Below, piece after piece: positions 1-48,853 of a stretch of DNA of 48,853 bases (positions within the stretch are counted from its first letter, which is position 1; each line of letters starts with the position of its first letter). The notes beneath the pieces were generated by a model, which searched no databases, was not told the origin of the DNA, and worked only from the letters and a program-made list of their open reading frames with translations. The translations under genes were made by a program, and so were the position numbers. This stretch comes from a virus: the IMG/VR virus record IMGVR_UViG_3300024323_000010, positions 1 to 48,853 of that record. One strand, given 5' to 3'.

Positions 1-145
1 TTGCCCGCGAGCATGGCGCCCACGTTCGTATCCGAGCCCTTCGCCTGAAGGATCGGCGCGACGCCCGTCGCGGAGGTGATGACCGAGAAGCCGTTCACCG
101 AGGCGGCCGCCGTGCCGTCGAGGTCGAAGAGGTCGGCGCTGTTCA
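1..145. repeat. Terminal redundancy, left copy (matches 48709-48853)
   Basis: Bases 1-145 match bases 48709-48853 except at 14 (t vs c at 48722) and 128 (a vs c at 48836). Merging the copies keeps the tail-fibre reading frame open across the join. This marks a circular or circularly permuted genome of about 48,708 bp. The two differences are probably population variation or an assembly edge effect. Confidence 0.9.
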
Positions 146-356
146 GGCGGAAGTCGATCTTCCCGGCGGACGTCGAGATCAGCGACGTGTTGCCGTCGCC
201 CGAGATGATGAGCCGCTGCCCGTCGAGATCGAAGGGCGCCGTGCGGGGGCTGCCGACGCTCTGGTCGTTGTTCACGACCGCGTCCTGAATGCCGTTCAGA
301 TCCGCAGCGGTGAGCGTCTGCCCATCGACGAAGGTCTTATAGCGCGAGATTGACAC
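1..356 (-). CDS. Tail fibre, N-terminal part (gene crosses the contig ends)
   Basis: This is the first 118 codons of a 565-aa protein that continues at 48708-47367. The start is GTG at 356-354, overlapping the TAG stop of the gp10-like gene by one base (TAGTG). The N-terminus (SISRYKTFVDGQTLTAADLN) resembles the particle-attachment region of phage tail fibres, where the words TLTAADLN are common. Its place directly after the gp10-like gene fits a tail-tip or fibre protein. The fibre family is inferred from context and composition, and the receptor is unknown. Confidence 0.8.
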   Translation of the reverse strand, partial: MSISRYKTFVDGQTLTAADLNGIQDAVVNNDQSVGSPRTAPFDLDGQRLIISGDGNTSLISTSAGKIDFRLNSADLFDLDGTAAASVNGFSVITSATGVAPILQAKGSDTNVGAMLAG

Positions 357-1930
357 TAGAGATGGTTCTCGTAGCTCGGATCCTGCGCGGTCTCGATCAC
401 CGCATGGATCGCGTTGATTTCGATGTCCTGGCCTTCCTCGGTGCTCTCGAGCTCGAAGCTCACCTCGCGGAACTGGCCCGCATCCATCTCGCCCCAGTGA
501 GTGAGGTAGGCGTTGCCTGCGAGGACGTCGGTGCCGATGATGAAGGAGCCGAGCAGCGCGCCAAGCGAGGGCGTGACGTGCTGCGTCTGCGAGGCCGCGC
601 CCGGCCCGAGGAGCGCGGTGAAGTTGATGTCCGCGGCGCCGTGTCCCTGCACGCCGAGCCCGAAGTGGCTCAGCGTCTTCATGCGGTTCTGCGTGTTGTA
701 GTGGAAGAACGGCGTCTTCACGATGTACTGATACGCGCCGCCATCGATCGACATGTCGAGCGTCTGCTGCGTCTTGCGCAGGAACCCATCCGTGCCGCCG
801 AGGTAGAGGATCTGGCGGTTTGACGACTCCGGGTCCGACATGCGCGCCACGCTGCAGGCGACGAACGCGGGCCAGAGCGTGAAGCGCGGCGAGTCGAAGC
901 GGTAGTCGAGGCAGACGACGTAATTCGGGGTGACGACATTCCCCACAGGCAGCGTGAAGAGCGCGTAGCCGCGCGTGGGATCGGTGCGCGCCCATGCGCG
1001 CTTCAGCGCCGCCGGGTTCACGTTCTCGCGGATCCACGTCGTGATCGGGCGTGAGAGCGCGGCTTCCTCGAAGTCGCCGTACTTGTCGGTGGCGCTCAGG
1101 CTCCGGATCGCGCCGTCCGTCGCGATGAAGCCGAGGTCGTTGCTCATCGGGAAGATGGAGTTCGGGCCGATTCCGCCGATCTCATCCGAGAACGTGTCGC
1201 GCGCGAAGTCGCTCGGCGTGCGGCCGGAGATGACATGGATCGAGCCGAAGTTCGGCCCCTTCCACACGAAGAGCCGGCCGCGGAAGGAGTAGATCCCCGT
1301 CATCACGTCGCCATCGTCGGGCGCGATGTCGATGTGGCCCGCATCCGATCCGCTCCAGTCCTCGCAGTTGAGGAGCGCGCTGTAGTAGAGGCGCGAGGGG
1401 AAGAGCGGATCGCCGCCCGCCCACAGCCGATTCGCGTGCTCGCACGAGAAGCTGAAGTTCGGCGGCGCGCCCCCGAGGACGGCGGCCGTGGTCTGATCCC
1501 ACTTGAGCGGCACGTCCACGGTCGAGTCGCTCGCAATCACGAGCACGTCCGTAAAGACCGTGTAGTTCGGGATCTTGTTGTCTTCGAGCCCGGTGAAGAT
1601 CGCAGCGAAGGTGCCATCGTTGTTGTCGGCGAGGATCTTCGTGCCCGCGTGCACGACGCGCCGCCGCGTAGGCGAGCCCGTGGTGCCCGAGCGCACGTAC
1701 TCCACCATGCCGCGGATCTCTTCCCCCGACTCGATCGCGACGGAGTTGTACTTGCTCGTGCCGCCCGCCTTGCGCAGGCCGCCGTTGAGGCTGAAGTAGA
1801 CGTTCTCGGCGCGCAGCAGGAACGGAATCGAGATGCGGCCGTTCGACACCTGCATCTCGGCGAGCGAGCCGAAGTCGGTGGCGAAGCCGCCCTCGAACGT
1901 GTGGCGCAGCGCCTGATCGGGGGCGGTCAT
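356..1930 (-). CDS. P22 gp10-like tail nozzle / DNA-stabilising protein
   Basis: A 524-aa protein that probably forms the lower part of the short tail below the adaptor and helps hold packaged DNA. It is rich in beta strands and short Gly/Asp turns throughout, with no membrane segment. The N-terminal region (about residues 1-90, including GGFATDFGSLAEMQ and LNGGLRKAGG) resembles podovirus gp10 or tail-tubular-B type proteins. It is slightly longer than P22 gp10. The ATG at 1930 overlaps the previous stop (ATGA). A GGAGGG ribosome site lies about 10 bases upstream. It sits between the adaptor and fibre genes, the usual podovirus order. The family call is from recognition without a search. Confidence 0.7.
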   Translation of the reverse strand: MTAPDQALRHTFEGGFATDFGSLAEMQVSNGRISIPFLLRAENVYFSLNGGLRKAGGTSKYNSVAIESGEEIRGMVEYVRSGTTGSPTRRRVVHAGTKILADNNDGTFAAIFTGLEDNKIPNYTVFTDVLVIASDSTVDVPLKWDQTTAAVLGGAPPNFSFSCEHANRLWAGGDPLFPSRLYYSALLNCEDWSGSDAGHIDIAPDDGDVMTGIYSFRGRLFVWKGPNFGSIHVISGRTPSDFARDTFSDEIGGIGPNSIFPMSNDLGFIATDGAIRSLSATDKYGDFEEAALSRPITTWIRENVNPAALKRAWARTDPTRGYALFTLPVGNVVTPNYVVCLDYRFDSPRFTLWPAFVACSVARMSDPESSNRQILYLGGTDGFLRKTQQTLDMSIDGGAYQYIVKTPFFHYNTQNRMKTLSHFGLGVQGHGAADINFTALLGPGAASQTQHVTPSLGALLGSFIIGTDVLAGNAYLTHWGEMDAGQFREVSFELESTEEGQDIEINAIHAVIETAQDPSYENHL

Positions 1931-2961
1931 CAGAAGTCGCCCTCCATCCGGTCAAACTCGCCCGCCGTATCGAACCCGCTGCGTGCCCCGCCCCGCCACG
2001 GCCGCTTCGCGCGGCTGCGGTAGATGATCGCGCGCGGGGCGACGCTGGGGCGCTGCTGGCCCACCTCGGAATCGCCGAGCAGCCGCTCTTTGAGCTGCTC
2101 GTACTCGGCCTTCACCTCCTGGCTGCGCGGGTCGTCCTTGCGGTCGCGGTACCAGTTGAAGAGCGCGTGATAGACGATCAGGTGCCGCCAGCGCAGCGGC
2201 AGAATCGGCTCGTCCGTGTCATCGGTGAAGTTCTCGGCCGCCGCGCCCGCCGCCGTCACGACGACGTTGCGAGTCACGTAGTCGTAGTGGATGAACTGCA
2301 CGTCGGAGGGCGGCGGCGCGAACTGCACCTTGCGCACCGGCGCGGTGCTCCCGCTCGGCGGGAGGTCGAGGATCGTCGCGTGCCGGATCCGCGTGGTCGG
2401 CACCCGGTTGCGCGGGTAGAGGCGGCGGAAGTCCTGCCGGCCGAGCAGCTTGATGTTCCGGCCCGTGTCGAAGGCGCGCGCGTCGAGCGGCCGCGAGAAG
2501 TCCGACGCGAGTGAGTATTCGTCCTCGAAGTAGGCATAGGAGAGGCCCGAGGCCGTGTCGCCGATGAAGGCGGGCGTGATGACGGCCGCCGTGTCGCTGG
2601 CCACCGAGACGACGGTGTAGACGTCCTGCTGTCCGGCGATCGTGATGCGGCCGCCCGCGCGCATGTTGAGCGCGCCGTCCGCGTTCGCCGTGTTCCAGGC
2701 GGTAGCCGAGCCCGTAATGGCCGTGCTTCCCCGCGTCGCGGTGAGCGTGCCCGTCGTGTAGCGCTCGTGCGTCGTGATCGTCGCACGCCGCTCGGCCCAC
2801 GGCATCTTCTCCGCGCCGAGGAGGTAGATGTCCTGGTTCGCGATGTTCACGTACCGCTTCGCCACCGTCGTCGCGGCGGTCGTCCCCGAGTTCTCGCGCA
2901 CGCGCGAGATGAGGTCGCCGTAGAGATCGGAGAACGTGGTGAGCTGGCTGGTGGTGCTCAT
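1930..2961 (-). CDS. Tail adaptor (tail tubular protein A / gp4-like)
   Basis: A 343-aa protein that probably forms the ring joining portal to tail. The first 50 residues are helical (TFSDLYGDLISRVRENSG, then YVNIANQDIYL), like the helical bundle of podovirus adaptors. A beta-rich middle follows, about residues 70-130, with GTLTATRGSTAITGS. The C-terminus returns to helices around residue 260, with LPLRWRHLIVYHALFNWYRD. This helix-sheet-helix plan and its position before the gp10-like gene support the call. It overlaps both neighbours by a few bases. Confidence 0.65.
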   Translation of the reverse strand: MSTTSQLTTFSDLYGDLISRVRENSGTTAATTVAKRYVNIANQDIYLLGAEKMPWAERRATITTHERYTTGTLTATRGSTAITGSATAWNTANADGALNMRAGGRITIAGQQDVYTVVSVASDTAAVITPAFIGDTASGLSYAYFEDEYSLASDFSRPLDARAFDTGRNIKLLGRQDFRRLYPRNRVPTTRIRHATILDLPPSGSTAPVRKVQFAPPPSDVQFIHYDYVTRNVVVTAAGAAAENFTDDTDEPILPLRWRHLIVYHALFNWYRDRKDDPRSQEVKAEYEQLKERLLGDSEVGQQRPSVAPRAIIYRSRAKRPWRGGARSGFDTAGEFDRMEGDF

Positions 2962-3632
2962 TCAGCCCTCGCGAGGTGGACCTCGGCATCGATCGAGAGC
3001 GTGGAGCCGCTGTCCTGCGCGGCCGCCACGCGGAAGATGTCGCCCGCGTCGAGCTGCACGAGCCGGCTGCCGAAGAGCTCGGTCGTGTCGCCGGCCGCTG
3101 CCTTCACCCGCAGCGTGGCGCGGGGGATCGCCGCGGCGTTGCGCCGCATCTGAATTCCGCGGTCGCCCGTCGCGTTCACGGGGAAGCTCGCGGCGATCGT
3201 GGCCCAGTAGTAGCCGCCCTGCCCCGCCGGAATCACGATGCGATCCGGGTTCGCGCCGCCCGCATTGTTCATGCCGAGCGGGTCGATCGCGCCCGTCGCC
3301 GTCCAGGGGATGAGCGCCGCCGCGCCCGTCGCTCCGCTCGCGAGCGAGAAGCCCGTCTTCACGAGCCGCACCCGCGCGTTCGTGATCCGAGGCCGCGAGA
3401 CGAGGAGCGCCGGGAGGCCCTCGGCCTGGAACGCGACGTCGGCCGCGTTCAGGACGTCCCGCAGGTTCGCCTCGGTATCGATCACCGTCGCGATGCCGCC
3501 GGCCGCGAGGAAGGCGAGGTAGGCCGCGTCCGTGAGTGGGAAGTAGCCGAAGCGCGCAGAGGCGTAGACGTCCGTGCGCCCCGTGACTCTCCAGAACCAG
3601 TCGGCCGGCGTGTAGGAATTCGGATCAGGCAT
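2958..3632 (-). CDS. Structural protein of unknown role before the tail adaptor
   Basis: A 224-aa protein I do not recognise. I chose ATG 3632 because AGGTGG lies 6-8 bases upstream; an in-frame GTG lies at 3641. It overlaps the previous gene by 8 bases and the adaptor by 4. The sequence is soluble and beta-rich in the second half (GATGAAALIPWTATGAIDPLG; ending in STLSIDAEVHLARAE), and the N-terminal half is mixed. It may be a head-tail or virion surface component. Confidence 0.6.
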   Translation of the reverse strand: MPDPNSYTPADWFWRVTGRTDVYASARFGYFPLTDAAYLAFLAAGGIATVIDTEANLRDVLNAADVAFQAEGLPALLVSRPRITNARVRLVKTGFSLASGATGAAALIPWTATGAIDPLGMNNAGGANPDRIVIPAGQGGYYWATIAASFPVNATGDRGIQMRRNAAAIPRATLRVKAAAGDTTELFGSRLVQLDAGDIFRVAAAQDSGSTLSIDAEVHLARAE

Positions 3633-4524
3633 ACTGCCCACCTGTGCCCGTCGTGCCGGCCACGTTTCCCGGGAAGTAGTTGATGCCGCCCCCGTTGGTG
3701 TAAATCACGCTGTTCAGCGTGGCGTCGTAGCGCTTGCCGGTAGCTGCCCCGCTGAGAGACGCATTTACGACAGTGACGATGGCGCCCGTCTGCGCCTGGA
3801 CCGTCGCAGTCGAGAACGCGGGCGTGCCAGAGAAGACGTGCGCGAAGCCATTGCTCGTGACGGTCGAGTTCCCGACGGCGAGGATCCAGTTCGCTGCGCC
3901 GCCGTTGATCGTGAGAACCGCGCCGATGCCGATGTTCGCCGTCGATGCCGCGACGATCTGCCGCGCGCCCGCCGCGGCCCCGCACTGGCAAGCGCCGAAG
4001 ATGGTCACCGATGCGTAGCTGGCCACGGAGAGCCCGTCGCCGGTGCTTGGCAGGAACTTTACGCCGCTCACGAAGAGCAGGCAGCTATCCGACACCGTGA
4101 GCGTGCTCGTGATGACGTAGCTTCCCGGTGCGGCAGCGTCGCCGACGAGCACAACCAGCGAGCCGGCGCCTCCCACCCAGCGCCCGGCGACCGTAGTCCC
4201 TGCGTAGTTCCCGGTATTGCCGAGCTGCACGGTGACGACGAACGTCGAGAGATCGAGGCCACCGATGACGGAGAACGCCTTGGCGATCGTCGCGAAGGCG
4301 CCGCCGGCGGTGTTCGCAAGGCCCGTGTTCGAATCGGACCCGTCCGTGCGGACGTAGTAGGTCCGGTTCGCGGTGAGGACCTCGCGGCCCGAGTAGGTGA
4401 TGAGGCCCGTATCCGCGGAGACGGAGGCGACGAGGCTCGGGCCCACGATGTTGAGCGAGCGCGCCCAGCCCTGGGAAACCCCCTCGTCGAGCAGCTCGAT
4501 GCGGTTCGCCTTTTGGATCCCCAT
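3625..4524 (-). CDS. Beta-helix fibre-like virion protein
   Basis: A 299-aa protein with an N-terminal stretch of about 50 residues that could be an anchor. After it comes a repetitive Gly/Ser/Thr/Val-rich region typical of right-handed beta-helices. YYVRTDGSDSNTGLAN near residue 55, followed by AFATIAKAFSVI, is a common opening of pectate-lyase-type folds in phage fibres. No catalytic residues can be assigned. It ends overlapping the next gene by 8 bases and starts overlapping the previous stop by one base. It is probably a surface appendage. Confidence 0.65.
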   Translation of the reverse strand: MGIQKANRIELLDEGVSQGWARSLNIVGPSLVASVSADTGLITYSGREVLTANRTYYVRTDGSDSNTGLANTAGGAFATIAKAFSVIGGLDLSTFVVTVQLGNTGNYAGTTVAGRWVGGAGSLVVLVGDAAAPGSYVITSTLTVSDSCLLFVSGVKFLPSTGDGLSVASYASVTIFGACQCGAAAGARQIVAASTANIGIGAVLTINGGAANWILAVGNSTVTSNGFAHVFSGTPAFSTATVQAQTGAIVTVVNASLSGAATGKRYDATLNSVIYTNGGGINYFPGNVAGTTGTGGQYA

Positions 4525-5696
4525 CAGGTGAATTCCTGGATCCCGATGGTCCCGCTCGCGGCGCTAGCGATGCCGTTGATCTGGGCCGTCGTGAAGGTCT
4601 CGCGGGTCATCACGAACGAGTCGCCCGGCCACAGCGTGATCCCGCTATCGAGCACCGCGCTGCCGGCCGCCATGTGGAGCGAGATCCGCTGGCCGCCGGT
4701 GCTCGTGTTCGTGAGCGCGAGGCCCTTGCGGTTCGCGTTGCTTGCGATGACGGTGCCCGAGCTCCCGTTCACCGTGGCCGTGGTCGGCGAGCTCGCGGTC
4801 GTCGAGCCCACGATCGAGATCGGCTGCGTCGTGGCCGATCCATCGACCTTGAGCGCATTCGTGAGCTGCGGCTGGTCGGTCGCCAGGACGACGCGCAGGG
4901 TTCCGGCGCTCTTGTTGCCCGAGTTCGTGTCGGTGGCTGTGCCCGCGAGCTGCGCGACGTTCGTCGGCTGGGTGACGGCGCTCCCGTCCACCTTGAGCGC
5001 CGCGGTGAGCTGGGGCTGGTCGGTGGCGATCACCACCCGCAGCGTGCCGGCGCTCTTGTTCCCCGAATTGGTATCGGTCGCGGTGCCGGCAAGCTGGGCC
5101 ACGTTCGTGGGCTGCGTCACCGCGGAGCCATCGACCTTGAGCGCGCTGGCGGCACTCACCGACGCGGTGTTGCCGCCCTGGCTGATCGAGACGAGCCAGG
5201 GCGTCGTATTCGACGTGTTGCCCGGCTGGACGGTCCACGTGCCCGACTGCGCGGCGCTCACCGTGCCGTCCACCGTGAGAGACCCGCCGTTGTCGTCCAC
5301 GGACAGCGCGGCGCCGCCGTCATCGACCGTGAGCGAGCCGCCCCCATCATCCACGGTGAGCGAGCCGGCGTTGTCGGTGACGGGCACGGCCGCGCCCGAG
5401 GCGTTCACCCAGAGGCGGCCCGCGGCGTCCACCTCCATCTGGGTGCGGTCGCCGTCGGTGTCAACCAGCGAGGCCGCCGTGTCCTTGCGGACGACGCCCG
5501 CCATGTTGACGAAGTCGCCCTGCAGCGAGGGCGTGTCCTCGGCGTACTGCGTCGCGCCCGCGGCGGACGACGACACCACCGAGACCTTGACGGAGTCGGT
5601 CGCCTCATCCATCGCCGAATCGCCGTTCGGCGTGAAGAGGCTGACGCCGCCGTAGACCTCGCGGGCGCCCTGGTTGCTGGAGGCCGTGCCAGCCAC
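4524..5696 (-). CDS. Repeat-containing virion protein with 48-residue tandem units
   Basis: A 390-aa protein. The central part carries two full 48-residue repeats beginning ALKVDGSAVTQPTNVAQLAG, plus a third truncated unit that diverges after KVDGSATTQP. N-terminal to these are four short units of the form GSLTVDDGG. The C-terminal 100 residues look like a compact beta domain with NTSTGGQRISLHMAAGSAVL. Such modular repeats are usual in surface-exposed or host-range phage proteins. There is no enzyme motif. Confidence 0.65.
   Translation of the reverse strand: MAGTASSNQGAREVYGGVSLFTPNGDSAMDEATDSVKVSVVSSSAAGATQYAEDTPSLQGDFVNMAGVVRKDTAASLVDTDGDRTQMEVDAAGRLWVNASGAAVPVTDNAGSLTVDDGGGSLTVDDGGAALSVDDNGGSLTVDGTVSAAQSGTWTVQPGNTSNTTPWLVSISQGGNTASVSAASALKVDGSAVTQPTNVAQLAGTATDTNSGNKSAGTLRVVIATDQPQLTAALKVDGSAVTQPTNVAQLAGTATDTNSGNKSAGTLRVVLATDQPQLTNALKVDGSATTQPISIVGSTTASSPTTATVNGSSGTVIASNANRKGLALTNTSTGGQRISLHMAAGSAVLDSGITLWPGDSFVMTRETFTTAQINGIASAASGTIGIQEFT
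4846..5139 (-). repeat. 144-bp tandem coding repeats (two full units plus part)
   Basis: The plus-strand word accttgagcgc recurs at 4846, 4990 and 5134, exactly 144 bases apart. The units encode the 48-residue repeats above. Codon-level differences between units show that the repeat is not a recent duplication. Confidence 0.85.
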
Positions 5697-5705
5697 TCGG
5701 ACCCC

Positions 5706-6218
5706 TTAGGCGACGAGCCCCCGGAGCTTCTCCGCCTTCGTCTGGTACTCGTCGCGGATCGCCTCGGCCTCGCGCAGCCGGTCCCGCGCGGTCGAGAGAT
5801 CCTGCTGGGCGCGCTCAGAGAGCGCCTGCGCCGCGGCGGCCGCCTGCTCGAGCTCGGCCGCCCGCCGCTCCTGGGCCGCGGCCCGCGCCTCGAGCTGCGC
5901 CTCCCGCGCCTTGGCCTTCGCCTCTACGTCCGCCAGCCGCTTGGCCGCGTCCGCGCGCGCGCGCTCGATCGTCTTCTTCGCCTCGGCCGTGGCCATGTCC
6001 CGCGCGGCCTTGGCGTTCGCCAGGAGCTGCGCGTGCTCGGCCTTGATCGTGTCGAGCTGCGAGAGCGACTCGCGCCGCTCGATGCCCGCGTTGATCTCGG
6101 TGCGCAGCTTCTCGAGCTCGGCCAGCTTCGCGGCGTAGGCGTCCGGATCCGCCATCAGGCGGAAGAGCGCCATCAGGTCGTAGTAGCTCGGCACCGGCGG
6201 CATCGGCTGGATCTTCAT
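5706..6218 (-). CDS. Coiled-coil virion-associated protein
   Basis: A 170-aa protein. After a Pro-rich start (KIQPMPPVPSYYDLMALFRL) it is almost entirely charged heptads of Ala, Glu, Arg and Lys from about residue 30 to the end (for example KAKAREAQLEARAAAQERRA), which predicts a long coiled coil. It lies inside the structural gene block, with 1-9 base gaps to its neighbours. It could be a trimerising fibre stalk or an assembly factor. Coiled coils also occur in tail chaperones, so the role is open. Confidence 0.6.
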   Translation of the reverse strand: MKIQPMPPVPSYYDLMALFRLMADPDAYAAKLAELEKLRTEINAGIERRESLSQLDTIKAEHAQLLANAKAARDMATAEAKKTIERARADAAKRLADVEAKAKAREAQLEARAAAQERRAAELEQAAAAAQALSERAQQDLSTARDRLREAEAIRDEYQTKAEKLRGLVA

Positions 6219-6219
6219 C

Positions 6220-7245
6220 TCACGCTCCGAAGGCGTTCACCGCCCGGCGGATGCCCTGCTGCCGCATGGCGCCTTCCGAGTAGGAGTTCGCCCATGCGAT
6301 CGTCACGATCGCGCGCGGGTTCGTACCCGCCAGCGAGACGTAGCAGCCGCGGTGCAGCCGCAGGGGCCAGTCGCCCATCGGCACGCGCTCGTTGTTCGCG
6401 ACGTTGCGCAGCTCGAGCGCGGCCGCGCTCCCGTCGCTCGTGTAGCCGCGGTCCGTGTCGTAGACCTGGAGCACGTTGTCGGTGGCGCCGCCCGAGAGCA
6501 GGTCGAGCTTGAGCACCTCCCCGGGGCCGACGAAGACGTGGCCTGAGGCGGTGAGGAGGATCTGCTGCGGGAAGCGCTCGACCGGCGGGAAGATGCGCGC
6601 GTCGTCCGCGATGATGTCGTCGAAGAGGATCGTCCCGCCCGTCGTCCCCGCGTCCTGGGAGAGCACGCCGACGACGCCCGACGTGATCGCGCCCTGATCG
6701 AGCCCGGTGACTTGCGTGAGCGCGCCGCCGTCGAGCCAGGCGTCGATCGTGCCATCGTTGCCGGCGCCGCTGTCGATCACGAACTTGAGCTCGAGGCAGT
6801 GCCAGACGCCGACCGTGAGCGGCGCGAAGCTGCTCGCCGAGCCCTCGCCGATCCCGAGCCGCAGCCCGTTCGCAGTCGTGTAGTTGATGTAAGCGCCGGC
6901 CTCCGGGGTGCTCGCGCCGCTCCAGAGCTGGAAGATCGCGAACTCGTCATTGTTCGCCATCACGATGTCGGCACTCACGCGGAACATCAGGCGCACGAAG
7001 AGCGTGCCGCTCGCCGAGAGATCCCACGCCCCGGTCTCCTGCACGTAGGCGTCGGCCGGGCTTCCGTCGTTCGCGAGCGCGACCCGCATGCAGTAGGCCC
7101 CGCGCCAGGGCGCGCCGGCGCCGGGGATTTTCGCGAGGTCGCTGTAGTGCGGGAAGTCGAGGCGCAGCTCGGTGTCCACCTCGGTGTCGAAGTGGCCGAG
7201 CGTGCCCGCCTCGAATCCCGCCTCACTCAGGAACGGAAAGCCCAT
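6220..7245 (-). CDS. Virion protein with concanavalin/LamG-like domain
   Basis: A 341-aa protein. Residues about 15-210 read as a jelly-roll lectin-like sandwich: GFEAGTLGHFDTEV near the start, then ASGTLFVRLMFRVSAD, GVWHCLELKFVID and GTIDAWLDGGAL. These are the standard landmarks of concanavalin A-like or LamG folds in secreted and phage proteins. The last 110 residues form a separate beta domain with FVGPGEVLKLDLLSGGATDN. It is likely a carbohydrate-binding surface protein. The ligand cannot be told from sequence. Confidence 0.65.
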   Translation of the reverse strand: MGFPFLSEAGFEAGTLGHFDTEVDTELRLDFPHYSDLAKIPGAGAPWRGAYCMRVALANDGSPADAYVQETGAWDLSASGTLFVRLMFRVSADIVMANNDEFAIFQLWSGASTPEAGAYINYTTANGLRLGIGEGSASSFAPLTVGVWHCLELKFVIDSGAGNDGTIDAWLDGGALTQVTGLDQGAITSGVVGVLSQDAGTTGGTILFDDIIADDARIFPPVERFPQQILLTASGHVFVGPGEVLKLDLLSGGATDNVLQVYDTDRGYTSDGSAAALELRNVANNERVPMGDWPLRLHRGCYVSLAGTNPRAIVTIAWANSYSEGAMRQQGIRRAVNAFGA

Positions 7246-7254
7246 CGGACCCCC

Positions 7255-7950
7255 TTACGCGGTCGCGGCCGCCGCCGGCCCCGGACGCCGGCTCTTCGCC
7301 AGCGCGCCGAGCGCCTTCTGCGTCTCCGGCAGATCCGCGATCCCCGCGTCCTCGAGCAGCGCCTCGGTCTGCGTGGGCTCCTCCGGCTCGTCGAGCACGG
7401 AAGGCTCCTCCGCAGGCTTCGGCTTGAAGATCGCGTCGTAGTTCTCCTTGTACTGCTCGCTCGGGAAGCTGAACGCGCGCACCGCGGGAATCTGCGCGTT
7501 GTCCATGTTCAGGTGCGAGGTACGCGGCCGGAGGCGCTCGGGCGAGAAGAGCGTCTGCGCCTGATCGGCGGGGATGCCCGGGTGCAGCGCGGCGTTCAGG
7601 TTGCGCCACGTCGTGATGCGCGCCTTGTTGCGCCGCTCCCACCAGACGTTCTGATCAACGGCGCCCGGCGGGTTCCGGCGCATCTCCTCGTGCGAGAGCA
7701 TGCCCTCGCGAATCTGCGCCTCGAGCTCCTTCACCTTCTTCACTGCCTTGTCGCGCTGGTCGGGCGTGAGCTGCGGGATGCCGTGCTCGCGCTCCATATC
7801 GCCCATGCGGCCGATCGCCGCGCGCACGGCGCTCTTGTCCTCCACGTGCGGAGACTCGAGCGCCTTCTGGAGCGTGCGCTTGTTGTTCTTGATCTCGTCC
7901 GCTTCCCACGGACGGAAGATCCGGCGCTGCTTTCGTGCTCTCTCAGGCAT
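7255..7950 (-). CDS. Helical structural or assembly protein, unknown
   Basis: A 231-aa protein, mostly helical and charged. I chose ATG 7950 because it overlaps the end of the upstream gene by 8 bases, as neighbours do. An in-frame extension to 7989 reads as a shadow of that gene. The middle contains WWERRNKARITTWRNLNAAL and RPRTSHLNMDNAQIPAVRAF. The C-terminus is acidic, then Ala/Pro-rich. I do not recognise a family. Confidence 0.55.
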   Translation of the reverse strand: MPERARKQRRIFRPWEADEIKNNKRTLQKALESPHVEDKSAVRAAIGRMGDMEREHGIPQLTPDQRDKAVKKVKELEAQIREGMLSHEEMRRNPPGAVDQNVWWERRNKARITTWRNLNAALHPGIPADQAQTLFSPERLRPRTSHLNMDNAQIPAVRAFSFPSEQYKENYDAIFKPKPAEEPSVLDEPEEPTQTEALLEDAGIADLPETQKALGALAKSRRPGPAAAATA

Positions 7951-8872
7951 CGGTGCTCGCAGTGATGTTCGTCTGCATGGACGACTCACCCGCCAAATTG
8001 ATGATGTTGATCGGCTGGAAGAACTGCGCGGCAGCGCCCACGAAGGCTTCGGTGATGTTCGCCGCGTTGTCGGTGAGCATCGCGCAGATGTTCGGGCCGA
8101 CGCGGACGGTGGAGGTCGCAGCGAGGGTCACGATCACGTCGGCCGAGTTCTTCGTCCAGCCGTAGTTGACCTTGCTGCCGCCGCCGATGCGGCTGTTCGT
8201 GATCGCCGTGGTCACGTTCTCGATGCAGGCGACCGCGAAGTTTCCGTAGATGTCCCAGTTCTCGATCACGATGCCGTCGCCGCCCACGATCGTGATCGCC
8301 GTGTCCGCGCCGGCCGCCGCGTCGCCGCGGTGCACCCAGTCGCAGATATGGAGACGGCTCGCCGCGGTCGCGGTGATGAAGTCCACGCACTGCGTCGCGG
8401 CCGTGTCGCGCGTCTCGATGTCGTAGAGCTTGCAGTCCGTGCCCGTGATTGCGATGCCCGTCACCACCGCGTCCAGCGTGGTCACGAAGAGCAGGTTCCG
8501 GAGTGTCACGTCGTTCGCGCTGATCGTGACGGTCGCCGAGGTGGCCGTGCCGATGTTGATCGTCGGCCGCTTCGTCCCCGAGCCGAGTCCGAGCACCGTG
8601 ATGCCGGCGACGTCGAACGCGAGGCCGGCCGCGGCCGCCACGGTCTCGACATGGCCCGGGAGGACCACGATCACGTCGCCCTGGTTCGCCGTGCAGCGGC
8701 CGACGGCGTAGTCGAGCGTCGCGAAGGGATTGTCGGCGCGCGCGCCGTGGCTCGGGTCGTCGCGGCAATTGGCGCTCGTGGACGAGACGAAGAATACGTT
8801 CCCCGTGGTGGGGAAGATCGGCAGCCAGGCGTTGAGCCGGGCGCCGCCGGCGAGATTCAGCGAAGTGGTCAT
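7943..8872 (-). CDS. Beta-helix virion protein
   Basis: A 309-aa protein with Thr/Ile/Val/Asn-rich turns (DVTLRNLLFVTTLD, GIVIENWDIYGNFAVACIEN) typical of a right-handed beta-helix. An opening DNPFATLDYAVGRCTANQGDVI resembles the start of parallel-beta-helix repeat proteins. ATG 8872 overlaps the previous TGA (ATGA), which fixes the start. Its place next to the capsid gene makes a capsid-surface fibre or decoration possible. Confidence 0.6.
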   Translation of the reverse strand: MTTSLNLAGGARLNAWLPIFPTTGNVFFVSSTSANCRDDPSHGARADNPFATLDYAVGRCTANQGDVIVVLPGHVETVAAAAGLAFDVAGITVLGLGSGTKRPTINIGTATSATVTISANDVTLRNLLFVTTLDAVVTGIAITGTDCKLYDIETRDTAATQCVDFITATAASRLHICDWVHRGDAAAGADTAITIVGGDGIVIENWDIYGNFAVACIENVTTAITNSRIGGGSKVNYGWTKNSADVIVTLAATSTVRVGPNICAMLTDNAANITEAFVGAAAQFFQPINIINLAGESSMQTNITASTDA

Positions 8873-9078
8873 CCCCTCTCCCACATGCGCGTCTTCACGC
8901 GCTCCACGCCCCGGAGGCGCTTCGTCGAGTTGCCGAGCAGGTCCGGCGTCGGCCAGGACACGGTCTTCGTCGGCGCATCGGGCGCGGCGCGGCCCGTCGC
9001 CGGAAGGTCCGCGCCCTTGCTCGGCGCGGCCTTCTGGTAGGCCCGCTTGTGCGGGCGGAAGCTCGTCGGCGTGGCCAT
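8869..9078 (-). CDS. Small basic protein downstream of the capsid gene
   Basis: A 69-aa protein rich in Lys, Arg and Pro (FRPHKRAYQKAAPSKG; ends KTRMWERG). It lies four bases after the capsid gene and overlaps the next start. No family is recognised. A virion-associated or assembly role is inferred from position only. Confidence 0.5.
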   Translation of the reverse strand: MATPTSFRPHKRAYQKAAPSKGADLPATGRAAPDAPTKTVSWPTPDLLGNSTKRLRGVERVKTRMWERG

Positions 9079-9082
9079 GAGG

Positions 9083-10000
9083 TCAGGCCACCTCAGCGCC
9101 GAGAATCCACCGCCAGTTGGTCCAGCAATTCGCGAAGCGCATGTAGGCGCGCCACTTCGCGATGAACGTGTCGAACTCTTCCGCGGACCCGAACTCCAGC
9201 GGAATGCGATCCGTCCACTTCAGGTACTGCTTCATCATCACCTGATCGATCATGAACCAGTTGACGGAGCTGGAGAGATAGTTCCACTCCATCCCTTGAT
9301 AGCGGCCCTGATGGACGTTCGGGTTGTTGTTCGCGGTGTCGAGCTTGCCCGGCGAGCTGATGATCTCGTATGCCTGCTCGTAGAGATCCGGCGGGTAGAG
9401 CAGCAGATCCGGAGTCATCGAGATGATCTCCGCCTGATCGCCGCGGAACTGGACGAACTGGCGCCGCGCGGTGGCCACCGCCACCGCCGTCATGGCGCCG
9501 GTGATGCGGTTGTCGAAACCGACGGCCGTGCTCGCGTCGCTCGTGGTCGTGTGCGAGTCACTGCACAGCGGCACCGCCTCGCTGTTCACGTAGAAATACT
9601 GATCGTTGACGAACGCGAGATTGAAGATGCGCGCCGCGAACTTCTGGCGCGTGCGAAACGCGCTCGCGCGCAGCGCGCGAGGCTTCGCGTCCATCACGTT
9701 GTACTGATCGTCATCGAAGAGCTTGCGCTCGACCTGGAACCCGTTGGTGAACTCCAACGGGATCATTCTCGTGTCGTAGCCCTGGAACTGCGCATTGTAT
9801 GCGACGGTTCCAGTGAACTCTTCGAAGTCAGTCATCGTTCCGACGGACGAGAACTTCATCTCGTCTCGTCCGTTGCTCGGCTCGTCGTAGAAGAGCCTGG
9901 GAATCATGTCGTCGTGTTGGGGATATTCGGAGTCCCAGATTTCCTCGAATCGAGGATCGAGGAGATCACCGAACGCAACGGATACTGCCGGAACGGGCAT
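9083..10000 (-). CDS. Major capsid protein
   Basis: A 305-aa protein probably forming the head shell. Support comes from size, position after the scaffold candidate, a very strong ribosome site (AAGGAGAGAG before ATG 10000), and features of HK97-fold or gpT-like capsids. These are an N-terminal arm (FGDLLDPRFEEIWD), the word VERKLFDDDQYNV near residue 90, LLLYPPDLYEQAYEI near 200, and a C-terminal helix with EEFDTFIAKWRAYMRFANCWTNWRWI. The family assignment is by recognition. Mass spectrometry of virions would settle it. Confidence 0.7.
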   Translation of the reverse strand: MPVPAVSVAFGDLLDPRFEEIWDSEYPQHDDMIPRLFYDEPSNGRDEMKFSSVGTMTDFEEFTGTVAYNAQFQGYDTRMIPLEFTNGFQVERKLFDDDQYNVMDAKPRALRASAFRTRQKFAARIFNLAFVNDQYFYVNSEAVPLCSDSHTTTSDASTAVGFDNRITGAMTAVAVATARRQFVQFRGDQAEIISMTPDLLLYPPDLYEQAYEIISSPGKLDTANNNPNVHQGRYQGMEWNYLSSSVNWFMIDQVMMKQYLKWTDRIPLEFGSAEEFDTFIAKWRAYMRFANCWTNWRWILGAEVA

Positions 10001-10051
10001 GACTCTCTCTCCTTCGTCGCCGTCGAGCTCAGCTCGGCGGCCAGGCCGCGT

Positions 10052-10756
10052 TTACTGCTGAATCCAGAGGTGATCGGTGAAGATCAGATCCGCGAAGCTC
10101 TGGAGCGCGCCGCCCTGCCCCTTCGGGAAGTACTGGAGCGCCCGGCAGCGGAAGTTCGTCCCGCTCTGGTTGTCGCCCGTCGCGTCCACCTCATACCGCT
10201 CGTTGGTGAGCTGCACGGCCGCGTCTTCGCCCGGGCCGAACGTCACCGCATAGAAGATGTCGCCGACCGCGATGTCGCTCCGGAACGGCACGATCGGCGT
10301 GGCGTTCGTGTTCACCGCGCCCTGGACCTTGCGGAGCTGGCCGGCGTTCGCGCCGGTCGCGCCCCAGATGTAGCCGTCGTCGTAGGCGGTCCCGAAGGCG
10401 GCGGTGACGAGGAGCCCATTCGTGCTCGCGAGGCTGTTCACGAACTCCGGCAGCGCCGTGCCCGACGTCGCGCCGCCCGAGAGCCGCGCGCGGCAGATCT
10501 GGTCAGGCCGCACGTTCACGGTGACGTAGACCGCGGGATCTGCGTCGCCGGGGAGCTGTGCCGTGTTCCGCGTGGGCTGCGCATCGAGCGAGACGCCGAG
10601 CGCCTCCGCGGCCGCCGTGGTGGACGCGCGCATCACGCCGTCCGCATCCGCCAGCGCCGATGCGATGAGCGGGAGCCCAGCGAGCGAGAGCGCCTCGCCG
10701 ATCTGGAACTTCTGGAGGAGCGGCGCGCCGCCGTACAGGTGACCGTGGGTATACAT
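10052..10756 (-). CDS. Head decoration or capsid-associated protein candidate
   Basis: A 234-aa protein directly before the capsid gene. I chose ATG 10756 because GGGAGA lies six bases upstream. It is beta-rich without membrane segments. It includes PAVYVTVNVRPDQICRARLS near residue 75 and DIAVGDIFYAVTFGPGEDAA near 165. Similar-sized genes beside phage capsid genes often code for decoration proteins, and that is the only ground for the name. Confidence 0.5.
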   Translation of the reverse strand: MYTHGHLYGGAPLLQKFQIGEALSLAGLPLIASALADADGVMRASTTAAAEALGVSLDAQPTRNTAQLPGDADPAVYVTVNVRPDQICRARLSGGATSGTALPEFVNSLASTNGLLVTAAFGTAYDDGYIWGATGANAGQLRKVQGAVNTNATPIVPFRSDIAVGDIFYAVTFGPGEDAAVQLTNERYEVDATGDNQSGTNFRCRALQYFPKGQGGALQSFADLIFTDHLWIQQ

Positions 10757-10769
10757 CGAGATTCTCCCT

Positions 10770-11147
10770 TTACCGGGGCATGTAGCCCTGGCCGAGATAG
10801 GCTTCATGGACGTAGAGCTGCAGTCCGCCGTCTTCGAGGTGCGTGCGGCAGCCGTCGCAGTCGCCGCTCACGCCGCGCGCAAAGCGCGTGTCGCGGTGGT
10901 AGCCGTAGCGCTTGTGCGCGGGGCGGAACTTGTGGTCACAGAAGCCGCAGAGCATCACGCACTGCCGGATCTCGGCGCAGTCTGTGACCCAGGTTCCCGC
11001 CACTGCGCCGACCGGCCGCCCCTTGCTCACGAGCCCCGCGAGGAAGTGATGCTGCCGGCGGATCGTCGCGAAGAACTCCCGCGCGCGGTCCACCATGGAC
11101 CGCGTGATCCCGACGAGCGGGACGCGGTAGCTCTGCCCCATCGTCAC
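10770..11147 (-). CDS. Zinc-ribbon-like protein in the head module
   Basis: A 125-aa protein starting at GTG 11147, overlapping the previous stop (GTGA). Two cysteine pairs, CGFC near residue 70 and CDGC near residue 96, with His residues between and after, suggest a metal-binding treble-clef or ribbon. It is not a recognisable HNH nuclease because the catalytic His-Asn pattern is not seen. The function is unknown. Confidence 0.55.
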   Translation of the reverse strand: MTMGQSYRVPLVGITRSMVDRAREFFATIRRQHHFLAGLVSKGRPVGAVAGTWVTDCAEIRQCVMLCGFCDHKFRPAHKRYGYHRDTRFARGVSGDCDGCRTHLEDGGLQLYVHEAYLGQGYMPR

Positions 11148-11959
11148 GCGCTACGCGCCTTGCGCTGCGCGATGCTCTTGGCGCGCTCGACGTACTTCTG
11201 CGCGCGCGGATCATCCCACCCGCGGTACTGGCCGATCTGGATCATCCGCTCGACGTAGGTTCGGTGGTCCGAGGAGAGATCGGGATCGGGCTCGCTCGAC
11301 GCGCGCTGTCGGCGCGGCGCGGCCGTGCGCGCGGCGCCCGGCGAGCTCGTCTCCGTCCCGCGGGTCGCCCGCTCCTTGGTGCGCTCGCGCACGGTCGTCT
11401 CGCTCTCGCGCGCCTTGCTCGGGTCGCGGCCGTAGACCTCGCGCAGCGCCTGGAGCTCAGTCGCCGTCGTGGCGGAGTAGCCCTCCTCCTGCACGAGCGT
11501 GAGGTAGACGCGCGCCACCTCGTTGAACTCGGGGCTGCCCTTCACCGCGAGCGCGGGGATCGCCTTCTTGTACTCGGCGATGGCGCTGAGCACTCGCTGC
11601 TCCGCGGCCCCGCGGCCGACTTCCGCGAGCGCGGCCTTCGCCTCTGCGCGGGCCTCCGCGCGCGCCTCGAGCTTCGTGCGGGCGGCGATGTAGGCGAGCG
11701 CCTGCTCCTGCGTCGCGTTGCCGTCCGCCACGAGCTTCCAGACCTGCGCGTCGGTGAGGAGCTGCTCCTGGGGCTGGGGGGCGGCGGGCTGAGCGGCGGG
11801 CCGCGCGGCGACGCTCTCGGCGAGGCCGGCGACCGCGGTCGTCATCCCTTCGATCTTCTCGACGAGCTTGGTGTTCTGCTCAGCGAGCTCGAGGTGGCGC
11901 TCCTCGGCGGCCTTCTTCTCGTCCGCCGCCGGGTCCGGCGTCTCCGCGGGCGCTGGCAC
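11144..11959 (-). CDS. Scaffolding protein candidate
   Basis: A 271-aa, highly charged, mainly helical protein. It has an acidic N-terminal coiled coil (EEKKAAEER-like words), a Pro/Ala/Gln linker near residues 53-65, an Ala/Glu/Arg-rich helix near 95-115, and a basic C-terminal tail. This acidic-to-basic, coil-rich layout upstream of the capsid gene is typical of scaffolds. GTG 11959 follows a strong GGGGGAG site. No protease motif is seen. Confidence 0.6.
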   Translation of the reverse strand: MPAPAETPDPAADEKKAAEERHLELAEQNTKLVEKIEGMTTAVAGLAESVAARPAAQPAAPQPQEQLLTDAQVWKLVADGNATQEQALAYIAARTKLEARAEARAEAKAALAEVGRGAAEQRVLSAIAEYKKAIPALAVKGSPEFNEVARVYLTLVQEEGYSATTATELQALREVYGRDPSKARESETTVRERTKERATRGTETSSPGAARTAAPRRQRASSEPDPDLSSDHRTYVERMIQIGQYRGWDDPRAQKYVERAKSIAQRKARSA

Positions 11960-11991
11960 GTGTCACTCCCCCTTGACTGGTGCGTGCTCCA

Positions 11992-12020
11992 CACATACAG
12001 CACACACCCCGGAGTGACAA
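11992..12020 (-). promoter_or_regulatory. Candidate minus-strand promoter before the scaffold/capsid genes
   Basis: On the minus strand TTGTCA (12020-12015), a 17-base spacer, then TATGTG (11997-11992). The next start codon is at 11959. The -35 is good and the -10 is weak. This is the only sizeable gap in this part of the late unit, which makes an internal late promoter plausible. Confidence 0.35.
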
Positions 12021-12059
12021 GCTCAATCCGTAGCGATTCCGATATCTTGAGTGTCTGAG

Positions 12060-12437
12060 TTACTGAGTCTGGTTGAGTTCGGACACCTGCTGAAGTGACT
12101 GAAGGATGGCGCGGGGGAGGTCGAGGATCTCTTGGCGGGCGACAATCGCGGCCTGCAGGATCGCAGCTTGCCATCGTAGGCGGGCGAGTTCCGCCTCGGA
12201 AAGGAAGCCGAGACCGGCGAGCCGCTCGCGCACGGCGGCGAGCTCGCTGCGGTCCGTCTCCTGCTTCTGCTCGCCGAGGCGCAGGAACGTGTCCCACGCC
12301 TCGTGCCCGGTGAGCCGCTCGAGCGGCACGGCGGCCTGGCGCAGGCGCTGGAGTGCGGCCGCGGCGCGGCGCTCCGCATCGCGGGCGGAGTTCTCCAGCC
12401 CGAGCCGCGCGTCCCAGCTCTTGCGGTCGATCGTCAT
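12060..12437 (-). CDS. Coiled-coil protein between portal and scaffold
   Basis: A 125-aa, strongly helical, charged protein (SARDAERRAAAALQRLRQAA; LAAVRERLAGLGFLSEAELA). Its ATG overlaps the previous stop (ATGA). No family is recognised. Position suggests a head-assembly helper. Confidence 0.5.
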   Translation of the reverse strand: MTIDRKSWDARLGLENSARDAERRAAAALQRLRQAAVPLERLTGHEAWDTFLRLGEQKQETDRSELAAVRERLAGLGFLSEAELARLRWQAAILQAAIVARQEILDLPRAILQSLQQVSELNQTQ

Positions 12438-12643
12438 GCGGCGGGCGCCGGCGCGAGCGGCCGCGCCCAGGCGGGGGCATACGGCACGCGGCTGCGCCCA
12501 GCGCGCTCAGGCAGCGGGTGCGGGTGCGACCGGCTGCCACCCGGGCAGGGCGCGTGCGTCGTCAGCAGCTCGCCCATCCTGGCGTTACAGTGGATACAGC
12601 GCAGGCACTCCATACAGGCGAAGTCGTGCTGGCCTGGTGTCAC
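12434..12643 (-). CDS. Small cysteine-containing protein after portal
   Basis: A 69-aa frame starting GTG 12643, overlapping the portal stop (GTGA) and ending in an ATGA overlap with the next gene. The N-terminus carries CMECLRCIHC, possibly a metal site. The second half is Pro/Ala/Arg-rich and low in information. The tight coupling on both sides is the main evidence that it is a gene. Confidence 0.45.
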   Translation of the reverse strand: MTPGQHDFACMECLRCIHCNARMGELLTTHAPCPGGSRSHPHPLPERAGRSRVPYAPAWARPLAPAPAA

Positions 12644-15063
12644 TGCGGCGTCCCCGTACCCGCGGGCATCGACTCATCCATCGGTTCCCCCTTTCCCACG
12701 AAGCCGCTCCCTTGCGGCTTGGCCTGAGCCAGGGGATTCGTCTTCTGCTGCTCCGCCTGGCGCTGGTTGTAGAGCTGCTCCATCTGCGCTTGCTGCGCCT
12801 GCATCTGCTGCTCGATCTGCGCGCGCTGCTGGATCGCCTGCACGTAGGCCGAGAGGAGCTGCTGGTGGAACGGCTCGAGCGTTTGGCCAAGCGCCACGCC
12901 CTCGGCATCAGTGCGGCCGAGGAGCTCCTGGAGCCCGGCAAGATGGTCCTGGGCAGTCGCTTCGGCAGGCACGCCGATCGGGAACTCGCCGCGCAGGATG
13001 AACGACATGGCCTCGGCCGCGGTGAGCAGCGGGAGCCGCGAGTCCGGCCCAGGCGCGTGCACGTAGTTCTCGGGCCGCTGGCCGAGCGAGCGGATGTAGT
13101 CGGAGAGCGCCCGGTAGAGCTTGTCCGAGTCGGTGACGCCGAGCTGCACCATCAGGGGATTCAGGAGGAGCGTGATGATCTCGCTCAGGCTCTGCTGCAG
13201 CGCGGCCTTGCTCGTATTGAGCACGTTCGCCTGAAAATCGAACGTGTACTGCCCGGAGAGGTCCTCGCGCTTGTCGATCTCGACGAACGGGTCCTCGCTC
13301 GGCTCGGCGATGCCGATCACGCGGAAGCGCTTCTTCTCGTCGAGGAAGCCGCGGTCGAGCTGATACATGAGCGAGAAGAGATCGCGGAGCATGAGGAAGA
13401 AGCGCCGCAGGATGCGCTCCGGCCGCGCCTCGCCCTGCGCCAAGAGCTGCGTCACGCCGCCGGCGGTGCGCAGCGCGCTGCTCTTGCCCGTCGGGATCCG
13501 GCCGAACTGAAGGTCGCCGATGGCCGTGAGTTTCTCTTCCATCTGATCGGCGAGGCTCACCTCGTTGATCGCGATGGCAGTGGCGGTCGGCTGCACGCGG
13601 CCGAAGGTGACGTCGCCCGGATTCTGCTGCGGGATCCCCGCGCCCGGGAAAATCTCGTACCGCTCGGGGTTCATCGCCGCGGTCGGCTTGTAGGTGAAGA
13701 ACGGCTGAATCTCGATGTCCGCCGCATCGCCCATCTGGTTGAAGACGTGCGTCTTGAAGTCGTGCAGCCCTTCCATGAGCTCGGGAAGCCCGATCCCGAT
13801 CCGGCGCCCCTGCACGGGAATGAAGACGGCCTCAGCGAAGGGGCGGCGCGGCGGGTTCCCCGGCACCATCTCACTGAGCGGCCGGGCACGTGCCAGCAGA
13901 TCGAGCTCCGGGAGCACCGTCCACACGACGTCGATGGATCTCCCCGCGCCGCCCTTCGCCCAGACGTCGAAGCAGGTGTACCGAAGGATTTGGCCGTGGT
14001 TGCGCGCCTCGTCGTGCGGCGCGCTTCGCGAGTCGGTGAAGCCGCGCATCGTGTCGCGCTGCCGCTCGAGGCTGCGCTCGGGCGCGGCCATGGGCGTCGG
14101 CGAGATGCGGTCCTCGATGTCCTTCGCCTCGATCAGGTTATAGACGCCGTCGTCGATGAGCCGGCGGACCTCGTCGATCGTCGGCCGATCCACGAGCACG
14201 ACGTAGGCTGCGCCGTTCGGATTGCTCGGCGAGGGCGCCTGCAGGTTCTCGCACCAGTACGGGTGCAAAACGCCCTCGTACGGCACCGCCATGTTCCGCG
14301 GCCCGTCATACACTTTGATGTTTCCGCTGATCTCCATCTCGACGCGGTCGGTCTCATCGTCGGTGTAGAAGCGGACCTCCAGGTCGTTCCCGTCGAGGTC
14401 GCGCACCGCCCAGTCCCAGCCCTCCGGGTCGAGCTTCTTCATCTGCTCGGTGCGGAAGCGGTGCTGCATCAGGCGCTCGAAGTAGCGGCCGGGAACCTGA
14501 TTCAGCGGAATCGGGTCGAACTCGTGCACCTGCATGATCTCGCGCTGCTCGGTGATCCAGCGCGAGTACGCCGTCACTGTGCCGTCGCGCACGTAGTCGG
14601 CAATCGAGCCCTCGAGAAACTTCTCGCCCGGCTGCTCCACGAAGAACTGGGTGTCGAGGAGCTGGTCGATCTTGCGCTCTTTCTCGCTATTCGTCTGATC
14701 GAGCGCGCGCGCGTTCACCATCGGGCGGACCGCGAGACAGGCGTTCGCCAGCGTGTCCTCAGTGCGCAGGCACGCGGTCATGATGTCCGGCAAGGTGACG
14801 TTCGTGCATCCCTCCCAGGGGATATCGCGTTCCTCCGCCCATTGCATGAGCTTCGCGTAGCGCTGCTCGCGGTATCGGCGGTCGGTGTTGCGCGCCTCCT
14901 CGTCTTCGCTCGCGAAGCGCTTCACGCGCGCCACGACCGCAAGCCGCTCCTCGTCGCTCAGGCTCAGCGGATCGGGCCGCTTGCGCTTGCGCGTGAGTGG
15001 TTGGTCGCGGCCAAGCGTCGCTTCATCGATCGGGACGGGCTCGACGAGGAGGGGCGCAGCCAT
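12640..15063 (-). CDS. Portal protein, P22-type
   Basis: An 807-aa protein that probably forms the dodecameric DNA entry ring of the head. It is long, as in P22-like portals. The N-terminal region has a charged helical stretch (about 30-70) and a clip/stem-like region with RTEDTLANACLAVRPMVNAR. The central part has MEGLHDFKTHVFNQMGDAAD and GRIPTGKSSALRTAGGVTQL, typical of large portals. The C-terminus (about 730-790) is a Gln-rich helix (QIEQQMQAQQAQMEQLYNQR) matching the barrel/coil of P22 gp1. It follows the terminase genes. The start is ATG 15063. Confidence 0.8.
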   Translation of the reverse strand: MAAPLLVEPVPIDEATLGRDQPLTRKRKRPDPLSLSDEERLAVVARVKRFASEDEEARNTDRRYREQRYAKLMQWAEERDIPWEGCTNVTLPDIMTACLRTEDTLANACLAVRPMVNARALDQTNSEKERKIDQLLDTQFFVEQPGEKFLEGSIADYVRDGTVTAYSRWITEQREIMQVHEFDPIPLNQVPGRYFERLMQHRFRTEQMKKLDPEGWDWAVRDLDGNDLEVRFYTDDETDRVEMEISGNIKVYDGPRNMAVPYEGVLHPYWCENLQAPSPSNPNGAAYVVLVDRPTIDEVRRLIDDGVYNLIEAKDIEDRISPTPMAAPERSLERQRDTMRGFTDSRSAPHDEARNHGQILRYTCFDVWAKGGAGRSIDVVWTVLPELDLLARARPLSEMVPGNPPRRPFAEAVFIPVQGRRIGIGLPELMEGLHDFKTHVFNQMGDAADIEIQPFFTYKPTAAMNPERYEIFPGAGIPQQNPGDVTFGRVQPTATAIAINEVSLADQMEEKLTAIGDLQFGRIPTGKSSALRTAGGVTQLLAQGEARPERILRRFFLMLRDLFSLMYQLDRGFLDEKKRFRVIGIAEPSEDPFVEIDKREDLSGQYTFDFQANVLNTSKAALQQSLSEIITLLLNPLMVQLGVTDSDKLYRALSDYIRSLGQRPENYVHAPGPDSRLPLLTAAEAMSFILRGEFPIGVPAEATAQDHLAGLQELLGRTDAEGVALGQTLEPFHQQLLSAYVQAIQQRAQIEQQMQAQQAQMEQLYNQRQAEQQKTNPLAQAKPQGSGFVGKGEPMDESMPAGTGTPQ

Positions 15064-15070
15064 ATCAGCG

Positions 15071-15250
15071 TCAGCCTTTCACCTTGCGCGTGGCCTTGAG
15101 CGGCTCTTTCGTGCGGGGGATCACGGTTTTCGCCGCGCTGCCGCGCTTGCCCTTGGGCGGCGGCGGAGGCGCGGGCGGGTCCGGGATATAGCGCTGGCGC
15201 TCCTTGCGGCGCTTCGCCATATCCGTGCGCCGGGCGGCCGCGCCCTTCAC
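15071..15250 (-). CDS. Tiny basic Pro/Lys-rich protein
   Basis: A 59-aa frame from GTG 15250, overlapping the preceding TGA (GTGA) and ending seven bases before portal. It has an Arg/Lys-rich start (AKRRKERQRYIPDPPAPPPP) and a Lys-rich tail. It may bind nucleic acid or be a minor virion part. No family is recognised. Confidence 0.5.
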   Translation of the reverse strand: MKGAAARRTDMAKRRKERQRYIPDPPAPPPPPKGKRGSAAKTVIPRTKEPLKATRKVKG

Positions 15251-15351
15251 CAGCTCACCCCGTTCTTCGTCTTCACGTCACCGCCCACGATCTTCTTCTT
15301 CGTGGAGCCCTTCTTCGGGCCCTTCGCGAGCGGCCCCTTCTTCTTCGTCAT
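15247..15351 (-). CDS. 34-residue lysine-rich protein
   Basis: The frame runs from ATG 15351 to TGA 15247 and encodes 34 aa, of which about one third are Lys (MTKKKGPLAKGPKKGSTKKK). GGAGGA lies 13 bases upstream. It overlaps the next GTG. It is too small for ordinary gene callers. Lysine-rich mini-proteins in head modules may be packaged with DNA, which is inference. Confidence 0.5.
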   Translation of the reverse strand: MTKKKGPLAKGPKKGSTKKKIVGGDVKTKNGVSW

Positions 15352-15401
15352 CGCCACTTTGGTATCCTCCCTGCGCTGGCCATAACCTCGCCGAATACCG
15401 A

Positions 15402-15428
15402 GGGGCTCCAGGAGGTTCCTGGGGCCCC
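15402..15428 (-). other. Hairpin just after terminase
   Basis: Arms at 15402-15412 and 15418-15428 pair over 11 positions with one mismatch and a 5-base loop. The hairpin lies eight bases past the terminase stop on the minus strand. No T-run follows, so it is more likely an mRNA processing or stability element than a simple terminator. Confidence 0.45.
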
Positions 15429-15435
15429 GCTTGTT

Positions 15436-17160
15436 TTAGCGGTACGTGCGCGCCCAGCGGCGCACGCGACCCTCGCGCGGCCGCCGCGGCCCGCGGCTCG
15501 AGCGGCGTGAGGCCGCGAGCGTGCGGTAGCCGTAGATCAGGCGGTCGAAGTCCGGCCGCTCGTTGAGCACGTAGCGCCAGCAGGCCGGGTAATCGTCGTA
15601 TTTCGCCTTGGGCGTCTGCTTCTGCGCCTTGTCGTCTGAGTCCTTCCAGTCCGCCCACATGAAGCGCTTGAGCTGCAGGATCGTCTTCGGGCAGCGCTCG
15701 TGGATCACGACGCGCGGCCGCCGCGTCTCGGGGTCGGGCTTGAGGTACTCGTTGAAGAGGCCGCGGCCGACGTCGGACGGATCCGCCGGGAGGCAGACGA
15801 GCCCGGCGTGCGCGAACTCCTCGATCCAGGTGCGCTCGCGCTTGGCGTCCGCCGGCTGGCCGCCCATGCGCGGGTCCATGAGCCGCAGGCGCACGTCGAG
15901 CCCGAACTCGGACTCGAAGTCCTCGCACTGGATCCGCAGCGCGCTCGGGTCCACGGCCGCCTCGACCTCGCCCACCTGCCAGAGCTCGCCCGTCGGGCTC
16001 ACCGCGACGTAGATGCTCATGTGGGGCTTGCGCGGGTGCGGGTCCACCACCCAGATCACCGGCCAGGAGTGCTCGAGCTCGAACTCGCGCACGTGGCAGA
16101 AGCTGGAGACGTCCGTCCCCTCGCACTCGCGGCAGGTCGGCGGCTTGTCGTTGAGCAGGAGCACGCGCTGGCCGCAGGCGAAGCACCAGAACTCGGGCTC
16201 GTCGCAGAAGAGCTCGTGGATGCGGTTCGCGAAGCGGATCGGCTTGCCCTCGATGCGCGTGGCGCGCGTGCGCGCGTCGAAGTGCGCCGACTGCCACTCG
16301 ATCGACTCGGTCATGATGAAGCGGTTTTCGCGGCTCGAAATCTCGACCCAGTCGATCATCGGGTCCTTGCGCGGACCCGGACGCGCGGGCTCGTAGACCT
16401 CGTCGAAGAGCCAATCGACATTGAATGACGGGTCGTCCGGCCACGTCATCGCAAGGATGATGCGGCCGTTCACGCGCATCGTGCGCGCCTGGTTCTCGCG
16501 GAAGACGGAGAGCGGCGGAGGCTCGTCGAGCAGCACGATGTGGTAGTCGCCCGACGCCATGTTCTTCGCGCGCTGGTCGTAGGAGTTGAAGACGATGAAG
16601 CTCTCGCCCTGGATCTCCTCCGGGTTGTCCGGGTTGCGGTAGTAGACCCGCAGCATGCGGTTTTTCCCGTCCCAGGAGCGATCCCAGTCGCCGTCGATCA
16701 GGCAGTTTCGCGGGATCCAGCCCCAGTGACCGCGGTCGCCGCCATCGCGGTCCACGCCGCTCCAGTGGTACCAGCGCAGGAACGGGAGCATGATGGGCTC
16801 GAGGTGGGTCGTGAGGTCTTCGACGACGATGCGGCAGCGGATCGGACCGCGCAGCTTCTTCGACCAGTCGGTCACGCCGCGCAGCGAGTAGGGCACGACG
16901 CCGGTCGCGCACGTGATGAGCTCGACGAGCGCGCTGCTCGTCTTGCTCGAGCCGTTGCCGCCGCCGATCCCGAGCAGCTTCGCGTTGCTGCGGTGGATCC
17001 CGAGCACGGCCTCGCTCGCCGGCTTGTAGTAGAGGAGCTGGTTCTCCTTCCGGTCCACCTGCTGCGCGCCGATCACGTCCACCATGAGCAGGCGCAGCGC
17101 GTCGGCGGGCATCGCGCGCACGTCGCTCTCGGTGAGCTCGGGGAGCGGCGAGTTCGTCAC
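15436..17160 (-). CDS. Terminase large subunit with embedded zinc ribbon
   Basis: A 574-aa packaging ATPase/nuclease. The Walker A is GGGNGSSKT (66-74). Walker B is VLLDEPP (209-215), followed by RIILAMTWPDD (coupling motif, about 233). An RNase H-like nuclease follows, with candidate acidic residues in VVDPHPRKP (about 371) and LRLMDPRMGG, and near KYDDYPACW towards the end. Between ATPase and nuclease lies CFACG (C326, C329) and CREC (C343, C346), a four-cysteine ribbon not standard in short-tailed phage terminases. Its start overlaps the TerS stop (GTGA). The packaging type (headful or cos) cannot be read from sequence, but permuted ends favour headful. Confidence 0.9.
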   Translation of the reverse strand: MTNSPLPELTESDVRAMPADALRLLMVDVIGAQQVDRKENQLLYYKPASEAVLGIHRSNAKLLGIGGGNGSSKTSSALVELITCATGVVPYSLRGVTDWSKKLRGPIRCRIVVEDLTTHLEPIMLPFLRWYHWSGVDRDGGDRGHWGWIPRNCLIDGDWDRSWDGKNRMLRVYYRNPDNPEEIQGESFIVFNSYDQRAKNMASGDYHIVLLDEPPPLSVFRENQARTMRVNGRIILAMTWPDDPSFNVDWLFDEVYEPARPGPRKDPMIDWVEISSRENRFIMTESIEWQSAHFDARTRATRIEGKPIRFANRIHELFCDEPEFWCFACGQRVLLLNDKPPTCRECEGTDVSSFCHVREFELEHSWPVIWVVDPHPRKPHMSIYVAVSPTGELWQVGEVEAAVDPSALRIQCEDFESEFGLDVRLRLMDPRMGGQPADAKRERTWIEEFAHAGLVCLPADPSDVGRGLFNEYLKPDPETRRPRVVIHERCPKTILQLKRFMWADWKDSDDKAQKQTPKAKYDDYPACWRYVLNERPDFDRLIYGYRTLAASRRSSRGPRRPREGRVRRWARTYR

Positions 17161-17708
17161 GCCGGCCGGCCCTGCGCGTCGATCGTGACGGGGCGGCGGG
17201 TGACGATCGCGCCCGTGGCCGGATCCTGCGCGATCGAGATCCCGCGGCGGCGCGCCTCCGCGAGCAGCATCGTCGCGAGGTCGTTCATCTGCTGGCGGTG
17301 AGCGCTCCCGACGATCTGCGTGGGCTCGCCGAGCAGCAGCGCCCGGGCGTTGATGAGGTCGCGCAGCGCCGTCGAGAGGCTCTTCAGGTCGGCGCCGTCT
17401 ACGCGCCGCTGGTCGATCGCCTGGAGCACCTTCTCGGCGGCCGTCTCGATGAGCTTGAGCATCGAGCCGACGGCCACCCGCGCCGCGGGCTTCGTCGTGC
17501 GCATCTCGCGCCGGTCGATCATCTCCTGGACCTCGGCAGCCGTGAGGTCCAGCTCGTCCGCGATCTCACGCACGGCGAGCGGGGGTGAAACCCCCCTCAG
17601 CAATACGAAAATTCTTCGTTCGTTCAGGGTGAAGTCGTGCCAGCGGTCCGGCGGCACGAGCTTTCCCTCGAGCGCGGCCCAGTCCCGCTTTTTGCCCCCC
17701 GCGCGCAT
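17157..17708 (-). CDS. Terminase small subunit candidate
   Basis: A 183-aa, mostly helical protein directly upstream of the large terminase, overlapping it by four bases. Residues about 25-70 look like a helix-turn-helix (LNERRIFVLLRGVSPPLAVR then EIADELDLTAAEVQEMIDRR), the DNA-recognition part of small terminases. A central helical oligomerisation region follows (SMLKLIETAAEKVLQAIDQR). The C-terminal tail is basic. The name rests on position and fold type. Confidence 0.7.
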   Translation of the reverse strand: MRAGGKKRDWAALEGKLVPPDRWHDFTLNERRIFVLLRGVSPPLAVREIADELDLTAAEVQEMIDRREMRTTKPAARVAVGSMLKLIETAAEKVLQAIDQRRVDGADLKSLSTALRDLINARALLLGEPTQIVGSAHRQQMNDLATMLLAEARRRGISIAQDPATGAIVTRRPVTIDAQGRPA

Positions 17709-17738
17709 ACGCAGCTAGTGGAAATCTACGCCCGAAGG

Positions 17739-17769
17739 TTGTCAAGTTTTCCTGTTCAATCGGTACAAT
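17739..17769 (+). promoter_or_regulatory. Candidate promoter for the 17815 gene
   Basis: TTGTCA (17739-17744) and TACAAT (17764-17769) are separated by 19 bases, in the divergent gap between terminase and the plus-strand gene at 17815. The spacer is longer than ideal, but the gap is clearly more AT-rich than its surroundings. Confidence 0.4.
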
Positions 17770-17814
17770 CTCCGCGAAAGATCAGCGCATTCAGTTGCGT
17801 TATAGGTAAAACAA

Positions 17815-18210
17815 GTGCCAGAAGTCCATTCGTCCGCTGATACACAAGGAAATGAACGGGAGGCGCTCGAAGAGCTGAGGGGAGTCAACCGCAGACGTCA
17901 CCGCTACAGCGACGAGTGGGTGAACTTCATTCGGGAGGGGTACCTGCTCGACGGAAAGACACGCGAGGACATTCTCGCCAGCCTCCCCTACCCGTGCTCG
18001 GTCAACATGGTGTGGCGGATCGCGGTCGGGCGGGCGTACCAGGAGGTTCCGCTCTCGCCGCGGCTGCGCGCTGCGCTCGAGCAGCGGCGGCGGGCCGGCG
18101 GAGCGGGGGCCGCGCGGCCGGCCGCGCCGGAGCCCGAGCGGGCGCCGGCGGAGCCGGTGGCGGCGGAGGAGCTGCTCTCTGAGGAGAGCGCGGCGGAGGA
18201 CTGGGCCTAG
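17815..18210 (+). CDS. Possible DNA-binding regulator beside the late operon
   Basis: A 131-aa protein and the only plus-strand gene between the late unit and the left operon. Residues about 30-75 (YSDEWVNFIREGYLLDGKTR then EDILASLPYPCSVNMVWRIA) look like a small helix-turn-helix. The C-terminal 50 residues are Ala/Glu/Pro-rich and disordered. It starts at GTG 17815 with only a weak ribosome site. Being divergent from terminase, it is a candidate late-gene regulator. It ends overlapping the stop of the gene on the other strand by four bases. Confidence 0.6.
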   Translation: MPEVHSSADTQGNEREALEELRGVNRRRHRYSDEWVNFIREGYLLDGKTREDILASLPYPCSVNMVWRIAVGRAYQEVPLSPRLRAALEQRRRAGGAGAARPAAPEPERAPAEPVAAEELLSEESAAEDWA

Positions 18211-18449
18211 AGCCAGACCTCCGCGATCTGCGGCTCGTCGAGCGGGTGGCGCGGCATCCGGTGAAGGCCGGGCGGGAGCGCGCGCCGGACGGCTTCGAGC
18301 GTCGGGCCCACCGCGAGCGGCACCGGATCGACGAGTTCGCGGCCGTCCGTGCAGATCATGCGGCGGCGGATCACGAAGCTGTGCGGGAAGTCTCTGGGCC
18401 GCTCATAGACGACCCACATGGCGAGGATCTCGCGCTCGCCGCTGGTCAC
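18207..18449 (-). CDS. Small protein of unknown function, end of left operon
   Basis: An 80-aa protein starting GTG 18449, overlapping the previous stop. The core MWVVYERPRDFPHSFVIRR near residue 11 resembles a small protein that recurs in phage and prophage accessory regions. No function is known to me. The second half is Pro/Leu-rich. Confidence 0.55.
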   Translation of the reverse strand: MTSGEREILAMWVVYERPRDFPHSFVIRRRMICTDGRELVDPVPLAVGPTLEAVRRALPPGLHRMPRHPLDEPQIAEVWL

Positions 18450-19081
18450 GGCTTCGCTGCCTGCTTTGCCTTCAGCTCCTCGTAGCGCTTCTGGAGCGCC
18501 GGCATGCGCGCGACGTGGTCGGCGACTCGCCGCGGCGAGAAGCGCGTCGCGAAGCCGGTGTCCTTGAGCATTTTCTCGAAGCGCGGCCCGGCATCCTCGG
18601 GCTTCACCTGCGCCGCGAATTCGCGGCGCAGCCAGGCCAGGACGACCGCTTCGAAGGGTGCGATCTCCTCGTCCGGGAAGACCTTCAGGATTTCCTGCAT
18701 CTCATCCTGCAGCCAGGGATAGTCGCGGAAATCCATCGCGAACTGCTCATCGATGGCATCGTTCGGGTAGCGATCGTGTCCGCCGCGCACCTCGCGGTAA
18801 CATGGCGGGTGCATCGGGTCGTAGAGGAAGCATCGGACGAGATCGCTGCGCCCGGCACGGTCGCAATCGTCCACGCTCTGGAACCCGAGCCGGCGCGCCT
18901 CGAGCGCCTGAGCGCCGCTGATTGTGCGGATTTGATCGTGCGGCTTGTTGCCCGGCTGAACGCCGACTTCGAAGGCGACCTGCCCGTCGAGCGTGTACGC
19001 GCGCAGCCGTGTCGTTCCGCGGATCCGCTCATCGCCGCGCTTCTTCGCCTCTTCCATCTCCCGCTTGAGATCCATCGGCAT
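18446..19081 (-). CDS. Hypothetical protein
   Basis: A 211-aa soluble protein. It has a charged helical start (MDLKREMEEAKKRGDER), then a mixed region with CFLYDPMHPPCYREVRGGHD near residue 85. The second half is helical (PFEAVVLAWLRREFAAQVKP) with a Lys/Ala-rich tail. No motif is recognised. Confidence 0.5.
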   Translation of the reverse strand: MPMDLKREMEEAKKRGDERIRGTTRLRAYTLDGQVAFEVGVQPGNKPHDQIRTISGAQALEARRLGFQSVDDCDRAGRSDLVRCFLYDPMHPPCYREVRGGHDRYPNDAIDEQFAMDFRDYPWLQDEMQEILKVFPDEEIAPFEAVVLAWLRREFAAQVKPEDAGPRFEKMLKDTGFATRFSPRRVADHVARMPALQKRYEELKAKQAAKP

Positions 19082-19084
19082 CGC

Positions 19085-19294
19085 TCATCCCTCGGCGCCG
19101 AAGAGCCCGGCGCGCCGGAGCAGGTCGTAGAACGTGCGGCGGTCCTTGCCCGCCATGCGCGCCGCGAGCGACTTGTTGCCGCCGGCGGCGCTGAGCACTC
19201 CCTGCGCGTATTCCTTCTCCCACTTGAGGTGCGCCTCGCGGTAGGTGGGGAACTTCGACTCCGGAGCTGGCTGAATCTCGGCTAGGTCGGACAT
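19085..19294 (-). CDS. Fis-type helix-turn-helix protein
   Basis: A 69-aa protein. Residues about 28-64 (YAQGVLSAAGGNKSLAARMA then GKDRRTFYDLLRRAGL) match the C-terminal DNA-binding helices of the Fis/NtrC family. Nothing else of an activator is present. The start ATG 19294 overlaps the previous gene by 13 bases. It may act as a nucleoid-like or transcription factor for phage promoters. A second Fis-type protein lies at 34890-35120. Confidence 0.7.
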   Translation of the reverse strand: MSDLAEIQPAPESKFPTYREAHLKWEKEYAQGVLSAAGGNKSLAARMAGKDRRTFYDLLRRAGLFGAEG

Positions 19295-19575
19295 GTCTTG
19301 AGTGACTCCTCTGCGAGCTTCGCGAGCTCGGCGGCCTGGCTTGGGTCTTCCGCCATGAATTTCACGATTCCGCGCGCCAGGATCTGCACGGCATCGCGGC
19401 GGGCGCGGCGCGCATCGTGCGGCGAGCCGAGCTCGATCGACACGCCCGCCTCGAGCGTGCCGATCATCAGGATCGCGGTGAGACCCTCGAGTTCCTCCCC
19501 GAAGGCCGCGATCATCAGGCGGAACGTCTTCTCGGAAATCGTCTTGTTGACGATGGCCTGCTGCTCGTTTGTCAC
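19282..19575 (-). CDS. Helical hypothetical protein
   Basis: A 97-aa protein starting GTG 19575 in a GTGA overlap. It is helical and acidic (TFRLMIAAFGEELEGLTAIL; ARGIVKFMAEDPSQAAELAK). No family is recognised. Confidence 0.5.
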   Translation of the reverse strand: MTNEQQAIVNKTISEKTFRLMIAAFGEELEGLTAILMIGTLEAGVSIELGSPHDARRARRDAVQILARGIVKFMAEDPSQAAELAKLAEESLKTCPT

Positions 19576-20018
19576 GCCGCCTTCCTTCGCAGGTCGCGCA
19601 CGACCGAGCTGTAGATCCGCCGCACCTGGCGGCGCCACTTCGCGAGCTCCGCCTCGGCGAGCTTGTACGCGCCGGCCCTCCCGTGCAGGTTGATGCTCCA
19701 GCTCGCGCGCAGCGTGTCACCCATGAACGTGAGGTGCGCGTAGAAGCGGCCATCGCGCTCGCTCTCGTAGATTCCTCCCGCGCGGTCCGGGCCCAGCCAC
19801 CAGCCGCGGCTGCGGCCGCCGTGCTCCCGCTCGAGCCGCCGCCGCCAGCGCAGCGCGGCCCGCAGCGCTCCCTCTCGGCCGCCGTGCTCGGAATCCGCGA
19901 ACGTCGCGTCGCGCCGCTCGTAGCGGCGGGCGAAGAACGCGCGCCATGCCTCGCGGACCGACGAGCGGTAGATCCCGATCTCGGGGTGTCGTTTGGAGTC
20001 GTACTCGAGGTGTCTCAA
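19572..20018 (-). CDS. AP2-like or Arg-rich DNA-binding candidate with TTG start
   Basis: A 148-aa, very basic protein. The start is TTG at 20018. AGGAGG sits seven bases upstream and no ATG or GTG in frame fits, so the ribosome site decides it. Residues about 15-60 (IYRSSVREAWRAFFARRYER, then FADSEHGGREGALRAALRWR) recall an AP2-type fold, in which a basic sheet is followed by an Ala-rich helix. The call is weak. It lies just past a strong hairpin with a T-run, so its expression may depend on readthrough. Confidence 0.5.
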   Translation of the reverse strand: MRHLEYDSKRHPEIGIYRSSVREAWRAFFARRYERRDATFADSEHGGREGALRAALRWRRRLEREHGGRSRGWWLGPDRAGGIYESERDGRFYAHLTFMGDTLRASWSINLHGRAGAYKLAEAELAKWRRQVRRIYSSVVRDLRRKAA

Positions 20019-20032
20019 ACCATTTCCTCCTG

Positions 20033-20105
20033 AAAAAGCGCCCCGGGGGCGGGATACCGTCAGAGGTCGGGGGGACCCGGAGCAAGCGTCCCGCCCCCGG
20101 GGCGC
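20033..20105 (-). terminator. Strong bidirectional terminator-like hairpin
   Basis: Two perfect 17-base arms (20038-20054 and 20089-20105, nearly all G and C) flank a 34-base loop. A-runs border the structure on both sides, giving five T on the minus-strand exit and four on the plus-strand exit. On the minus strand it separates the upstream operon genes from the TTG-start gene, whose ribosome site begins directly after the T-run. Confidence 0.75.
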
Positions 20106-20109
20106 AAAA

Positions 20110-20373
20110 TCACGCTTCGTCGGCGAGCTGCCTGAGCCGAGCGATGAGCTCGCTGCCTCCCCACAGTCCGTGCGCGCGGGCTTCCTGCTCGATCTCGTCC
20201 GCGCGCTTGCGCAGCCAGAGCGCCGATGCCTCCGGACCGTGCACGGAGATCATGAGCGAGAGCATCGCCGCGCAAAGGCCGGGCAGCTCATCCCGCACGC
20301 GGGCCATGTCCTCGAGCGCGCGCTCGGCTGTCCGCTGAGCGCCCCGGAGGGCATCCATCTCACTCGCCGCCAT
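20110..20373 (-). CDS. Helical hypothetical protein
   Basis: An 87-aa protein. ATG 20373 is set by GGAGGA six to eight bases upstream. It is amphipathic and helical (AQRTAERALEDMARVRDELP). It ends just before the terminator-like hairpin and overlaps the previous gene by 14 bases. No family is recognised. Confidence 0.55.
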   Translation of the reverse strand: MAASEMDALRGAQRTAERALEDMARVRDELPGLCAAMLSLMISVHGPEASALWLRKRADEIEQEARAHGLWGGSELIARLRQLADEA

Positions 20374-20821
20374 CGAGATCCTCCTCGGGCCCAAACTCCG
20401 CGAGCGCGGGGTTGCCTGAAGGCATGAAGCCAAGAATCGAACGCACTGCGTTGTACGCCCAGCCGGCCTGAAATGCCGTCGGCTCCCGCGAGCGCTCCAT
20501 CACCTGGCGGTATTGCTCCGGCTCGAGCTCCTCCCAGCGCTTCATGAAGGGATCGATCGCGAGCGGGCGCACGTCGAGCTCGGGGTGCTTGCGCGTGAAG
20601 AGCAGCATCCCCTGAGCGACGATGCGCGCCGCTTCGTTGTACGTCTCCGCCTTACCCTCGGGCAGTGGCTCGCAGATCCAGGCTTCGAGCGCCGCGCGGG
20701 AGAGCCGCTCGTTCGCGGCTGCCGCAGACTCCCCGCCGAGGATCATTTGGAGCGCGCGCTCCGGCAGAATCCCTTCCGAGGCCCCATCGGCGGAGCTGAA
20801 TGTCGCCTTCACGCGGGTCAT
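20360..20821 (-). CDS. Hypothetical protein
   Basis: A 153-aa acidic protein with PERALQMILGGESAAAANER near residue 20 and AARIVAQGMLLFTRKHPELD near 68. It starts in an ATGA overlap preceded by GGAGGGCGTC, a version of the operon's recurring junction. No family is recognised. Confidence 0.5.
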   Translation of the reverse strand: MTRVKATFSSADGASEGILPERALQMILGGESAAAANERLSRAALEAWICEPLPEGKAETYNEAARIVAQGMLLFTRKHPELDVRPLAIDPFMKRWEELEPEQYRQVMERSREPTAFQAGWAYNAVRSILGFMPSGNPALAEFGPEEDLDGGE

Positions 20822-21048
20822 GACGCCCTCCGGGCGCGGGCGCGCGCGGCCGCCTCGCGCAGTCCGTCCGCGATCGATTCGGCCTGCTCCGGGTCAAAGC
20901 CGATCCACGACACCTCGGTGCCGAACGCGAGGACGACCTTGCCTTCCTTCTCGAGGATGGCGAGCTTGAGGCCGCCGCGGTCGTCGGGGCGCATCTTTCC
21001 GCGCGGGAAATCTCCGGTCGATCCGAGCTTTGGCGGGGGCGACTTCAC
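20818..21048 (-). CDS. Small protein, paralogue of the 21490 gene
   Basis: A 76-aa protein. The core VVLAFGTEVSWIGFDPEQAE followed by SIADGLREAA aligns with VRLTFSQSITWMDLNPEQAA in the gene at 21490-21681. Shared positions are a short strand, W, a hydrophobic residue, D or N-P-E-Q-A, then a helix. Starts at GTG 21048 in a GTGA overlap after GAGGAGCAGCCGTC. The function is unknown. The fold looks like a strand plus a helix. Confidence 0.6.
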   Translation of the reverse strand: MKSPPPKLGSTGDFPRGKMRPDDRGGLKLAILEKEGKVVLAFGTEVSWIGFDPEQAESIADGLREAAARARARRAS

Positions 21049-21473
21049 GACGGCTGCTCCTCATCGGGTGGTTCGATCTTCCAGTCTTCGGGCGAGAGAT
21101 GCATCGCTGCCTGCGCGATGATGCTGGGCTCGATTCCGGCCAGCGAGGGGTACTTCTCGCCGTCGGTGCCCTCCGGGGGCTTGCGCGAGCGCACGTCGCT
21201 CATCTCCTCGGCCTGCCAGTGCTCGGGCGCCATCGCGAGGTGCTGGATGCGGTGCGCGAGCTCCTGGAGCGCGATGCTCGCGGCTCCGAGGAGGCCGATG
21301 CTTTGCGGCTCCGTCTGGCCGGTGACGTGCACGCCGCCCTTCTCGTCCACGACAGCGAGGAGAATCGCATGGCAGCCGAGCTGACGGCGCAGCACGTTTG
21401 CCTCTTTCCAGTGCGGGCCCGAGCCGACGCTATAGAGCTTCTTCTCGGGCGCGATCTTGAGCTTCTTCTTCAT
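21045..21473 (-). CDS. Hypothetical protein
   Basis: A 142-aa protein. ATG 21473 follows GGAGAAGCC. It has a basic start (KKKLKIAPEKKLYSVGSGPH), a beta segment (AILLAVVDEKGGVHVTGQTE) and a helix (ALQELAHRIQHLAMAPEHWQ). The acidic tail ends in EEQPS, part of the repeated junction. No family is recognised. Confidence 0.5.
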   Translation of the reverse strand: MKKKLKIAPEKKLYSVGSGPHWKEANVLRRQLGCHAILLAVVDEKGGVHVTGQTEPQSIGLLGAASIALQELAHRIQHLAMAPEHWQAEEMSDVRSRKPPEGTDGEKYPSLAGIEPSIIAQAAMHLSPEDWKIEPPDEEQPS

Positions 21474-21493
21474 GGCTTCTCCGTGGTGCTCAC
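21470..21493 (-). pseudogene. Seven-codon remnant between two operon junctions
   Basis: GTG 21493 overlaps the stop of the 21490 gene. The frame reads VSTTEKP and stops in an ATGA overlap with ATG 21473. It begins in one copy of the operon junction (GGAGATCCCGTCGTGA) and ends in a second (GGAGAAGCCATGA). It is best read as what is left after recombination between two junctions removed a gene. It could instead be a leader peptide. Confidence 0.45.
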
Positions 21494-21681
21494 GACGGGA
21501 TCTCCGCGTCATCCGGCACCGAATCGACGAAGTGCGCGAGCGCCATCGCAAGCGCGGCGGCCTGCTCCGGATTCAGGTCCATCCACGTGATGCTTTGGCT
21601 GAAGGTGAGCCGTACGGTTTGCGGCCCGGTGCGCATGATCGCTACCGCGAGCTGCGGCTTCTCGGCTGCGGGCGCGGTCAT
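21490..21681 (-). CDS. Small protein, paralogue of the 20818 gene
   Basis: A 63-aa protein. The core VRLTFSQSITWMDLNPEQAA followed by ALAMALAHFV matches the gene at 20818. It starts ATG 21681 in an ATGA overlap after GGAGG and ends in AEIPS, within the repeated junction. The function is unknown. Confidence 0.6.
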   Translation of the reverse strand: MTAPAAEKPQLAVAIMRTGPQTVRLTFSQSITWMDLNPEQAAALAMALAHFVDSVPDDAEIPS

Positions 21682-22358
21682 GAGGACCTCCGGCTCTCTC
21701 TCACGTCGTCGAGCCTCACTTGCATCAGCGCGCGCTCCTCGGCGGTAAGTCTGTTCAAATAGCGACGGAAGCGGTGCGGCGGAGTTTCGTCGCCGAAGAA
21801 CTCGCGGGCGAGCGCCCGCTCGGCGTCGCCATCCACCCAGTCGAGCTCGCGGCCCCACGTGCAGCGGGCGCCGCTCCACGCGGTCGGGCCGCGGCCCGTG
21901 CGCCGGAAGGCGAGGTCCACGCCCGGCTCGAGCTCGACGTCCACGAAGTGGATCCAGTGCAGGCCCGGCAGCGCCTTGAGCGCGCCGACCGTGCGTGAGG
22001 CTCCGGAGTTGCGCAGATCGAGCCGGATCTCGCTGCCATCGACCGAGTACTTCACGCCGTAGACGCAGGCGCGGGTGCTGCCGTTGCGGTCCACGCGGAA
22101 GCTCACCACGACGCCCGAGCGGTCCGGGCGATCCGACTCGCGGAAATTCCCGAGCAGCCACTCGCACTCGAAGGCGCGGCAGGAGAGCGGCAGGCGCTCG
22201 TCGTCGTAGATCGCGCAGCCCGAGGCGCACTGATGCGCGCAGCGCGTTCGGGTGGGCTTGTTGAAGGCGTAGGGCTCGCCGCTCGGGAGGTGGCCGCGTT
22301 CCTTCACCGCGAGGAGCTCGCAGCAGAGCTGGCACTCGCCGCACGCGCGCTCGCTCAT
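21678..22358 (-). CDS. YkgJ-type cysteine cluster protein
   Basis: A 226-aa protein. The N-terminal 80 residues hold CGECQLCC (about 6-13), C-A-H-Q-C near 40, GCAIYDDERLPLSCRAFECEW near 47-67. This spacing of eight or so cysteines is the YkgJ/Fe-S-or-zinc cluster domain found in bacteria and phages. The remainder is a mixed domain with HWIHFVDVELEPGVDLAFRR. The biochemical role of the family is unclear. ATG 22358 is in an ATGA overlap. Confidence 0.75.
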   Translation of the reverse strand: MSERACGECQLCCELLAVKERGHLPSGEPYAFNKPTRTRCAHQCASGCAIYDDERLPLSCRAFECEWLLGNFRESDRPDRSGVVVSFRVDRNGSTRACVYGVKYSVDGSEIRLDLRNSGASRTVGALKALPGLHWIHFVDVELEPGVDLAFRRTGRGPTAWSGARCTWGRELDWVDGDAERALAREFFGDETPPHRFRRYLNRLTAEERALMQVRLDDVRESRRSS

Positions 22359-22654
22359 GACGGGATCCCCTGGAGCTTCGACTCGGTGCGGATCACGCTC
22401 GTGATCTCATCGAGCAGCCCCTCGGGCTCGGTGCAGCGAGCGACGATCATCGCGAGCGCGCTGCAGTGCAGGCGCAGCATCTGGCGGAGCTGGTCGCCCT
22501 CATTGCTCGGCCTCGAGTGGCGTAGCTGCGAGCTGGAGCTGATCTCATCCCCGCCGCCGGTTATCAGGATCAGAATGTCGAGCGGCTCGGGGCTCGCGTC
22601 CTGCACGGCCTTGAACGCGAGCAGCGCGAGTTCGTATCCCTCCTCGGCCTTCAT
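22355..22654 (-). CDS. Helical hypothetical protein
   Basis: A 99-aa protein (EEGYELALLAFKAVQDASPE; MLRLHCSALAMIVARCTEPE). It starts ATG 22654 in an ATGA overlap after GAGGAGAAGCCGTC and ends in GIPS at the next junction. No family is recognised. Confidence 0.5.
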   Translation of the reverse strand: MKAEEGYELALLAFKAVQDASPEPLDILILITGGGDEISSSSQLRHSRPSNEGDQLRQMLRLHCSALAMIVARCTEPEGLLDEITSVIRTESKLQGIPS

Positions 22655-22941
22655 GACGGCTTCTCCTCGCCGGGCTCCGGGCGGCGGCCGGTGTTGGCCG
22701 GGTGGCGCTGGCCCTGGAAATCGACATGGCACACGTTGCACTCGCAGCGCACGCACCAGACCTGAAGGCCGAGCGGCGTGAAGCCGATCTCGAGGTGCGC
22801 CCACTGCCGCGGCGAGACCTGCGGCGGCTTGGCGGGCGTGCACTTCGCGCAGTGAAAGAACGTCGTGATCTCGTTCGTGTTCGGGATTGGCCGCTGCGGC
22901 GGGCGACCGGGCGGCGAGGGGCGGCGACCGAAGCGGCTCAC
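22651..22941 (-). CDS. Small cysteine-rich (zinc-ribbon-like) protein
   Basis: A 96-aa protein starting GTG 22941. Cysteines occur as CAKC near residue 31 and CVRCECNVCHVDF near 63-75, enough for one or two metal sites. The C-terminal GEEKPS is encoded by the repeated operon junction. The function is unknown. Confidence 0.55.
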   Translation of the reverse strand: MSRFGRRPSPPGRPPQRPIPNTNEITTFFHCAKCTPAKPPQVSPRQWAHLEIGFTPLGLQVWCVRCECNVCHVDFQGQRHPANTGRRPEPGEEKPS

Positions 22942-23240
22942 GACGGCTTCTCCGTGCCGGGCGGCGTGACGATCATCCCGCGGCGAGCGCGCCAGCGCGC
23001 CTCGAGCTGGTCGAGCGAGTCCTGGAGCGCGCGGCGCCACTCGGCCGACTCCTCGGGCTTCCACTTGCTGTCGAGCTTTGCGCGCAGCTCGACCGCTTTC
23101 GCGGCGAACTCGAGGACGGCAGCGGTGAGCGTGGGCCCGATCGTGCGCACGCCGGCGTCGCTGATCTCGCGCGTGAGCTGCGTGTAGCGGGCGAGCGCCG
23201 TCTCGATCGGCGTGCGCGGAACCGGCCGCTCGCCGGTCAC
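22938..23240 (-). CDS. Helical hypothetical protein
   Basis: A 100-aa protein starting GTG 23240 in a GTGA overlap. It has long helices (PIETALARYTQLTREISDAG; LEFAAKAVELRAKLDSKWKP). It ends GTEKPS at a junction copy. No family is recognised. Confidence 0.5.
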   Translation of the reverse strand: MTGERPVPRTPIETALARYTQLTREISDAGVRTIGPTLTAAVLEFAAKAVELRAKLDSKWKPEESAEWRRALQDSLDQLEARWRARRGMIVTPPGTEKPS

Positions 23241-23407
23241 TGGGCGCCCCCTTTGCGCGCCGCCTCGATCTCGGCGAGCTCGGCGCCGATGCGGCGGCTT
23301 TGCGCGAGCGCCATCCGGTAGGCGCGCCGCGTCTGGCGCCAGGAGTCGATCTGGAGCAGGAGGGTTGCGGCGGAGCACGCGAGCGCGATGGCGATCGCGA
23401 TCTTCAC
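23237..23407 (-). CDS. 56-residue membrane-anchored peptide
   Basis: The frame runs from GTG 23407 (GTGA overlap with the upstream gene) to TGA 23237 (GTGA overlap with the next). The first 18 residues (KIAIAIALACSAATLLL) form one membrane segment and the rest is a charged helix (AQSRRIGAELAEIEAARKGG). The overlaps on both sides support it as a gene. Confidence 0.55.
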   Translation of the reverse strand: MKIAIAIALACSAATLLLQIDSWRQTRRAYRMALAQSRRIGAELAEIEAARKGGAQ

Positions 23408-23802
23408 TGCACGCGCTCCACCGCGGTGGCCGCCACGTCCACGAGGTCCTCGCCGCCGTCGAGCTGCACCGAGAGGTTCCAGCCGGACGACTCGCTCCCG
23501 AAGACCGCGCGCACCTCGCCCGAGAGATCGCCCGGGATCCGCACGCGGTCTCCGAGGGCAAAGGGCAGCGGGGGCAGCCCCACCCCCTCGCGGAGCTCCT
23601 CGTTCGTCTCTCCCCCCAGCGTGATCGCGACCGCCGCGAGCTCGAGCCGCTCGCCGTTATGCTCGAGGTAGAACGGGGCGAGATCCCGCCGAGGGGAGAA
23701 CGCGATGGGCTGGTCCGCCAGCCTCTCGAGGTTCTCCTTCGAGAGCACGATCACGAGCTGCGCGATGCCGAGGTCCGGATCGATCCGCAGATGCTTGAGC
23801 AT
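23404..23802 (-). CDS. First gene of the left operon, hypothetical
   Basis: A 132-aa protein with a very good ribosome site (GGAGGG five bases before ATG 23802). The C-terminal half reads as a small beta barrel (ALGDRVRIPGDLSGEVRAVF, then VQLDGGEDLVDVAATAVERV), similar to KOW/SH3-like folds. It may be an early regulatory or host-interaction protein. Confidence 0.55.
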   Translation of the reverse strand: MLKHLRIDPDLGIAQLVIVLSKENLERLADQPIAFSPRRDLAPFYLEHNGERLELAAVAITLGGETNEELREGVGLPPLPFALGDRVRIPGDLSGEVRAVFGSESSGWNLSVQLDGGEDLVDVAATAVERVQ

Positions 23803-24117
23803 TTCACCCTCCCGCTGCGTTGCGGCCCGGCCTCTCTCGGCCGCGGGCCCTGTGATACACGAAATCCTCTCGTGCGCACAATGTGGCCCCGTGCACCCAT
23901 GCTCCCCTTTTAATCTTGCGCCGTGTCCGAAAACCCATACGCCGAGAAATGTTACGGGCCGACGACGCAAAAACGCCTTGACCGAAGTGCGGAAGTGAAA
24001 AAGCCCATGAACATATCCGAAAACGCGAAAAACGCGCCGAAATCCCCCGCAACTCCAACACCTTGCGAAAAGCGATTTGACACGTCTTAGACCGATTTGT
24101 TACCAGCGAGGGGAGCG
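23803..24117. other. AT-richer divergent control region, left part
   Basis: There is no convincing gene here. The stretch 23905-24115 is much richer in A and T than its surroundings. It contains the repeated word TCCGAAAAC (about 23926 and 24016), repeated A-runs flanked by CG, and a near-dyad CACGA-N7-TCGTG near 23858. The promoter of the left operon must lie here, but I could not fix its -10 and -35. TTGACA at 24077-24082 points right, with only a weak -10 17 bases on. Confidence 0.5.
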
Positions 24118-24318
24118 ATGCACCACCCCGGCTTCCCGATACAAGCCAGCGGGGAGCCGCGGAAGCGGCGACGAAGCGTAGCCCCCGCGCGCCGTCAGGC
24201 GCTTCGTCCACTGCCCTCGCGCGGCGGCCTTCCCCGGCCCGCTTTCCCTGGCGACGCCTGGGCCACCTGCCCCATCGCCGCCGACTTCGACCCGCTCTTC
24301 GACGACTACGACGTCTGA
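24118..24318 (+). CDS. Possible small protein inside the control region
   Basis: A 66-aa frame from ATG 24118, with AGGGGA four bases before it. It starts MHHPGFPIQASGEPRKRRRS, is basic and Pro-rich in the middle and has an acidic end (DFDPLFDDYDV). The ribosome site and the acidic tail argue for a gene. The biased composition and lack of neighbours argue against. Confidence 0.3.
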   Translation: MHHPGFPIQASGEPRKRRRSVAPARRQALRPLPSRGGLPRPAFPGDAWATCPIAADFDPLFDDYDV

Positions 24319-25150
24319 CTGCGGCTCCGCGGGCCGCGCGTCCGGGGTGCCCACGCTGGCGGCCGCGGCCCTGCTACCAGAACCCAGGTACGCCTGTGGC
24401 TTTCGTGCGCGGGAGTCGCTGCGCGTGAACGACGGGGCGCCGCGCCGTCTGGAACGCTGCAGTGCCGAGCGCCCCGCTGGGATTTCCACTCAGGGGGCCC
24501 GCGAGGCCGGGAGTTGAGGCGGGAAATGGGAACCCGCCATCGGGTCGGCGGGGGGTGATGCCATCGGCCTGCCGGTCGGCTGCGTGCGCAGCTCACGCGC
24601 AGTCGATGCGCAGCGCGGCGGCAGCGAGCGCGCGGCGGACGCGCACGTGCGTGCGTACTGCGCATGCGGTGACGTCAGGGCGCGTCACCGCCATGTGCAA
24701 CTTCGCCTGTAACCACGCGGACTTACAGGGTGGCGCCTGCCCCTGAACCGCTGCCCACAGGGCAGTAGGACCGGCAGCTCGAGCGCAGCGCGGCGGCAGG
24801 ATCTGGGGGGAAGCGGGCCCGCGTGTGTGGGACGCTGCAGCGGCCGCGGCCATCCTCCCCTCCCTCCCCTGCCGTTTCTGTCAGGGGTGACCGCGCCCCA
24901 CCTCCCTACCTGAGCAGGGCAGGACGCCCCCGGTCCCGAGCCGGCTCGAAGATGACGGAATCGTAATCCTCGCCAGAGCGACCGCTGTCGCATGGGGATA
25001 TCCCCCCGTCCGAGGGCGCGTCTCCTCGGACCCGGAGTCCAGCGCGGTCGGCAGGTCGGCGGCAGCTTCGGTGCGGGCATTCCGCAGCATGGGGCGAGTT
25101 GCGCTCCTGCTGCGTGCGCAGTGCGGGTAAAACACCCCAATTCTGCTCGA
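24319..25150. other. Dyad- and repeat-rich noncoding region, possible replication origin
   Basis: No gene is supported. It holds a 17-base direct repeat (24608 and 24783, beginning GCGCAGCGCGG), a 12-base near-palindrome CTGCG-TG-CGCAG at 24580 and 25110, and a dyad GGTGACG-N8-CGTCACC (24668-24689). A perfect palindrome GGGGATATCCCC (24994-25005) and a hairpin GTCCGAGG-N8-CCTCGGAC (25008-25031) follow. Clustered dyads between divergent early operons fit an origin or control region, which is inference. Confidence 0.4.
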
Positions 25151-25185
25151 TTGACCGTTTTGTCTGAAACGGCTTGTGGGATAAT
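25151..25185 (+). promoter_or_regulatory. Candidate rightward early promoter with overlapping operator dyad
   Basis: GATAAT at 25180-25185 is a good -10. The best -35 choices are TTTTGT (25158, spacer 16) or the farther TTGACC (25151). The dyad CCGTTT-N6-AAACGG (25155-25172) sits exactly over the -35 region, where a repressor would block it. It drives the plus-strand operon that starts at 25476. Confidence 0.55.
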
Positions 25186-25475
25186 GAACTTGTCGGAACG
25201 GAGCGGCACTCAAGAGACCTCGCCGCGAGAAACGGACCGGCCAGTGCGGTGTGCGGAGCGACCCGGAGCGCTCCGAGGGCCTGCCAGAGGGATTCAGAGG
25301 CGCTTCGGCGCGTCCTCCCGTGCGGCTTCGCGGAGCAGAGCGAAGCGCGGCACTCCGACGACTCCGGGTGATTTTCCCTTCAAGCCCTGAGCAGCGGTCC
25401 TGACGCGCGCTTCGCACACGGATGCGGGGCGCGCGCGAGCGCCGCTGAGCTCGAAACCCCAAAGGAGAGACCCCA
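25186..25475 (+). promoter_or_regulatory. Long structured leader before the right operon
   Basis: About 280 bases lie between the candidate promoter and the first start. They include a hairpin GCTTCGC-N8-GCGAAGC (about 25322-25345) and end in the repeated AGGAGAGACCCC ribosome-site module. No frame looks coding. It may be a 5' leader with an antitermination or RNA-level function. Confidence 0.35.
25461..25475 (+). promoter_or_regulatory. Repeated AGGAGAGACC ribosome-site module, copy 1
   Basis: AAAGGAGAGACCCCA directly precedes ATG 25476. Near-identical modules precede ATGs at 25939, 26600, 26870, 27486 and, on the minus strand, 33125. Confidence 0.8.
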
Positions 25476-25859
25476 ATGATCCGGATTTACGTGAAAGGCG
25501 AGCCCAAGGCTGCGCAGACCCAGGCGATGGCGCGCGGAATCAAACTCGAGTTCGTCGCGATGTTCGCCGGTCCGCTCACGACGCATTCCGTGTGGCTCGC
25601 CCGGGAGGAGCACGCGGCCGCGGTCGCCGAATGGTTCCGCGAGGGCGGAATCAAGGCGCCCGAGGGCGGCTTTCCTCCGGGCACGCTGCTGATGTTCCGC
25701 CATCTCGAGCGGTACGAACCCTGCGACGCCGAGGTGCGCTGGGCCCAGCGTCTGCCGAGCAAGTGGCCCGGTTACGTGCACACGCTCGATCGCGCCATCG
25801 AAGGCAAGCCTTCGATGTACGTGGTGGAGGAGCCCACCTACCGCTCGTTTTGGATCTGA
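25476..25859 (+). CDS. First gene of the right operon, hypothetical
   Basis: A 127-aa protein, ATG 25476, five bases after AGGAGAGACCCC. The opening IRIYVKGEPKAAQTQAMARG and VWLAREEHAAAVAEWFREGG suggest a small alpha/beta fold. No family is recognised. Confidence 0.6.
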   Translation: MIRIYVKGEPKAAQTQAMARGIKLEFVAMFAGPLTTHSVWLAREEHAAAVAEWFREGGIKAPEGGFPPGTLLMFRHLERYEPCDAEVRWAQRLPSKWPGYVHTLDRAIEGKPSMYVVEEPTYRSFWI

Positions 25860-25923
25860 AGCATTCACCAGCGTTCTCGGCGCGATCCGAGGGCGCTTGC
25901 GAGCGCTTCAAGCCTCGAACCCC

Positions 25924-25938
25924 ACAGGAGAGACCCCG
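25924..25938 (+). promoter_or_regulatory. AGGAGAGACC ribosome-site module, copy 2
   Basis: ACAGGAGAGACCCCG precedes ATG 25939. The match with copy 1 extends upstream: both have a TCGAA word a few bases ahead of CCCCA. Together this makes a repeat of about 30-40 bases. Confidence 0.8.
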
Positions 25939-26097
25939 ATGACGATTCAGGTTGCCCTTGCGGCTGCGCTCCTCGCGAGCGTGGCCATTGCCTTCGAGCT
26001 CGGCCGAGCGATCGGCCGGGTCCAGGTGTCCCGAGAGCTCGGGACGCTGCGCTCCATGCTCACGAGCGGCCGCGCCGTCTGCCGCAACCGGTACTGA
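25939..26097 (+). CDS. 52-residue membrane protein
   Basis: An N-terminal membrane segment (QVALAAALLASVAIAFELG) is followed by a short basic tail. The start is fixed by the ribosome-site module. The function is unknown. Confidence 0.6.
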   Translation: MTIQVALAAALLASVAIAFELGRAIGRVQVSRELGTLRSMLTSGRAVCRNRY

Positions 26098-26102
26098 CCG
26101 CC

Positions 26103-26534
26103 GTGCGCTACGAGGTCTTCGAGAGCGGAAACGGCTTCGGCGTGATGGATCTGCATCACCAGCGCCGACGCGTCCACTGGAGCGCGCGGCGCGACGATGC
26201 GGAGCGCGTCGCTGCCGTCCTGGAAGGCGACCCGAACCGCGACAGCGCAAAGCAGCGGATCGAATATCTCGAGTCCCTGCTCTCGGTCGCCGCGGTCACC
26301 CTGCAAGCGATGCTTGAGGCGTCGCTACGCACCGACGATGCAGCGTGGGCTGCGGGTGTCGAGCGCGCGGGAGTCTTCCGCCCCTGTGACGCCGCGGTGC
26401 GCGAGCTGCGCGCAATCTTCGATGCGGTGCCGGGCACCTCGGCACGCTGCGCAACGTGCCACGAGCCGGCGCTGCTGCTCGGCGATGGCGATGCGCGCTG
26501 CCATCACCACGGCGTAACGACGCCTCTGCCCTGA
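26103..26534 (+). CDS. Hypothetical protein with C-terminal cysteine/histidine motif
   Basis: A 143-aa protein from GTG 26103, five bases after the previous stop and without a clear ribosome site, so translation is probably coupled. It has a helical middle (SAKQRIEYLESLLSVAAVTL). The end carries CATCHEP and CHHHG, a likely zinc site. No family is recognised. Confidence 0.5.
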   Translation: MRYEVFESGNGFGVMDLHHQRRRVHWSARRDDAERVAAVLEGDPNRDSAKQRIEYLESLLSVAAVTLQAMLEASLRTDDAAWAAGVERAGVFRPCDAAVRELRAIFDAVPGTSARCATCHEPALLLGDGDARCHHHGVTTPLP

Positions 26535-26599
26535 CGAGTCCGGTAGGACGAAACCGCGCAGTGGCGCGGTCGGCAGATACCCCTACAGGAGAGACCTTC

Positions 26600-27334
26600 A
26601 TGAAGATTTCGGACGTGAAAATCGGCGGAACCTACGAAACCAAAATCGGCTCGGAGATTGTGCGCGTGCGCGTGCTTGCCGAGCGCAAGCCGCTTCCCTA
26701 CGCCGATACAGTGACGCGCAGCTACGGCAGCCGGCCGACTCGATTCCTTGTGGCGCGCACGGACAACGGCCGCACGCTGCCGAAGACGCGCACGGCCGCG
26801 TCTCTCCGCCCGTGCGAGGCTCGTTTCTGCGGATTCACCCGCTACCCCCACAACAGGAGAGACCCCATCATGGGAGACCGAGCGATCGTGCATTTCTACG
26901 CGCCGAAGGATGGCGCCGAGCTCTCGCCCGCCGTTTACCTGCACTGGAGCGGCAGCGATGTTCAGTCCCTGCTGCGCGAGACCTTCGAGCTCATGCGGAC
27001 GCGCGGCGCGGATCTCAGCTACACCACCGCGCGTTTCATCGGCATCTGCCACACGAAACTCGACGGTAATCTCTCGCTCGGCGTGTGGAATGCGCCCGCG
27101 GACGGCCTCAAGGCTGCGCGCGACCCCAGCTACTCGCACGGAGACGCGGGGGTCTTCATCGTGCATCTAACCTCCCACGGGTGGGAGATCGAGATGCACG
27201 GCGGCTACGGCTTCCATCCGAACATCCCTGCCCGGGACTTGCAGCGGCCGCGCGTCCTGTGGGCCTGGAAGGATCCGGCGCCCGATGCGCCCGGGCTCGC
27301 GAGCGGAGCGCGCGCGCTCCAGGAAGGAAGGTGA
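26600..27334 (+). CDS. In-frame fusion of two small phage proteins across a leader
   Basis: A 244-aa open frame. Residues 1-72 (KISDVKIGGTYETKIGSEIV to AASLRP) look like a stand-alone small beta domain widespread in phages, whose natural end is near SLRP. Residues about 73-90 are translated from an AGGAGAGACCCC leader. Residue 91 is an ATG at 26870 with its own ribosome site, beginning MGDRAIVHFYAPKDGAELSP, a separate 154-aa domain. The stop that should divide them is absent. Either a 244-aa fusion, a separate 154-aa product, or both are made. Confidence 0.65.
   Translation: MKISDVKIGGTYETKIGSEIVRVRVLAERKPLPYADTVTRSYGSRPTRFLVARTDNGRTLPKTRTAASLRPCEARFCGFTRYPHNRRDPIMGDRAIVHFYAPKDGAELSPAVYLHWSGSDVQSLLRETFELMRTRGADLSYTTARFIGICHTKLDGNLSLGVWNAPADGLKAARDPSYSHGDAGVFIVHLTSHGWEIEMHGGYGFHPNIPARDLQRPRVLWAWKDPAPDAPGLASGARALQEGR
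26852..26869 (+). promoter_or_regulatory. Ribosome-site module inside an open frame
   Basis: CAACAGGAGAGACCCCAT precedes the internal ATG 26870 while also being translated as HNRRDP in the upstream frame. Its agreement with the other copies argues that the internal start is used. Confidence 0.65.
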
Positions 27335-27338
27335 CGTC

Positions 27339-27404
27339 ATGTCCGTGTGGGCCGCCATCGCGATTTTTCTGATCGTCTCGGCGACGTTCGCCGATCAGCA
27401 GTAG
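27339..27404 (+). CDS. 21-residue hydrophobic peptide
   Basis: ATG 27339, with GGAAGGAAGG about nine bases upstream, to TAG 27402. The sequence MSVWAAIAIFLIVSATFADQ plus Q is a single membrane segment or a signal-like peptide. It fills the space between two genes. It is plausible as a membrane mini-protein. Confidence 0.5.
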   Translation: MSVWAAIAIFLIVSATFADQQ

Positions 27405-27418
27405 ATTTCTCCAGGGGT

Positions 27419-27471
27419 GTTGCGTGTGCGGCGCGCCGTGAGCGACCATACGGGGCGTCCGCACACGCAAC
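27419..27471 (+). other. 13-base perfect inverted repeat directly before a ribosome site
   Basis: Arms GTTGCGTGTGCGG (27419-27431) and its exact complement (27459-27471) with a 27-base loop. The right arm ends at the first base of the AGGAGAGACC module of the 27486 gene. It could stabilise the mRNA or control access to the start. No T-run follows. Confidence 0.65.
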
Positions 27472-27485
27472 AGGAGAGACCGAGA

Positions 27486-28052
27486 ATGTCCGAACAGGTC
27501 GAAATCGAGACCTTCGACCGCTCCAAATGGGGCGATGGCCCATGGCGGGATGAGCCCGACCGAGTGGACTTCGAGCATGCGGGCCTGCCCTGCCTGCTGC
27601 GGCGCAACTCCATGGGCGCGTGGTGCGGCTATGCCGCGGTGCCGCCCGGGCATCCATGGCACGGGATCGAGTACAACGCCTGCCTCACGCCTGCCGATCT
27701 CCTGCACACGAATGATGAGAACGGCTGGCACGACTGCGAGCGGCGACCCGAGTCGATCGCCCGCGTGCACGGCGGACTCACCTACTCCGGCGCATGCTTC
27801 GGCAACATCTGCCACGTGCCCAAGCCCGGCGAGCCGGCGGACGTGTGGTGGTTTGGCTTCGACTGCGCGCACTTCCTGGACCTGATTCCGCAGATGGTCA
27901 AGTTCCGCGAGGAGCACGACCTGCCGCCGCGCGACAATTTGGATCCGCAGTGGCAGGAGGTCTATCGCGACATGGCCTACGTGCGCGCGGAGACCGAGCG
28001 GCTCGCCGAGCAACTCGCAGCAGTGGCGGCGCCCAGCGCCGTGATGCCATGA
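27486..28052 (+). CDS. Conserved-looking phage protein of unknown function
   Basis: A 188-aa protein. The segment ARVHGGLTYSGACFGNICHV followed by DVWWFGFDCAHFLDLIPQM (about 95-140) recurs in phage accessory proteins. It holds several Cys and His, possibly a metal site. The C-terminus is a helix. It starts with the ribosome-site module. The biochemical function is unknown. Confidence 0.6.
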   Translation: MSEQVEIETFDRSKWGDGPWRDEPDRVDFEHAGLPCLLRRNSMGAWCGYAAVPPGHPWHGIEYNACLTPADLLHTNDENGWHDCERRPESIARVHGGLTYSGACFGNICHVPKPGEPADVWWFGFDCAHFLDLIPQMVKFREEHDLPPRDNLDPQWQEVYRDMAYVRAETERLAEQLAAVAAPSAVMP

Positions 28053-28507
28053 GCGCGGACGTTCGCGCCGCATGGGCGGCGGCCGAGCGGCTGCGCGACT
28101 TCGCCGAGGAGCTCCCGCAGCCCGGCGGCAGCGGCCCGATGGATGCCGATGCGGCCGAGCGCACTGCGGCAGATATCACCGCGGTAATCGCCGTCGCCGA
28201 TGCCGCGTGCGCCTGCGGCGGGGAGCACGTCTGCGAGCGCGACGTGGCGGCCGCCCGCGCGGCGATCCGCGTGCTGCTCGAGGAGCATCACCTGGCGGAT
28301 TTCGTCTACAACGTGCGCCAGCGCGCGGCGGAAGGCGGCCAGAGCTTTCAGGGCAACTCATGGGAGCACCCCAAGGTGCGCAGCTTCGCCGGCGCGGTGG
28401 AGACGCTGCGCGCCTTCGCCAAGGGCGGCGCGGCGACCAAGATTGCCCCGTGCCCGCTCTGCGGCGGGTTCGGGATGCACCTCCACGGCTGCCTGGGCCA
28501 CCTGTGA
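28049..28507 (+). CDS. Hypothetical protein with C-terminal zinc-ribbon
   Basis: A 152-aa protein, ATG 28049 in an ATGA overlap. It is helical with a CACGGEHVC word near residue 52. It ends CPLCGGFGMHLHGC, a short ribbon of the kind seen in many small phage proteins. The function is unknown. Confidence 0.55.
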   Translation: MSADVRAAWAAAERLRDFAEELPQPGGSGPMDADAAERTAADITAVIAVADAACACGGEHVCERDVAAARAAIRVLLEEHHLADFVYNVRQRAAEGGQSFQGNSWEHPKVRSFAGAVETLRAFAKGGAATKIAPCPLCGGFGMHLHGCLGHL

Positions 28508-28752
28508 GCCGCGCCGGCCCCTTCCCGCGCTGGCTTTGGGACCCCATCACGCAAGGCTGGCTCCTCCTGCGCGCGGACGGCACGCTCCACGAGCAGGGCG
28601 GCCCCGGCGATCCGCCCATGCCCACGGAGCCGATGCTGCGCCTGAAGCTGGACGGCTGGCGCGAGCACCGCGCGGACGGATCGAGCGTGCCACTGGACCC
28701 GCGCGACTTTCAGGGCGGCATCATCTGCGTGGCGCCGAAGCAGAAGCCATGA
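28504..28752 (+). CDS. Small hypothetical protein
   Basis: An 82-aa protein from GTG 28504 (GTGA overlap), beginning PFPRWLWDPITQGWLLLRAD. It is Trp/Pro-rich. The tight overlaps on both ends support it. No family is recognised. Confidence 0.5.
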   Translation: MSRAGPFPRWLWDPITQGWLLLRADGTLHEQGGPGDPPMPTEPMLRLKLDGWREHRADGSSVPLDPRDFQGGIICVAPKQKP

Positions 28753-29138
28753 GCGACACCCCGCCGATTCACCCGCCGCTCGGGCCCGGCTACTGGTACG
28801 ACATTGCGCCGGACGGCCGCTCGATCAGGTGCGCGAACTGCGGGCGCACCTCGCACAACCCGAACGACGCATACTTCCGGTACTGCGGCGCGTGCGAGAC
28901 GCTGCTCGGCCCGCAGGTGCGCCAGCGCTGGAATACCGAGCGCGACCAGCTTCGCGAGCTCTGCCAGACGCTCGGCCGCTACAAGCGCGTAACCGGGCCA
29001 GACGGCAAGGCGCGGCGCGTGCCGACAGAGTGGATCATCACGCAGGGGATCAAGGGGGACGCGCTGGAGTTCTTCCCCCTGTGGGAGGACGGCGACGAGT
29101 CGCGCCGTCCGGAGGGGACATGTCTGCGCATGAGCTGA
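28749..29138 (+). CDS. Zinc-ribbon protein
   Basis: A 129-aa protein. CANCGRTSHNPNDAYFRYCG (about 27-46) gives two C-x2-C pairs 16 residues apart, a clear ribbon. The remainder is charged and helical. It overlaps the next gene by 19 bases. Confidence 0.6.
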   Translation: MSDTPPIHPPLGPGYWYDIAPDGRSIRCANCGRTSHNPNDAYFRYCGACETLLGPQVRQRWNTERDQLRELCQTLGRYKRVTGPDGKARRVPTEWIITQGIKGDALEFFPLWEDGDESRRPEGTCLRMS

Positions 29139-29845
29139 ACGCCAAGATGCGCGCGCTCGAGATCCCGCGGCGCATGCGCGCGCTGCCGGTCGATGAGCGC
29201 GGCTTTCTCGTGCCCTGGTTCGTGGCGGTGATCGATGGCAAGCCAGACCACCGCGTGATGGATGGCACCAAGTGGCGACAGGCGATCAAGTTCCGCCTCT
29301 GCTGGCAGTGCGGGGAGCCGCTCGGCAGCCGCGGCGCCTTCGTGCTCGGCCCCATGTGCGCGGTGAACCGGACGAACGGCGAGCCCCCGAACCATTTGGA
29401 CTGCGCCCGCTTCGCGGTGCGGGGCTGCCCGCATCTCTCGCAGCCGCGCGCGCGACGCCGCGGGGATCCGATGGAGGAGTACGGCGAGCTCGCGAAGACC
29501 CCCGCGGGCTACGGCGCCAAGCGCAACCCGGGCGTGATCGGGATCTGGGTTACGAAGCACTGGGAGGTCTTCAAGGTGCCCTCGCACCCGGGCGCGGGCC
29601 CCGGCTTCCTCGTGCAGGTCGGCGATCCCGAGCGCGTGGAGTGGTTCAGCGAGGGGCGCCCCGCCACGCGCGCCGAGGTCGAGACGAGCATCGAGGGCGG
29701 GCTCCCGCTCCTCATGGAGAAGGCCGAGCAGCAGGACCGCGAGGAGCCCGGCGCGGGCGCGGTGAAGCTGCTCCGGCGCATGCTCGTGCGCGTCGGGCCC
29801 TACCTCCCGCGCGGCGAGCTGCCGGGGGAGATCACCGCGCCGTGA
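29120..29845 (+). CDS. Hypothetical protein with CxxC motif
   Basis: A 241-aa protein, ATG 29120 after GGAGGGG. The first 120 residues include CWQCGEPLGSRGAFVLGPMC and a further Cys/His pair (CPHL), probably a metal-binding domain. The second half is soluble and mixed (VIGIWVTKHWEVFKVPSHPG). The two halves may be separate domains. No family is certain. Confidence 0.55.
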   Translation: MSAHELNAKMRALEIPRRMRALPVDERGFLVPWFVAVIDGKPDHRVMDGTKWRQAIKFRLCWQCGEPLGSRGAFVLGPMCAVNRTNGEPPNHLDCARFAVRGCPHLSQPRARRRGDPMEEYGELAKTPAGYGAKRNPGVIGIWVTKHWEVFKVPSHPGAGPGFLVQVGDPERVEWFSEGRPATRAEVETSIEGGLPLLMEKAEQQDREEPGAGAVKLLRRMLVRVGPYLPRGELPGEITAP

Positions 29846-30240
29846 GCCGCGCGCCCTACTGGATCTTTCGCGGCACGCTGGCCCGCGTGGTCGATGGCGA
29901 TACGGTGGACGTTCTTGTGGACCTCGGCTTTCGGATCAGCGCGAAGATGCGCTTCCGCGTGGCCGGGATCGATACGCCGGAGCTGGAGGGGCCGACGCGC
30001 TCGATGGGCCAGCGGGCGGCCGACCGCACCCTGCGCTTTCTCGCGGGCGCCGAGATCGAGATCGCCAGCCGCGGCGAGGTGGACAAGTACGGAGGTCGTT
30101 GGGACGGGGACCTGTCCGTGGGCGGAGTGGATCTCGCCGAGACGCTGGTGCGCGAGGGTTGGGCCCAGCGCTACACCGGCGCGGGGCCGCGGCCGCTCTG
30201 GGATCCGGCGGGGCAGTACCCGCGCCCGGCTGCCGCATGA
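29842..30240 (+). CDS. Thermonuclease-like (SNase fold) protein
   Basis: A 132-aa protein. RVVDGDTVDVLVDLGF (about 15-30) and FRVAGIDTPELEG (about 38-50) are the two signature segments of staphylococcal nuclease homologues, giving the calcium-binding Asp pair and the Glu after DTP. The third segment reads EVDKYGGRWDGDL, with a modified YGR region. There is no signal peptide, so it acts in the host cytoplasm. It may degrade host DNA or RNA. It starts GTG in a GTGA overlap. Confidence 0.8.
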   Translation: MSRAPYWIFRGTLARVVDGDTVDVLVDLGFRISAKMRFRVAGIDTPELEGPTRSMGQRAADRTLRFLAGAEIEIASRGEVDKYGGRWDGDLSVGGVDLAETLVREGWAQRYTGAGPRPLWDPAGQYPRPAAA

Positions 30241-30437
30241 GCGACGAGGTGATCGAGCTCGACTCCTACCGGCCGCACTACGTGTTCTCGTGCCAGTGCG
30301 AGGGCGAGAACCATGGGGTCGCCGTCGTGCCGGATGCCTGGCTGCAGGGCATCGCGCGCGGGGATCCGACGGTGGCGCCGCTCCCGCCGTGCCTCCTGCG
30401 CATCATCGTCGGCGAGTGGCTGGACCTGAACCCGTGA
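30237..30437 (+). CDS. Small hypothetical protein
   Basis: A 66-aa protein (ATGA overlap), with FSCQCEGENHGVAVVPDAWL in the middle. No family is recognised. Confidence 0.5.
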   Translation: MSDEVIELDSYRPHYVFSCQCEGENHGVAVVPDAWLQGIARGDPTVAPLPPCLLRIIVGEWLDLNP

Positions 30438-30453
30438 GCGGAGGGAGACGGCC

Positions 30454-30783
30454 GTGAGCGACCGGAATCTGTGCCTGTGGTGCGAGGAGCCTGTGACGCC
30501 AAGCGGGGTTCAGCAGTCCCCGATTCCGTCGCAAGGCGCGGACGGCTCGTGGGAGCTCCGCCTGCAGCATCGCGAGTGCGCCGCGCGCGCCATTCTGGGC
30601 GGCCTGAACCATCTGCAGGGCCGCTGCTCCTGCTGCGGCGGGACTGAGCCTCCGGACCCGCCCGCGCTCAGCCGGCGCCAAGCGGCGCTCGCGGCCTTTG
30701 CCTGGATCCAGGAGCACACCGTCCCCCCGATCCCCCTGTGCGACCCGAGGCGCGTGCGTAACCTCACGAATAATTTTCGTTAG
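30454..30783 (+). CDS. Small zinc-ribbon protein
   Basis: A 109-aa protein from GTG 30454 after GGAGGGAG. CLWCEEP near residue 6, HRECA near 45 and CSCCGG near 59 make one four-ligand site likely. The stop overlaps the dyad at 30766-30780. Confidence 0.55.
   Translation: MSDRNLCLWCEEPVTPSGVQQSPIPSQGADGSWELRLQHRECAARAILGGLNHLQGRCSCCGGTEPPDPPALSRRQAALAAFAWIQEHTVPPIPLCDPRRVRNLTNNFR
30766..30780. promoter_or_regulatory. ACGAA-N5-TTCGT dyad, candidate operator
   Basis: Perfect 5-base arms with a TAATT centre, 17 bases before ATG 30797. Related dyads lie at 34452-34466 and 40106-40120, both in control gaps. Confidence 0.5.
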
Positions 30784-30796
30784 ACTGGAGCTGGCG

Positions 30797-31477
30797 ATGG
30801 CGACCGAGACGTACGGAAATGGCCACTACTGGCGGGATTCCGCCGGCGTGTGGCGCTACACCGTCTCAGGTGCGCCCGTGCCCGGCGCCCGCCCGCGTCA
30901 GATTTTCGACGCGGAGCACGACTACCCGCGTCGGGAGATTGACAGCGTCCGGTACGTGGTGGTGCCGCGCTGGCGCCTCGATACGCATCCCGAGCTCATC
31001 CCCGTCTGCGCGCGCGAGGGCGTGCTGGCGGAGCAGCGCGGGCTCGAGCTCGACCTGCTGCTGGTGCCCGAGCCCCTCTGGCCGACAGCGCCCGACCCGG
31101 CCGGCGGCATGTGGGCGCCCGAGCTGGCGCCCGACCGCCTGGTCGACGCCGCGGAAGCGGCCGCTCTGATGGGCTACGCCCACAGCGACACGATCTGGGC
31201 GCTCCTGCGCAAGGGCGTCTTCCCGGCGCCCTACCTGCGCCTGAACGCGGCGCGGGGGCACGCGGCCGGCCGGCCGCGGACGGCGTCGACCACGTTCTGG
31301 CCCCGCCCCGTGCTCGAGCAGTGGCGCGACCGCTGGCGCGAGCTCTTCCCGCGCCGCTACGACGTCGCGGCCAAGGTGGCCTCGCAGCGGCGCCGCCGCG
31401 CGGAGCGCGAGGCTCGCCTGGCAGCTCTCGGCCGGGTGGCTTCGCGGCCCGGGCCGCCACAGCGGAGGCGGGCGTGA
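30797..31477 (+). CDS. Helix-turn-helix (AlpA/MerR-like) protein
   Basis: A 226-aa protein, last gene of the right operon. Residues about 115-180 read as a winged HTH: RLVDAAEAAALMGYAHSDTI, then WALLRKGVFPAPYLRLNAAR, then TFWPRPVLEQWRDRW. This helix, turn, wing and W pattern is like AlpA/excisionase-type binders. The N-terminal 110 residues are a mixed beta domain I do not recognise. The C-terminus is very basic. With an operator-like dyad just upstream it may be autoregulated. Confidence 0.6.
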   Translation: MATETYGNGHYWRDSAGVWRYTVSGAPVPGARPRQIFDAEHDYPRREIDSVRYVVVPRWRLDTHPELIPVCAREGVLAEQRGLELDLLLVPEPLWPTAPDPAGGMWAPELAPDRLVDAAEAAALMGYAHSDTIWALLRKGVFPAPYLRLNAARGHAAGRPRTASTTFWPRPVLEQWRDRWRELFPRRYDVAAKVASQRRRRAEREARLAALGRVASRPGPPQRRRA

Positions 31478-31490
31478 ACCGCGAGGGCCC

Positions 31491-31826
31491 TCAGCGCCGC
31501 GCGTCGAGGATCCGGACGCGCTCGTAGAGCGCATCCACGCGCCCCTCGAGTGTCTGAAAGCGCCGCTCGCGCTCCCCGCTCAACGACTCAATGTGGGCCG
31601 TCAGCGCGGCGAGCCCGACCTTCAGGCCGGCGATCTCCTCGGCGTTCGCGCGCACGCGCGACTCGAGCGCGATCGAGCCGCCGCTGATCGCCGCCACCGC
31701 CTGCTGCTGCGGCTCGCGCACGATGGCGCTGCCCAGTCCCGCCGCAGCGCCGCCGGCGATGGCGGCGGCAACGCCTACGACGCGCCAGAGCATGGTGACG
31801 TTGCCGGTCCCGTTCTCGGTCGGCAT
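31491..31826 (-). CDS. Membrane-anchored coiled-coil protein, possible lysis partner
   Basis: A 111-aa protein. Residues about 12-35 (MLWRVVGVAAAIAGGAAAGL) form one membrane segment. The rest is a coiled coil (HIESLSGERERRFQTLEGRV). A short inner-membrane anchor with periplasmic coil downstream of an endolysin resembles an i-spanin or a holin-associated protein. No outer-membrane partner is seen. GGGGGG lies ahead of ATG 31826. Confidence 0.5.
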   Translation of the reverse strand: MPTENGTGNVTMLWRVVGVAAAIAGGAAAGLGSAIVREPQQQAVAAISGGSIALESRVRANAEEIAGLKVGLAALTAHIESLSGERERRFQTLEGRVDALYERVRILDARR

Positions 31827-31990
31827 CGGCCGAGCCCCCCAGGGGCTTGTGGAAGGGCGAGAGTCCCCCGCGGGAGGGTTACCCCGGGGCGACCCCCACG
31901 CATGGTCAGGAGAGACCCTCGAAGAGTCCGCCCCCGGGGGTGTGCCCGAGAGGACTCCCGCCCTGCGACCAGGATACCCCATCCGCGCGC
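31827..31990. other. Gap between endolysin and the coiled-coil gene
   Basis: 164 bases without a gene. On the plus strand it holds an orphan copy of the AGGAGAGACC word (about 31909-31918) not followed by a start, and the hairpin arms GAGTCC and GGACTC around a GC-rich centre (about 31925-31960). Confidence 0.4.
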
Positions 31991-32509
31991 TCAGGCCGCC
32001 AGCCGCATTCCGGCGCGCAGCTCGTAGCCGCAGAAGAACGACAGATCCGCCACGCGGGCCATCCACCCCGGCATGAAGACGGGCTTTCCCTCCGCGGCGA
32101 GCTCGCGGACGCGACGCAGCAGGACGTCGTCCAGGAACGGGCGCGCGCCGTCCGGCCGGGCCCAGATGGCCTCGATCGCCGCCCGCGTGATGGGGCCGAT
32201 CGCCCCATCGGCGCCCACGCCCGCCGCGCGCTGGAGCGACATGGCGGCGGTGGGCACTCCGCTGTGGACGCCGTGGTCGAAGACGGCGGCCGCGAGCGGC
32301 CAGGGCAGGAGGTCGCCGCGCAGCGGGAACCAGTAGAGCTGCTCCAGGAGCACGATGGCGTCCGCGCGCGTGAGCTTCGCGACGTCGATCTTCGGATGCC
32401 AGCGCTGCGAGATCCCGTAGCGCGTGAGCCCGCCCGGGTCCTGCGGGTGGTCGCTCTGCTCGCCTTCGTAGTCCAGAGTGAGTGCCACTGCCTGCTCGAA
32501 GTGAGTCAC
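31991..32509 (-). CDS. Endolysin, GH108-type N-acetylmuramidase
   Basis: A 172-aa cell-wall hydrolase. Residues 13-33 (YEGEQSDHPQDPGGLTRYGI) match the GH108 signature: the catalytic Glu (15 or 17), DPGG, T and YGI. HGVHSGVPTAAMSLQRAAG and DGAIGPITRAAIEA (about 88-125) match the second conserved stretch. No signal peptide is seen, so a holin is needed. GTG 32509 follows GGGGAGAG. Confidence 0.85.
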   Translation of the reverse strand: MTHFEQAVALTLDYEGEQSDHPQDPGGLTRYGISQRWHPKIDVAKLTRADAIVLLEQLYWFPLRGDLLPWPLAAAVFDHGVHSGVPTAAMSLQRAAGVGADGAIGPITRAAIEAIWARPDGARPFLDDVLLRRVRELAAEGKPVFMPGWMARVADLSFFCGYELRAGMRLAA

Positions 32510-32660
32510 TGACTCTCCCCTACACCCGGGGCGAGGAGCCTACGCGGACCGCCCCACGCCAAGAAAGGCGGAAAGGCTCCCCGCCCCGGGGATTCGAAAG
32601 CGCCGTTATCGAGCCAGGTGGCGCCGACCTGGGCCGCTCAACTCGCGGCAGCGCTCGCCG
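32510..32660. other. Gap with hairpin between TerB-like gene and endolysin
   Basis: 151 bases without a gene. It has a hairpin CCAGGT-N7-ACCTGG (32614-32632) and GC-rich stretches. It probably terminates or attenuates the upstream cassette. Confidence 0.35.
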
Positions 32661-33125
32661 TTAGGACTCGTAGAACTCGGTCGGGTCGAGGTTGAGCAGC
32701 GCGCAGCCCTTCGCGAAGCGCGCCTTCTCCTTCTCGCCTGCGGCGCCGTCCGCCATCATCACGTCGTAGCCGATGAAGGCGACGTACTTCGCCATCTCGG
32801 TTCCGTCGGGCTGCTTCAGGATGTCGCGCATCTCGCCCTCGAGCGCGTAGCGGCCCGTCGCGCTCTCCACGCGCGAGATCATCTTGTTCATGCAGGCTTC
32901 CACCTCGGCGCGGTCGAATAGCTCGCCGAGCTTGGGACTCTGACTCACCGCCTGGATCGCCATCTGCTTCTCGGCGGGCGAGACGCCGCCCTCGGCCCCG
33001 GCCATGAGCGCCGCGAACGCACACGCTGCCTCCAGGAAATCCTTGTTTCCCGTGAGGTCCTTCTGCACTGCGCCTGCCGCTCCGGCGAGCGCCTTCCCTA
33101 CCTTCGACTTGCCGAACCATCCCAT
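32661..33125 (-). CDS. TerB-like protein
   Basis: A 154-aa protein recognisable as the tellurite-resistance TerB helical fold. FLEAACAFAALMAGAEGGVS then PAEKQMAIQA (about 28-60) has the pattern of acidic residues after the first helices. YDVMMADGAAGEKEKARFAK (about 120-140) is the mirrored half. The last word is LDPTEFYES. TerB proteins act at the membrane in stress and phage-related systems, with unclear chemistry. Its ATG is preceded by AGGAGAGACC on the minus strand. Confidence 0.75.
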   Translation of the reverse strand: MGWFGKSKVGKALAGAAGAVQKDLTGNKDFLEAACAFAALMAGAEGGVSPAEKQMAIQAVSQSPKLGELFDRAEVEACMNKMISRVESATGRYALEGEMRDILKQPDGTEMAKYVAFIGYDVMMADGAAGEKEKARFAKGCALLNLDPTEFYES

Positions 33126-33126
33126 G

Positions 33127-33252
33127 TCAGGGTCTCTCCTTCGTGTGATGAAACCGGTAGCTCCACCGCTCGTACACGCGGCCCACATAGAACGAGACCG
33201 CGGCGACGACGATGGCGAACGTGATCTCGAGTCCAGCGATGATGGTGAACAT
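33127..33252 (-). CDS. 41-residue membrane protein
   Basis: ATG 33252 overlaps the previous stop (ATGA) and TGA lies one base before the TerB start. The sequence FTIIAGLEITFAIVVAAVSF is a membrane segment, and the tail RVYERWSYRFHHTKERP is basic. Confidence 0.5.
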   Translation of the reverse strand: MFTIIAGLEITFAIVVAAVSFYVGRVYERWSYRFHHTKERP

Positions 33253-33566
33253 CAGTCGAGCCCATCGCCCCAGAGCGGCGGCCCGTCCGGCTCCTGCTCG
33301 CGCAGCCGCTTCGCAGCGGCGCGCACGCGCTCGGCCGTGAGCGGCGAGTCGCCGGGCGGGACCGTGTTGTCGAAGTCGAACGCGCGCGGCCGCTCGAAGC
33401 GCACGCGCTCTCCGCTGAGCCGCTCGGGCGCGCGGATCGGGGTCGGCGGCGGGCGCCGCTCCTCGGGCTCCGGATCCGGGTCGGCGCCGCGCACCGCGAG
33501 CCAGATGAGCCGCAGGAGCAGCCCGCCGAAGATCAGCGCCATCGCGACGCCGAAGCCGCAGGTCAT
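33252..33566 (-). CDS. Membrane-anchored protein with charged tail
   Basis: A 104-aa protein. Residues 3-28 (CGFGVAMALIFGGLLLRLIW) are a membrane segment. The rest is Pro/Arg/Glu-rich. It overlaps the neighbours in ATGA steps. Confidence 0.5.
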   Translation of the reverse strand: MTCGFGVAMALIFGGLLLRLIWLAVRGADPDPEPEERRPPPTPIRAPERLSGERVRFERPRAFDFDNTVPPGDSPLTAERVRAAAKRLREQEPDGPPLWGDGLD

Positions 33567-33979
33567 GGCCGCACCGGATAGACGCGCGTGGGGATCCCCG
33601 CGCGGATCGCCTTCGTGTAGCAGTCCACCGTGCCCTTGCTCCTCCTGCAGGGAAACGCGAGGCACACGTCGGCGCCGAGCTCCACCATGAACTCGTTGCG
33701 CCGCGGCCCCGCGCCCGGCCAGCGCCCGAACTTGCTCTCGAGCGGCGGGTGGGGCTCCACCGTGATCTCGGGGAATTGCTTCCGGAAGAACTCGTCGGTG
33801 AGCTGATCGCACCCCGGCGCGCCGGTCTCGCTATCGCCGGGGCCCGCGCCGTGCACGACCGTGATGGAGGCCAGCGGCGGCCCTTCGAGCTCATCGAACG
33901 CCGCCCGCCACTCCCAGAAGGCATCCCGGATCGGGCCGGGGTCCTTCATCCGCCGCGAGCCCGTGATGAGGATTCTCAC
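33563..33979 (-). CDS. SLOG-family (YspA/DUF2493-like) protein
   Basis: A 138-aa protein. RILITGSRRMKDPGPIRDAF (1-21) opens a Rossmann-like fold. SITVVHGAGPGDSETGAPGC (about 40-60), GRWPGAGPRRNEFMVELGAD (about 86-105) and FPCRRSKGTVDCYTKAIRAG follow. These are the VHGxxxGxD, RNxxM and KGT landmarks of the YpsA/SLOG nucleotide-binding superfamily common in phages. It probably senses or handles nucleotide derivatives. The ligand is not known. Confidence 0.75.
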   Translation of the reverse strand: MRILITGSRRMKDPGPIRDAFWEWRAAFDELEGPPLASITVVHGAGPGDSETGAPGCDQLTDEFFRKQFPEITVEPHPPLESKFGRWPGAGPRRNEFMVELGADVCLAFPCRRSKGTVDCYTKAIRAGIPTRVYPVRP

Positions 33980-34155
33980 GATGCGATCTCCCTGCGCAGC
34001 CACCCGATGAAGCTGAGAATGCAGGGCACCCACAGCGGGGCGGACACCCACAGCCAGCTCCAGTCGATCACGTGGCCGAGGCGCAGCCCCAGGAAGAGCA
34101 GGAAGAGCGCGCCGTCGAAGCGCAGCGGGGTTCCGATCGTGCCGTCCTTCGCCAT
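33976..34155 (-). CDS. 59-residue membrane protein
   Basis: Two membrane segments (GALFLLFLGLRLGHVI and WVSAPLWVPCILSFIGWL) lie between a short N-terminus and the RREIAS tail. It starts one base into the preceding stop and overlaps the SLOG gene by four. Confidence 0.55.
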   Translation of the reverse strand: MAKDGTIGTPLRFDGALFLLFLGLRLGHVIDWSWLWVSAPLWVPCILSFIGWLRREIAS

Positions 34156-34433
34156 CAGTGCACGTGCGCCCCGGCGGGTTTGCCGTCGAGGATTTCGGCG
34201 AGCTCCTGCTGCAGCCGGCGGCCGAGGTCCGGGTTGTGGCGGATCAGCCAGTGAAAGAACGTGTGGAGAGCGCAGCAGAGGGGCGGATCGCCCTGCGCCG
34301 GGACGCCCTGCAGCGCGTGCTCGCCGGTGAGAACGTCGATCATGAGCAGCACGGCGTGAACATCCCGGCCACGCTCCTGCGCCTGCGAAACGACCGCTGT
34401 GAGCCCGGCCGTCACCATCTCCTCGATCTTCAT
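34155..34433 (-). CDS. Hypothetical protein, first of the lysis/SLOG cassette
   Basis: A 92-aa helical protein. ATG 34433 follows GGTGGAGATGG. HAVLLMIDVLTGEHALQGVP and LCCALHTFFHWLIRHNPDLG are its main blocks. No family is recognised. Confidence 0.5.
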   Translation of the reverse strand: MKIEEMVTAGLTAVVSQAQERGRDVHAVLLMIDVLTGEHALQGVPAQGDPPLCCALHTFFHWLIRHNPDLGRRLQQELAEILDGKPAGAHVH

Positions 34434-34451
34434 CCACCATCTCCACCAGCG

Positions 34452-34466
34452 GAGAAAAATTTTCGT
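34452..34466. promoter_or_regulatory. Dyad related to ACGAA-N5-TTCGT at a transcription start
   Basis: GAGAA-N5-TTCGT, with one perfect and one degenerate arm. It lies exactly where transcription from the minus promoter at 34473-34501 would begin. Confidence 0.45.
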
Positions 34467-34472
34467 TGCGGC

Positions 34473-34501
34473 AGGATGCCCCGAGTGAACGCACCCGTCA
34501 A
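34473..34501 (-). promoter_or_regulatory. Candidate promoter for the lysis/SLOG cassette
   Basis: On the minus strand TTGACG (34501-34496), a 17-base spacer, then CATCCT (34478-34473). Expected start is near 34466, over the dyad. The -10 is weak. Confidence 0.4.
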
Positions 34502-34889
34502 GCATCGCGCATGCAGGAACGAACGGCTGCCCCGCTACCAATGCCTATCCCTCGTGGGTGGCGTTCCGGGCCCCGGACCCAGCGGGAGGAGAGGTGGAGA
34601 GCGAGAAGGCATAGGACGCCCAGCCCGTCGCGCTGTCGCGTCGGTGGCGTCCTTTCCCTCGGCCAGCAGCGGTCTGGAGCTTGGCGGTGTCGCTGGTCGG
34701 CCGCGCGTGGCACGAAACTCACCCGCGCGGATTGGCTGCCACTTCTCGCGGCGGAGTCGCGCCGCGCCGAGCCGGCTTCAGCCTTCCGGACTGCCGTTGG
34801 GGGTGTCGCTCGGGCCCGCCTGGTTCCCCCGTTGCCGCCGCGCCGCCAGCCGTGTCTCACTGCCCAGCGCGGCCACCGTGCATGCGTCG
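34502..34889. other. Noncoding gap
   Basis: No frame in this stretch has a ribosome site or convincing protein character, and the long frames are Arg/Pro/Ala-rich shadows. I see no strong hairpin with a T-run. With the promoter ahead of 34433, it separates the Fis-type gene from the cassette. Confidence 0.5.
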
Positions 34890-35120
34890 CTACTCGGCCC
34901 TCCGCACCCCGGGCCGTCCCCACTTCACGCCGCGGAAGCCGCGGCGGTAGAGCGTGCGGCGGTTGATGCCGAGTACCTTGGCCGCGTGGACGGCATTGCC
35001 GCGCTGCGTCTCGAGCACGGCGCGGATATAGGCGTCCTTCAGCTCCTGGAGCGGCACGCGCGCGAGCGCGAAGCAGCGCAGCAGGTCCTCGAGCTCGGGC
35101 GGCAGCTCGGGGGCCGTCAT
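34890..35120 (-). CDS. Fis-type helix-turn-helix protein
   Basis: A 76-aa protein. Residues about 25-60 (LQELKDAYIRAVLETQRGNA then VHAAKVLGINRRTLYRRG) closely match the C-terminal Fis/NtrC DNA-binding helices. Nothing before it resembles an activator domain. A second such gene lies at 19085. It lies near attP, and Fis-like proteins in the host help some integrases, so an accessory role in integration or excision is possible but unproven. Confidence 0.75.
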   Translation of the reverse strand: MTAPELPPELEDLLRCFALARVPLQELKDAYIRAVLETQRGNAVHAAKVLGINRRTLYRRGFRGVKWGRPGVRRAE

Positions 35121-35206
35121 GGCTTGCACGCGGGGACGGGGATCAGCCAACCCGCCAAGAGGACGCCGCAGGCCAGCCCGATCAGGAACCACTCGTGGGC
35201 CCTCAC
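35117..35206 (-). CDS. 29-residue membrane peptide
   Basis: The frame runs from GTG 35206 (GTGA overlap) to TGA 35117 (ATGA overlap with the Fis-type gene). EWFLIGLACGVLLAGWLIPV is one membrane segment. The overlaps support it. Confidence 0.5.
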   Translation of the reverse strand: MRAHEWFLIGLACGVLLAGWLIPVPACKP

Positions 35207-35466
35207 GCCGCGTCGTCCTCCGGCCCGCCGAGCTCCTCCTGCTCGAGCAGGTAGGCGGTGTGCGCCGTGCGGAACCACACGGAGCTCTCCGTGACCCGCT
35301 GCGGCTCGATCTCCACGCGGTCGGTCTTCCACGGCCCGGGCGCGGTCGAGGCGCGGACGGTGAAGCGGCGGCCGCGCAGAGGCGGCTCGTCGTACTCGAT
35401 CACCTGCGACGCGAGCCGCGCGGACTCGGGGCTGGCGTGCCGCAGGACGTGAAGGATTCCCCTCAC
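35203..35466 (-). CDS. Hypothetical protein beside attP
   Basis: An 87-aa protein, beta-rich (PPLRGRRFTVRASTAPGPWK; SSVWFRTAHTAYLLEQEELG). I chose GTG 35466 because the longer frame would extend into the attachment region. No family is recognised. Confidence 0.5.
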   Translation of the reverse strand: MRGILHVLRHASPESARLASQVIEYDEPPLRGRRFTVRASTAPGPWKTDRVEIEPQRVTESSVWFRTAHTAYLLEQEELGGPEDDAA

Positions 35467-35519
35467 GAGCGCACCTTGGCGGCAGGTCCGCTGAAGCAAC
35501 GGAGGGGCAGAATGGGCGG

Positions 35520-35548
35520 CTGTGAATCGATGCGGCGTTTACAGTTTC
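35520..35548. repeat. Left arm-type integrase sites (candidate)
   Basis: CTGTGAATCGA (35520-35530, plus) is repeated at 35668-35678. GAAACTGTAAAC (35548-35537, minus) resembles GAAACTGTGAAT at 35664-35675. Flanking repeats around a core are what an integrase arm-binding set looks like. Confidence 0.5.
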
Positions 35549-35581
35549 GCCGTAAGTATCCGAATTTCCTCAGCCCTCGCG

Positions 35582-35631
35582 CCTGCCTCCTAAGCAGCAG
35601 GCCATCGGTTCGATCCCGATCGGGGACGCCA
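35582..35631 (+). other. attP core: 3' half of tRNA-Arg(CCT)
   Basis: The segment gives an anticodon loop CTCCTAA (anticodon CCT). A variable region follows, then a T-arm with stem ATCGG/CCGAT and loop TTCGATC. It ends with acceptor strand CGGGGAC, discriminator G and CCA. The 5' half of the tRNA is absent, so it is not a gene. It replaces the host tRNA 3' end on integration. It lies 105 bases upstream of the integrase. Confidence 0.85.
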
Positions 35632-35663
35632 GCAAAATCAGCCACTTGCGGTACGCCTCCCGT

Positions 35664-35678
35664 GAAACTGTGAATCGA
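35664..35678. repeat. Right arm-type integrase site (candidate)
   Basis: GAAACTGTGAATCGA matches both left sites in part (see 35520-35548). Confidence 0.5.
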
Positions 35679-35735
35679 AGTGTAAAGCCGTGGTAGTGTG
35701 GCATTCACACACACACACGCACGGGAGGTCAGGAG

Positions 35736-37019
35736 ATGACGGCGAGGGTCTGGTGGAACGAGGAGCGCGGCACGTGGTGGCTGATCGACGAGGTCGAGGG
35801 CAAGCCGCGCAAGGTGAAGAGCTACCACCCGCGCCGCTACCGGCGGGGCGGCGGAGACGGCAGCGGCGGAGACGATGATGCGCGCGAGGCCGCCCGAGCT
35901 GCGGCGCAGCGGGTCGCCGACGCGATCAACGCCGAACTCGCCGCGCGCGAGGAGCGCGCCCGCGCCATCCGCGGCGCGCTCGCTGCCGGCCAGCCGATCC
36001 TTGCAGATGTCGCAATCCGCGCCTGGCTCGACTCGGCATCGCGCGCCTTCGGGCAGAAGCACGCGCGCTCGACGGCGCAGATGGCCCGCGACTACCTGCT
36101 GCCCTACTTCACCGAGAACGCGCTCGATCTGCGGCGCCTCCGGGTCGAGGACGTCGCGGCATTCGCGACGTGGATGGTCGGCAACCGGCGCCGCGGCGAG
36201 GGCCCGCTCTCTGAGAGCTCCATCCGGTACGCGGTGAGCGCGTTTCGCCGCACGCTCAACTGGCTCGAGGAGGATCCCGAGTTGGAGTTCCGGGCGCGGG
36301 TGAAAGGGTTGATGGATCGCGCGCTCGAGGCGGCCCGCTCCGCCGATGCCTGGACCGGGTCGCGCGATTCCTGGTCCCGAGAGGAGGGCGCTCGCCTCCT
36401 CGAGATTGCGCAGCGATCGGAGCTCGGCCCCATCGTGATGGCCGCGCTGCACACGGGGGCGCGCAAGGCTGAGCTGCTCGGGCTCGACTGGAAGGATGTG
36501 AATCTCGAAGACGGATCCTTCCGGGTGACGCAGACGCTCACCGAGAAGAACAAGATCAAGCGGTCCGGCAAGACGAAGCGCTCGGAGCGGCGCGTGAAGA
36601 TGAGCCCGGCGCTGACGGCCGTTCTGCGCGCGATGGCGCGCGAGCGATTCTCCCGCGCGGGCCTCACGGGCGAACCGCCCGGGCGCGTCTTCCGTCACCG
36701 GAGCTGGGAGCCGTGGACGTACCACGGCCTCGATTCGAGCTGGGATCAGGCGCGCGCGCGGGCGCACGGCCAGTACGGCGTCCGCCCCTTCGAGTGGCAC
36801 AGCTTTCGGCACACCTATGTGAGCTGGGCGCTCGCCGACGGCCAGCGGCCGACCGCTGTCGCGAAACAGATTGGCACCTCGCTCGCAACGCTGCACAAGC
36901 ACTACAGCCATCTCCTGAAGGATGACGAGGTAGACCCCAGCTTCCTCAGCGATTCACGAAGCGGAGCACCGTCGCTTCCTCTGCGGGTGAGAGCTGCGGG
37001 CGAGGGGGGAGCCGCGTAG
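35736..37019 (+). CDS. int: Tyrosine integrase
   Basis: A 427-aa site-specific recombinase that inserts the phage at tRNA-Arg(CCT). The first 40 residues are basic (arm binding). The core-binding helices are about 85-185 (IRAWLDSASRAFGQKHARST; AVSAFRRTLNWL). The catalytic residues are R243 in TGARKAELL, a Lys near 270-285, H355 and R358 in HSFRHT, and Y390 in LHKHYSH. At the usual LGH position the sequence is IGT (T381), so one accepted box residue is changed. GGGAGG lies eight bases before ATG 35736. Confidence 0.93.
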   Translation: MTARVWWNEERGTWWLIDEVEGKPRKVKSYHPRRYRRGGGDGSGGDDDAREAARAAAQRVADAINAELAAREERARAIRGALAAGQPILADVAIRAWLDSASRAFGQKHARSTAQMARDYLLPYFTENALDLRRLRVEDVAAFATWMVGNRRRGEGPLSESSIRYAVSAFRRTLNWLEEDPELEFRARVKGLMDRALEAARSADAWTGSRDSWSREEGARLLEIAQRSELGPIVMAALHTGARKAELLGLDWKDVNLEDGSFRVTQTLTEKNKIKRSGKTKRSERRVKMSPALTAVLRAMARERFSRAGLTGEPPGRVFRHRSWEPWTYHGLDSSWDQARARAHGQYGVRPFEWHSFRHTYVSWALADGQRPTAVAKQIGTSLATLHKHYSHLLKDDEVDPSFLSDSRSGAPSLPLRVRAAGEGGAA

Positions 37020-37227
37020 CGAGAGGCACCGCGGCGGCAGGGCCTTCCGGGTCCCGGAGTCCGAGCACCCGGAAGGCTTCCGCCCGGGGAATGCGCCACT
37101 CGCGCCCGAGGCGCACCGCGCGCAGCTCCCCGCGCTCGATCATGCCCTTGAGCACCTTGGCCGAGGTCTGGCTGTACTGACCGAGCTCGGCCAGCGAGAT
37201 CATCCCCTTGCCCGGCCAGAGCGACAT
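36946..37227 (-). CDS. Excisionase-like HTH protein
   Basis: A 93-aa protein. MISLAELGQYSQTSAKVLKG, then MIERGELRAVRLGREWRIPR (about 9-48), is a MerR/excisionase-type winged helix. The first ATG is 37227, and an internal ATG at 37203 opens the domain. It overlaps the last 74 bases of the integrase on the opposite strand, a usual int-xis arrangement, and would control prophage exit. Confidence 0.65.
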   Translation of the reverse strand: MSLWPGKGMISLAELGQYSQTSAKVLKGMIERGELRAVRLGREWRIPRAEAFRVLGLRDPEGPAAAVPLATRLPPRPQLSPAEEATVLRFVNR

Positions 37228-37231
37228 GGGC

Positions 37232-37519
37232 CTACCCCAGAAGGCCGCCCGCGGCCTGCGCCGCGTGCGCGAGGAGGGGCTCGGTCCGGGGCGGGTTCCA
37301 GGACGCGCTGCCCACGCTGCCCTGGAGCGGGCCGCCCGGATCCGTCTTCGGCCCCGCGGGAGGATCCGTCTCGACGCGCTCGGCGGCGTACGCCAGCACG
37401 CGGCGGCGCGCGGGCACGGAAAGCGGCCGCAGGATGCCCAGAATCCGGCGCATCGCGCTGAATTCCGGATCAGGCTTCGTCTTCGGTCTGGGCGTCGGTG
37501 TCGTCTCGGCCATCGTCAT
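37232..37519 (-). CDS. Small protein after RecT-like gene
   Basis: A 95-aa protein. GAGGAG lies four bases before ATG 37519; another ATG at 37513 also fits. It overlaps the RecT-like gene by 50 bases. It has a Pro/Thr/Lys-rich start, then ILRPLSVPARRRVLAYAAER, a short helical block that recurs in small phage proteins. The function is unknown. Confidence 0.55.
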   Translation of the reverse strand: MTMAETTPTPRPKTKPDPEFSAMRRILGILRPLSVPARRRVLAYAAERVETDPPAGPKTDPGGPLQGSVGSASWNPPRTEPLLAHAAQAAGGLLG

Positions 37520-38264
37520 CGGTCTCCTCGATCGGCGCCGGCTCGCGCTCATCCTGGAGCTCGAGCTCGATCGCCTGTGAAATGGGGTGCGTCGCGTTCT
37601 CCGCCTCGAGCCGCGCGAGGAGCGGGTCGGGGCCCTGCTCCGCGGGCCGCCGCGGCGGCAGCCGGTCCGCCAGCGGAGCCGGGTCCACGTCGTAGATGAA
37701 GTCCTCGGAACCGGCGGGGGCCACGCCGCGCAGCACGTCCGGGAAGAGGTCGTTCAGCGCGTGCCCCATCGCGCGCGCGTAGAGCATCCGGTCGGGGAAG
37801 TGCTTCCAGTTGTCCTTGCTGGTGAGGCCGGCCCTCTTCGCCTCGGCCAGCGAGAAGCTGCGCTCCACCGCCATGCCGCCCCGGCGCACGAGCGCGGCGA
37901 CGCAGCGGCGCTGATCCCCCTCGCCTTCCCAGCGCTCGTGCCGCTGCTCGAGGAGCCCGCTCCCCATCACCAGCGCGAGCGCGACGGCCACCTCGGGCCG
38001 CGGCCGCCCGTTCACGATCGGCAGACCCTGGACGCTCTGCATCGGCGAGAGGCCGAGCTCGGCGCCCCACTGGATCGCGACGAGCACCTTCTGCGGCGTG
38101 TCCATGCCCCGCGGCGCGAGCCCGGCCTGCACGACGGCCTGCGCGAAGCGGAACATCTCATCGAGGGTGCGCAGCTCCACGCCGCGCGCGCCCACCGCGA
38201 TCGGCGCGGGCGGTGCCTTGGCGGGAAGCGAACTCGGCGGCGGGACGGCGGCGGGCGCGCTCAC
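37470..38264 (-). CDS. RecT-like single-strand annealing protein
   Basis: A 264-aa protein. The start GTG 38264 overlaps the previous stop (GTGA). DEMFRFAQAVVQAGLAPRGM, VAIQWGAELGLSPMQSVQGL and NGRPRPEVAVALALVMGSG (about 35-95) are the signature of the RecT/Bet-type annealing family. VERSFSLAEAKRAGLTSKDN, WKHFPDRMLYARAMGHALND and LFPDVLRGVA follow (about 130-190). The last 70 residues are acidic and disordered. It pairs with the exonuclease at 38494. Confidence 0.85.
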   Translation of the reverse strand: MSAPAAVPPPSSLPAKAPPAPIAVGARGVELRTLDEMFRFAQAVVQAGLAPRGMDTPQKVLVAIQWGAELGLSPMQSVQGLPIVNGRPRPEVAVALALVMGSGLLEQRHERWEGEGDQRRCVAALVRRGGMAVERSFSLAEAKRAGLTSKDNWKHFPDRMLYARAMGHALNDLFPDVLRGVAPAGSEDFIYDVDPAPLADRLPPRRPAEQGPDPLLARLEAENATHPISQAIELELQDEREPAPIEETDDDGRDDTDAQTEDEA

Positions 38265-38497
38265 GCGAGCACCCGCGCGGCGTGCATCTCGGCCGCCGTC
38301 GTGCCCGGGCGGGCCACCTCGAGCAGCGCGGCCTGATCGGCGCCCACTTGCCGGAAGAGCTCGCTGCACGCCTTCGCGAGCACGTCGTACTCCTTCGCCA
38401 TCTCCTCGCGCCGGGCGATCGCGGCGCGGTAGCGCGCGACGGTGTCGCGCAGGCGGGACGCCGCGGCGAGCACCTCCTTCGAATCCTCGTCGGTCAC
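38261..38497 (-). CDS. Small helical protein between exonuclease and RecT-like genes
   Basis: A 78-aa protein from GTG 38497 (GTGA overlap with both neighbours), charged and helical (LAAASRLRDTVARYRAAIAR). It may be a partner of the recombination enzymes. No family is recognised. Confidence 0.55.
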   Translation of the reverse strand: MTDEDSKEVLAAASRLRDTVARYRAAIARREEMAKEYDVLAKACSELFRQVGADQAALLEVARPGTTAAEMHAARVLA

Positions 38498-39345
38498 AGG
38501 GCGTCGTCCTCCTCTGTGCGCCGGCGCGCCCAGGGCGGCCGGCCGATGAAGCGGGGCCGCAGCGAGTAGCCCGGCCAGACTCCGGTGCGCTCGCACTCCA
38601 GGTGCTGCGCAATCGCGGTGCGGTAGAGACGGCGGCCCTCGTCGAGGACCTCGTCGTCCGCGACGTACAGCGCCGCGGCGTAGGGCGGGCTCTTCTCGAG
38701 CACGATCCACATGAACTGCCGGAAGTGGTTGGAGAGCGTGGTGAGCCCGTCGAGGTAGAACGCCGCCTGTAGCCCGTAGGCGTGCCGCTCGATGTCCGCG
38801 CGGAAGCGGTCGAAGGAAGCGTCCTCGCAGGTCTTCAGGTCGCAGACCGTCGCGATGCCGTCGAAGTCAGCGCAGAAGCGGTCGATCCGCGCCTTGCACG
38901 GCGTCCCGAACTCGACGTCGTCCCAGCGCACGCACAGCTCGGTGCTCCCTTTCCCCCGCAGGAGCGCCTCGGCCCACGGCTGGCGCCAGAGCGCGTCGCG
39001 CGTGCGCAGCGCCGTGTCCCACTGCTTCGCGGTGAGGACCTCTTTCCCGGCGTGGCGCACCTGCCACTCGGCATACGCAGCCTTGCCGACGTTGAAGCGG
39101 CGATCGCCCTCGAAGGGCGGGGCGTAGCGCTGCTCGAGCAGCTCCGGCTCCAGGATCGCGGTGTGGATCCCGTTGCCGAGGTTCAGCGCGGGCGAGGGCG
39201 CCGCGGGCTCGATGCGCTCCTGGCGGGCGTGGAGCGCGGTACGCCGGAACTGGCGCAGATACGAAGAGCGAAGCCCAGGCCATTGGGCATAGGTCTCATA
39301 CGCCACACCGGGGAAGAGACCGACTTCGGCGGCGGCCGCGCTCAC
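38494..39345 (-). CDS. RecE-like PD-(D/E)XK exonuclease
   Basis: A 283-aa double-strand 5'-end resecting exonuclease candidate. Landmarks are LGNGIHTAILEP (H61), KARIDRF (D155), VCDLKTCEDASFDRF (D169, K171) and YGLQAAFYLDG (Q193, Y197). This H, D, D-x-K, Q-x3-Y order is that of RecE/PDDEXK phage nucleases. It produces 3' tails for the RecT-like protein. Confidence 0.85.
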   Translation of the reverse strand: MSAAAAEVGLFPGVAYETYAQWPGLRSSYLRQFRRTALHARQERIEPAAPSPALNLGNGIHTAILEPELLEQRYAPPFEGDRRFNVGKAAYAEWQVRHAGKEVLTAKQWDTALRTRDALWRQPWAEALLRGKGSTELCVRWDDVEFGTPCKARIDRFCADFDGIATVCDLKTCEDASFDRFRADIERHAYGLQAAFYLDGLTTLSNHFRQFMWIVLEKSPPYAAALYVADDEVLDEGRRLYRTAIAQHLECERTGVWPGYSLRPRFIGRPPWARRRTEEDDAL

Positions 39346-39605
39346 CGGGCGGGGACCGGGCGCGGCTCAGCGGCCAGCCGCCGCTCCGCGTCCAGGGCAG
39401 CAGCGCGCCGGGCCCGCACGCCACCGCCCTGGACACGGACGTCTACCGAATTGGGGACCTCCACCGAATCGACTGCATCCGGTTCGGCATGGTCCGCGGC
39501 GAGCCCCCACTCGAAGAGCTGCAGCCCAAGCACGAGCATCGCCAGGACCAGAACCAGCCCGGCGAGGTCGAGATGATCGCGCAGCTCCACCGCACCCCCT
39601 CGCAT
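39342..39605 (-). CDS. Membrane protein upstream of the exonuclease
   Basis: An 87-aa protein. Residues about 10-35 (HLDLAGLVLVLAMLVLGLQL) are one membrane segment, then an acidic stretch and an Arg-rich tail. It overlaps the exonuclease by four bases. The function is unknown. Confidence 0.5.
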   Translation of the reverse strand: MRGGAVELRDHLDLAGLVLVLAMLVLGLQLFEWGLAADHAEPDAVDSVEVPNSVDVRVQGGGVRARRAAALDAERRLAAEPRPVPAR

Positions 39606-39648
39606 TCAGTGACGCGGGGGGCAGAGTACGAGACGCTTTCGTTCTACG

Positions 39649-40104
39649 TCAAGCCGGAGGGGGGTACGCCTTTCGTTTTTCCGGCTGCTGTCGGGGAACG
39701 ACCCACGACGCATACGCCGATACGCCCTCGAGCACCGCTCGGTCCTCGTCGTCGAGCGCGATCTCCGGCGCCGTCATCTCGTGCAGCGTGACGCCCATCG
39801 CCTGGTAGAAACCCTCCAGGTAGTCCACTCGCCAGGAGAGCTTGCCGGTCTTCGCCAGCCCGAGGTAGCGGGCGACCGTGTGACTGATGCGGTCCACCGC
39901 CGTCTGGCGGTTCCACCCCGGCTGCTCTCGCTCCGCGGCCGGAATCATGAAGGGGACCATCTCGGCGGCGAGCGTGTTCAGGTAGTACGGCTTTCGTTCC
40001 ACCCTCCTCGATGCGATCCGCCGCCGCAGCAGCAAGAGCGCGTTTTCAGTGATGATTTCGTCCAGGGTCCGAAGTTCAGCGGCGTTTCCCATGGGCCCAA
40101 TCAT
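39649..40104 (-). CDS. Putative phage repressor-like DNA-binding protein
   Basis: A 151-aa protein. NRQTAVDRISHTVARYLGLA, KTGKLSWRVDYLEGFYQAMG and VTLHEM (about 72-117) fit an XRE-like HTH. The N-terminal half is helical. No peptidase (LexA-type) domain is seen, so SOS-type self-cleavage is not expected. It reads away from the XRE gene at 40180 with a 75-base operator gap between them, the usual place of a lysogeny repressor. ATG 40104 and 40092 are both possible. Confidence 0.6.
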   Translation of the reverse strand: MIGPMGNAAELRTLDEIITENALLLLRRRIASRRVERKPYYLNTLAAEMVPFMIPAAEREQPGWNRQTAVDRISHTVARYLGLAKTGKLSWRVDYLEGFYQAMGVTLHEMTAPEIALDDEDRAVLEGVSAYASWVVPRQQPEKRKAYPPPA

Positions 40105-40105
40105 A

Positions 40106-40120
40106 AAGAAATCTTTTCGT
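40106..40120. promoter_or_regulatory. Dyad AAGAA-N5-TTCGT in the divergent regulator gap
   Basis: One base departs from perfect ACGAA-N5-TTCGT. It starts two bases ahead of ATG 40104, so a bound protein would block translation or transcription of that gene. Confidence 0.5.
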
Positions 40121-40151
40121 AATTGGGAGGGTTCCCACGCGAATTCGTCCG

Positions 40152-40169
40152 GTCCACGAGTCCGTGGAC
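40152..40169. promoter_or_regulatory. 18-base dyad in the divergent regulator gap
   Basis: GTCCACG-AGTC-CGTGGAC has perfect 7-base arms, eleven bases before ATG 40180. I saw no second copy. A strong candidate for an operator of one of the two regulators. Confidence 0.6.
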
Positions 40170-40179
40170 TGCCTAGGAA

Positions 40180-40539
40180 ATGGGCGTGGCTTTTCTGCCT
40201 ATTGCCTGCCGAAATCGTTTCGTCCAAGCTGCGGCCGTGGCGCGAAAGAAGAAGCTGGCGGCGCCGGCCATCAGTGGCCCGGACGCCCTCCGGGCCTGGC
40301 GGCAGCGGACGCAGACGTCCCAGAAGCAGCTCGCGAAGATGCTGAACTTCAAGCACAACACGAGCGTGTCCTGGTACGAGCTCGGGCGGCTGCCGATGAC
40401 GTTCCCGAGCCTGATCGAGCTGCAGCGGCTCACGGGCATTTCGATCTGGACCCTGGCGACGGACGAACAACGCCAGGTGATGCGGGAGATCCAGAGCGCG
40501 CTCGCGGCGGCCGCGAACCCGGAGGCGATGGCCGGATGA
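40180..40539 (+). CDS. XRE-family regulator (Cro/CI-type)
   Basis: A 119-aa protein. Residues about 33-88 (SGPDALRAWRQRTQTSQKQL, AKMLNFKHNTSVSWYELGRL, then PSLIELQRLTGISIW) are a clear XRE HTH. ATG 40180 is chosen for the longest frame, but an in-frame GTG 40237 gives a more usual start (ARKKKLAAP). Divergent from the 39649 gene, it is likely the Cro-like or early activator member. Confidence 0.7.
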   Translation: MGVAFLPIACRNRFVQAAAVARKKKLAAPAISGPDALRAWRQRTQTSQKQLAKMLNFKHNTSVSWYELGRLPMTFPSLIELQRLTGISIWTLATDEQRQVMREIQSALAAAANPEAMAG

Positions 40540-40889
40540 GCGCTCGCGCCCGCACCGTGCGCAGCCAGCCGCCCGAGGACCTCGCGGCGGACGAGTGGAA
40601 CGCGCTGGCGCGGTGGGCGCAGGAGCGGGAGCCCTGGGCGGTGGGTGAGCTCTCGGACCTCGTCGAGCACTGCCTGGATCACCACCGCGCGCGCGGCAAC
40701 GCGATGGCCGACTGGGTGGCCGCCTGCCGCACCTGGATCCGCAACGAGCGCCTGTGGGGGCGCAGAGGAGGACAGGGTGGACCCCCTCGGAAAACACCTG
40801 GCGGGGGCGGTGGTGGCAGCTCGGGGAGGGGCGGCGTCGCGGCCGCTGCGCGGATCGCCGCGCAGCGACTCGGCCTCTTCGACGCCTAG
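40536..40889 (+). CDS. Replication-initiation (DnaT/replisome organiser-like) candidate
   Basis: A 117-aa protein, ATGA overlap. LSDLVEHCLDHHRARGNAMA then DWVAACRTWIRNERLW (about 41-75) matches the short C-terminal domain of phage replication initiators and DnaT-like proteins: helix, GN.M.DW, RTWIRN. The remaining tail is Gly/Ser-rich. It lacks the large N-terminal HTH usual in full initiators, which may be supplied by the XRE gene just before it. Confidence 0.6.
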   Translation: MSARARTVRSQPPEDLAADEWNALARWAQEREPWAVGELSDLVEHCLDHHRARGNAMADWVAACRTWIRNERLWGRRGGQGGPPRKTPGGGGGGSSGRGGVAAAARIAAQRLGLFDA

Positions 40890-41310
40890 CCGGCAGGAGG
40901 GTACCCCCGAGGCGGCCGCGCTATTCGCGATGGTGACGAAGCTCTTTCACCTCTTCCCGCAGCAGGGCAACGACGAGACGATCGCGTACCGGATCGTGGC
41001 CTACTGCGGCGAGCTCGCCGATATCCACGTGGACGTGCTGCGGCCGGCGCTGCGCCGCCTCTGGCGCGACCACAAGCGCGGGAGCTTTCTGCCGACCGTG
41101 GCCGAGATCCGGCGGGCCGCGGCGCTGGTGGTGCGCCACGCGCGCGCGGGCCGCGACGCCATGACGCCCGAGCACGCCGACCCGAGCACGACCGAGCCGA
41201 ACGTCGAGCGCTTGCTCCAGCTCGCCCCCAAGCCCCACGAGCCCTGCCCCTACCCGCAGCTTGCGGGCGGCGGAACGGCGTTCCTGCAGCTCGAGGCCGG
41301 CGCCGCGTGA
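40777..41310 (+). CDS. Helicase-loader-like replication protein
   Basis: A 177-aa protein. I chose GTG 40777 for GGAGGA about seven bases upstream. It overlaps the previous gene by 113 bases in another frame. ALFAMVTKLFHLFPQQGNDE, IAYRIVAYCGELADIHVDVL and RLWRDHKRGSFLPTVAEIRR (about 50-115) resemble lambda P/G39P-type loaders, especially the FLPTVAEIR word. It would recruit the host DnaB helicase. Confidence 0.6.
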   Translation: MDPLGKHLAGAVVAARGGAASRPLRGSPRSDSASSTPSRQEGTPEAAALFAMVTKLFHLFPQQGNDETIAYRIVAYCGELADIHVDVLRPALRRLWRDHKRGSFLPTVAEIRRAAALVVRHARAGRDAMTPEHADPSTTEPNVERLLQLAPKPHEPCPYPQLAGGGTAFLQLEAGAA

Positions 41311-41810
41311 TCGTGGCCGGGATCGACCCGGGCAAGGCCGGCGCCATCGCTGCGCTGCGCGAGGACGCCGCGGTGCTGCTGCTCGAGGATGCGCCCATGC
41401 TGCGCGTCGGGAAGAAGCAGGAGTACGACCTGGCTGCGATGGCGGATCTCCTGCGCTACGTGCAGGCGCTCGACCCGGCGGCGGCGGTGGCGATCGAGCG
41501 CGTCTGGGTGCGGCCCGGCGAGGGCGCGGTCGGCGCGATGACGTTCGGCGAGGGGAGCGGGATCTGGCTCGGCGTGACCGCGGCGCTCAACCTGCGCCTG
41601 GAGCGCGTGACGCCGATGCGCTGGCGGCGGGCGGTGATGGACGGGCTGCCCAAGGGCAAGGGCTCGAGCATCCAGCGCGCGCGCGAGCTCTTCCCGGATC
41701 AGGCCCCCAAGCTCACGCGGCGCAAGGATGACGGGCGCGCAGAGGCGCTTCTGATTGCCGAGTTCGCGCGGCGCACGTTTCTCGGGCTGAGCCCGAAGGA
41801 GGAACCATGA
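41307..41810 (+). CDS. RuvC-like Holliday junction resolvase
   Basis: A 167-aa protein. AGIDPGKAGAIA (D7), VAIERVW (E64) and KDDGRAEALLIAEF (D141/D142, E146) are the three acidic centres of the RuvC family. The fold length is short but normal. It resolves recombination or replication intermediates before packaging. Starts at GTG 41307 in a GTGA overlap. Confidence 0.8.
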   Translation: MIVAGIDPGKAGAIAALREDAAVLLLEDAPMLRVGKKQEYDLAAMADLLRYVQALDPAAAVAIERVWVRPGEGAVGAMTFGEGSGIWLGVTAALNLRLERVTPMRWRRAVMDGLPKGKGSSIQRARELFPDQAPKLTRRKDDGRAEALLIAEFARRTFLGLSPKEEP

Positions 41811-42082
41811 CGCAGCCGGTGAGCCAAGATCGACATGTCCTCGCAAGTAACACCGAGGTCGGGAGCGGCGCGCGGCACGGGATCATCACCCTCGTGGTCG
41901 GCCAGCTTCTCGGCCGCGGCCTCGTGCACTACGGGATCCCGGCCACGACGGGGCAGGTGGTCGAGGGCGCCGAGTACCTGATCGACCTGGCCAGCGGCGG
42001 CGCGGCGATCCTCGCGGCCGGGCTCGGCTCGCTCTGGCGCACCTACATCGTGCGGTCGGGCGCGCCCGCCCAGTCGAAGTAA
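41807..42082 (+). CDS. Holin-like membrane protein
   Basis: A 91-aa protein with RHGIITLVVGQLLGRGLVHY (about 23-42), an acidic turn, and GGAAILAAGLGSLWRTYIV (about 64-82). This two-helix hairpin with GAxxxLAA character matches a group of phage holins. It lies far from the endolysin (31991), in the replication unit. Alternatives are an unrelated small membrane protein. ATG overlaps the resolvase stop. Confidence 0.5.
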   Translation: MTQPVSQDRHVLASNTEVGSGARHGIITLVVGQLLGRGLVHYGIPATTGQVVEGAEYLIDLASGGAAILAAGLGSLWRTYIVRSGAPAQSK

Positions 42083-42393
42083 GCCGGGTTCGCCTTCTCG
42101 CGCTTGCGCTCGCGGGCGAGCGCGCGGAGGCGCTTCGCCTCGGCTTCCCGCGCCTCGCGGCGCTCCTTCGTGCGCTGCCGCCGCCGCGCGAGGTCCATCT
42201 CCACGTGGCACTCCAGGCATGCGCTCTGGTCCGGCGCGCGCCGGGGGCGGACGTGGCAGACGAAGCAGGTGCCGCGGCGCCGCTCTTTCCGCGCGCGCGC
42301 GACGCGCCTCGCATGCGCCTCGGCCTTCTGCTGCTCGGCGAGCGCCTGGCGCTTGTGGTATTTTTCCACCATGGGAATCGACGTGGCTGGCAT
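42043..42393 (-). CDS. Basic zinc-site protein at the end of the late unit
   Basis: A 116-aa, very Arg/Lys-rich protein. CFVCHVRPRRAPDQSACLEC gives two C-x2-C pairs (about 43-62). The rest is a charged helix. It overlaps the holin-like gene by 40 bases on the other strand. ATG 42393 is the first start and ATG 42372 is internal. It may bind nucleic acid. Confidence 0.55.
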   Translation of the reverse strand: MPATSIPMVEKYHKRQALAEQQKAEAHARRVARARKERRRGTCFVCHVRPRRAPDQSACLECHVEMDLARRRQRTKERREAREAEAKRLRALARERKREKANPAYFDWAGAPDRTM

Positions 42394-42532
42394 TTTCTTC
42401 GCCCTCTGGATTCTCCTGGGGCCTGCAGGCCCCAGTCTCGAGGAGGTGCGCTTCTCGAAGCCGGCCGTCTACTGGGGCGGCAAGCTGCTCTGCGTGGCGC
42501 TGTTCGTCGTGCTGCCGTTCTGGGTCCTGTAG
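42371..42532 (+). CDS. 53-residue membrane protein, antisense to two genes
   Basis: ATG 42371 shares the palindrome CCATGG with the internal ATG 42372 of the minus-strand gene. IFFALWILLGPAGPSLEEVR and GKLLCVALFVVLPFWVL are two membrane segments. There is no ribosome site. It overlaps the ends of two minus genes. It looks like a protein but may be chance. Confidence 0.35.
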   Translation: MGIDVAGIFFALWILLGPAGPSLEEVRFSKPAVYWGGKLLCVALFVVLPFWVL

Positions 42533-44451
42533 CCGCCCGGCGCGTCCTCCCAGCGGCCCGAATCGACCGCGGTGTGCGTCGCGATCTGGCTGAGCTGCGC
42601 GAAGATGCGCAGCGCGGCCTTCGATCCCGCGGGCGCCTGGAACCCGCGCGTGAGGAGCCGCACGGCGGTCGGGTTGGTGAAGAGCTGCCCGATCACGTGA
42701 GGCGCGAGCGCGGTCGTCGCCGCCGCGCCGTATCGGCCTGAGCCCGCCAGGTAGAGCGCCGCGCCCTCGGGCCCGGCGCGCACGCTCACGCCGCCGGCGC
42801 CCTTGCCGGTGAACTCCTGGGCCACCTGCAGGACCTGGGCAAGCTTCGTGAGCTCGGCGTGGTTCTGCGCGCCGAGCAGCTCCTTTCCGGAGTCGCCGAA
42901 CTGCCGGAGCTTCGTGAGCAGCCGCTGGCCGCTGAGCAGATTCCCCACGCCCGGATCCACCGCGTCCCGCGTGAGGAGCCGCTCGACGTACTCGCGCTGC
43001 ACGCCCTGCCAGAGCTGCGGCTTCCCGATCGCCTGCTTCGCCAGCCGCACGCTCCCGGGCCGGTTCGCCTGCAGAATCCCATCGACGACCGCTTCAGGAT
43101 TGCGACTCGCAAGCTGGCGGATGAGGTCGCTGTTGAAGAGGGTCGCCCCCCGCTTGTATCCCTCGTTCGCCGCGCGCCAAGCGTCGTACACCTCCGGGCC
43201 GGCGGCCTTCGCGCTCGCTTCCATCGAGCCGTCGAGGTACTTCACGACGCGCTTGGCTGCCTGGCTGGCCGCGCCCGAAATCATCTCGGTACTGCCGCGC
43301 TTCACGGCGAGCAGATCCGAGCGCAGACGCGCGGCCGCCTCAAAGGTCATCTTGTCCGGCTTGCCCATCACCTGGCGCAGGATGCTCTCGGCTTCCGCCT
43401 TGTGGAGACCCTGCCCCGCTTCGTTCAGCGCCTTCTCGGCTTCGGCGCGCGCCGGCCCGAGATCGACGATGGGCTCGGCGGCGTACTTCTCGCCCGCCGG
43501 GAGGATCGCGCCCGAGTCGCGGAGGCGCTGCTGAACCGCGGCATCGAACGCCTGATCGACGCGGCCGTAGGCGTTTGCCGCCGCGTTCAGGAACGCATCG
43601 CGGTGGCCGTGGATCGCGTCGCTCACGACCTTGCCGAGTTCCTCTCGCGAGTGACGCAGAGGCAACTGCTCGGCGAAGTCCTGCACGGCCTTCGTCGCGA
43701 TCTCTCGCGCATTCGTGCGCGCGGCCTGCAGTCCGGGCGCCGCGAAGATCGACGACTCGCCGACGCCCTGGAGCAGCCGCGCCAGGTTACTGCCCGTCGC
43801 CTGCGCCGGCGGGATCACGCCGCCCTTGGCCTCGATCTCGCGCACGGCCATGTCGCGCACGGGGTTCGCGGGCCCGCGCAGAATGCCGCGCTCCGCCATG
43901 CCGAGGCCGCCGCTCAGGAGCGAGCCCGCGCCCTCGCCTGCCGCCATGCCGAGCCCCGTCTCGACCGCGCGCTGCCCTGCCGAAGCGAGGCGACTCGGCT
44001 CCTTCAGCGGCGGCCCGAGCAGCGGCTGGCGCCCCGCGGGAAACGCCGGCGTCGGATCGAACGGCTCGGAAGCAATGGAGCCCGCGGCGCCCGCCAGCCC
44101 CGCAAGCGCCATCCGGGCGAGCGGAATGAGCTCGCCGCCGAAGGGAATCGTCGCAACCCCCACTCCGGTCTCGATCGCCGTGCGCGGGTTGATCGGCGAG
44201 CTCGCGTAGCGCGCCGCGGCGGAGTCTTCCGCCTCGCGCGTGCCGCTCGACGCGAGGTCGCTCGGCCGCCGCGCGAGCTGGCGCTGGCCCGTCGCCGGGA
44301 TCGGATCGGGCGGGGGCGCCGCCGCCTCAATCGCCTGGCGCGTGCGCTCGATCCAGTCCGGGGCCGGGCCGGTCGGCGCGTCCGGCAGGTCCGCCCAGGG
44401 CGCGGCCTTCGCGGTCGGCGCGTCTGGCAGGGAGTCCCACGGGTTCGGCAT
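42469..44451 (-). CDS. Internal virion (ejection) protein candidate
   Basis: A 660-aa protein. The start ATG 44451 overlaps the previous TAA (TAATG). The N-terminus has a doubled word NPWDSLPDAPTAKAAPWADL, a hallmark of large internal virion proteins. A hydrophobic stretch (about 95-135, with GVGVATIPFGGELIPLARMA) could insert in a membrane. The rest is helical and charged. Such proteins leave the head with the DNA to make a channel or transglycosylase. No enzyme motif is visible here. Confidence 0.65.
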   Translation of the reverse strand: MPNPWDSLPDAPTAKAAPWADLPDAPTGPAPDWIERTRQAIEAAAPPPDPIPATGQRQLARRPSDLASSGTREAEDSAAARYASSPINPRTAIETGVGVATIPFGGELIPLARMALAGLAGAAGSIASEPFDPTPAFPAGRQPLLGPPLKEPSRLASAGQRAVETGLGMAAGEGAGSLLSGGLGMAERGILRGPANPVRDMAVREIEAKGGVIPPAQATGSNLARLLQGVGESSIFAAPGLQAARTNAREIATKAVQDFAEQLPLRHSREELGKVVSDAIHGHRDAFLNAAANAYGRVDQAFDAAVQQRLRDSGAILPAGEKYAAEPIVDLGPARAEAEKALNEAGQGLHKAEAESILRQVMGKPDKMTFEAAARLRSDLLAVKRGSTEMISGAASQAAKRVVKYLDGSMEASAKAAGPEVYDAWRAANEGYKRGATLFNSDLIRQLASRNPEAVVDGILQANRPGSVRLAKQAIGKPQLWQGVQREYVERLLTRDAVDPGVGNLLSGQRLLTKLRQFGDSGKELLGAQNHAELTKLAQVLQVAQEFTGKGAGGVSVRAGPEGAALYLAGSGRYGAAATTALAPHVIGQLFTNPTAVRLLTRGFQAPAGSKAALRIFAQLSQIATHTAVDSGRWEDAPGGYRTQNGSTTNSATQSSLPPQ

Positions 44452-46025
44452 TACTGCACCGGAGTCCCGCCGAGGGCCGTCCACTTCGAGACGTCAGCCG
44501 CCGGCACCATCTTCTCGGCTCCATCCGGGAAGCGCATGTGCACCTGGCCGCCGGCCGCCGGCGCGGCGCCAGAGGGCGTCGCCGGCGCATTGCCCTTCCC
44601 CTGGCTCTCGCCGAGATCCTGGCGCCAGCCAGGGACCATCTGATCGACCGCGTCCTCGCCGAAGAGGTACTTCCCGATCTTGATCCGGTCGCCAAGGTAG
44701 CGGCGGTGCATCGCCGACGTGCGACCGAGATTGGACTGCACGAGTGACTTGATCTCGTTGAACGTCTGCTCGGGAATCACCGCTCCCTGCCGGTAGGACG
44801 CCAGCTTTCCGCGGAGCTGGTTCGCGAGCGAGGCGGCCTCGTTGCGCACGGTGTCCACCTCTTCCGAGCGCGCTGCGGTGTTGTCGAGGTTGTGGATCCA
44901 GCCCGTGAGGACCTGATAGCTCCCGGGTCCGTTGTACGGCACCGCGAGGTCCTGGCGGAGCTTGGATTCGGTATCGCGGTAGGCCGTCTGTTTGTCGAGC
45001 GTCTTGGAAGCCCAGAGGTCTTTTCGCGTGAGCAGGTTCGCGCTTCCGCCGACCGGCCGGTCCTTCATCCCCTGGTTCTTCAGGTTCTGCAGCTCGAGGT
45101 CGTACTGGTGCTTCTGTGCATCGGCGAGCTGTTTGAACGACGAATCCATCTCGGCCTTGCGATGCTGGAGGACCTCGGGCGTCGTCTCGATGCCGTTGAT
45201 CGACGTGAGATCGCCCTCGTGCCGCTTGGCGATGGCCCACTCGCCCGCGTTCATCTGCAGCTCGGGCGGGAGCTGGTCGTTGAAGTCCTGGAGCGATCCG
45301 AGGGTCCAGCGGCCACCCGTGCTCTTCAGCGCGTCCAGCTTGGCGCTCTGCTCTGGCGTGAAGCCGGCCCCAGCCGTGATCGCCTCGAGCTTCTGGCGCA
45401 CGCCCGGCAGCGCTTCCTGATCGCCGAGGATGATTCCCTCGTGCGACTTGTCGGCGACGTACTTGTGCAGGTCCGCGACGGTGCCGCCCGAGGCGATGAG
45501 CTGCTGTGCGCCCGCATCTCCCGCCACGAGCTTGAGCAGCCCCGCGGTCTGGCCCGCGCCGCCCGACATGAAGGCGTCGTAGAAGTCGTCCGCCTCGCCC
45601 GGCTTGCCGCCGGCCACCTCGGCGAAGCGCTTCTTCAGCAGGCCGTCCACGCGATCGAAGTCGCCGGGCGCCGCCTTCTGGCGGATCGCGTCGAACTGCT
45701 GGAGCAGGTTCATGCCCTCCTGGAATGCCTGCACGCGCTGCTGGTTTCCCGCGGCGCGCTGCGCACGGAGCTGCCCCGAGGCGGACGGCTGGCCCTGCGA
45801 GCTCGCGATGGCGTTCTGCACGCGCATGAGCACGTTGCCGAGCGGGTTCTGCTGGAACGAGAGATCCGAGAGGTCGGCCGGCTGCGACTGCGCGGGCGCG
45901 CCGAACATGGTGGTCTCGGGCGGCGGCGCGAGCCCGAGCCCCTTGGCCGCCACCTGGCCGAGCCCCTTCGCGCCGGCGAGCCCGAGGCTCGCGGCCTGCG
46001 AGAGGATGTCGCCGAGTCCGCTCAC
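44451..46025 (-). CDS. Internal virion protein candidate
   Basis: A 524-aa protein. N-terminal Ala/Gly-rich segments (LGDILSQAASLGLAGAKGLG) precede a long helical and Gln/Lys/Asp-rich body (QKHQYDLELQNLKNQGMKDR). The C-terminus returns to RYLGDRIKIGKYLFGEDAVD. The layout fits the middle protein of the three-gene internal virion cassette in podoviruses. It overlaps the previous gene by four bases. Confidence 0.6.
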   Translation of the reverse strand: MSGLGDILSQAASLGLAGAKGLGQVAAKGLGLAPPPETTMFGAPAQSQPADLSDLSFQQNPLGNVLMRVQNAIASSQGQPSASGQLRAQRAAGNQQRVQAFQEGMNLLQQFDAIRQKAAPGDFDRVDGLLKKRFAEVAGGKPGEADDFYDAFMSGGAGQTAGLLKLVAGDAGAQQLIASGGTVADLHKYVADKSHEGIILGDQEALPGVRQKLEAITAGAGFTPEQSAKLDALKSTGGRWTLGSLQDFNDQLPPELQMNAGEWAIAKRHEGDLTSINGIETTPEVLQHRKAEMDSSFKQLADAQKHQYDLELQNLKNQGMKDRPVGGSANLLTRKDLWASKTLDKQTAYRDTESKLRQDLAVPYNGPGSYQVLTGWIHNLDNTAARSEEVDTVRNEAASLANQLRGKLASYRQGAVIPEQTFNEIKSLVQSNLGRTSAMHRRYLGDRIKIGKYLFGEDAVDQMVPGWRQDLGESQGKGNAPATPSGAAPAAGGQVHMRFPDGAEKMVPAADVSKWTALGGTPVQ

Positions 46026-46474
46026 AGCAGGCCCACCAGCAGCGGGAGGAGCTGCGAGAGCCCGGCCGCGCCGCCCGCGGCGCCCGCGGCCGGAGCGGCA
46101 GCCGCAGCAGCCGGGGCGGCGGCGGCCGGAGCCATCCCGAGGCCCGGGAAGACCTGCGCGAAGTTGCTGGCGGCCGTCGGCACCGGCCCGGCGCCGCCGA
46201 GCCCGGGGAGCGGCCCGCTGAGCCCGCCGTTGCCCGCAGGAACGCTCCCGAGGTACCCGCCCGCATCAGGCGAGCCCCCCATCCCGAGGAGCTTGAGGAG
46301 CTGGTGGGGATCGAATCCGAGGAGCTGCTGCATGCCCCCCTGCTGCTGCTGGTCGCCCTGGGGCGCGAGCCCCATGCCTCCCGCCGCCGGCGGCGGCGGG
46401 GGCGGCGGCGCGCCGTTGAGCGCGCCCATGAGTCCGCCCAGGAGCCCGCCCGAGTGTCCGAGTCCGAGTGCCAT
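46022..46474 (-). CDS. Gly/Ala/Pro-rich virion protein
   Basis: A 150-aa, low-complexity protein with a run of seven Pro (near 25), a Gln/Gly stretch and Ala-rich tracts. It lies between the Gln-rich and the 524-aa virion proteins. The low complexity makes homology unclear. It may be an unstructured internal protein. Confidence 0.55.
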   Translation of the reverse strand: MALGLGHSGGLLGGLMGALNGAPPPPPPPAAGGMGLAPQGDQQQQGGMQQLLGFDPHQLLKLLGMGGSPDAGGYLGSVPAGNGGLSGPLPGLGGAGPVPTAASNFAQVFPGLGMAPAAAAPAAAAAAPAAGAAGGAAGLSQLLPLLVGLL

Positions 46475-46487
46475 GCCGTGTCCCCCC

Positions 46488-47363
46488 TTACAGGCCGCCG
46501 AGGAAGCCGCCGAGGATCGAGGCCCCGGACGGCGTCTGCGTCGAAGTCGTGGTCCCGCCCGTGAACTGCCGCTGCGAGACGAGCGGGCCGAGCGCGTTCG
46601 CGCCGCTGAAGCCCTGCGCGATCCCGAGGCCCGCGCTCGTGATGCCGCGGCCGAAGTTCATCTGGTTCTGCGTGTTCTGCGCGTTCAAATCCGCGAGGAA
46701 GCCCTGCCGCCGCGCCGACATGTCGCCCGCCTGGCCGAGCTGCGTCGAGCGGAGCTGCGCCGCGGCGATCGGGTACTGGAGCATCTGCTGCGCCTGCTGC
46801 TGCCGCAGGCCCGAGACGAGCTGCTGCGCCTGCCGCTGCATCTCCTGCCCGAACTGCGAGGACTGGTTGAAGATCGGTGTGTCGGTCGGCCGTAGCCCGC
46901 GCGCCGCGCTGTTCTGCGCGATCGTCTGGAGGGTGTCGTCGCGGAACTTACTGAGGTCGCTCAGCCCGCTCTGAATGCCGAGATCGGCCTGCTGCTGGAT
47001 CAGCGCCTGCTGCTGCGGCGTGAGCGTCGCGCCCTGCCCCGCCGCCGCCATCATCTGCTGCAGGATGTTCTGGTCGGTCCCGCCGAGGCCCTGTAGCTCC
47101 TGGAGCTGGCGGGCCTGCATCTGCCCCTGCTGCAGCGGCGAGAAGCTCTGGTTCAGGCCCTGGAGCTGGCCCTGGAAGAGCTGCGTGAGCGCATCGTTGA
47201 AGCCGCCCTGCCCGAGCGTCTGCGCGAGGAGCTGGCGGAAGAGCGGCAGCGCCTCGGTGGACTGCGCGGCGAGGTTGTTCGAGATCGTCTTCTCGGCCTT
47301 GGACGCCGGATGCGCGGACGTGCTCGTGGAGGACCCGTTCGAGAAGAAATCCATGAAGCCCAT
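46488..47363 (-). CDS. Gln-rich internal virion protein candidate
   Basis: A 291-aa protein: short N-terminus (MGFMDFFSNGSSTSTSAHPA) then long Gln/Ala/Leu helices (QQALIQQQADLGIQSGLSDL; QRQAQQLVSGLRQQQAQQML). It is a common first gene of the podovirus internal cassette and lies directly after the fibre. It ends in a Gly/Thr/Ser-rich stretch. Confidence 0.6.
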   Translation of the reverse strand: MGFMDFFSNGSSTSTSAHPASKAEKTISNNLAAQSTEALPLFRQLLAQTLGQGGFNDALTQLFQGQLQGLNQSFSPLQQGQMQARQLQELQGLGGTDQNILQQMMAAAGQGATLTPQQQALIQQQADLGIQSGLSDLSKFRDDTLQTIAQNSAARGLRPTDTPIFNQSSQFGQEMQRQAQQLVSGLRQQQAQQMLQYPIAAAQLRSTQLGQAGDMSARRQGFLADLNAQNTQNQMNFGRGITSAGLGIAQGFSGANALGPLVSQRQFTGGTTTSTQTPSGASILGGFLGGL

Positions 47364-47366
47364 GGG

Positions 47367-48853
47367 CTAGAGCCTCGCATCCGCAGAGAGGTGAAGGTGC
47401 CACGACGAGGCGCCGGAGACCGTGACCGTCGTGTTCGTGATGATGGCCGAGGTCGTCGTCACGTGGAGCGTCTGCGCCGCGGCGGTCGAGTTCGCGTCGC
47501 CGTTGTCGCGCCACTGCGTCGCCGCGCCCGCGGTGCCGGGGTTCCAGCGCGTGATGGTCGGCGCGACCCGCATCTCGACCGGGAACTGCCAGCGCTGGTA
47601 TGGCTCGGGATTCGCGGCCGCGCGGCCCTGCACGATCGTGCCGGCGAAGCCCCCGGCCACGGCCGGCTTCGTGCCGTAGGCGAAGGTCTTGGCGTAGAAG
47701 CGCTGGCACAGCGCGAGCTCGCGCTGGAACGGGAGGTGCGGGTACGTGCTCGCCGTGGGCCCGAGCTGGAGCATGAGGCCCGTCACCTCGAAGTAGTCGG
47801 CCGCGCCCGCCGTGCCCACGGGAGTGAAGCGCAGCTCCACGCCCACTTCGGTCGCGTTGGAGGCGAGCGTCACGGTCTGCGTGAAGCGCTGGAGCGTCGT
47901 GGTGAGCGTGTTCGACTGGTCCTGCTGGACGTCGCCCGCCCAGGGGCCCGCGAAGAAGCCGATCATCGCGGCCGAGCCCTCGTCGCTGCCCGTGCCGGTG
48001 TGGATGCGCGAGACGAGCGCGCCGCTCGCGGCCGAGTAATTCGCGCCCGCCCGCGCGTAGAACGAGAGCGTCACCTGCTGGCCCGCGAGAAGCGCCGCCA
48101 CGTCGGTCGGGATCGCCTGATAGAACTGGATCACCGTCGTGGTGGAGGCGGCGGCGACGCGCTGGATCCGCTGCAGGTAACGGAAGCCATTCGCGCCGAG
48201 CGTCTGGCGCGACACCGTGCAGTGGCCGCCCGCGACGCCGCCCGCGACGCCCCAGCGGTCCGGGAACGTCGGCGTGCCGCTGATGATGTCGCCGCTCACC
48301 GCGCCATCCTGCCAGACGTTGAGCGCGCCGTTGTCGAGCTGGTTGTTCGGGTCGGGGAGCGCGATGCCCGAGATCGTCTGGAACTCGACCCGCGTGGTCC
48401 AGACGGGAACCGACGGCGTGCCCGTGTTCTCCTGGAAGAGGAGGCTCGTGCCCGAGCCCACCATCTTCCACGTGCGCGCCGTCGTGCCGTCCACGGCGTA
48501 GCCCTGGCCGGCAGCCACGTTCACGACGCCCGCGCCCTTCGGCGTGAGCCGCAGGTTGATGTCGGTGTCCGAGCCGGTCGCCTTCACCTGCGGCGAGCTG
48601 CCAGTGGCCGCGCTCGCGACCGTGATGGCGTTCACGCTCGAGGCGGTCGAGCCGTCGGCCGTGAGGATGTCCACGCCATTGCTGCGCAGCACGGCGGAGC
48701 CCGTGCCCTTGCCCGCGAGCACGGCGCCCACGTTCGTATCCGAGCCCTTCGCCTGAAGGATCGGCGCGACGCCCGTCGCGGAGGTGATGACCGAGAAGCC
48801 GTTCACCGAGGCGGCCGCCGTGCCGTCGAGGTCGACGAGGTCGGCGCTGTTCA
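47367..48853 (-). CDS. Tail fibre, main part (continues at base 356)
   Basis: Residues about 71-565 of the 565-aa fibre. The shaft has at least two repeats with the words GSDTNVGAVL and GSDTDINLRLTPKGAG. A beta-sandwich middle follows (YFEVTGLMLQLGP; QIPTDVAALLAGQQVTLSFY-like), then a C-terminal domain (REL.CQRFYAKTF) common in fibre tips. It ends SWHLHLSADARL. The frame stays open through the join. An in-frame GTG at 48806 would be a false start. Confidence 0.75.
   Translation of the reverse strand, partial: NSADLVDLDGTAAASVNGFSVITSATGVAPILQAKGSDTNVGAVLAGKGTGSAVLRSNGVDILTADGSTASSVNAITVASAATGSSPQVKATGSDTDINLRLTPKGAGVVNVAAGQGYAVDGTTARTWKMVGSGTSLLFQENTGTPSVPVWTTRVEFQTISGIALPDPNNQLDNGALNVWQDGAVSGDIISGTPTFPDRWGVAGGVAGGHCTVSRQTLGANGFRYLQRIQRVAAASTTTVIQFYQAIPTDVAALLAGQQVTLSFYARAGANYSAASGALVSRIHTGTGSDEGSAAMIGFFAGPWAGDVQQDQSNTLTTTLQRFTQTVTLASNATEVGVELRFTPVGTAGAADYFEVTGLMLQLGPTASTYPHLPFQRELALCQRFYAKTFAYGTKPAVAGGFAGTIVQGRAAANPEPYQRWQFPVEMRVAPTITRWNPGTAGAATQWRDNGDANSTAAAQTLHVTTTSAIITNTTVTVSGASSWHLHLSADARL
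48709..48853. repeat. Terminal redundancy, right copy (matches 1-145)
   Basis: This is the right copy of the 145-base end overlap. In the fibre protein the differences change one Val to Met and one Val to Phe between copies, so they are not silent. Confidence 0.9.

Follow-up and report, generated by a model that had tools for sequence, protein, structure and literature searches.

The window analysed here is an entire IMG/VR contig, 48,853 bases long and with a GC content of 70%, that derives from an uncultured phage and in which both portal and terminase genes were found. A run of minus-strand genes, hereafter called the left operon, extends from about 23802 to 17160, and most of its genes are joined by -4 overlaps (ATGA or GTGA), twelve of which were counted. 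Single-query searches with the terminase or with gene 21045-21473 retrieved no viral relatives, and relatives of this phage were obtained by using a terminase alignment as the query. The terminase of the nearest relative (contig L010/G001) is 68% identical to that of the window, and those of Arthrobacter phages are only distantly similar (26%). Terminase relatives (L132-L136; 44-48%) are also contained in metagenome-assembled genomes that bear the labels TA06, Rhodospirillales and other proteobacteria, which provide weak hints of the host. In addition, the longest ORF of the window runs antisense to the portal gene. The features of the left operon that are discussed below are listed in Table 1.

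Table 1. Genes and border-word copies in the left operon of the window.
Feature	Position	Strand	Remarks
Bracketed gene	22651-22941	-	candidate inserted cassette; 96-aa cysteine-rich small protein
Gene upstream of bracketed gene	22938-23240	-	100 aa; orthologues in L010 (two copies)
Gene downstream of bracketed gene	22355-22654	-	99 aa; no relatives found
Mini-ORF (MSTTEKP, then stop)	21470-21493	-	7 codons; -4 overlaps link it to 21490-21681 and 21045-21473
Gene paralogous to 21490-21681	20818-21048	-	outside any word pair; WxxxxPEQA motif; weak DUF6324/DUF6907 match
Border word copy 1, GGAGAAGCCGTC	22942-22953	-	before GTG(A) 22941; ends gene 22938-23240 (EKPS)
Border word copy 2, GGAGAAGCCGTC	22655-22666	-	before ATG(A) 22654; ends gene 22651-22941 (EKPS)
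Near copy, GGAGCAGCCGTC	21049-21060	-	11/12; before GTG(A) 21048; ends gene 21045-21473 (EQPS)
Partial copy, GGAGATCCCGTC	21494-21505	-	10/12; before GTG 21493; ends gene 21490-21681 (IPS)
Weak copy, GGGGATCCCGTC	22359-22370	-	9/12; before ATG 22358; ends gene 22355-22654 (IPS)
GGAGAAGCC	21474-21482	-	before ATG 21473, within mini-ORF 21470-21493
GGAGGGCGTC	20822-20831	-	before ATG 20821
AAGCCGTC	part of border word, outside GGAG		conserved spacer

In the frame of the upstream gene, the border word forms the last codons GAG AAG CCG TCR TGA (EKPS), and it contains a Shine-Dalgarno GGAG with a spacing of 8 to the start; the junction table holds the ATGA or GTGA overlap with a GGAG 5-10 nt upstream. 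Judging from these positions, the last codons of one gene double, in each border word, as the Shine-Dalgarno site for the next, predicted translationally coupled gene. The first-pass annotation had described a word recurring at these gene borders, at once a ribosome site and the end of the upstream gene, with the protein tails EKPS, EKPS, EQPS, IPS and IPS. All of its sequences are present, its coordinates are those of the start codons, the position of the word supports the double role, and the five tails are correct. Two of its borders held only in part: the GTGA at 21493 exists but opens only the 7-codon mini-ORF, the gene start being 21473, and a start is found at 22358 but with GGGG instead of GGAG and only a 9/12 match. 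The sequence GGAGAAGCC before 21473 sits between genes, outside their coding sequence. The mini-ORF itself was considered as a deletion scar, a reading that was set aside because such stop-start chains arise too easily.

The two copies at 22654 and 22941 are identical over 12/12 bases and agree at 22 of 25 positions over a longer stretch (22651-22675 and 22938-22962; 88%), the identity reaching upstream past the Shine-Dalgarno site (CCCGGC). They constitute the only adjacent pair in the window and enclose exactly one gene. A C-terminal tail is repeated at adjacent junctions, the upstream protein ending in PPGTEKPS and the bracketed one in EPGEEKPS, and the three proteins encoded around this pair are mutually without similarity. 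No homologue of the bracketed gene was found in L010, the nearest relative. The L010 orthologues of the upstream gene stop about 11 residues before the word-carrying tail, so this tail is not conserved; the family is represented there by a tandem duplicate (L010:668-1194; E 4e-17 between the copies). The next gene of the operon, 21678-22358 (-), encodes a protein of 226 aa that carries CGECQLCC as an N-terminal motif, matches phrog_9155 (E 2e-8) and may be YkgJ-like. Relatives of the paralogues with the PEQA motif were detected in L010, L124, L127, L129 and L130, always within small-gene operons.

Junctions were also compared across phages. Genes were called in 29 phage contigs (1481 junctions, home-made gene calls) and the Che8 genome was added; part of the contigs were chosen blind to the word, and part were picked since a pair had already been seen in them, the window included. 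Two junctions were regarded as similar when the 12 bases preceding their starts differed at no more than one position. In the contigs chosen blind, similar pairs accounted for 3/659 adjacent pairs, 1/5856 non-adjacent pairs and 4/269,089 pairs between contigs; in those picked for a pair already seen, the figures were 13/415 for adjacent versus 7/5751 for non-adjacent pairs. When all contigs and Che8 were combined, 18/1381 pairs matched at distance 1 versus 7/5693 at distances 2-6 (p 2e-8), the latter being distributed as 2/1296, 1/1212, 1/1134, 1/1066 and 2/985. The difference persisted in the blind-chosen contigs plus Che8 (5/731 versus 1/2995; p 0.001) and in the picked contigs after removal of the searched words (10/345 versus 4/1459; p 3e-5). 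With the exception of one case, the proteins flanking the paired borders were dissimilar. Moreover, the curated Che8 genome contains only two perfect pairs, both adjacent, around genes 93 and 82. Shared words cluster at adjacent junctions and therefore enclose one gene each, the pattern expected of insertions between short direct repeats. Among GenBank phages, none was found to have an empty site corresponding to metagenomic contigs G034, G035 or G036. A stronger case of repeated gene ends than the window is the operon at L144 (G033):4600-7100, in which at least five gene ends have the tail AALEPKS, AALERKP or TALEQKP, with up to 24 nt in common.

Filled and empty sites could be recognized among mycobacteriophages. 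Searching with Che8 genes 92-94 yielded mycobacteriophages from several genera whose match is confined to 30-50 nt at a junction; eight of these phages were examined. In Cheoctovirus, Bixzunavirus, Omegavirus and Fromanvirus, the matches reach the GTGA overlap and either end there or just after it, or cross into the downstream gene, and a common border of 35-40 nt precedes different genes in the four genera. Within Bixzunavirus, the junction of Drazdys genes 8 and 9 represents an empty site and MoMoMixon genes 5, 6 and 7 a filled one: MoMoMixon gene 6 is flanked on both sides by GAGGGGGAAGACAAGTGAG, the left flank in Drazdys corresponds to the left border of gene 6 and the right flank to its right border, and GCCGRRGGGGAAGACAAGTGAG is the only stretch common to all of these borders. 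MoMoMixon gene 7 is the same as Drazdys gene 9 (100% over 140 aa), and gene 6 is unrelated. In Dandelion, gene 7 is 99% identical to Drazdys gene 8 and the border is kept, with a different downstream gene whose first 43 aa are identical to those of GigiOuiOui gene 75, which lies at the same border. Among short DNA matches between Che8, LittleE, Sunshine924 and MoMoMixon, 4/17 end at the start codon, compared with 0.38 expected (p 0.0005). The filled and empty sites, together with the occurrence of one border before different genes, show that repeated borders serve as cassette joints in other phages. From these comparisons of sequence, repeated borders in well-sampled phages mark the gain, loss or swap of single genes.

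Precedents for repeat-bracketed insertion have already been published, namely Island3 and LRRHood (PMC3029335). Island3 differs from Brujita (cluster I) by an extra gene, 68, in which the final 18 residues, along with about 50 bp of DNA, are a repeat of the end of the preceding gene (Pope et al. 2011, PMC3029335); its authors inferred recombination between the repeats, as has been proposed for boundary sequences, and considered it the first such event in mycobacteriophages (PMC3029335). As in the window, the tail repeat brackets one gene at adjacent junctions, although for Island3 the empty site is known and the repeat is longer than that of the window (12-25 nt). In LRRHood, a 1.35-kb segment lies between 29-bp direct repeats at gene ends, which are present as a single copy in other C1 phages (PMC3029335). 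Here foreign DNA likewise sits between short direct repeats at gene ends, with both filled and empty sites seen; however, the segment holds four genes rather than one, and the repeat was not described as a ribosome site (PMC3029335). An older model is that of the lambdoid boundary (linker) sequences, in which recombination takes place at short conserved intergenic sequences (PMC3029335, PMC3233612), and both papers note that most mosaic joints show no evident sequence of this kind (PMC3029335, PMC3233612). A short sequence at the borders of unrelated genes is indeed what is found at 22654/22941, but the border in the window is a coding tail and the ribosome site of a -4 overlap.

For a repeated ribosome-site word that involves no recombination, the nearest precedent is provided by the start-associated sequences (SAS) of cluster K mycobacteriophages (PMC3203893). 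Like the window word, SAS/ESAS is a repeated asymmetric AGGAG word before the starts of unrelated small genes (PMC3203893). However, each genome carries 11-19 copies of SAS, which are spread genome-wide along the right arm and are kept between relatives (PMC3203893), whereas the window word has two exact and about three near copies, is located within coding sequence and does not occur in the relative. Its copy number falls short of that of SAS, with two exact copies and one copy with one mismatch in 48.9 kb, and the left-operon word is not conserved in related phages.

SAS illustrates the main rival explanation, which we consider rather unlikely: junctions may have converged on a phage-specific ribosome site without any recombination, the Shine-Dalgarno sequence and spacer being favoured, and -4 overlaps together with GC-rich codons (GAG, AAG, CCG, TCA/TCG) would yield similar tails. 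This would be consistent with the 13-bp SAS, some positions of which are unable to pair with 16S rRNA (PMC3203893), with the plus-strand operon of the window, where a separate and even stronger word, ACAGGAGAGACC, stands in the non-coding leaders of five genes, and with the leaders of L127, L130 and L012, each of which has its own repeated word. On the other hand, a general preference would make distant and neighbouring junctions equally similar, but similarity drops about tenfold from distance 1 to distances 2-6, and the identity at 22654/22941 extends beyond the Shine-Dalgarno site, as described above.

Chance and composition are already unlikely, indeed markedly so, as an explanation for the resemblance. 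It would require that a well-spaced GGAG, favoured codons and a Ser-TGA end had given near-identical 12-mers, which were then picked out by a reader. Several counts are in keeping with it. The bare 12-mer with at most two mismatches has 15 matches in the window versus 9.65 expected, a slight over-representation; exact 12-nt repeats are frequent at 70% GC; and the operon contains 18 exact repeats 12 nt or longer, of which the longest are all intragenic and just 2 have both copies at junctions. A scan of 2.9 million viral contigs for exact matches found the word in 32 contigs and, in 83, a control with the middle codons swapped (GAG CCG AAG TCR versus GAG AAG CCG TCR), which keeps the codons of the word, its Shine-Dalgarno site and its last codon. 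Since the control was commoner, the word was rejected as a universal phage border. When the junctions themselves are compared, however, 4/66 pairs of -4 junctions in the left operon agree at 11 or more of the 12 bases before the start, versus an expectation of 0.14 under column shuffling and 0.29 under codon shuffling (p about 0.0002-0.0004), and one pair matches at 19/21 positions (p about 0.001). Only 2/1013 within-locus pairs reached this similarity in 23 other GC-rich phage loci, and none of 20,000 draws of 12 junctions from the 299 pooled from other phages gave four or more such pairs. The similarity of junctions in the left operon is thus in excess of chance. Tandem duplication of whole genes that subsequently diverged and left like borders is highly improbable, since, despite the paralogues 20818-21048 and 21490-21681 in the operon (E 7e-5) and the two adjacent copies of the upstream gene's family in L010, the three genes that adjoin the identical borders (22938-23240, 22651-22941 and 22355-22654) are not similar.

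One of the 32 word-bearing contigs, L117, has two copies, one on each side of a single 55-codon gene, and its genes are unrelated to those of the window. In one copy the word encodes EKPS, and in the other, at 9077, it follows a TAA stop. Because the word is also found outside coding sequence in L117, it is the nucleotides, and not the peptide, that matter; conservation of the tail as a protein signal was set aside on the basis of this copy and the non-coding sequence before 21473. The bracketed gene of the window and L117:8703-8912 both end in EKPS with the identical word, and both encode small CxxC-type, zinc-ribbon-like proteins.

Further comparison with relatives of the window phage indicated that gene content turns over between them and that the word is not kept. 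Allowing up to two mismatches, no copy of the word was found in G001; among the other relatives there was one match with two mismatches in G002 and none in the remaining five. In G001, the order of the structural block is kept, and only four small-gene families are common with the left operon, in a different order; the operon of L010/G001 is too rearranged for a border comparison. The differences in content and order in G001 and the earlier ends of the L010 orthologues point to gene turnover with remodelled tails. An empty site for 22651-22941, in which the gene would be absent and the border present in a single copy, was not found in the collections searched.

The first-pass annotation had proposed that the operon is built of cassettes exchanged at shared borders. 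As a mechanism, this is borne out in other phages by the adjacency of similar junctions and by the filled and empty pair in mycobacteriophages; in the window its signature is present at 22654/22941 only, and the copies at 21048, 21493 and 22358 do not form adjacent pairs. Extending it to the whole operon goes too far. For the window, therefore, the cassette proposal is plausible in a narrower form, and we lean, a little beyond even, towards reading the identical pair at 22654/22941 as a trace of the gain or exchange of gene 22651-22941. According to this border explanation, the gene would have been gained or exchanged via recombination at short border homology, which would leave one copy of the border on either side of the newcomer. 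The border would supply both a ribosome site and a stop codon, so that the inserted gene could be expressed at once, and the neighbours would end in the same tail. The distant near copies at 21048, 21493 and 22358 might be older, eroded copies or the result of independent ribosome-site selection, by which they can be explained.

A broader proposition, to which we would assign somewhat less than an even chance, is that the gain of single genes by recombination at the translation junction is common in operons of small genes across many tailed phages, 22651-22941 being such a newcomer. The ribosome site and -4 overlap would themselves constitute the short homology, and the newcomer would arrive translationally coupled and leave a duplicated junction. 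How phage genomes come to be mosaics with their joints at gene borders has long been asked, and two models exist: recombination at short boundary sequences, or random joining on which selection then acts. The exchange of single genes without loss of expression would be accounted for by a border that provides the ribosome site, the stop codon and the homology together. If the broader proposition is true, adjacent junction pairs could reveal recent gene gain from sequence alone. Counting the adjacency signature needs no related genomes and is possible for any phage, which makes the share of border-directed gene gain measurable.

Another repeated word, stronger than the first, was observed on the plus strand of the window. 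The word ACAGGAGAGACC precedes five plus-strand genes (25456-27486), at 25461 (with one mismatch), 25924, 26585, 26853 and 27470, and a copy with two mismatches is present at 33131-33142 (-), before 33125. It lies in non-coding leaders, with a hairpin upstream of the word in three of the four leaders that were folded, and looks like a word of the SAS kind. In the leader at 27405-27488 (+), a very stable hairpin of -49.5 kcal/mol (z -6.9) is predicted, in which TTTCTCC pairs with the Shine-Dalgarno GGAGAGA of gene 27486-28052; this leader may possibly act as a translational switch. Within the open frame 26600-27334 (+), the leader word recurs at 26853 and an ATG is present at 26873; the frame probably represents two genes without an intervening stop, or a fusion. 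In addition, repeated leaders of small genes were detected at L130:10413-11210 (64 nt, three copies) and L127:272-3254 (35 nt, five copies), each of which combines a hairpin with a ribosome site and resembles the extended SAS.

Follow-up and report, generated by a model that had tools for sequence, protein, structure and literature searches.

A repeated start-associated word in a virus genome and its association with a hammerhead ribozyme sequence and structured leaders

A ten-base word, AGGAGAGACC, occurs as seven exact copies in a virus record of 48,853 bases and about 69% G+C, the whole of which was analysed and is called the window here, where Markov models of orders 1–4 predict only 0.07–0.12 copies, and in six of the seven an ATG follows 3–5 nt after the word (Table 1). 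One of these leaders stands directly behind a type I hammerhead ribozyme sequence. We read the word as an AGGAG Shine-Dalgarno (SD) core with a fixed AGACC extension, identical before six non-structural genes, and a role in translation fits its position, its orientation and its conservation beyond the SD. On this basis we propose, at roughly even odds (a probability of about 0.5), that the word is a phage-specific SAS-like element, a stereotyped initiation leader for genes that are started separately, with the mRNA cut or folded upstream of it. The five plus-strand starts and the single minus-strand start before which an earlier note on this DNA had placed nearly the same bases all proved to carry exact copies.

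Table 1. Positions of the word, of the genes that it precedes and of the associated RNA structures in the window
Feature	Position	Strand	Remark
Long imperfect stem-loop, upstream of copy 1	25388..25453	+	Fold z −3.2; 1/200 shuffles as stable
Copy 1 of AGGAGAGACC	25463..25472	+	Exact match
Gene 39, 127 aa, module start	25476..25859	+	Pfam, PHROGs: no match
11-bp stem-loop, upstream of copy 2	25870..25897	+	Whole leader z only −1.1
Copy 2 of word	25926..25935	+	Exact match
Gene 40, 52 aa, hydrophobic N-terminus, module start	25939..26097	+	
Gene 41, stop TGA inside hammerhead core	26103..26534	+	
Type I hammerhead ribozyme, predicted cleavage after 26571	26525..26577	+	Rfam, fold, own finder
Copy 3 of word, 15 nt after predicted cut	26587..26596	+	Exact match
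Gene 42, 244-aa open frame, module start 26600 and second in-frame module start 26870	26600..27334	+	
Copy 4 of word, within gene 42 frame	26855..26864	+	Predicted fold: pairs with upstream TCTCTCC
Perfect 14-bp inverted repeat adjoining copy 5	27418..27472	+	z −6.6
Copy 5 of word	27472..27481	+	Exact match
Gene 43, 188 aa, module start	27486..28052	+	PHROG 2164 (unknown function)
Orphan copy of word, in gap 31827–31990	31908..31917	+	Exact match
Copy 7 of word, last codons of upstream ORF 55	33131..33140	−	Exact match
Gene 54, TerB-like, module start	32661..33125	−	Pfam PF05099, E 2.6e-6; PHROG 632

The signal resides in the exact word alone, as near-matches with up to two mismatches are not enriched (36 found against 52.8 expected). 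When the start linkage of 10-mers was scored in both orientations, AGGAGAGACC emerged as the top over-represented start-linked SD-containing 10-mer of the window (p 1e-12). All six module starts lie outside the structural arm, and four of them follow a gap of more than 50 nt, the gaps measuring 79, 65 and 82 nt before copies 2, 3 and 5, while the gap ahead of copy 1 is long and divergent. The genes that use the leader would each be started singly and not by coupling. The previous description of these genes as spaced holds for copies 1, 2, 3 and 5 but has to be withdrawn for copies 4 and 7: the first and second module starts of gene 42 share one open frame with no stop between them, so that copy 4 does not introduce a spaced gene, and since the minus-strand ORF upstream of gene 54 contains copy 7 in its last codons, the start of that gene is not spaced either.

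The hammerhead ahead of copy 3 has the exact CUGANGA, GAAA and UH core and perfect stems of 6, 4 and 7 bp, and the minimum-energy fold of the segment is the hammerhead fold. Rfam model RF00163 matches it with an E-value of 0.035 and 22.5 bits, where the gathering score is 34; the Rfam E-value scan also missed the hammerheads of two other phage contigs, G379 and G380, although their cores are exact and their stems perfect. With a strict finder for type I, this was the single match in the window, and neither 100 Markov sequences nor 7.1 million strand-bases of the loci scanned contained any. Elsewhere in the window the Rfam matches were weak only, with none at its gathering score, and no tRNA was found there. 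Gene 41 has its stop codon in the core, as the UGA of CUGACGA, and the predicted cut leaves 28 nt up to the ATG. In the mechanism that we propose, the hammerhead at copy 3 would cut the polycistronic mRNA after the stop of the previous gene and leave this short leader with the word; copies 1 and 5 have long hairpins that may likewise serve in processing or else in protection. Cleavage, control of translation and a role for the hairpins are what we infer from these arrangements.

Along the rightward operon, a predicted RNA structure often precedes the leader. Between −100 and −13 the six module starts are predicted to be more structured than 72 others (mean z −2.26 versus −0.23, Mann-Whitney p 0.0005, in a test made after the hairpins had already been noticed), and four of the six are among the nine most structured of the 78 starts examined. 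Copies 1, 2, 3 and 5 each have an upstream structure of a different sequence. Gaps that lack the word also fold strongly (20019–20109, z −5.3), and a strict count of adjacent hairpins in the window gave no excess, with 1/6 for GGAGAGA starts versus 7/30 for other GGAG starts. In the predicted fold of copy 5, the GGAGAGA part of the word is paired with a UUUCUCC that lies ahead of it. The hypothesis that the leaders are open found no support, as the predicted accessibility of the module SDs is no higher than that of other SDs (mean unpaired probability 0.30 versus 0.42) and those at copies 4, 5 and 7 are predicted to be largely occluded.

All loci were scanned for all three hammerhead types, and real-looking ones were present in two contigs, G379 (L046, IMGVR 3300025723_000117) and G380 (L338, IMGVR 3300038701_000498), phage contigs unrelated to the window that had been fetched only for their leader pattern. 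Within 0.7 kb, G379 contains three hammerheads of type II, all of them placed before an SD leader (ACAGGAG-ATG, AGGAGAGACCAGA-ATG and AGGAGAGATTGCA-ATG); one of them lies 21 nt before AGGAGAGACC, and the first and third were seen by eye to adjoin a stop codon. The single hammerhead of G380 precedes a GGAGAGAC leader and is followed by a GTATGCG-CAA-CGCATAC hairpin and then by GGAGAGACTA-ATG. Four other GGAGAGAC leaders are found in the same contig, three of them with a hairpin of the post-hammerhead kind, which occurs 15 times on one contig strand and several times directly before SD and ATG. We take this arrangement, and not that of copy 3, to resemble the hairpin behind the ribozyme of the synthetic insulator RiboJ. 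Finder matches in two further loci, L216 and L329, have weak stems and look spurious. Hammerhead-bearing loci number 1/119 and 1/73 in the word-selected sets versus 0/136 in the terminase-selected set, which are small counts with no significant excess in the word-selected sets, and it is the adjacency of hammerhead and leader, not its frequency, that is the point of the recurrence. A pattern combining the hammerhead core with an SD gave 16 matches in 15 of 398 bacterial genomes (control 1), none of them a hammerhead by eye, and in a blastn search of named phages Xanthomonas phage RiverRider proved to have a hammerhead of type I, but what follows that one is a tRNA cluster and not an SD. We suggest only tentatively that several unrelated phages independently build an insulated cassette of stop codon, hammerhead or hairpin, GGAGAGAC word and ATG, by which genes would be cut apart and translated singly.

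The first and last 145 bases of the record agree at 143 positions, which indicates that the genome is probably closed, and the window contains an integrase gene and a major capsid protein gene. Its terminase matches those of named phages at 22–27% identity. Single-protein scans with four window proteins returned one locus, L001, without the word, and terminase alignments led to many relatives, the nearest of which, G042, shares 60–85% identity in most structural genes and has no counterpart of the 23–39 kb stretch of the window; the module region is covered by none of the related phages found. The MAG matches obtained by terminase are TA06 and Proteobacteria with terminases 46–48% alike.

A search for the motif in related phages, suggested in the earlier note, did not find the word itself, although stereotyped SD words came to light in some other phages. 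The terminase-related sample comprised 43 of 79 available loci, namely 40 viral records and three MAG genomes; the word was present in 0/40 of these viral records and in 0/33 further records, four carriers being set aside as they had been selected by the word. Two of the three MAGs had word matches, 13 versus 9 in the control and 2 versus 1. The pattern AGGAGAGACC-N(2-5)-ATG was present in 114 of 299 Pseudomonadota genomes with a maximum of four per genome, which rules out bulk host use of the word for those sampled. A scan of the whole collection for CCCC-N(2-5)-AGGAGAGACC-N(2-5)-ATG returned 92 stretches with one match each among the 80 listed, so that these 80 include no array of the full leader in another viral contig. 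Stereotyped SD words were seen in 1/25 related records (G064, with four copies of TTTTAAGGAG, three of them start-linked) and in 3/4 word-selected records (G383, with seven copies of CACAAGGAGA, all start-linked; G380, with four of AAGGAGAGAC; and G382, with four of AGGAGAGACC). Taken together, these searches of other genomes indicate that the word is lineage-specific.

The word might be nothing other than a plain strong ribosome-binding site that the phage favours, the AGACC tail being drift or mild 16S pairing with no separate function. The major capsid gene has the leader AGGAGAGAGA, the stereotyped SD words of G383, G380, G382 and G064 are in keeping with such a preference, and GACC can add a few pairs with a generic 16S tail. 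The extended 16S pairing raised in the earlier note stands to the extent that 9/10 bases of the word can pair with this tail if a bulge and an interior loop are allowed, yet the energy gained is trivial: AGGAG alone gives −6.4 kcal/mol and the whole word −7.2, about 0.8 kcal/mol more, with a tail that is generic and possibly not that of the host, and the 299 Pseudomonadota offer no bulk use to back it. As only AGGAG pairs well with this tail, perhaps not the host's, the remark that the copies are more alike than a ribosome site needs is borne out, and AGACC is perfect in six starts while 0/29 of the other GGAG-led starts of the window continue in this way. We therefore hold a plain binding site to be rather unlikely. 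Another way to account for the repetition is to suppose that the modules delimit exchangeable gene cassettes and that recombination at the repeated leader has spread them, in line with the mobile gene border proposed before. The module genes do look accessory, being TerB-like or without family matches, and a longer repeat is common to copies 1 and 2, whose reported similarity over 30–40 bases corresponds to a 33-nt stretch at 73%. The flanks of most other pairs, however, are near random identity (0.17–0.45 over 40 nt upstream, ungapped, for all copy pairs; random mean 0.29, 99% point 0.47), the 80 listed of the 92 leader stretches contain no array, and an identity of 10 nt is short for recombination. 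A word that is identical in all copies amid flanks that are mostly near random argues for selection and not for recent copying, and mobile borders are in our judgement highly unlikely.

The orphan copy, which had been placed at about 31909, was confirmed; it lies in a non-coding gap of 164 nt between two minus-strand genes, one endolysin-like (Pfam Glyco_hydro_108) and the other small. Read on the minus strand it is GGTCTCTCCT, a perfect 10-nt antisense of the module, predicted to sit in a 4-bp hairpin, GGUC-UCUCCU-GACC, with the loop UCUCCU. This antisense relation keeps alive the idea of a protein or small-RNA target, in which the word would be recognized in trans by a phage RNA-binding protein or by an antisense RNA that the minus strand at 31827–31990 would encode; about 0.1 chance copies are expected, and the SDs at copies 4, 5 and 7 are by prediction already prone to occlusion. 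At that same expectation, however, the orphan could be a chance copy, a single one being not improbable. The gap folds no better than shuffled sequences (z −0.3 and −1.5 in two computations), a promoter or terminator match near it is absent, and the antisense duplex energies of the gap RNA, a measure that is uninformative for long GC-rich RNA, do not single out the module leaders. That the gap encodes a regulatory RNA is possible but weakly supported, and we consider control of the word by a trans regulator improbable. Each leader could also hold a promoter of its own, as has been proposed for phage Adephagia, where the ESAS has been interpreted as an inverted repeat together with a promoter of SigA-like type (PMC11373665, in the text available). 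In the window, no sigma-70-type promoter or terminator match was found in 24500–36000, and the leaders are G+C-rich and by eye have no common −10-like element; we attach very little credence to separate promoters.

The preferred reading, a phage-specific SAS-like initiation leader, has its closest precedent in the SAS and ESAS of cluster K mycobacteriophages, where an SD-containing word is described as unusually conserved and of unknown function (PMC3203893). In the available text of that report the SAS is, like the word of the window, asymmetric, conserved beyond rRNA pairing and situated a few nt ahead of starts, where it covers the SD; it is likewise rare elsewhere and in about half of its occurrences has an inverted repeat upstream, and it precedes non-structural genes, mostly after gaps of more than 50 nt (PMC3203893). 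Direct comparison with the published consensus, which allows up to two mismatches, shows GGGATAGGAGCCC versus AGGAGAGACC, and the two also differ in copy number (11–19 versus 7) and in what lies upstream, which is one conserved 17-bp repeat in cluster K and a set of structures, one a hammerhead, in the window (PMC3203893). Because consensus and upstream repeat differ, the feature of the window is not the cluster K SAS, and neither was the hallmark of an ESAS found in it, namely imperfect inverted repeats of 17 bp that are conserved and accompanied by a SigA-like promoter. What the window has in common with an SAS-like class is an identical SD word before several starts far above chance, conservation beyond rRNA pairing, as judged with a generic 16S tail that is perhaps not the host's, and rarity in related phages and sampled bacterial genomes. 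The SAS-like motif of Microbacterium cluster EF, also described as unusually conserved and of unknown function, resembles the window in having 10 start-linked SD-containing copies and an upstream element, but its word is GGGAAAGGACCCC, its upstream element is centred on GTAGAG and the available part of the report mentions no ribozyme (PMC7302621). According to the accessible text of a survey published in 2025, which covered 188 cluster K phages, SAS function still needs experimental verification (PMC12699233).

Hammerheads in prophages flank single genes and have been suggested to cut transcripts into gene-length mRNAs, and in haloviruses HF1 and HF2 a variant lies 13 nt before the start codon (Perreault et al. 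2011, PMC3088659); unlike in the window, a repeated initiation word is not linked to them in the available text of that paper, where the terms Shine-Dalgarno and ribosome do not occur at all. RiboJ, as described in part of its report, places a self-cleaving ribozyme before a gene as an insulator, as may be the case in the window, but is engineered (PMC6206723). We found no report of a start-associated word joined with a hammerhead in the accessible text of the open-licence literature. What is new here is a start-associated word tied to a hammerhead and to structured leaders, an association of putative function that recurs in unrelated phages.

The function of phage SAS has been open since 2011, and a leader that lies directly behind a hammerhead predicted to cut provides a clean handle on it. 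The link between hammerhead and leader also points to a reason for the intergenic position of hammerheads in prophages. If the proposal is true, the insulated leader cassette would be a natural counterpart of the synthetic ribozyme insulators.

Hammerhead ribozymes are also predicted in other phages. Three of type II lie in intergenic sequence within 0.7 kb in G379, an unrelated phage contig (3300025723_000117) fetched through the leader pattern, and an Rfam search at E up to 1 did not detect these three. A predicted type I hammerhead in Xanthomonas phage RiverRider falls at a site carrying no annotated feature, and its stem II closely resembles that of the predicted type I hammerhead in the window. 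A type III match was found in the viral record G382.

Coordinates of predicted hammerheads and of a terminator-like hairpin
Feature	Location	Strand	Remarks
Three type II hammerheads	L408:14378-15094 (G379)		Reverse-complement coordinates; predicted from sequence
Type I hammerhead	L434:17809-17858 (RiverRider)		Upstream of tRNA cluster; predicted from sequence
Type III hammerhead match	L414:10988-11049 (G382)	minus	Rfam 29.4 bits, E 0.026; under gathering score
17-bp G+C-rich hairpin	window 20019-20109	minus	T runs on flanks; z -5.3

A second contig fetched in this way, G380 (3300038701_000498; L409-L411), contains 15 copies of a GTATGCG-NNN-CGCATAC-type hairpin on the plus strand at 30.4-42.4 kb, several immediately 5' of a Shine-Dalgarno sequence and ATG and one immediately 3' of a type II hammerhead.

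Within the window, the module starts at 26600 and 26870 belong to the same open frame, that of gene 42 (26600-27334), where GC3 is 0.55 just upstream of the second start versus 0.80-0.84 to both sides. The frame may encode a fused protein of 244 residues that also has a start inside it; alternatively, a stop codon may have been lost.

Besides the module word, the overlapping leftward operon (20360-23240, minus strand) has another repeated junction, in which (GAGAAG)CCGTC[A/G]TGA builds the start-stop overlap at five places and the C-termini of the upstream proteins read KPS, QPS or IPS. The 17-bp hairpin at 20019-20109, upstream of gene 27, resembles a terminator.

Finally, positions 1-145 and 48709-48853 form a near-perfect terminal repeat (143/145 identical), and this identity suggests a closed genome.
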